DNA of 26,693 bases from a virus. Position numbers and translations under genes: made by a program. This document shows, in pieces, positions 1-26,693 of the stretch. The stretch is from positions 1-26,693 of the IMG/VR virus record IMGVR_UViG_3300033142_000473. One strand, 5' to 3'. Position 1 is the stretch's first letter, and each line of letters opens with the position of its first letter. The notes under the pieces are model-generated. The model had not been told where the DNA came from. It did no database searches and was given only the letters and a program-made list of their open reading frames with translations.

Positions 1-21
1 AGCGACCCCTTTTTTTATTTT

Positions 22-30
22 GTATCTTTA
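22..30 (+). promoter_or_regulatory. Possible Bacteroidota-type promoter -7 element before the tail block
   Basis: GTATCTTTA resembles the Bacteroidota -7 consensus TAnnTTTG with the last G replaced by A. It follows a C4T7 run (positions 7-17) that could be the tail of an upstream terminator. A start about 7 nt downstream would leave a leader of about 10 nt before the ATG at 48. The -33 element cannot be judged because it would fall at or beyond the window edge. The same 9-mer recurs at 8465, also close before a start codon. Weak evidence based on motif alone. Confidence 0.25.
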
Positions 31-47
31 GGTAAATATTTTAGCAG

Positions 48-1016
48 ATGATAAACTCGGTTAGAAATACAGTGCTATCGGTGCTGAACAAGAATAACTA
101 CGGATATATCTCACCTGCCGATTTTAACTTGTTCGCCAAGCAGGCGCAACTTGATATCTTTGAGGACTATCAGTATCAGTACAACTATCAGGTTAACGCG
201 GAGAATGCTCGTCGTTCGGGCACGGCATTGGCGGATATTAGGAAGGGGTACGAGGAGGTTCTCAATACGTTCTCTCGATTTGATTTCCTGAGTCATATAG
301 CAGGAACTAGTTTTTTTATGCCTAGTGAAGCCACTACGGGATTCGACTACTTCTTTATTAATAATGTTTTTGTTTACACTACTCAGTTAGCTGCAGGCAC
401 GTCCTCTGCATCTGCTGCATTTCAATTGACAGATAACACAGTAGACTTCGTAGCGTTGGGTGTTGAGATAAATGATGTGGTGGTAAACACCACAACGAAT
501 GTAGGTGCTACAGTTTTAGGTGTATCATCAGACACACTAACAATAAGTGAAACTATATTTAATGCACTTGGTGGAGAAACGTATGTTGTCTATGATGGGC
601 AGAATGGTGTTAATGAAGCGGAGAAAGTTTTAAATGATAAAATAATTCTTCTTAATCGCTCTTTACTTACCACGCCTTCGAGTATGTTCCCTGCATACAT
701 TCAGAACGAAAACATTCTTACACTGTTTCCTAATACAGTAAATGACTTTGGTATGGTAAGGTGTCAGTACCTGAGATATCCTAAAGACCCTAAGTGGACG
801 TATGTAGCCTTAGCAGGCGGTGAGCCTGCGTTTGACCAAGGTAACTCTGACTTCCAAGACTTTGAGCTACCGTTGGATGACGAGCCAACATTAGTGATGA
901 AGATTCTTCAGTACGCAGGAATGTCAATCAGAGAGATACAAGCTATAGAATTTGCTAAGGCTGCCGAAATGTATGATGACCAAGAAGAAAAAGTAACTGT
1001 TAGAACTACAACATAA
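48..1016 (+). CDS. Neck/connector structural protein, crAss-like phage type
   Basis: A 322-residue protein with no signal peptide or membrane segment. The N-terminal ~85 residues are helical and rich in Asn, Tyr and Gln (NNYGYISPADFNLFAKQAQL). As I recall, this pattern is conserved in proteins next to the tail-stabilization gene in crAss-like and other Bacteroidota phages. Residues ~112-184 form a beta-rich insert that also occurs in the 1578-residue protein encoded at 1941-6677. The rest (FPAYIQNENILTLFP, then a QYLRYPKDPKW segment) has the mixed alpha/beta look of head-tail connector or ring proteins. The stop overlaps the next ATG by one base (TAATG), so translation is probably coupled. 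The start has an AT-rich leader and no SD. The exact ring or adaptor identity is inferred from position. Confidence 0.6.
   Translation: MINSVRNTVLSVLNKNNYGYISPADFNLFAKQAQLDIFEDYQYQYNYQVNAENARRSGTALADIRKGYEEVLNTFSRFDFLSHIAGTSFFMPSEATTGFDYFFINNVFVYTTQLAAGTSSASAAFQLTDNTVDFVALGVEINDVVVNTTTNVGATVLGVSSDTLTISETIFNALGGETYVVYDGQNGVNEAEKVLNDKIILLNRSLLTTPSSMFPAYIQNENILTLFPNTVNDFGMVRCQYLRYPKDPKWTYVALAGGEPAFDQGNSDFQDFELPLDDEPTLVMKILQYAGMSIREIQAIEFAKAAEMYDDQEEKVTVRTTT
381..599 (+). other. Beta-rich insert domain, copy 1
   Basis: Codes for residues ~112-184 of the first neck protein. It aligns by eye with residues ~486-557 of the protein at 1941-6677. Both share LxD near the start, then a DFxxxGxExxDxVxNxTTN core, AxVxxV, an xLTIS or xLTLD strand, and an IF...Y.VYD or IF...Y.IYD ending. 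This looks like one small all-beta domain inserted into two different virion proteins. Confidence 0.6.
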
Positions 1017-1939
1017 TGCCTTATATATCACAATATCAATATTACGAGAACAATGGCAACGCACCCGAGAATGCCAATTGGGGGTCCTATCAGTACGTTA
1101 GTTTAGAGGACATAGTAAACAACTTTATGCTAATGTACTCGGGCAACCATAACCTTGTAAACAACGAGGAGCGATACAAGGTATTGTTTCACGCGAAGCG
1201 TGGTATTCAGGAACTAAACTACGATGCGTTCAAGGAGATTAAGATTCTTGAGCTTACGGTTTGTAATACACTACGATATGTTCTGCCTTCCGACTTTGTC
1301 AATTGGGTTAGGATATCTGTGTACAAAGATGGTATGCTATACCCATTAACCGAAAACATTCAAACTAATTGGAGTAGTGCATACCTACAGGACAATGACT
1401 GTCGCATACTGTTTGACCAAGACGGTAATGCATTAAGCCCTGAGAACTCAAACTTAGATTTTGATAGAATCACAGGCAGTAAAAAATCTATATACCTAAA
1501 CTCAGGCAACCCCTTCAATGGTCTTGAGGGATACTGTTGCGATGGGTATTGGTATTTTGATTATGCTATTGGAGCACGATATGGACTCAACACCGAAACA
1601 GCAAACGCCAACCCTACGTTCTCCATCAACAAGAAGGGAGGAGTAATAAACTTTGATTCTCAGATGGCTAATCAAGTATGCGTACTTGAGTACGTGTCTG
1701 ATGGAATGGAGGGTGGAAACAACGCATCAATCAGCTTGAATAAATTATTCGAGGAATACATCTACGCTTACATCGAGTACTCTATCTTGAGCTCCAAGCT
1801 AAACGTACAGGAGTACATCATTGCTAGAGCGCGTAAACGTAAAGGAGCGTTACTTAGAAACGCAAAGATTAGAATTAGCAATATACATCCCGGAAGACTC
1901 TTAATGAACCTGAGAGGACAAGATAAATGGATAAAGTAG
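1016..1939 (+). CDS. Neck/tail structural protein, crAss-like phage type
   Basis: A 307-residue soluble protein. Residues ~20-80 contain SLEDIVNNFMLMY and ERYKVLFHAKRGIQELNYDA, followed by a strand-rich segment (TLRYVLPSDFVNWVRIS). I recall this arrangement from a structural protein just upstream of the stabilization protein in crAss-like phages. By position it corresponds to a tail-tubular-A or ring protein that joins portal to tail. The basic C-terminus (ARARKRKGALLRNAK, ending RGQDKWIK) could contact nucleic acid or the portal. Its ATG overlaps the upstream stop by one base, and the stop is one base before the next ATG, so the three genes form one tight translational unit. The function is inferred. 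Confidence 0.6.
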   Translation: MPYISQYQYYENNGNAPENANWGSYQYVSLEDIVNNFMLMYSGNHNLVNNEERYKVLFHAKRGIQELNYDAFKEIKILELTVCNTLRYVLPSDFVNWVRISVYKDGMLYPLTENIQTNWSSAYLQDNDCRILFDQDGNALSPENSNLDFDRITGSKKSIYLNSGNPFNGLEGYCCDGYWYFDYAIGARYGLNTETANANPTFSINKKGGVINFDSQMANQVCVLEYVSDGMEGGNNASISLNKLFEEYIYAYIEYSILSSKLNVQEYIIARARKRKGALLRNAKIRISNIHPGRLLMNLRGQDKWIK

Positions 1940-1940
1940 T

Positions 1941-4900
1941 ATGGCAAATACGCAGAGAAATTTTATAAAGGGTAGAATGAACAAGAGCCTTGATGAGAGG
2001 CTCTTACCTAATGGCGAGTATGTAGATGCGATGAACGTAAGGCTTGGGTCTACTGAGGAGTCAGAGATTGGTTCGGTAGAGAACACAAAAGGTAATGACC
2101 CCTTGACTTCTATTAATTTTGGCGGAGCGCTTTTGTCTGATAGTGCTAGATGTATAGGAGCATTTGAGGAGGGAGAGGACGAGACACTGTATTGGTTTGT
2201 TCACGACCCTAATTTCTTAATTTCATCAGGTCCACCCGTAGTTCCTCCTACACGCAAACTTGACCTTATAATGTCATACAATACAAATACCGATGTATTG
2301 ACATACCACGTTATTAGTATTGATGATGGAGGTGGTGTAAACACCACACTAAACTTTGATGAGAAGCATCTTATAACAGGCGTTAACAAGGTTGATGACC
2401 TACTGTTCTTTACCGACAACTTAAACCCACCTAGGTTTATAAATGTAAACAGGTCTTATGAAATACCAATAACAAACATAGACCAAATTACACCTGAAGA
2501 ACTGTTGGTAATTAAGAAGCCACCTGTAACCTCTCCAACAATAACTCCATTAACGAGCACAAGCGATAATAATTATTTGGAGGAAAGGTTTGTGTCTTTT
2601 GCTTACAGATATAGATATGGCGACAATGAGTATTCTGCCACATCACAATTTTCTAATCCATCGTTTATACCAAAGCCTTTTGATTTTGATACGCAAAGTT
2701 TTTTGAACGAGGGTATGGTTAACTCCACCAACGTTTGCGACATAACGTATAACAGTGGAGGTAAGTTAGTAGTTGGTGTAGACCTGCTGTTCAAGGATAT
2801 GAACACGGGAATTATAAAGGTTATCGAGAAGCTTGACAAGTCAGAACTTGGATTAGCAAACAACACAGATTATACTTACAGTTTTAGTAATAGCAAAGTA
2901 TTTACAATTTTAGCTGACTCTGAGATACTGAGACTTTATGATAATGTTCCAAGATTGGCTAAGGCTCAAACATTGATGGGCAATAGGCTGATGTACGGAA
3001 ACTACGTGGAGCAGTACGACCTAAATGATTTGAATGGTAATGCTATAAAACTAGAGTACGAAACATCTCTTTTTACGCAAGATGTGGGAGAAGTTGAACT
3101 AACAGGCAGTGGAACTACATCAGGTACTTATACGTTAAATGGAATTGTTGTACCTAACGCGTGTGTTTTACAAATAGACCTTTCAGGCGTAGACCTCAAA
3201 GCGGAGGCTCAACTATCTTTATCATTCACAATAGAACATGATGGAGCGGCATCAGGTACGGGTGCGCCATTTAACAGTGCGACAACTCCTGTAACATCTA
3301 TCAACTTTGATTATGTTCTTCAGCAAGACTTTGCGAGTCCAAATGATTTGGCACAAGACCCTAACTTTATTAGAAGAATAGGTGAATTAATTTTAAAGTC
3401 TGTAGGAAGCAATACAAGTACAACTCTTAACAAGTTAGTAGATTCAGGAGCCAACTTTACGGGGAATGGTATAGAGGTCGGTGACTTTGTAACAAATAAT
3501 ACAACAAATCAGCAGGCGGCTGTAACTGCTGTAGCAGCTACTGAGTTAACGTTAGATGGGGATATTTTTACTTCGTTCCCACAGGCTTATTCAATTTATG
3601 ATGCAAGTAGCATAAGAGATGTGTCTCAATCTTGCAATGGTATAACGCTTACTGATTTTTTAAACTGTGCATCTACAAGTACTCTTGGTACGTATTCAAA
3701 AGTATCAAGTGGAATTGGGTCATTGCCGCAGCCGGTAGCAATAATTTCAGCACCTACATCAAACATTATTGCTCTTCAAATTCCTGCAATGAAATATCAG
3801 GATGGAGCAAGTAATGCTTTTGAATATTATGGTATATCTAATCTCAAGGTCACATATAGAGAGTTAGGCAATCCAAAAAGTTTGCATAGCAATCGAGGGT
3901 ATGAAGTTGGCATTGTGTATATGGATAACTTTAATCGCTCTAGCACAGCATTAGTTAGCAAAAATAACACAGAGTATGTTCCGTGCGGCAATGCTGACTT
4001 AACCAATCAAATAAAGGTAACCATACCTGTTCAGCAGTTAGCTCCATCTTGGGCTACTAGGTATAAGTTTTGTATTAAATCAGATAGGGATACTTATGAA
4101 ACTATATATACTAATTTATTTTTTACTGATATTGTATCAGGAACTAAATGGTTTATTCTTGAGGGAGAGAACTCGAGAAAGGTTGAAGCAGGGGATGAGT
4201 TAATTGTAAAAAGAGATACAAGTGGTCCACTTAATAGATGTGAAACAGCAACAGTTTTAGCCAAAGAAGCGAAGGAAGCGGATTTTATTTCTCCTAAACC
4301 TGTTGACTCGGAAGGCAATGATGTGGCTGTTCCTGCAGGAGTATATATGCAAATGCGTGTAAACAATTTTTCTACCGAGCAGCCTGACCTTCCTTTTGTA
4401 TCTCCGGGCAAAGCCTCAGCGTGCGAGAATGGTGTTAATGTGGCACCTAGAATTAAAACACCTATTGGGTCTGTAGCAAATCCTAATGTTGGTCCTACGC
4501 CTCCACCACCTTACACTCCAACAACAGCCCCATTTATAACATACACTATTCCATCGGGCTCTCGTATTAAAATAAAAGCAGACTTTTTAAGGAAGGGAAA
4601 TTCTTTTGCTTGTAGCAAAAGATTTGGTCCTGACATTGATTTAACTCTTACAGCCACTCAAGATTACGATAATTTTGTTGAATGGTGGGAAGGAGACGGA
4701 GTCGCTGCATTATTAAATAATGGACCCAAAGGAACTGACAGTCCTACTGCATGTGAGCCTGAAAATGTATATATTCCAACAATACTTAAAACATCTTTAG
4801 GTCAATCGGCTGCTAGTGTTCCCACTGAAGAGTGCAAAAACTATTGGCAGTTTCTTGAAAATGACGTTAATACAAGCAGTGGTTTTGGAGAAGTAAGTTT

Positions 4901-6677
4901 AATTGTTACAGGCACGTTGGCTTGTGGAGTTGGCAAAAAAAGAAAGTCTTGTATCAATGTTAAAATTAGCATACTTCGTTCTGATAATCTTTTGGTATTT
5001 GAAACACAGCCACAGGATGCTTTACCTGATGTGTGGTATGAAAGTTCTACGTCATATTCAATTGATACAGCCACAGGATTCCATACAGGCAACGAGCAGA
5101 ATCAAAATGCATCACAGCCTGCTATTATTCTTACTGAGTTCTTTAACTGTTATTCTTTTGGTAATGGTGTGGAGAGTTATAAGATTAAAGACTCTATAAT
5201 CGGTAAGCCACTTGAACTTGGTAATCGAACGACTACCACTTCGGCAGAAGACTACAGAGAGATTAGAAGGTTTGCTGATATAACGTACAGTGGAGTATAC
5301 AACGACGAGTCTAATGTTAACAAGCTAAACGAGTTTAACCTTGGCTTGCTGAACTTCAAGGCTCTTGAGGATGTATACGGACCCATTACATTGTTGGATG
5401 GTAGAGAGACAGACATACTCACCCTGCAGGAGGATAAGATATCTTACGTACTTACAGGAAAGAACTTACTTTCTGATTCAACAGGAGGTGGTGCAGTATC
5501 ATCTGTCCCTGAGGTGTTGGGTACGCAGATTGCACGTATCGAGGAGTACGGTAACAGTAACAACCCTGAGAGCTATGCGAAGTGGGGGTCTAATAAATTC
5601 TTTACAGATGCCAAGCGTGGTGCAGTAATTCAACTATCAGGCTCAAATAGTCAGAACGAACAGCTTACTGTTATATCTGAGTTGGGTATGCGTAGTTACT
5701 TCAGAGATTTATTTATACAGGACTTCAACACTCAGAAGCTTGGGGGTTATGACCCGTATATGAATGAATATGTTCTGAGCGGCAACACCATTGAATTACC
5801 TGTAGAGGAGGAGTGTATTAACTGTCAAAGCAGAAGAATATACAATCCCAAAAAGGCTACGCCTGTAACCTTCTGTGTTGACTTGGGAGATACAGTTGGT
5901 GATGTAACTGTAACTTACAATGTAACCGACATAGATGGTGCATCAACAACCATTCAGGCTACCTATGATGGTACACCAACAAGCAGTGGTCCTGTAGGAT
6001 TGGGGGCAGGCAGCTTTACATTTAACAAAAACAAGGTAGGGGTTGACAAAGCATTTATACTACTAACTGCTACAGGTGAAGCTACTATTGATTTCAAGAT
6101 AAGCTGTCCCGATGCATTAGGTATGGCTCTGATTCAGGTTTGTGTAAACTCTAATGATGATGCGGGTGAATTGATACACAACGAGTATAGATGGAATGAC
6201 ACATCCTATGTTTCTCCATTACACTCCAATCAGGTTCAATTGTCAGGAATGACATCAACCGGACCTATAGTATCTCAGTATCTAAGGATACCTGCGCAGA
6301 CTATTCCTCCAACCACCCCATCACCTACAGTCCCTCAGGGGGGAGGTATTATCCCTGCAGACGGAGCAACCGTTACTGTAAGAAGTAATAAGATTACATC
6401 TAGTGGTGACAACTTTGACTTTAATACAGCGCAACACGACTTGCTGTTTTTGAGAACCAATATAGAATATCTAAACACGGTTGCAGATATAGAACTATTG
6501 TTGCAGGCTGCTGTTCCGATAACTCCTGTTACAGGAGGTCCTGATTTGTATGAGGCTACCTTTACAATGCCTGCATTGAATAATGAATTTTTATATTTGA
6601 TTTATGATTACAGAGATAAGCAGCAGGTTACACTGTGTTACGGAGCAACCGAGGAGGCTGCCTGCTGTAATTGCTAA
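1941..6677 (+). CDS. Tail stabilization-type protein (large tail hub component)
   Basis: A 1578-residue protein. The N-terminus (NFIKGRMNKSLDERLLPNGE, then YVDAMNVRLGSTE and IGSVEN) matches the motif I associate with the crAss-like 'stabilization protein', a counterpart of T7 tail tubular B or P22 gp10. Residues 1-360 have repeated strands and DNLNPPRFINVNR, consistent with a propeller-like fold. Residues ~486-557 are the beta insert shared with the gene at 48. A proline-rich hinge (PTPPPPYTPTTAP, ~855-870) precedes a Cys-containing beta domain. Ig-like strands follow near residues 1310-1390. The last ~60 residues end in a Cys cluster (EEAACCNC) after FLYLIYDYRDKQQVTLCYG. It probably forms the short tail nozzle. 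It starts one base after the upstream stop, and the smaller ORFs inside it are shadows. Family assignment is good; domain limits are approximate. Confidence 0.75.
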   Translation: MANTQRNFIKGRMNKSLDERLLPNGEYVDAMNVRLGSTEESEIGSVENTKGNDPLTSINFGGALLSDSARCIGAFEEGEDETLYWFVHDPNFLISSGPPVVPPTRKLDLIMSYNTNTDVLTYHVISIDDGGGVNTTLNFDEKHLITGVNKVDDLLFFTDNLNPPRFINVNRSYEIPITNIDQITPEELLVIKKPPVTSPTITPLTSTSDNNYLEERFVSFAYRYRYGDNEYSATSQFSNPSFIPKPFDFDTQSFLNEGMVNSTNVCDITYNSGGKLVVGVDLLFKDMNTGIIKVIEKLDKSELGLANNTDYTYSFSNSKVFTILADSEILRLYDNVPRLAKAQTLMGNRLMYGNYVEQYDLNDLNGNAIKLEYETSLFTQDVGEVELTGSGTTSGTYTLNGIVVPNACVLQIDLSGVDLKAEAQLSLSFTIEHDGAASGTGAPFNSATTPVTSINFDYVLQQDFASPNDLAQDPNFIRRIGELILKSVGSNTSTTLNKLVDSGANFTGNGIEVGDFVTNNTTNQQAAVTAVAATELTLDGDIFTSFPQAYSIYDASSIRDVSQSCNGITLTDFLNCASTSTLGTYSKVSSGIGSLPQPVAIISAPTSNIIALQIPAMKYQDGASNAFEYYGISNLKVTYRELGNPKSLHSNRGYEVGIVYMDNFNRSSTALVSKNNTEYVPCGNADLTNQIKVTIPVQQLAPSWATRYKFCIKSDRDTYETIYTNLFFTDIVSGTKWFILEGENSRKVEAGDELIVKRDTSGPLNRCETATVLAKEAKEADFISPKPVDSEGNDVAVPAGVYMQMRVNNFSTEQPDLPFVSPGKASACENGVNVAPRIKTPIGSVANPNVGPTPPPPYTPTTAPFITYTIPSGSRIKIKADFLRKGNSFACSKRFGPDIDLTLTATQDYDNFVEWWEGDGVAALLNNGPKGTDSPTACEPENVYIPTILKTSLGQSAASVPTEECKNYWQFLENDVNTSSGFGEVSLIVTGTLACGVGKKRKSCINVKISILRSDNLLVFETQPQDALPDVWYESSTSYSIDTATGFHTGNEQNQNASQPAIILTEFFNCYSFGNGVESYKIKDSIIGKPLELGNRTTTTSAEDYREIRRFADITYSGVYNDESNVNKLNEFNLGLLNFKALEDVYGPITLLDGRETDILTLQEDKISYVLTGKNLLSDSTGGGAVSSVPEVLGTQIARIEEYGNSNNPESYAKWGSNKFFTDAKRGAVIQLSGSNSQNEQLTVISELGMRSYFRDLFIQDFNTQKLGGYDPYMNEYVLSGNTIELPVEEECINCQSRRIYNPKKATPVTFCVDLGDTVGDVTVTYNVTDIDGASTTIQATYDGTPTSSGPVGLGAGSFTFNKNKVGVDKAFILLTATGEATIDFKISCPDALGMALIQVCVNSNDDAGELIHNEYRWNDTSYVSPLHSNQVQLSGMTSTGPIVSQYLRIPAQTIPPTTPSPTVPQGGGIIPADGATVTVRSNKITSSGDNFDFNTAQHDLLFLRTNIEYLNTVADIELLLQAAVPITPVTGGPDLYEATFTMPALNNEFLYLIYDYRDKQQVTLCYGATEEAACCNC
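3396..3611 (+). other. Beta-rich insert domain, copy 2
   Basis: Codes for residues ~486-557 of the stabilization-type protein. The core GNGIEVGDFVTNNTTN, with an LTLDGDIF strand and an AYSIYD ending, parallels the insert in the protein encoded at 48-1016. The two copies are clearly diverged in DNA, so this is an old shared domain and not a recent duplication. Confidence 0.6.
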
Positions 6678-6693
6678 CAATAAAATGAAATAA

Positions 6694-7614
6694 ATGCCAT
6701 CAGGAACATTCTATATAGACGGAGCGACACTAGCCACAGCCACATCAGTTTATGTGGATGCAGCATTAACTACTTTTGCTCCCGATACTTTTTATTCGGA
6801 CGGAACTATAGTTCGTGAACAGGTTGGTGGTAGACTAGTTTCATTTATAATGTGTCCTGCGTGTACCGTACCTTGCGGTTCAGGAATCACAACAACATCG
6901 GGGGAGGGTATCTACTCTGTAAATGTAGGCATTGGTACATCTGTTGGATGTTTCATTATTTATTTTGACCCGGGTAATATTCCTGATGGCGTAAGAGCAA
7001 TCTACGATAATGATTATTTTAATAATCTTACAAGCCCCACCTATGGGCACTTGTCTAGTGGGGTAGCATCTAACTTTACTTACGTAGGAAGAACCTCTGA
7101 TGATTGCGGTATTGCTGCTGCATTGGTAGGGGGAGGGTATTCAGGATTAGACGAATACAACTTTAACGGAACAACATTTGATTTGACAGGAACAACCGGC
7201 TCTGTTACAGGAGACTCAGGAGATGTTAACCTAACGGTTGCCACTCCGGGATACTGCACTCTGTATGTTCCTGTGTTAACCCCAACAACCGAGAGTATTC
7301 TTTTGGAAGTGTTTGGTGTATGCCCAACCACTAGCGGTAATATTGAGATAGTTTGCCCTACCCTTTTGACGGGCGTTCCCACTAGTGATGAAGCGGCAGC
7401 AAGTTGTTCATCTTCTTTTCCAAACACATTTTATAATGTGCCGAACCGAGGCGGTACAGCGGGCGAGCCTGCATTAAATGAGTTCTTTGTTCGTGATGAG
7501 TACGGGCAACAAAGAGTAGCGGGTGGGAACTACACCATTAATCCACCATCGGGCAAGAAGGACATTGTTGTAAGTCCTAATGGTACTATCACAAGCATAA
7601 CCGCTTGCCCATAA
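6694..7614 (+). CDS. Cys-rich beta-structured tail protein, possible fibre or adhesin
   Basis: A 306-residue protein rich in Gly, Thr and Ser with about ten cysteines. They include a CPACTVPCGSG cluster near residue 53 and single cysteines spaced through the rest. A segment reading VGCFIIYFDPGNIPDGVRA followed by YDNDYFNNLTSPTYG matches a pattern I recall from structural proteins of Bacteroidota phages. Predicted to be all beta, with no membrane segment. It lies 16 nt behind the stabilization-type gene, whose C-terminus is also Cys-rich, so the two may be linked by disulfides or metal in the virion. A receptor-binding role is inferred from composition and position only. The start follows an A-rich leader without SD. 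Confidence 0.5.
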   Translation: MPSGTFYIDGATLATATSVYVDAALTTFAPDTFYSDGTIVREQVGGRLVSFIMCPACTVPCGSGITTTSGEGIYSVNVGIGTSVGCFIIYFDPGNIPDGVRAIYDNDYFNNLTSPTYGHLSSGVASNFTYVGRTSDDCGIAAALVGGGYSGLDEYNFNGTTFDLTGTTGSVTGDSGDVNLTVATPGYCTLYVPVLTPTTESILLEVFGVCPTTSGNIEIVCPTLLTGVPTSDEAAASCSSSFPNTFYNVPNRGGTAGEPALNEFFVRDEYGQQRVAGGNYTINPPSGKKDIVVSPNGTITSITACP

Positions 7615-7625
7615 AAAAATAAACT

Positions 7626-8459
7626 ATGGCAGTAACAACACCTTTTACAATAACATACAGCGAAAGCTCTCAAGGTTTTCCATCTTTCTATTCCTACATT
7701 CCTGATTGGATTGTTGGAATGAATCAGTACCTGTACACGTTTAAGACGGGTAATCTTTTTAGGCACAATAGCAATACTGTGAATAGAAACATCTTTTATT
7801 CAAACACTACTTTTAGTATAGCCGAATCACTTCCATCTAGAATCACTACTGTATTCAATGAGGCACCACTTCAAAACAAAATATTCAAGACGATAAACTT
7901 GGAGGGTGACGATGCTTGGAAGGCAACCATAGTATCTGACATTCAAAACACAGGACTAATTGAAGCTTCATACTTTGAAAAGAAGGAGGCATCATGGTTT
8001 GGCTTTGTTAGAAACAATGGACCGACAGGAGCAAACACGGTGGAGTCTGAGTGGGAGCTACGCTCTTTAAATGGTATAGGCAGTAGCATTAGTATCGGAG
8101 GGGCAGGTACAGATGTTGATGTGAACTTTGCCTTGACCGTTAACATAGGTAGTATTATTAGTGTCGGTGATAATCTATACTTCGGTGCTCCAACACCAAC
8201 GTGGGCGGGTACTGTTAAGGAGGTCAATATAGACAAGCCAAACGGTATAAATCAGATTGTGGTTGATACAAACTATACAGGCGCAACACCTCCTGCAGCT
8301 AACGTATTGTACTACTTATATATTAAGAACCCTATTGCTGAGTCTCACGGTATACTTGGTCACTTCGCAGAGATTACGCTTGAGCTTCCGCTAATAGAAA
8401 ACCCACAGGCATCAGAGCTGTTTGCTGTGGAGTCGGAGATAATGAAATCGTTCCCGTAA
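7626..8459 (+). CDS. Conserved tail-associated structural protein, crAss-like phage type
   Basis: A 277-residue soluble protein. The N-terminal 60 residues (YSESSQGFPSFYSYIPDWIV, then GMNQYLYTFKTGNLFRHN) are a strongly recognisable signature that I associate with a protein encoded next to the stabilization protein in crAss-like phages. The C-terminal half holds a beta-rich module (ISVGDNLYF, GTVKEV, NQIVVD, VLYYLYI) resembling in style the insert domain of the two upstream structural genes. The ending (HGILGHFAEITLEL) is also typical. It probably packs on the propeller or nozzle of the tail. The start at 7626 has an AAAAAAATAAACT leader without SD. Confidence 0.6.
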   Translation: MAVTTPFTITYSESSQGFPSFYSYIPDWIVGMNQYLYTFKTGNLFRHNSNTVNRNIFYSNTTFSIAESLPSRITTVFNEAPLQNKIFKTINLEGDDAWKATIVSDIQNTGLIEASYFEKKEASWFGFVRNNGPTGANTVESEWELRSLNGIGSSISIGGAGTDVDVNFALTVNIGSIISVGDNLYFGAPTPTWAGTVKEVNIDKPNGINQIVVDTNYTGATPPAANVLYYLYIKNPIAESHGILGHFAEITLELPLIENPQASELFAVESEIMKSFP

Positions 8460-8464
8460 AATTA

Positions 8465-8473
8465 GTATCTTTA
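8465..8473 (+). promoter_or_regulatory. Possible Bacteroidota-type promoter -7 element before the GNAT gene
   Basis: A second exact copy of GTATCTTTA, 7 nt before the ATG at 8481. A start about 7 nt downstream would make the GNAT message almost leaderless. I see no TTG or TTTG at the expected -33 distance (8440-8447), which argues against it. Both copies are followed by GCAGATG at the start codon, so the element may instead be a translation-leader motif. Confidence 0.25.
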
Positions 8474-8480
8474 TACGCAG

Positions 8481-8891
8481 ATGAGTTTAACTGTTAGACC
8501 ATTACAGGATAGTGACTATGATTCTATTCTTGTGAAGTGGTGGAGAGATTGGGAGTGGGAACCTACACCTAAAGACTTTCTACCTCAGGACGGCACAGGC
8601 GGTCTGATGGTTATGGATGGCGATGAGCCTGTATGTGCAGGGTTTGTTTACACCACCAACTCATCGGTTGCTTGGGCTGATTGGATAGTGTCTTCAAAGA
8701 CATACCGCAAGAAACCTGAACGACAGCAGGCAATTGTATTGCTTGTAGAAAAACTAGAGGAGGTGGCAAGGCACTCAGGCTATAAGTATCTGTACGCACT
8801 GATAAAACACAAGGGGCTTATAAATACTTACAAGGAGCTTGGCTTTGTCAAGGGTGACACATATAATGCGGAACTAATAAAAGTACTATAG
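8481..8891 (+). CDS. GNAT-like N-acetyltransferase
   Basis: A 136-residue protein with a GNAT layout. It has an N-terminal strand-helix (LTVRPLQDSDYDSI), a beta hairpin (GGLMVMDGDEPVCAGFVYTT), a strand (WADWIVS) and a long helix starting near RQQAIVLLVEKLEEVARHSG. It closes with YLYALIKHKGLINTYKELGF, typical of GNAT motif B. The usual Q/RxxGxG/A acetyl-CoA loop is not clear; YRKKPERQQA sits in its place, so cofactor binding may be altered. The family transfers an acetyl group to an amine, but the substrate here is unknown. Small acetyltransferases of this type are common in phage structural blocks. The gene lies between tail and internal-protein genes, starts 21 nt after its neighbour and ends one base before the next start. 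Confidence 0.65.
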   Translation: MSLTVRPLQDSDYDSILVKWWRDWEWEPTPKDFLPQDGTGGLMVMDGDEPVCAGFVYTTNSSVAWADWIVSSKTYRKKPERQQAIVLLVEKLEEVARHSGYKYLYALIKHKGLINTYKELGFVKGDTYNAELIKVL

Positions 8892-8892
8892 A

Positions 8893-9804
8893 ATGGCAGG
8901 ATTTACAGCGATAGCCGCAGGAGTTGGAATGGCAACCACAGCGGCAACAACAGGAGCCTCGTTCGGTCAGGCAGGCAAGATGAAACGTAAAATGCAAGAA
9001 GCTAACTTAGCGGCTGCCAAATCATTAGCAGAAGCTAGAAAAAAACTTGAGGTTAATGTTTATGATGCGTTAGCACTTCCTAAAGAATCCTATGAGCTAG
9101 AGCGAGAAGCGCTTCTTGTTCAGGGAGCCAAAGCATTACAACAAGCTACTGAGGGTTCTGCTAGAGGCGCGGCTGCTACAGCCGGCAGGATACAGCAGGG
9201 AATGACCTCGGCACAGGCACAGCAACGTGCCGCTATGGGTAAAGAGTTGTTAAGGCTAGAGGAGCTTTCAGCAACTGAGGAGGCAAGGCTTAGAGATAAA
9301 GGATTTGAGTTAGACCTTCAGGAGGCAGCAGGAGCACAGCAAGCCGCTGCTCAATATGAACAGCAGGCACAGCAAGCAAAAGCTCAAGGTGTGCAAGGAG
9401 CCATTAGTTTGGTTGGCAGTGCAGCTGAGATGGTGCCTTTGTACAGAGGCAGTGCGAAAGCACGTCAAGGTGCGTTGGGAGAAATGGAATTTAAACCTGA
9501 TGAATTTCAGAAGTTTGGTATGATTGGTCAGGCAGGTGGTTTAACAGAAGGACAATTTTCTGATTTAGATTTTGAGCAGCTAGGGGGAATGAGTCGAAAA
9601 GAATTTAAGCAATTTGAAAAATCGCTAACACCAAGCCAAACACGAATGCTATACGGAGGTACACAGTTTGGTGACCTTTATCAGGACCCATTCACATCAT
9701 CAGGATTTGGGTATTCAATGGCAGCTAAGGAAAAGGCTAAGGCTGCCAATAGTGTCGATTATGACCTATTCCAAGAGTTCTTAGAGTACAAAAAAAATCA
9801 ATAG
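8893..9804 (+). CDS. Putative internal virion protein (T7 gp14-like in style)
   Basis: A 303-residue protein, very rich in Ala and Gln. The first ~25 residues are a hydrophobic small-residue stretch (GFTAIAAGVGMATTAATTG) that could insert in a membrane. Residues ~28-170 are predicted to be a long amphipathic helical or coiled-coil region full of AQQ/QAQ repeats. The C-terminal third is more mixed. Short Ala/Gln-rich proteins with a hydrophobic N-terminus next to giant internal proteins are the usual pattern of ejected core proteins in podoviruses, so a role in the DNA-ejection conduit is a reasonable inference. No enzyme motif is visible. It begins one base after the GNAT stop and ends three bases before the next ATG. 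Confidence 0.5.
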   Translation: MAGFTAIAAGVGMATTAATTGASFGQAGKMKRKMQEANLAAAKSLAEARKKLEVNVYDALALPKESYELEREALLVQGAKALQQATEGSARGAAATAGRIQQGMTSAQAQQRAAMGKELLRLEELSATEEARLRDKGFELDLQEAAGAQQAAAQYEQQAQQAKAQGVQGAISLVGSAAEMVPLYRGSAKARQGALGEMEFKPDEFQKFGMIGQAGGLTEGQFSDLDFEQLGGMSRKEFKQFEKSLTPSQTRMLYGGTQFGDLYQDPFTSSGFGYSMAAKEKAKAANSVDYDLFQEFLEYKKNQ

Positions 9805-9807
9805 TAA

Positions 9808-11700
9808 ATGAGTTATTTTAAGTACGCACAGCGGCAGATAGATAGTCAAATAAATTGGGCGGAGATTGGAAAGACAATGTCCGAAACTCTCAAAGAGGAG
9901 GCTGCCGGTCGTGAACGACTTAAGTCAGAAATTGATGAGGCTTCAAGGCAGTATGGAGAGACATTGTCTGATGCGCCTACAGGCGATTATGATGCAGGAA
10001 ATACATTTGCGTTGGACTACGCATCAAGTGCTCAGGAATACAGACTTATGCAGGACCGTCTTCTTAGGTCGGGTCAGCTTAATCTAAGAGATTATAATAT
10101 AGGCAGGCAGAACGTGATGGACGGAACAGAAAATTTGTTCGCGCTTTCTCGAGAATACCAAGAAGAATACAAAACCAAAATGGAAAGATGGGATGGAGAC
10201 GAATCATCCTTTCGTGAGGTTTGGGAGATGGAGCAGGCTGAGGGGCTTGGAAACTTACGTGCATCAAGAGGATATATTAATCCTACTAATGGAACGGTAA
10301 GCGTAGGTAAGATGGTTAAAGATACTGAGACGGGGATTATGAAGCTCAGTCAAGACCCTAACGACTTCGCTACGGTTAATGACCTGAGACAAAGGCTCAA
10401 GCAAAAGTATGACAGGTTTGATGTCAATGAAGCAGCTAGCGAGGCTGTAGACCAACTTGGTGTTATAGAGACAGATGTTTTTAATAGAGCATCTAGCAGA
10501 GGTAAAATACATACTATTGTTACTACTGTAGATGCCAAGCAAGGTGACTACACCTTAGAGGATGAGGAGTTTGTGGCAACTTACAAAGAGTGGGAGGATA
10601 TTCAGGTTTCAGCTATGATGGTAAACGCTAACGATGTTGCATCTGTTCTTACTGACTATAAGCTTACTGCTCCTAATGGCGAGCGATATACTTTTACTCA
10701 CGACAAGGATGAGTTTGATGCGCAGGGTGAGGATGGTAATCTTATATTTTTAGACCAAAGTGAAAACGCTTCAGGCGCACCTGTGTTTAACGAGGCGCAG
10801 GAGCAAGCTGTTCAGGAGACCCTTAAGATTAGCATACGTGCTATGATTGATGAGAAGGTACAAGTTAAGACGGCAGGCTCAGACCAACAGAGAACAAATA
10901 GAACAAGTGATGCACAGCGGAGCAAAGATGATACTCAAAAAGGAGCTATGACCAATTGGGATAAGCTTTATTGGGGTAACGAGGCTGAAAAATTAGCAGC
11001 AGCAAACTATATTAGCTCTATCAACGAGGACATAGAAAAAATAGAAAATATAGAGGGTGGTATAGTAATTGTCTATACCGATGACAGTGGTAGACCGACT
11101 AGGCAACTATTTTTTGGAGAGAATCAACGACAGTGGGCTGAAAACATAAACTTTGGATTACCCGAAAAAATGATTATAGAAAATGTTAATGATGTTTATA
11201 AAGCTGCAGGCATTGAAGGTAATAGAGAGGTAAGTAAAGCAGGATTCATATCTGCAGGTGTTGCTAAGGTTACTGCCGAGGAAGCAAAAGGCAACTTCGA
11301 AGATGTTTATAAAGATAAAGCTGCTGCAGACTTTAATATATCTGCTGCTGCTGACGGTATTGATATGAGTTTAGGATACAATAAATCCGAAGAAAAGGCA
11401 ATAAAGCAGTTCAAAGAACAGGCGAGCAATATATATGGTATTGAGTTAGTTGATTACAGCGTTAGACCGTTTAAAGGTAGCTTTGCCTTTGGCTCAGGAT
11501 ATACAGTCACAATTGATGGTCAGGATTATGATGTTAAGATTGACGGGACAAAAGATGATTTAATGGCTGACCTTGAGCCAATTAAGAGAGTTTTAATTAA
11601 CAAAGGATTTAGTATGCAAAATATGACATTGGAAGAAGATGAACAAGATAAATTTGTAGACGATTACGGGGGCAGTGGAATAGATTACAGTAAAAAATAA
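9808..11700 (+). CDS. Putative internal/core virion protein, unknown family
   Basis: A 630-residue hydrophilic protein with no signal peptide or membrane segment. It is mostly helical: residues 1-140 are rich in Glu, Arg, Gln and Tyr, and ~190-225 contain a charged helical run (NDLRQRLKQKYDRF). The C-terminal part is mixed (YGIELVDYSVRPFKGSFAFG). I recognise no catalytic motif. Its place between the Ala/Gln-rich protein and the giant polyvalent protein suggests it is a virion component carried or ejected with them. It starts three bases after the previous stop (ATAGTAAATG) and ends six bases before the next ATG. The product name is inferred from context only. Confidence 0.45.
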   Translation: MSYFKYAQRQIDSQINWAEIGKTMSETLKEEAAGRERLKSEIDEASRQYGETLSDAPTGDYDAGNTFALDYASSAQEYRLMQDRLLRSGQLNLRDYNIGRQNVMDGTENLFALSREYQEEYKTKMERWDGDESSFREVWEMEQAEGLGNLRASRGYINPTNGTVSVGKMVKDTETGIMKLSQDPNDFATVNDLRQRLKQKYDRFDVNEAASEAVDQLGVIETDVFNRASSRGKIHTIVTTVDAKQGDYTLEDEEFVATYKEWEDIQVSAMMVNANDVASVLTDYKLTAPNGERYTFTHDKDEFDAQGEDGNLIFLDQSENASGAPVFNEAQEQAVQETLKISIRAMIDEKVQVKTAGSDQQRTNRTSDAQRSKDDTQKGAMTNWDKLYWGNEAEKLAAANYISSINEDIEKIENIEGGIVIVYTDDSGRPTRQLFFGENQRQWAENINFGLPEKMIIENVNDVYKAAGIEGNREVSKAGFISAGVAKVTAEEAKGNFEDVYKDKAAADFNISAAADGIDMSLGYNKSEEKAIKQFKEQASNIYGIELVDYSVRPFKGSFAFGSGYTVTIDGQDYDVKIDGTKDDLMADLEPIKRVLINKGFSMQNMTLEEDEQDKFVDDYGGSGIDYSKK

Positions 11701-11706
11701 TTTATA

Positions 11707-12036
11707 ATGGACGAACAGGTAATACAGGATTTATACAATCGAGCAAGAGGCAAGGGTTATCTAAAAGGCATAGAGGATTTTAAAAATTTACTCGCTACTG
11801 ACGATGAGGTAGTTGATGACAACTATAGATATGTAAAGTCTAAGGGATATACAAAATCTCGAGATGAATTTTTAATTCTCGTTGGTGTTAGCGGTCAGAC
11901 TCAACCAACAGTTACTGAGACTGTAACCGAGACTGTTGTGGAGGAGCCAAAAAAAAAGAAGATATCGCTACGGAATCTCCTTCCACTTTGGAAGAGCAAC
12001 CTTCTTTATCGGAGTTACAGCAGACTGATGACCTAA
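11707..12036 (+). CDS. N-terminal segment of the giant polyvalent protein (zero-frame ORF)
   Basis: A 109-residue ORF. Residues 1-60 hold two copies of a short helical motif: LYNRARGKGYLKGIEDFKNL, then NYRYVKSKGYTKSRDEFLIL. After that comes an acidic linker (TVTETVTETVVEEPKKK). From residue 85 the composition changes abruptly to a Leu/Arg-rich tail (ISLRNLLPLW...), which reads like out-of-frame sequence. The change falls exactly at an A9 run. Reading on in the -1 frame gives EDIATESPSTLEEQP, which continues the acidic linker style and enters the 3314-residue ORF. I therefore interpret residues 1-84 as the true N-terminus of that giant protein, and the 109-residue form as the unshifted by-product, if it is made. 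Confidence 0.6.
   Translation: MDEQVIQDLYNRARGKGYLKGIEDFKNLLATDDEVVDDNYRYVKSKGYTKSRDEFLILVGVSGQTQPTVTETVTETVVEEPKKKKISLRNLLPLWKSNLLYRSYSRLMT
11728..11886 (+). repeat. Tandem KGY helical repeat (two copies, protein level)
   Basis: Codes for residues ~8-60 of the 109-residue ORF. Copy 1 is DLYNRARGKGYLKGIEDFKN and copy 2 is DNYRYVKSKGYTKSRDEFLI. They share the pattern Y-x4-(G/S)KGY-x-K-x2-(E/D)-(D/E)-F. Similar paired motifs, as I recall, open other large phage proteins in Bacteroidota. Confidence 0.55.
11940..11996 (+). promoter_or_regulatory. Candidate programmed -1 ribosomal frameshift site
   Basis: The heptamer A_AAA_AAG (11952-11958) is phased correctly on the zero frame of the upstream ORF (codons CCA AAA AAA AAG) for a -1 slip into the giant ORF. 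A GGAGGAG stretch (11940-11946) ends 5 nt before the heptamer and could act like the internal SD of dnaX frameshifting. Downstream, CTTCCA-CTT-TGGAAG (11980-11994) forms a 6-bp stem, extendable with one bulged C to CTC/GAG (11977-11996), but about 21 nt from the heptamer, which is farther than usual. The giant frame has a stop at 11916-11918 and no ATG until 12087, so the join must fall between 11919 and the zero-frame stop at 12034. A miscounted A9 run is the alternative explanation. Confidence 0.6.
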
Positions 12037-15000
12037 CCGCTAGGAGGGAGGCGGCACAGCAAAGAGATGCTTCATTCCAAAGCGATATGGATAGGGCGCG
12101 AGAGATTACAATGCCGTCCGCGACTCAGCCTATCCCCGAGGACGTGGCTCAGTTGCCTACGCGTTTTGTGACTGCACCTGAGGGAGTGGAGGCAACGGTA
12201 GAATTGCCTGATGACTACGTAAGTCCTAGGCAACAAGAAGTTGAAGATGCTAAACAGAGGATTCAAAGTATATATGGTGTCGTACCCCAAGACCCTAGAG
12301 AAGCAGGATACGTAAGACCAAAAGTTGAGTTTATTGCTCAAGGCTCCGCAGGCTCACCTTATGGAAGTCCTGTAGGCATTCTCGATAAGAGAAGAAAGGA
12401 AGCCTATGAAAAACACTTAAATCAAATCAAAGCTGACGAAGCTTACCTGAAACTTTTACAAGAGCAAGAAGCTAAATATTTAGCACAACAACAGGCATCT
12501 GACAAAGCAGAACAACAAGAAATAATTAATGCAGCTCTTGATGGAAGAGCAGAAGTGTTGGAGTCGGAAGAGTTTGCTGATGCTTTATCTCAGTCTAATA
12601 TTAGGTCAACTAAAATGAAAGAGGCTGAGGCTGCTGATTATTTTAACGGATTGTACGGGAAGTATGGATTTACTTTTCGACCTGTAAACCTTATAAAAAA
12701 TCAGCTTGAGGTGTCAATCCTTCTTTCAGATGGCAGTGTACGAACAGAAAGAATAAACGTCAATGCAAGCTACGATGACGTAGCTCAAGCGAATGCTGAC
12801 AAAGTAAAAGAGTTTGTCAAGAAATATGCCTATAAACCTGATGAGGCTAGAGAACTTATGGAAAGTAATTCCGTTCAATCAGCACTCAGGGTAAAAGACA
12901 TTAGGCCTGTGGCTAGAATCAACGAGGATGGAACGCAATCAACGGTTCTTATGCAGTCCGCTACCATAGACGGAAAAAATGTTGCATTCCCTACGCTGTT
13001 CCCAAAGACCACATCTCGCAATGAAATGACAAACAATCCTAAAGATTGGATGGAGCTAGAAGGGATGGAGGCTTATCAAGAAGCATTAAGCCGTGGAGAG
13101 GTATTTGCTTTTGAGACGGAGGAGCAAGCTTCAAATTTTGCCAAAGGCTCTTGGAAAGATATTAATACAGTTGATGCTGAGGCTGATAGATTCTTTGACG
13201 ATAAAGGATATGACTACCTTACAGTAAAAGACCAATTTGAAGAATACGAGGATGCTCGTGATAGAGTAGCTTTTATCAATCAGGTGCAAAGCAAAGACAA
13301 TAAAAAGTTTAGAATATCTGATTTTACTGATGAGGAAAGGAAACTGTACGACGATTACATTGACGAATTTTATGACCCACGCACAGGACAACTAAGAAAT
13401 GATATAGATGATGTTGAAGCTTCTTTGCAGAAAACTGTAGATGGATTAGTTGACACTTACCTTGACTCGGATATACAACGAGTTGTAGAAGACTTTGATG
13501 CTTTTACTCAAAAGAAGATTGACAAAGTCATTAGCGAGTCAGTGAAACAAAACAATGCATCTTTATATATGGCGGCTGAATTAAATGCTGTTTCAATGCA
13601 GGAGCTTGGCGTTCCAATTGCTGAAGTAAATAACTTCACGCCATTAACCCCTGAGCAGAAGGAAATGAAAGAGGTGTTGCAAACAGCTTATTTAGGTACT
13701 CAAGATGCTATGACTATGGCATCAAATAAATATGAGGTTGCCAAAACTTATTTAAGCTCAAAGTTTGACGAGCAAATGGGCAGTGATTTAACTGAGGGGT
13801 GGGGGTCTATTGGCGTTCAAATAAGCGAGGGATGGAATAGAGGTCAAGCAGGCGATGAGATACTAAAGGTTGCTATGGGGTTATCAGGTGATTCAACTGA
13901 AGAAATAGCTCAAAACTTTGTTGACTATATGCAAAGCACAAACTCAGGAGAAACATCTAGAGAGATGAATCGTTGGAATAGGTCCAAGACATATAGGGAA
14001 ATGTGGGATGCTTTTAGTGATAACCCAATGGCTCTATCTGTGGGACTTGCAGCCAATAGTATATCTCAGATGCTACCGTATGGAATTAAAATTATTCCTA
14101 CAGCAATGGCTACAGGAACTGCTACAGGAGCAGCTATAGGAAGTGTGGTACCCGGTGCGGGTACTGCTGCGGGGGCAGCCTCGGGATTTGGCTATGGTAC
14201 AATGACAGGATTTTCTGCGACAAGCTTTGCTTTGGAGTACACCAATGCTGTTATGGATGCCATGAAAGAACAAGGCTACGATATAATGAATGCCAACGAT
14301 GTGGCAAAAGCATTGCAGGATGATAAGGTTTGGGATATAGGTAGAGAGCGTGGTTTAAAAAGAGGTATACCTATTGCTGTAGTTGATTTGCTATCTCAAG
14401 GATTAGCAGGGCGAGTATTCAGTGTAGGGAAAACATCAGCAAGAGGAACACGACTTGCCGTGCAAGCGGGGGAGCGTGTGGTATTTGACCCTTTGATGGA
14501 AGGTGCAGGTGAGTATTTAGCACAAGTTAATGTGGGTGACGATGTCAATGTAAAAGAGATATTGGCAGAGATGATGGGTGGATTTGGTAATAACGCACCT
14601 GCCGCTGCGATTAACACAGCTCTTGACCTGCGTAGTAAAAACAACGTAGATATTGCCAATGATTTAACTACGATTGAAGGGTTGAATGCTGAGGTTAAAG
14701 GAGTATTCTCGCCATCCCCTACTAGAGTTTCTAATTGGGCGAACAACATGCAGGACCTTGGTCAAATATCAAAAGAACAAAATCAAAGAATACAGGAGAA
14801 CTTAGGCGTTAGACAAGATGCTCTGAACTTGTTGGAGGTAAACGATAGCCCAATCTCTAATGATGTGCTAAATAGGACTATGAATCTTATGACAGCTAGA
14901 AATGAGCTTGAATCTACACCTGAAAGAAAAAAAGTTTTTGCCGGGAAACTAAAAGAAATTAACGAGGAGCTTGCAGAATTGGCTGAAAACAAAACTGTAA

Positions 15001-18000
15001 GGACCTCTAATAATCAGACTAACCTACAGGGAGTGGGACGTGCTCTATCAAGACCAACAACTGCCACAGATGTAAGGCGGTCTCAGCAATCTGTATATAA
15101 AATAGATGGCAAGAAGGTAGATAGAAGAAAGTTTTTAAGCAGGCTTAACGATATGTCTGTTGAGCAACTTAGAAATACTTCTCTAGAGGTAAAGAACGAC
15201 GAACAAGTTTTTGATTTATTAACTGAAAAAATAGGAACCGATGCCATTCAAGAGCAAGAAGCAGGAACAGTATCTGATGTTGAACAAGCCGGAGATATAT
15301 CGGAAGTGGAGACGGAAGTACGGGACAGTAAGCCAAAACAAACCGAAGAACTTGAGACCGAGGAAAAGGCTGAGGTAGTAGAGGCACCTGCTCCTATTAA
15401 ACACACATCAAAAGATAGAGCAGCATTTAAGAACAACAAGCTAGCCCCCGAAAGACTTGATGGTATTATTTCATTTGTCCTTGACAAGGAGGCTAACAAT
15501 GAGGTGCTCAATGATTTTGAGCAAACAGTGTTAGAAGAAAACAAAAGCAGGGTTGATGAGATAGTGTCCTTAAAGACACTTCAAGAAGAGGCAACTGACC
15601 TTGAGCAGGCTTTAGGATTGGAGCAAGCTCCTGCACCAAAACCGGAAACTACCACTGAGGAGGCTGCTCCTCCAGCGGTCACTGAGATTGTTAATATTTA
15701 TGAGGGTATAGCTAGAGACGGTAATAAAAGACAGGTTGAGGTAACAAACACAGAAGAAGGTGTTGTTGAGGCTCGACTAATTCTTGAGGATGGACAACGT
15801 TCTCAAGTTGTTGCATCAGGCAAGGGAGATATAAGTGAAGGTTCTGTATATAAAGGATTGTTTGACGAGTCCCAACCAATTGAACTTATAGCTACTCAAG
15901 AAAAAACCGAAGCAGCACCTGTCACTGAAGAGACCACCGTTACCGAGACCACCACTGAGGTAGCACCCGTAGAAGAAGCCGCACCTGCCGTAACCGAAGA
16001 GGTGGCTATAACTGAGGAGGAAGCACCTGTGGCTGAGGAGACAGAAGATGTTAAACAGAAAAGACTTGAGTTTCAAAGCGACATAGAGGTTGCAGAGGAC
16101 AGAATACAAGAAGCGAATGAAGAGATTGCTGCTGAAAAGTCTAACCTTAAAGAGGAGATTGCAAGGATTAACGATGAAATAAAAAAGGTTAGGGCAAACA
16201 AAAAACTTAACCGTGAGCAAAAGGCTGATGCAATCGAAGACCTTAAAGCACAAAAGGAAGATGCAAAGGATGATAATGCAGGGCTCATTGAAAACTATAG
16301 AGCAGAAATAAAAGATTATAAGGCTGACATCAGAAAGGCTAAAAGAGGTTTAGATAAGTTAGATAAAAAACCTAAGGTTGATTTCAAAAGCGAGGAGCAG
16401 GTCGTTGAGGATGTGGATGAAGTAGCATCTATCACAACTAAGATAAACGAGCTACAGTCCGGAAACACAGAAACGAATCTTGATGAAACACCTAGCGAGG
16501 GAACTATTGATGTTGATGAGCTTAATGAAAGAACAGATACCCCACTAAAATCCATTGACACTTTAGAGATAATTAACGGTGTACCCGTAGTGTTCACGAT
16601 ATCTGACCAATTGCGTACAGGTGTTGTTGTTAATCCCAACACAGGAAGAAGCATTGACAACTTGAAGGGGGGTATGGGATTCACAGGTACACAAGGTCAT
16701 CAAGGATATGCTTGGGCTAACACATCCCGAGAAGAAGCAGGAGCTTTATATGATAAAGCCAAGGCTGTGTATGAAGCAAACAAAGAAGCCTTAGAAGATT
16801 TTTGGGCAAAGAATCCTGAGTATAATAATCACGTTCCAATGCCTGTGGTAAAGATGGGTGAAGGTTCTATACTTTCTAACGAGGCAACATTTAGAGTACT
16901 AGCCGACAATCTTAAAGCTGTTCCTGAAGCAAACAGGAAGAACGCAGTCAATGCACTTAAAGCTGATATACGAGATAACATTAAAAAATTAAAGGCACTT
17001 TCTAAAGAGAAAGGTAAAAAGCCTCTGACAATAAAGAATTACAACAAAAAGATTTCTAATCTACAGAGCAGTTTAAAGCTTATAGAAGATAGTAATCCTA
17101 CTTTGATTGACGATATAGTGTCTGAAGATTTTGTAAAATCACTTAGTCTGCCTGCAAGAAGAGAGTTGTTAGAAAGAATAGCTTCAGGAAGCCCCAACAG
17201 AGCAGGGACAAAGGTCACTCCCGGCAAGCCCACCAAGCCAACGGTATTGGCGTTGCTTAAGGGTATGGACTTAAAAGAATCTGCCAAGCTTTTTCATCTT
17301 GGAGAGATAACAGATATTATAACCGAACCTCAACTAGCCAATATACCTCAGCGAAATATTATTGCGCTACAGGCAGTTGATATAGGAGTAGATAGAGAGG
17401 GTGCTATATTAGAAACAACGCATCCCAACTATCCTTTCGGTACTAAAGGAAAGTCTATCGGTGTATTAAAAAATCCTGTATCTGTAGTTAGAGCATTCCC
17501 TGTAGCATACCAAAATGCTATAGCTGATTTGGTAAAGCGGGAAGGACAACGAAAAAAAGTTACCAAGTCTTTAATAGATAGAACCAAGAAAGCAGACAGA
17601 GCCAAGCTCGGAAAAGTGGGAGACCTCGCCCCATCAAGTGTTGGTACTATATTGACACAAACACTAGGTGTACAAAACGGATTGCCAAACGCAGAGTTTG
17701 TAGGAGCTATTAGTGAGGGTAATGTAGACAATGTATTTAAGCTAACATCTTTTATGAACATTGCGTTTCCTCAGACCAACATTAGCACGTCGCAGACAAC
17801 CTTTGATACAATTATGCAGAGGGATGATGTCAGGCAGTTCAAGAAGGGAGGGCAAATTATATATGGTGTTACCGTAGATGGTGATGTATATATCAATCCG
17901 CAAGTTCATAATTCAGAGTCATCAATGTTCAACACTTCTATCCATGAGATGGGGCACGTTTGGACAGACTATCTTATGACTACCAAAAAAGGTAGAGAAA

Positions 18001-21000
18001 TATACAACAAGGGTGTTACCCTTGTAAAGCAAACTCAAGAGTATCAGAGACAGCTTAAGAAGTTTGATGGCGATACAGAGGCAGCGGCTCGTGAGACGAT
18101 GGCTATATTGATTGGTAACAAAGGACAGAAGATTGCTGATGCATCACTGAAGTCTAAGTTTACTGAGTGGCTCTTAGGAATGTGGAACTACATCAAGTCT
18201 CAGTTCAAACAAACAAGTAAGCTGACTGCTGAGGAAATACAAAACCTTACGCTTGATGAGTTCCTTGGCTCTGCACTTGCAGATATATTCTCAGGTAAAA
18301 AGATAAAGCTTACCGATGCTCAGATGAAGAAGATGAAGAATCCTGAGGTGGCGTTTAAGGCTGACCTTACTATGAATGAAATCATAGAACAGGGTCGTGA
18401 GATGGGATTCTCTGATGCATCTATAAAGCAGGTTCTTTTAGGTAGAGGGTTTGGATTGTCTGCCATCAATGAAGCCATGATATACAAAGTCGATACTAAT
18501 AAGACTATGCCAAAGGCTTTTCAAAGAATTGAGGGTGGCATATTAGAGGCGGCTAAACTATATAATGATGTCAATCAAAAGCTTAATGCGTTTGCTTACG
18601 ACACAAAAGGCAAAAGAATTAAAAGCTATTCGGATATAAGACAAAAGGCTCAAGAGCTAATCAAGGCTCATCCTGTTTTCAAAAAACAAAGTGAGCAGGT
18701 TCAGACCGAGGTGTTAGTTGCTTTTGATAGAGAGCTTGGGTATACAAGTAACCGACCCCTTCAACGGCAGATGCAAGAGAAGAGAATGGCACTGAGACAG
18801 CGAATAGTAGGAAGACAAAACTTAAAGGCTGCACAGATTGAATTGAAAAATTATATCAGACAGAATCTGCCTAGGTCTAAAAATTATTCTCAGGCTAAAA
18901 TCAATCGTCTGATAAAAGCAGTGACGGATATCAGAACCATTGACGACTACAGAAAGCAGGTCGAGAAAGTTGATTCCATTATTGAAACACAGCGTGCAAT
19001 GATGAAGCGAGGTGCTATCTCAGAAATTTTCAAGATAGTAAAGGATAAGTCGAGACCAAGAATCCAATCAGGAAAGAACAGACCCAAGGGTATTGATGCT
19101 GTAGGGCAGGTGGTATTCAAAAACATAAAGCAGGTTATGGATGCTGTGATGTTAAAGGATGCCGATGAGAGACAAGCTGCCTTGGATGACATACGCTTAA
19201 AGTTAGATGCCAATAGAAATGTAATAGACAACGCACTATCATTAGCTCAGAAAGGAGAAAACCTAACACTCAGAGAAGAGGAGCTTGTGCAACTACAGTT
19301 AGCATACGACACTTTTGCTGACTTAGATACTATGACCTTGGAAGAAGTGCAAGCTCTTCTTGAAGATGTAAAAATAACTAGAAAAGAATCTATACTCAGG
19401 CTCGATGCAAGAAGGGAGCAGAGGGTGGCTGAGGCTGAAGCAGTAGCTGAACAGACAAACGAACAAATAAAAGAAACTAATCCTGAGCTTTACAATGAGG
19501 ATGGTCAGCCTAAAGGACAGGAGCAACTAAATAGTGAGCAAGATATTATCAAGCAAGATTTTTCTGCTAGAGGTATTCTCAAAAAAGTATTTGAAAAAAT
19601 ATCTAAAGACTTACTTGGTAGGAGAGAAGGTTCCATTACCAACTTCAAGAATATCTTAACACACTTAGGTACAGTTACAAACTTCTTAGACAACAAGCCG
19701 AAAGGTTTGACCATATTCACTGACAAAGTTTATAAAAAACTAAATAGGATGGGTGAGGTGTTTCTTCAAAACCTAAGAACAGAGAAAAGAGGTATAGATG
19801 AAATAGCAAAAGAGCTAGGATTTAAGAAGGGGATGCAGAGTGTCGAAGAAAAACTTAACACACTGTTTGGATTAAGCTTAACAGGAGTGCCAAAGAATAT
19901 TACTATTCAAGTTAAGAGTACCAAGACAGGTGCTAAGTTTGGCAAACCATTAAATGCAAATCAGCTACTAAGGATATATGCCTTGAGTAAGAATCCTGTG
20001 CAGGCTGCAAAGCTAGAGAAACAAGGAATAGATGCTGATGTGTTGGCTGATATAAAAACAAAACTTGGTCCTGAGCTAACAGCATTTGCTGATAAGATGG
20101 TTGAGTACTTAAGCACAGACTACTTCAATGGCGTGAACTCTGTATACCGTCAGGCTAATGGTGTAAACTTGGGGTACATAGAAAACTATTTCCCTACTAA
20201 AACAATAATCACAGACAACAAAGCCTTTTCTGATATGGTTGAGGCGGGTGATTTTATTGGAGTGTTTTCTGCTGAAACTTCTCCGGCATTTAAGAATAGG
20301 GTTGACGTGACGAGTGATGTTAATCTGAGCGAGGCAACATTTACAGGAACGCTTATGAATCACATAGAAGCAATGGAGCGATACAAAGCCTATGCTACGG
20401 GGGTTCAAAAACTAAATGCATTCTTCAGAATAGAATCCGTCAACACACTAATGGAGCAGGCAGGAGTAAAGCAATTAGTTATGCAATTGGTTAACTCCGA
20501 AATTAATCCTCAGTCAGCAGCTAACGCTCTTGGTGTTAACAGAGGAGGAACTATTGCTGAGAAATTTCAAACTAAGTTTACATCTTTTGTTCTTTCGTTC
20601 AAGCCTATTCAGGTTCTAAAGCAAGCAACATCTTTTTACAATGCGAAGGAGGACTACAATTATTTTTCTCCTAATAGTAAGATACCTTCTCCTATTAGAA
20701 GCGCAGTAGAACACGTTATGTTTCCTGTTGATATGGCAGGCGTGTTGTTGGGGATGGTGGCCTTTGATATGTTTGGTTTCAATGGTCCACTCAGCAAGGC
20801 TCGAGAGCTGTCAGCATCATTAGACGATAGATTCACTAAAGGGTTAGAGGGAGATGTATATACAATTGAATCAGGTAGTCAGACACTAAAGCAGGTGGGT
20901 AAAAAGTCAGGCTTATACCAAAGACTAATTAGAGGTATTAAGAAAGCGGGAGGTTCGTTCACAGTTCTTGGAGATGTTGCAGGTGTCATGGGATACTATG

Positions 21001-21932
21001 TAAACTACAAGAGAAACATTGCTAATGGGATGACACAAGCCGAGGCTTTGGATGCATTCAATGAGTATGATGCAACGCAACAGCCAAGGAAAACAACCAA
21101 CAGAGCACCTATTCAGTTGAGAACTGACTTCGGTTCTAGAATGGTAACTATGTTTGGTAGTGTCGCATTACTTCAACTAAATAAAGTAATGTCGTCTGCC
21201 ACAAATATTAGGAGGAGCATTTCTCAAGGAAAGATTCCTAGCAAGAAAGATACAAGAGCATTGGCCATCAACCTCGCAATGGCAAACGTACTATTTACAG
21301 CGGCATCCAACATAGCTTTACTTACTAAAGGTGATGACGATGATAAAGCAGCGTTCAGAAGAAAGCTTATAGATGCTGCATTAGGTCTTAATCTTTTATA
21401 TCAAATACCGTTCATAGGTATAGCAGTTGAGGAAGGGGTGGCTTATTACAGAGGAGAAAAGAAATCTGTTGATGTCGGGACCAATCCAATATCACCAATC
21501 TTTCGTAAGATTAAGAAAGGAATCAAGGATAACCCTGACAAATTTTTTCAAAAAGCAATAACTCCAATTATAGAGATTATAGTAGGATTTCAATCTGACC
21601 CTATAATCGGTCTGTACAATGTAGTTCAGGAAGGAATGTTTGGAGATACCACCTCTGAAGAATATTATGAAAATGTATATGATGCGCTTGGAATTTCTCC
21701 ATCATATCGACCGGGATATGGAGATGACAAAGGAGAGCTAGAAGGTGTAATGCCTATAGAAGGAGTAGATTTTTCCAAACCTTCTGAGCTCAAAAGATAC
21801 GACCCTGACCTATATGAAAAAGTCTATGGTAAAAAGGATGAGGTTAAAAAACAAATAAAAGATACGAGAGCTGAAGCCTTGGAGCGAGCAGGATACAAAG
21901 AAGTAGGTGGCAAGTTATATCCAATAGATTAA
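11988..21932 (+). CDS. Giant polyvalent virion protein with HEMGH metallopeptidase domain
   Basis: A 3314-residue open frame from a TTG at 11988; probably part of a ~3408-residue frameshift product. Residues below count from that TTG. Around 325-395 is a DGKNVAFPTLFP...ATFETEEQA-like phage module. Residues ~685-750 are Gly/Ala-rich and could insert in membrane. Acidic Thr/Glu/Pro linkers lie at ~1120-1345, and a coiled coil at ~1360-1465. Residues ~1555-1640 hold GGMGFTGTQG and VKMGEGSILSNEATF, as in large polyvalent proteins. A zinc metallopeptidase has HEMGH (H1986-H1990) with likely third ligand E2036 in RETMAILIGNKG. Around 2725-2745 is GVNLGYIENYFP. The C-terminal 400 residues hold hydrophobic helices (~2914, ~3092, ~3130). 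Such proteins are thought to be ejected with phage DNA, where the peptidase may cleave host or phage proteins. No polymerase motif is visible. Confidence 0.75.
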   Translation: MEEQPSLSELQQTDDLTARREAAQQRDASFQSDMDRAREITMPSATQPIPEDVAQLPTRFVTAPEGVEATVELPDDYVSPRQQEVEDAKQRIQSIYGVVPQDPREAGYVRPKVEFIAQGSAGSPYGSPVGILDKRRKEAYEKHLNQIKADEAYLKLLQEQEAKYLAQQQASDKAEQQEIINAALDGRAEVLESEEFADALSQSNIRSTKMKEAEAADYFNGLYGKYGFTFRPVNLIKNQLEVSILLSDGSVRTERINVNASYDDVAQANADKVKEFVKKYAYKPDEARELMESNSVQSALRVKDIRPVARINEDGTQSTVLMQSATIDGKNVAFPTLFPKTTSRNEMTNNPKDWMELEGMEAYQEALSRGEVFAFETEEQASNFAKGSWKDINTVDAEADRFFDDKGYDYLTVKDQFEEYEDARDRVAFINQVQSKDNKKFRISDFTDEERKLYDDYIDEFYDPRTGQLRNDIDDVEASLQKTVDGLVDTYLDSDIQRVVEDFDAFTQKKIDKVISESVKQNNASLYMAAELNAVSMQELGVPIAEVNNFTPLTPEQKEMKEVLQTAYLGTQDAMTMASNKYEVAKTYLSSKFDEQMGSDLTEGWGSIGVQISEGWNRGQAGDEILKVAMGLSGDSTEEIAQNFVDYMQSTNSGETSREMNRWNRSKTYREMWDAFSDNPMALSVGLAANSISQMLPYGIKIIPTAMATGTATGAAIGSVVPGAGTAAGAASGFGYGTMTGFSATSFALEYTNAVMDAMKEQGYDIMNANDVAKALQDDKVWDIGRERGLKRGIPIAVVDLLSQGLAGRVFSVGKTSARGTRLAVQAGERVVFDPLMEGAGEYLAQVNVGDDVNVKEILAEMMGGFGNNAPAAAINTALDLRSKNNVDIANDLTTIEGLNAEVKGVFSPSPTRVSNWANNMQDLGQISKEQNQRIQENLGVRQDALNLLEVNDSPISNDVLNRTMNLMTARNELESTPERKKVFAGKLKEINEELAELAENKTVRTSNNQTNLQGVGRALSRPTTATDVRRSQQSVYKIDGKKVDRRKFLSRLNDMSVEQLRNTSLEVKNDEQVFDLLTEKIGTDAIQEQEAGTVSDVEQAGDISEVETEVRDSKPKQTEELETEEKAEVVEAPAPIKHTSKDRAAFKNNKLAPERLDGIISFVLDKEANNEVLNDFEQTVLEENKSRVDEIVSLKTLQEEATDLEQALGLEQAPAPKPETTTEEAAPPAVTEIVNIYEGIARDGNKRQVEVTNTEEGVVEARLILEDGQRSQVVASGKGDISEGSVYKGLFDESQPIELIATQEKTEAAPVTEETTVTETTTEVAPVEEAAPAVTEEVAITEEEAPVAEETEDVKQKRLEFQSDIEVAEDRIQEANEEIAAEKSNLKEEIARINDEIKKVRANKKLNREQKADAIEDLKAQKEDAKDDNAGLIENYRAEIKDYKADIRKAKRGLDKLDKKPKVDFKSEEQVVEDVDEVASITTKINELQSGNTETNLDETPSEGTIDVDELNERTDTPLKSIDTLEIINGVPVVFTISDQLRTGVVVNPNTGRSIDNLKGGMGFTGTQGHQGYAWANTSREEAGALYDKAKAVYEANKEALEDFWAKNPEYNNHVPMPVVKMGEGSILSNEATFRVLADNLKAVPEANRKNAVNALKADIRDNIKKLKALSKEKGKKPLTIKNYNKKISNLQSSLKLIEDSNPTLIDDIVSEDFVKSLSLPARRELLERIASGSPNRAGTKVTPGKPTKPTVLALLKGMDLKESAKLFHLGEITDIITEPQLANIPQRNIIALQAVDIGVDREGAILETTHPNYPFGTKGKSIGVLKNPVSVVRAFPVAYQNAIADLVKREGQRKKVTKSLIDRTKKADRAKLGKVGDLAPSSVGTILTQTLGVQNGLPNAEFVGAISEGNVDNVFKLTSFMNIAFPQTNISTSQTTFDTIMQRDDVRQFKKGGQIIYGVTVDGDVYINPQVHNSESSMFNTSIHEMGHVWTDYLMTTKKGREIYNKGVTLVKQTQEYQRQLKKFDGDTEAAARETMAILIGNKGQKIADASLKSKFTEWLLGMWNYIKSQFKQTSKLTAEEIQNLTLDEFLGSALADIFSGKKIKLTDAQMKKMKNPEVAFKADLTMNEIIEQGREMGFSDASIKQVLLGRGFGLSAINEAMIYKVDTNKTMPKAFQRIEGGILEAAKLYNDVNQKLNAFAYDTKGKRIKSYSDIRQKAQELIKAHPVFKKQSEQVQTEVLVAFDRELGYTSNRPLQRQMQEKRMALRQRIVGRQNLKAAQIELKNYIRQNLPRSKNYSQAKINRLIKAVTDIRTIDDYRKQVEKVDSIIETQRAMMKRGAISEIFKIVKDKSRPRIQSGKNRPKGIDAVGQVVFKNIKQVMDAVMLKDADERQAALDDIRLKLDANRNVIDNALSLAQKGENLTLREEELVQLQLAYDTFADLDTMTLEEVQALLEDVKITRKESILRLDARREQRVAEAEAVAEQTNEQIKETNPELYNEDGQPKGQEQLNSEQDIIKQDFSARGILKKVFEKISKDLLGRREGSITNFKNILTHLGTVTNFLDNKPKGLTIFTDKVYKKLNRMGEVFLQNLRTEKRGIDEIAKELGFKKGMQSVEEKLNTLFGLSLTGVPKNITIQVKSTKTGAKFGKPLNANQLLRIYALSKNPVQAAKLEKQGIDADVLADIKTKLGPELTAFADKMVEYLSTDYFNGVNSVYRQANGVNLGYIENYFPTKTIITDNKAFSDMVEAGDFIGVFSAETSPAFKNRVDVTSDVNLSEATFTGTLMNHIEAMERYKAYATGVQKLNAFFRIESVNTLMEQAGVKQLVMQLVNSEINPQSAANALGVNRGGTIAEKFQTKFTSFVLSFKPIQVLKQATSFYNAKEDYNYFSPNSKIPSPIRSAVEHVMFPVDMAGVLLGMVAFDMFGFNGPLSKARELSASLDDRFTKGLEGDVYTIESGSQTLKQVGKKSGLYQRLIRGIKKAGGSFTVLGDVAGVMGYYVNYKRNIANGMTQAEALDAFNEYDATQQPRKTTNRAPIQLRTDFGSRMVTMFGSVALLQLNKVMSSATNIRRSISQGKIPSKKDTRALAINLAMANVLFTAASNIALLTKGDDDDKAAFRRKLIDAALGLNLLYQIPFIGIAVEEGVAYYRGEKKSVDVGTNPISPIFRKIKKGIKDNPDKFFQKAITPIIEIIVGFQSDPIIGLYNVVQEGMFGDTTSEEYYENVYDALGISPSYRPGYGDDKGELEGVMPIEGVDFSKPSELKRYDPDLYEKVYGKKDEVKKQIKDTRAEALERAGYKEVGGKLYPID

Positions 21933-21958
21933 GAGTAGTGTCCTCGAGGACACTACTC
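21933..21958. terminator. Perfect 26-bp palindrome, likely bidirectional terminator
   Basis: GAGTAGTGTCCTC is followed directly by its exact reverse complement, GAGGACACTACTC. The RNA would fold into an 11-bp stem with a TCGA loop on either strand. It begins on the base after the stop codon of the giant gene and contains the stop codon (21953-21955) of the opposing nuclease gene. The position between two converging operons fits a shared terminator. There is no T-run on either side, so it is not a canonical intrinsic terminator. Confidence 0.7.
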
Positions 21959-22372
21959 CTCGTAGTACTTGTAGTATCTGAAGCCCTTCTGCTTGTCGTA
22001 GTATATCATCAGCTCCTCATCGTTGACCGCACCCTCGCGTGGCTTTCTGCCTCCCCATTTGACCGAGCCCTTTATCTCTGTTGGTTTACCGTAGATGATG
22101 CCATCATCGCAAGCCCATATAATAACAGGGTTCAACCTCTTGTCGCACAGCTTGACAACCTTACGTGCAGCGATAGGTAGTGGGTATGCACTTGACATAC
22201 TACGTAGTCTACCCTTGACCTCGGCATAGGCTATAAGGTTTCCCTTGTCGTCGAACACACGGTAGTCAATGTCGTTAGGGTCAAGCTTCTTGTACGTGCC
22301 GTTGAACTTGCTCGTGAACTTCTCTATCGCCTTGCGCTCTCTCTGTAGGTCTGATGCTTTTTCGAATCTCAT
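21953..22372 (-). CDS. PD-(D/E)XK-like nuclease
   Basis: A 139-residue protein. It shows a restriction-endonuclease-fold pattern: helix with E17 (RERKAIEKF), D36 in NDIDYRVFD, then a strand with E51-V-K53 in AYAEVKGR, followed by basic helix residues (AARKVVKL). In this fold the Asp, Glu and Lys bind Mg2+ and cut a phosphodiester bond. A strand reading NPVIIWACDDG and a basic patch (GGRKPREG) follow. The role could be Holliday-junction resolution, recombination or host-DNA degradation. It is the last gene of the leftward operon and overlaps the HNH gene stop in ATGA style. Its stop lies in the terminator palindrome. The fold is read by eye; substrate unknown. Confidence 0.6.
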   Translation of the reverse strand: MRFEKASDLQRERKAIEKFTSKFNGTYKKLDPNDIDYRVFDDKGNLIAYAEVKGRLRSMSSAYPLPIAARKVVKLCDKRLNPVIIWACDDGIIYGKPTEIKGSVKWGGRKPREGAVNDEELMIYYDKQKGFRYYKYYEE

Positions 22373-22740
22373 TTATCGTGTACTTCTACGTGACATCGTG
22401 CGCAAAGCAGTACGCACTTATCAACCTCCTTGCTTAGTTTTTCTATACTGTGTCCTGTTTTTGCTACGTTACCAATCGAGAACTCCTTGTTGCCCTGCGG
22501 GTGGTGGAAGTGTAATGCCCGTGGCGTAAAGGTGTTGTGTGTTTCTTTTGAGTATCCGCACATCTCGCACGCCCTTGACATCTTGTAGTCAGTAATCCAT
22601 TTGCTTGTTTCCTGCCTGCGCTTTTTCTTTCTTTCAGAGCAACACGCAATACAGTCGCCACGTCTTTTACCATTCTTCCTCAGATAGAACTTGTCCTCTG
22701 ACTTGTGTTGACCACATACAGTGCAGACCTTAGAGCTCAT
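22369..22740 (-). CDS. HNH endonuclease with N-terminal zinc finger
   Basis: A 123-residue protein with two metal sites. An N-terminal zinc ribbon is formed by C6xxC9 and C30xxC33. The HNH part has C58-x2-C61, then the beta-turn LHFHHPQGNKEF with H79 and H80, and finally C113-x2-C116-H117 and H121 in LLCARCHVEVH. A basic helix (SERKKKRRQ) between the two should contact DNA. HNH enzymes make nicks or double-strand breaks using one metal ion. It is either a free-standing homing endonuclease or a phage recombination or packaging nuclease. Being within an overlapping operon (11 nt with the gene before it, 4 nt with the next) favours a working phage function over a recent homing insertion. Confidence 0.8.
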   Translation of the reverse strand: MSSKVCTVCGQHKSEDKFYLRKNGKRRGDCIACCSERKKKRRQETSKWITDYKMSRACEMCGYSKETHNTFTPRALHFHHPQGNKEFSIGNVAKTGHSIEKLSKEVDKCVLLCARCHVEVHDK

Positions 22741-22918
22741 CCTTGATTGATTCCTCTAGGTTATCAAGCACCTCCCTCATCCTCCTTATGTTCTTGTGCA
22801 GTTCATCGTACTCCTCGTCCATAAGTGATTCGTATAGTTCAGCACTAGCATCATAGATACTGTCCATGACATTATTGACACGGACAATCCTAAGTGTATC
22901 TAGTGCATCTATCTTCAT
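22730..22918 (-). CDS. Small helical hypothetical protein
   Basis: A 62-residue acidic protein predicted to be mostly helix or coiled coil (IYDASAELYESLMDEEYDEL, then IRRMREVLDNLEESIKDEL). No family recognised. It starts inside the stop of the gene before it (ATGA overlap, 4 nt) and overlaps the HNH gene by 11 nt, so it is almost certainly translated as part of the operon. A dimeric helical accessory role is possible but not shown. Confidence 0.6.
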   Translation of the reverse strand: MKIDALDTLRIVRVNNVMDSIYDASAELYESLMDEEYDELHKNIRRMREVLDNLEESIKDEL

Positions 22919-23154
22919 GACGTGGAGTCCATAGCCAATAGAAAGGTCTGCCCCATCTTTTGGTCTATTGTTTTGATTGCTTTGTAAATGCGCCTTGAGT
23001 TCTTGGTTACCTCAGACTTTTCTTTCTTGGTTGAGTCGATGCCTAGATTAGTGTACATATCACAGTCCATTCTTAATAACTCATCAATCTTCCTGCGGTC
23101 AGACCACGTCTTGAACTCTAGTATTTTCTCAATGTCTTTTATTGTATAGTCCAT
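22915..23154 (-). CDS. Small hypothetical protein
   Basis: A 79-residue charged protein, helical by composition. The segment RRIYKAIKTIDQKMGQTFLL near the C-terminus is the most family-like part, but I cannot name the family. It overlaps the DnaA-like gene before it by 26 nt and the next gene by ATGA, consistent with coupled translation. Confidence 0.6.
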   Translation of the reverse strand: MDYTIKDIEKILEFKTWSDRRKIDELLRMDCDMYTNLGIDSTKKEKSEVTKNSRRIYKAIKTIDQKMGQTFLLAMDSTS

Positions 23155-23674
23155 TTAATGTGTGATTTAATTTCTTGCCAACTTCATCTAGTGTTTGTTT
23201 ATCCAATATGTTGTCGTGTACACGCAGTACATCTAGTATCGGAAAGTATTTTTCATATCGACTTCTCTCAAGCATCAACTCGTTAATGTCTAATGTAAGT
23301 TTTTTATTCTGCTTCTCCAAATCTATGGCATCACCAACCAATCTCATCCGTGATACAAACTGAAACGGATGCTCGTTGTTTCTGTCGTAGTAATCAGACT
23401 TAACCATCTCAAAACTTTCTTGTAGGTCTTGGTCGTATGACACCAAGTCCTCGAACTGTCTATACCCATTGATGACTGTGGCATGGTTCTTATCTACGCT
23501 TCGCGCGATTGATGTCCACGAGTAATTCATATCCCTGAGTAGGGCATAGTAAATCATTCGTCCCGTTATGACCTCCGCCTTCCTGCTCTTGTCTGCTATG
23601 TCAACATCTAATATCTTCTCTATTGATTCAATCAGTGCTTCCTTCGTCTTCTTGTTTACTTCTCTCAATTTCAT
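23129..23674 (-). CDS. DnaA domain IV-like DNA-binding protein
   Basis: A 181-residue protein. Residues ~29-75 read KSRKAEVITGRMIYYALLRD, followed by SWTSIARSVDKNHATVINGY. This matches the helix-turn-helix of DnaA domain IV, where K/R-x-x-E-I, ARQIAMYL and GRDHTTVLHA are the conserved points. The AAA+ ATPase part of DnaA is absent. A helical tail with a likely coiled coil follows (~115-150). In DnaA this domain recognises DnaA boxes. Here it could recruit the phage primase-helicase to an origin, act as a decoy for host DnaA, or regulate transcription. The start at 23674 overlaps the previous gene by 47 nt; a later ATG at residue 40 would cut the domain, so the long form is preferred. Confidence 0.7.
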   Translation of the reverse strand: MKLREVNKKTKEALIESIEKILDVDIADKSRKAEVITGRMIYYALLRDMNYSWTSIARSVDKNHATVINGYRQFEDLVSYDQDLQESFEMVKSDYYDRNNEHPFQFVSRMRLVGDAIDLEKQNKKLTLDINELMLERSRYEKYFPILDVLRVHDNILDKQTLDEVGKKLNHTLNGLYNKRH

Positions 23675-24002
23675 TTAATTTAAGTGTTTTGTTTTCTAAA
23701 ATATAATCTAAGTATTCGTCAACATCAATCTCTTTGATGTCTAAAAATATTGGTGCCTCATCGGGTTGCTTCAGATATTCCAACTCAAAGTAGTACGGCT
23801 CGTCTGTCGTGATGCATACACCCCCAACGTTCTGTGTCCACCCTACTGCTGATGGGAGAGATGCAAAGTTTTTGTCAATGAGATTGGCGATGTGAATACC
23901 TATCTGCCTCGGAGCTTTCCTTAGCTTCTGAATAAACCAATCATCTACCTCATAAAAACTTTCCTCACGCATCTCCTCTGTATACTTCTGTTTTGAATCC
24001 AT
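23628..24002 (-). CDS. Hypothetical operon protein
   Basis: A 124-residue acidic protein. The N-terminal half contains FIQKLRKAPRQIGIHIANLI and the C-terminal half is Asp/Glu-rich (IKEIDVDEYLDYI). No catalytic motif or membrane segment. The start is uncertain: ATG 24002 overlaps the VRR-NUC gene by 38 nt, while ATG 23972 (MREESFYE) overlaps it by only 8 nt and follows AGAGGAG directly. The function is unknown; its place between the VRR-NUC and DnaA-like genes suggests a DNA-metabolism accessory role. Confidence 0.6.
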   Translation of the reverse strand: MDSKQKYTEEMREESFYEVDDWFIQKLRKAPRQIGIHIANLIDKNFASLPSAVGWTQNVGGVCITTDEPYYFELEYLKQPDEAPIFLDIKEIDVDEYLDYILENKTLKLNEIERSKQEDEGSTD

Positions 24003-24222
24003 ATTGTTTAAGTTCTTTTAGTCTGTACTCCTGCAACTTTGATACCTTTCCATTTGGTTTCTTAACCTCGCTAAACAAAACGTCAGCTCCTCTTGGTATA
24101 GCTATCAAGTCAGGTATGCCGTTCTTGTTTGTCTTGATTAGCTTAACAACGTAGTACCCATCTTCCTCAAGTTGCTTTATCCTTTTGCTCTGTATCTGTT
24201 GCTCGGTCATTGTTGTAATCAA
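23965..24222 (-). CDS. VRR-NUC domain nuclease
   Basis: An 85-residue protein that is a single VRR-NUC domain. It begins with the helix QQIQSKRIKQLEEDGYYVVK, has D38 in GIPDLI, then E52-V-K54 in FSEVKKPNGK, and a helix with Q64 (SKLQEYRLKEL). These are the Mg2+-binding points of the PD-(D/E)XK superfamily branch found in phages and in FAN1. Stand-alone phage forms of this size probably act as structure-specific DNA nucleases, for example on branched intermediates. The start at 24222 is chosen; ATG 24210 (MTEQQIQ) is equally possible and would reduce the overlap with the membrane-protein gene from 56 to 44 nt. Confidence 0.85.
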   Translation of the reverse strand: MITTMTEQQIQSKRIKQLEEDGYYVVKLIKTNKNGIPDLIAIPRGADVLFSEVKKPNGKVSKLQEYRLKELKQYGFKTEVYRGDA

Positions 24223-24382
24223 TTAAGAATCCAATGGCTACGATAACATTCATTCCAACAGATGAAATCAATTCTATCGCATCGTGAAAGTTATGGATTG
24301 ATAAGTGTACGTGACCCACAATCCAAAACGGAATCGCTAAGTTTTGACTAATCCAAACAACCAAGAACTTAATGAACCTCAC
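24167..24382 (-). CDS. Small two-helix membrane protein, GTG start
   Basis: A 71-residue protein if translation begins at GTG 24382. It has two hydrophobic segments: ~3-24 (FLVVWISQNLAIPFW...) and ~35-55 (IELISSVGMNVIVAIGFLI). A charged polar tail follows (DYNNDRATDTEQKDKAT). The frame is open up to an ATG at 24496, but that longer form would be read antisense-free yet entirely over the 90-residue gene in another frame, and its extra residues look unnatural. The GTG lies 16 nt after the previous stop, behind an AT-rich leader. Two-helix proteins with a charged tail are compatible with a holin or other membrane effector, but no lysis gene is nearby in the operon, so the role is open. Confidence 0.5.
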   Translation of the reverse strand: MRFIKFLVVWISQNLAIPFWIVGHVHLSIHNFHDAIELISSVGMNVIVAIGFLIDYNNDRATDTEQKDKAT

Positions 24383-24398
24383 TGTATAAATATAAAGA

Positions 24399-24671
24399 TT
24401 ACTTTTCGTAATCCTCCAACAATTCTTCAATGGCATCCCGCGTTTCTCCGAACCTATCCTCAGAGTAGATTGGTGTACCCTCTCCAACGTATGCACCCCA
24501 CACGTTGTACTCTAGATGCTCAACCGCCTCCTCGTAGCTAAGACCCTCCTTCATTATAATAAGAACCATCTTGTGCTTTGAGTATACAACCCGTGGCACA
24601 TTCTCCCACTCTCTTGACAGCCCTACTATGGCATCGTTAAATCCGTCTGCAAATAATGTATAATCCTTCAT
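24399..24671 (-). CDS. Conserved small phage protein, unknown function
   Basis: A 90-residue acidic protein. The pattern FNDAIVGL...VVYSKHKMVLIIMKEGLS followed by YEEAVEHLEYNVWGAYVGEG and TPIY matches a small family I have seen often in phage replication regions, without known function. It is soluble and mixed alpha/beta. Its ATG overlaps the helicase stop in ATGA style (4 nt), so it is translationally coupled to the helicase and may work with it. Confidence 0.65.
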   Translation of the reverse strand: MKDYTLFADGFNDAIVGLSREWENVPRVVYSKHKMVLIIMKEGLSYEEAVEHLEYNVWGAYVGEGTPIYSEDRFGETRDAIEELLEDYEK

Positions 24672-25894
24672 AAGAAATCCTTTTTAAAATGTTTAAGTGT
24701 ATAATCCTTTTTATTGGACACCGACTTGTAGATGTCCTTCTCTATCCCCCTCTCTGAAAATAACCAATAGACTTTACTTGTTCGTCTGTCCTTGGTTGTC
24801 ATCCTATCCCTCGACTGCCAATAAGATGTGGCACTGAAGTCAATGTTGTAGTACACCAACGCATCAGCCTCACGCAGACTGATGCCCTCTCTGCCACTCA
24901 CAATCTGCAACGCTATGTTCTTATTTGTTCCATTGAACTCTTCAAGGGTATTGCATAGTGTGTCCTTGAAGACACCCTTCAATGCGTTGTACTCCTCCCT
25001 GAACTTGTAGAAGATTCCAATCTTCTGACCCCTGAACTTATCCTTGATGAACTCAGCCTTGGTGCTGTCAAGAATCATCGACTCCCCACTCTCGAACTTA
25101 ACCGTACCCGAATAAATCTGATGTAGCTTTTGCATTAGCTTGGCAGGTGTATCGCCAAGGATAACCTCGCCCTCACCCTCTACCACTCGATGCTTCTTCA
25201 GTGCACTCGCAATCTTGTACGTCGTTGGATTCATCTTCACGTTCAGCACCACCTCTTCGATGTGGTTAACGAACCCCGCTGCACCCTGCGTAAATGATAT
25301 GGTCATAGGCTTCATCCTATCAATGATAACGCTACGTCCATTGGAGTAATCGTTCATGATAAGAGAGTTAATCTTTCTCTGCTTCACATCCACATACTCA
25401 CCTGCGAACTTGTAGAACGAACGATACTCCTTGAACGGATTAGTTGGTATGCCATACACCTGATGGTACATCTGTGAGTACGACTCGGGAGTTGGCGTAC
25501 CCGACAGTAAGCAAACGATTGGTTTGTACTTTGCCACCATCTCCCTCACTTGCTTCGCCCTCTTGCTTGGCTTTGGAAACGCACCCAACGTGTGCGCCTC
25601 ATCAAGTATCATCATGTCGTATGGTAGGTCATCTATCTTATGCAATGACTCGTAGTTAATAACCACGATGTTGTAGTTAGGATTGAGCGTAGCGTAGTCA
25701 CTTTCGATACTGCTGATAGCTTTCTTCTTGGTCACGAACAGCACGTTCTTTCGACCAAGTTTTTCTGCCAACCCAAGACTCGTTAGTGTCTTACCCGTTC
25801 GCACCTCCATTGCAAGATAGACAAACCCATATCGCTGACAAATAGCTGTTCCTCTGTCAATTATGTCTGATTGGTATTGTCTGAACTTGAACAT
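24668..25894 (-). CDS. SNF2-like superfamily 2 DNA helicase/translocase
   Basis: A 408-residue two-lobe SF2 ATPase. It shows RQYQ (5-8) as a Q-motif-like start, Walker A MEVRTGKT (29-36), DEAH (98-101), motif III SGTPT (131-135), motif V GREGISL (334-340) and a motif VI region YWQSRDRM (359-365). These place it with the SNF2-like helicases common in crAss-like and other phage replication operons, which use ATP to move on double-stranded DNA. Motif VI keeps Q360 and R364, but the second Arg expected at 367 is Thr, followed by Lys. It probably remodels replication or recombination intermediates. It overlaps the 87-residue gene by 34 nt at its start. Confidence 0.85.
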   Translation of the reverse strand: MFKFRQYQSDIIDRGTAICQRYGFVYLAMEVRTGKTLTSLGLAEKLGRKNVLFVTKKKAISSIESDYATLNPNYNIVVINYESLHKIDDLPYDMMILDEAHTLGAFPKPSKRAKQVREMVAKYKPIVCLLSGTPTPESYSQMYHQVYGIPTNPFKEYRSFYKFAGEYVDVKQRKINSLIMNDYSNGRSVIIDRMKPMTISFTQGAAGFVNHIEEVVLNVKMNPTTYKIASALKKHRVVEGEGEVILGDTPAKLMQKLHQIYSGTVKFESGESMILDSTKAEFIKDKFRGQKIGIFYKFREEYNALKGVFKDTLCNTLEEFNGTNKNIALQIVSGREGISLREADALVYYNIDFSATSYWQSRDRMTTKDRRTSKVYWLFSERGIEKDIYKSVSNKKDYTLKHFKKDFL

Positions 25895-26124
25895 TTCTCT
25901 TCGTAAATTTTAATTGAATACATTATATTTTCTCTTACTATATCGTGGCTTGGGTCATTCCATTTGAATACCTCAATGAACTCTGCCTTTCGTCCTCTAC
26001 CAATCTTCTTTTGAAGCTTAGTAAACATAACATTGCGTAATTCATACAGATGAATGAGATATTCGCAGTCATCATACCCCAAGTCGTTAGACAGTAAGTT
26101 TTGTTTGTGTGTTGACTTCATCAT
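25861..26124 (-). CDS. Hypothetical operon protein
   Basis: An 87-residue protein, helical and charged, with KLQKKIGRGRKAEFIEVFKW as a basic stretch that could touch nucleic acid. A C-terminal polar tail (CSSSDNTNQT) lies in the overlap with the helicase gene. No family recognised. It overlaps the primase-helicase gene by 38 nt; a second ATG at 26121 is also possible. Context suggests a replication accessory. Confidence 0.5.
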   Translation of the reverse strand: MMKSTHKQNLLSNDLGYDDCEYLIHLYELRNVMFTKLQKKIGRGRKAEFIEVFKWNDPSHDIVRENIMYSIKIYEEKCSSSDNTNQT

Positions 26125-26693
26125 TTCTTTTTATTCTCATCCACTTGCCTGCCATATCGCGCCCCTCCTGTGGTCTTGCACCCGACTTGAACGTAGCGTA
26201 TGCCGACATCCATTTGTTGAAACGTATACGACTGATGGTAAGCTTTGCCTTCGGTCCATAGTCGGGATACTGCTCAATAAATTCCATATAGGCGTTCTGC
26301 AAATGTATCTTGGTATCGACCTTTAGTAAATGGTTTTCGTCTGAGCCATTGATAAGACCACACCACTCGATGAAGTCGTGCGATGTCTCTGCCGATAGCT
26401 GACGAACCTTGAGATTAACAAACTTACTTTCAATCAAGCCCGTGCTTAAGTATCCTTGAAGACACCCTATCATATAATTATCAAACGCACACCACTCATC
26501 ATCATTCCAATCGCTGAAGAACAGCTGACCAAACTCATCCATCGGTGTGTAGTTCTTGTTGTAGTGCTGATGTAACTCAAGCTCCCACTTCCTCCTTGCG
26601 AATGAATTACCTGTACCCTTGATGGCGTAGTTGGTTGTGATAGCAATCTTAGGTGACTTGCTGAATGGTATCTTGATTGCATCCTTGTTCTTC
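26087..26693 (-). CDS. C-terminal part of a phage primase/SF3-type helicase (runs off window)
   Basis: Open to the window edge, with 201 residues visible; the N-terminus lies outside. The ATG at 26542 is internal, because the upstream codons read IPFSKSPKIAITTNYAIKGT, then GNSFARRKWELELHQ without a stop. TTNY fits sensor 1 of SF3/D5-like or DUF5906-type helicases, and the RRKWELEL segment fits the following arginine-finger region. The C-terminal ~110 residues look like the winged-helix end of phage primase-helicases (SRIRFNKWM, then GKWMRIKRN). Such proteins unwind DNA at the replication fork and often carry a primase at the N-terminus, which cannot be seen here. It heads the visible part of the leftward operon. 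Confidence 0.75.
   Translation of the reverse strand, partial: KNKDAIKIPFSKSPKIAITTNYAIKGTGNSFARRKWELELHQHYNKNYTPMDEFGQLFFSDWNDDEWCAFDNYMIGCLQGYLSTGLIESKFVNLKVRQLSAETSHDFIEWCGLINGSDENHLLKVDTKIHLQNAYMEFIEQYPDYGPKAKLTISRIRFNKWMSAYATFKSGARPQEGRDMAGKWMRIKRNDEVNTQTKLTV

Follow-up and report, generated by a model that had tools for sequence, protein, structure and literature searches.

In a viral DNA stretch of 26,693 nucleotides (hereafter the window), an ORF of 109 residues (11707-12036) passes through a run of nine adenines, and an overlapping giant frame, which is closed by a TGA at 11916-11918, is open from 11919 to 21932. The question raised by this locus is how the two frames belong together and what part the run plays between them. 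A first-pass annotation had proposed that a -1 frameshift at an A_AAA_AAG heptamer joins the short ORF to the giant gene; the ORF, the A9 run, the in-phase heptamer and the giant-frame stop at 11916 were all found as it described them. Comparison with related phages suggests that the giant gene of a group of podoviruses opens with a conserved element for programmed slippage, from which an unslipped giant protein and a slipped short protein would be made. The probability of this reading is placed at about 0.85.

The junction in the window and in related phages

The run at the junction (Table 1) is the sole run of nine or more As in the window. The 0-frame codons there are CCA AAA AAA AAG AAG, and a GGAGGAG is found at 11940-11946. 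The N-terminal module consists of two repeats of ~30 residues, predicted to be helical, DLYNRARGKGYLKGIEDFKNLLATDDEV and DNYRYVKSKGYTKSRDEFLILVG, followed by a Thr/Glu linker, and the linker in the giant frame is KKKEDIATESPSTLEEQP. Together with the module, the giant protein of the window has about 3,400 aa. Relative to the ATG of the window ORF, the giant frame is -1 and the tail frame (RRYRYGISFHFGRATFFIGVTAD) is +1; judged by its frames, the ORF as assembled encodes neither the giant nor the short product. Further along the giant protein, an HEMGH sequence (HExxH) at 17943-17957 might indicate a metalloprotease domain.

Table 1. Positions of the junction features and of the two preceding genes in the window.
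Feature	Position	Strand	Remark
Second gene upstream, of a virion structural family (PHROG 13764)	8893..9804	+	
Gene immediately upstream, PHROG 35506 (unknown), anchor for finding relatives	9808..11700	+	
N-terminal module, ~80 aa, common to the giant and the predicted short product	11707..11946	+	Same module opens the giant ORF in relatives
A9 run, putative slip site, then G; one base under the family A10	11949..11957	+	Family run lengths
A_AAA_AAG heptamer, in phase for -1	11952..11958	+	Not itself a conserved feature
Tail frame of the predicted short product (giant frame minus 1), RRYRYGISFHFGRATFFIGVTAD-stop	11957..12028	+	Window version of RYGIxFGRWFFGxxR
Giant frame past the run, beginning EDIATESPST... 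and reaching its stop after 3324 aa	11958..21932	+	Single fused ORF in relatives
Own C-terminus of the 109-aa ORF, KISLRNLLPLWKSNLLYRSYSRLMT	11959..12036	+	Matches neither conserved frame

A podovirus record obtained from spring water, MW202828.1, has one gene of 3859 aa whose beginning is matched by residues 1-60 of the window ORF. Further relatives were recruited from IMG/VR through the window genes at 8893-9804 and 9808-11700, while the first 900 residues of the giant, used as a direct query against viral contigs, recovered no relatives. One unbroken giant ORF opening with the module was found in nearly all relatives (319-3859 aa, median ~2200), including L002, L004 and L006-L020 except L017; the broken-frame exceptions are L017 and L028. 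The N-terminal part of the 109-residue ORF and the giant are therefore one gene, as had been suspected, since they are fused in MW202828 and in nearly all of the IMG/VR relatives. The first-pass annotation had set an intact single ORF and a conserved slip site against each other as the outcomes that would decide the matter; the homologues combine a single uninterrupted ORF with a conserved slip site.

Several further observations were made on the gene surroundings. The position of the window segment 8481-8891 matches that of an MW202828 gene annotated as an N-terminal acetyltransferase subunit, which stands amid virion genes. The genes past the giant (21938-26693) appear to be on the minus strand, and the GC skew reverses there too. 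In L193 (4251-12381, reverse strand) the giant is replaced by ORFs of 319, 1217, 198 and 838 aa, with the slip element sitting in the first of them (319 aa). The hosts are probably Bacteroidota because the ring proteins match those of Flavobacterium and Cellulophaga phages and one occurrence is in a Cytophagales MAG. A tblastn search of the INPHARED phages matched the module only to MW202828 and gave no convincing match for the tail; therefore no isolate is known to carry the element.

A -1 shift, which the first-pass annotation had regarded as necessary for the giant, would be a local matter. The A9 of the window is probably a family A10 that was misread in sequencing or assembly or that varies in a minor part of the population; this concerns the window contig alone and is compatible with a programmed slippage element. 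The sister contigs L028 (A9) and L023 (A10) share 99.77% identity across 12.9 kb, their alignment containing one gap of 1 nt, and L017 has A8 whereas L007, with 97% identity to it, has A10. Given these differences between sisters, the A9 is most simply a length error or variant. Off-frame junctions are also few (the window, L017, L028 and L225), the C-terminus of the window ORF fits neither conserved frame, and no conserved motif was found in the third frame of the relatives. With nine As the ORF runs into neither of the functional frames, and the A9 is most likely an A10 altered by one base through error or variation, although junctions in other codon phases regularly have A9. From the A9 run, slippage would still yield some giant protein.

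Conservation of the run and of a tail in the -1 frame

A run of 9-11 As near codon ~60-90 was found in nearly all relatives and in any codon phase, with A10 in 85%. Among 87 loci (the window, MW202828 and loci picked by their neighbouring genes, blind to the run), 72 have A10, 12 have A9, two have A11 and one has A8. In a tally of the neighbour-gene loci having the junction, about 113 of 117 carry at least eight As. The run of 9-11 survives changes of phase and residue, as in NNA AAA AAA AAA G and CAA AAA AAA AAG, and 9-10 As are kept even where the protein reads EKKN (L029) or EKKR (L168); KKKS was also seen. When the codons were redrawn from each locus's own usage (synonymous shuffle), a run of at least nine was expected in 9.8 of the 40 clusters, whereas all 40 have one (log10 P about -31). 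The same loci contain 58 further KKK, of which none is written AAA AAA AAA, and only one homopolymer of nine or more occurs away from the junction in 565 kb of the same genomes. The junction thus carries a conserved A/T homopolymer of about nine or more, which is one of the marks of transcriptional slippage.

Past the run, the -1 frame encodes (R)RYGIxFGRWFFGxxR followed by a stop, ~20 residues in all (median 21 aa), whereas the giant frame across the same overlap is a Ser/Thr-rich linker. In the L007-type phages the predicted peptide spanning module and tail is ...KKKRRYYGITFGTWFFGFVR. Of the 40 clusters, 20 have the tail motif in its strict form and 33 in its loose form, against 0.0005 and 0.04 expected when codons were shuffled with the giant frame kept; neither form was found in the +1 frame in any of the 40, the regular expressions having been composed after the tails were seen and applied identically to the shuffles and to the +1 frame. 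Over the motif stretch of 35 aligned junctions, the mean BLOSUM62 score is 2.66 for the tail frame, 0.74 for the giant frame and 0.62 for the third, and the lowest entropy falls on codon positions 1-2 of the tail frame, the junctions having been chosen for the loose motif, a choice that favours the tail frame. Protein-coding selection on the alternative frame, another mark of transcriptional slippage, is therefore found at the junction as well.

The breadth of the arrangement was surveyed with a phase-free DNA pattern (A9G followed by the tail motif), which matched in IMG/VR and in four contigs in GTDB genomes. At least 124 matches were found, nearly all of them with an ATG-started ORF in frame tail+1, and the complete ORFs are mostly of 1,600-3,600 aa. 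Since the pattern demands both the run and a tail-like motif, only the sets gathered through neighbouring genes are unbiased. In the merged set (clusters defined on the module at 70% identity) the tail is in the -1 frame in 178 of 183 unique junctions, in at least 110 clusters among the matches listed; this set is partly motif-selected, so that its size shows breadth and not rate. Of the remaining five junctions, two come from a different ATG frame at a locus that was in the count before, and L017, L028 and L225 make up the rest.

Run and tail were also observed to disappear together. L081 is without the run (TCTAAAGAAAAATTT) and its tail has decayed to GIAFGRCGFG followed by a stop, while L090, L287 and L305 have neither run nor tail. 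Two of the 40 clusters, L084 and L091, retain the run with no recognisable tail, and these count against the programmed slippage element. In L228 and L300 a second tail type, TNWWRKFTGWLRLFPTDF-like, follows A10 in the -1 frame, which likewise speaks against it. The run is kept, the -1 tail is conserved and the two are lost together; therefore the run is probably a programmed slippage site. Its earlier designation as a slip site is borne out to that extent, while the function given to it is not, as the giant is read unslipped in the relatives.

It might be argued that nothing is recoded here and that the run is simply Lys-Lys-Lys in AAA codons, with the tail arising incidentally from a conserved SPSxDGSL linker. 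The giant frame does read KKK-(D/E)...SPSxDGSL in many relatives. Codon use, however, fails to explain the run, its length is kept despite changes in the protein (EKKN, EKKR, KKKS), conservation in the overlap is higher for the tail frame than for the giant frame, and the shuffled giant frame almost never yields the tail. We find this explanation hardly credible.

The run could also act at the level of the genome, where replication slippage would alter its length in the DNA and switch genomes among giant, short and null forms. The differing run lengths of the sister contigs would suit such phase variation, as would L017, where the A8 natively encodes the short form with the tail; on the other hand, the giant frame is present in nearly all assemblies. 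Loss of a virion giant is expected to be harmful, which makes joint production of the two proteins the likelier case, and phase variation appears improbable to us.

Proposed slippage by the polymerase or by the ribosome

The module ahead of the run has a length of 40-90 residues in the family, and in the proposed mechanism a run of ~10 As directly after it would serve as the slip site. Normal, unslipped expression would give the giant protein. A slip of one base to the -1 frame, most likely by RNA polymerase adding one extra A, would give a product consisting of the module and a cationic Gly/aromatic tail of ~20 residues (RYGIxFGRWFFGxxR). We infer from the conservation pattern that slippage occurs and that the polymerase rather than the ribosome is responsible.

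Ribosomal -1 frameshifting on A_AAA_AAA or A_AAA_AAG would make the same two products, as a -1 frameshift and a polymerase slip reach the same frame. In bacteria A_AAA_AAG belongs to the strong shift sites, the window heptamer is in phase, and the runs of the family are long enough for either heptamer. By phase, however, seven to nine As would do for the ribosome, whereas among the matches listed the phase-2 runs of canonical junctions are A10 in 135 of 135 and never A7-A9; the phase-2 scan took runs of at least eight, and no A7 together with a tail was seen in the run-blind loci. Most relatives have NNA AAA AAA AAA G in place of the heptamer found in the window, and few junctions of the family have a heptamer ending in AAG.

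A slippery heptamer in phase is thus present, and the stimulator of a -1 frameshift site, either an upstream SD or a downstream structure, finds no support in the family. Strong SD-like 5-mers were found upstream in 7 of 41 cases against 2.9 expected, which is little enrichment. The GGAGGAG of the window, to which the first-pass annotation had ascribed a stimulating role, does exist but is not shared by the family, and the window gene starts examined have no SD. The small stem it had placed downstream was not substantiated, as no excess of downstream structure was detected in the window (z -0.45) or in the family (mean z -0.34). We consider ribosomal frameshifting to be doubtful and favour slippage of RNA polymerase, because the run is of at least nine As, is independent of phase and comes with neither SD nor structural stimulator.

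Runs of nine As or Ts are described as making bacterial RNA polymerase slip (PMC5009743). In E. coli, runs shorter than eight As gave no detected slippage, and on poly(A) a phage-type polymerase tends towards insertion (PMC6260861). Counting against a polymerase mechanism, the E. coli enzyme slipped little or not detectably on the poly(A) runs assayed, which were shorter (PMC6260861). The annotation of MW202828 contains no RNA polymerase.

Predicted products and comparison with known systems

Scans against Pfam and PHROGs gave no function for the module, and pieces of the giant gave only weak or unknown-family matches. The predicted structure of the short form of L017 has a mean pLDDT of 58.7 (low confidence), with four short helices in the module and an undefined tail. 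The module is swapped between lineages while the run and the tail stay. In L012 compared with L007 and L011, the MNEQAI.. and MPDLRQ.. module types are exchanged up to about the A-run; the exchange ends near the run, as if it also marks a recombination joint. The short protein may be a structural or assembly partner of the giant, carrying the same docking module.

Slippage that gives two products is already known. The open-access literature that was searched contains no description of the A10 slip element, of its site in a giant gene or of the hidden tail, and these three appear to be new with respect to that literature. We are inclined to regard the junction as an undescribed and widespread form of recoding, in which polymerase slippage on ~A10 at the start of a podovirus giant would give a hidden short virion or assembly protein. 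If this reading is true, the short protein has escaped notice since gene finders report the giant ORF alone. A conserved protein missing from current annotations is then predicted for a large and mostly uncultured group of environmental phages, spread over at least 110 sequence clusters. A slip signal that has no evident stimulators and a length fixed by evolution would also offer a natural experiment on run length and slippage. Errors in run length at this position make giant phage genes look split, which calls for caution and is probably the case in the window.

The gene order resembles that of the T7 core proteins gp14-gp15-gp16, with two virion genes followed by a large gene, in order only. 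By this order the gene at 8893-9804 would stand in the place of gp14, that at 9808-11700 in the place of gp15, and the giant gene where T7 has gp16, so by analogy the giant may be ejected. We know of no slippage in T7 gene 16.

Among recoded phage genes, the lambda G/GT chaperones also use one start for two products with a common N-terminal domain in a morphogenesis gene. As presented in PMC5009743, their shift is ribosomal (-1) and lengthens the product, unlike here, where the slip lies inside a podovirus giant gene and the shifted product is short; the junction accordingly does not fit the G/GT type, a small gene ahead of a tape measure gene. Transcription slippage in Shigella spa33 and mxiA likewise gives truncated products, in secretion-system genes (PMC5009743). 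The genes and hosts are different, and the portion of PMC5009743 dealing with them describes no conserved alternative tail.

Two further systems share more of the layout, as outlined in PMC5009743. In the potyvirus P3N-PIPO, polymerase slippage within a very long ORF joins its N-terminal portion to an overlapping frame that is short and conserved; there an RNA virus polymerase, another slip sequence and unrelated proteins are involved, in contrast to the A9-A11 of dsDNA phages. In dnaX of Thermus thermophilus the long product is one ORF, and transcriptional slippage on a run gives a shorter product in other frames that end soon (PMC5009743). Here, by comparison, the genes are phage virion genes, and the slipped frame would add a conserved tail of ~20 residues rather than any stop.
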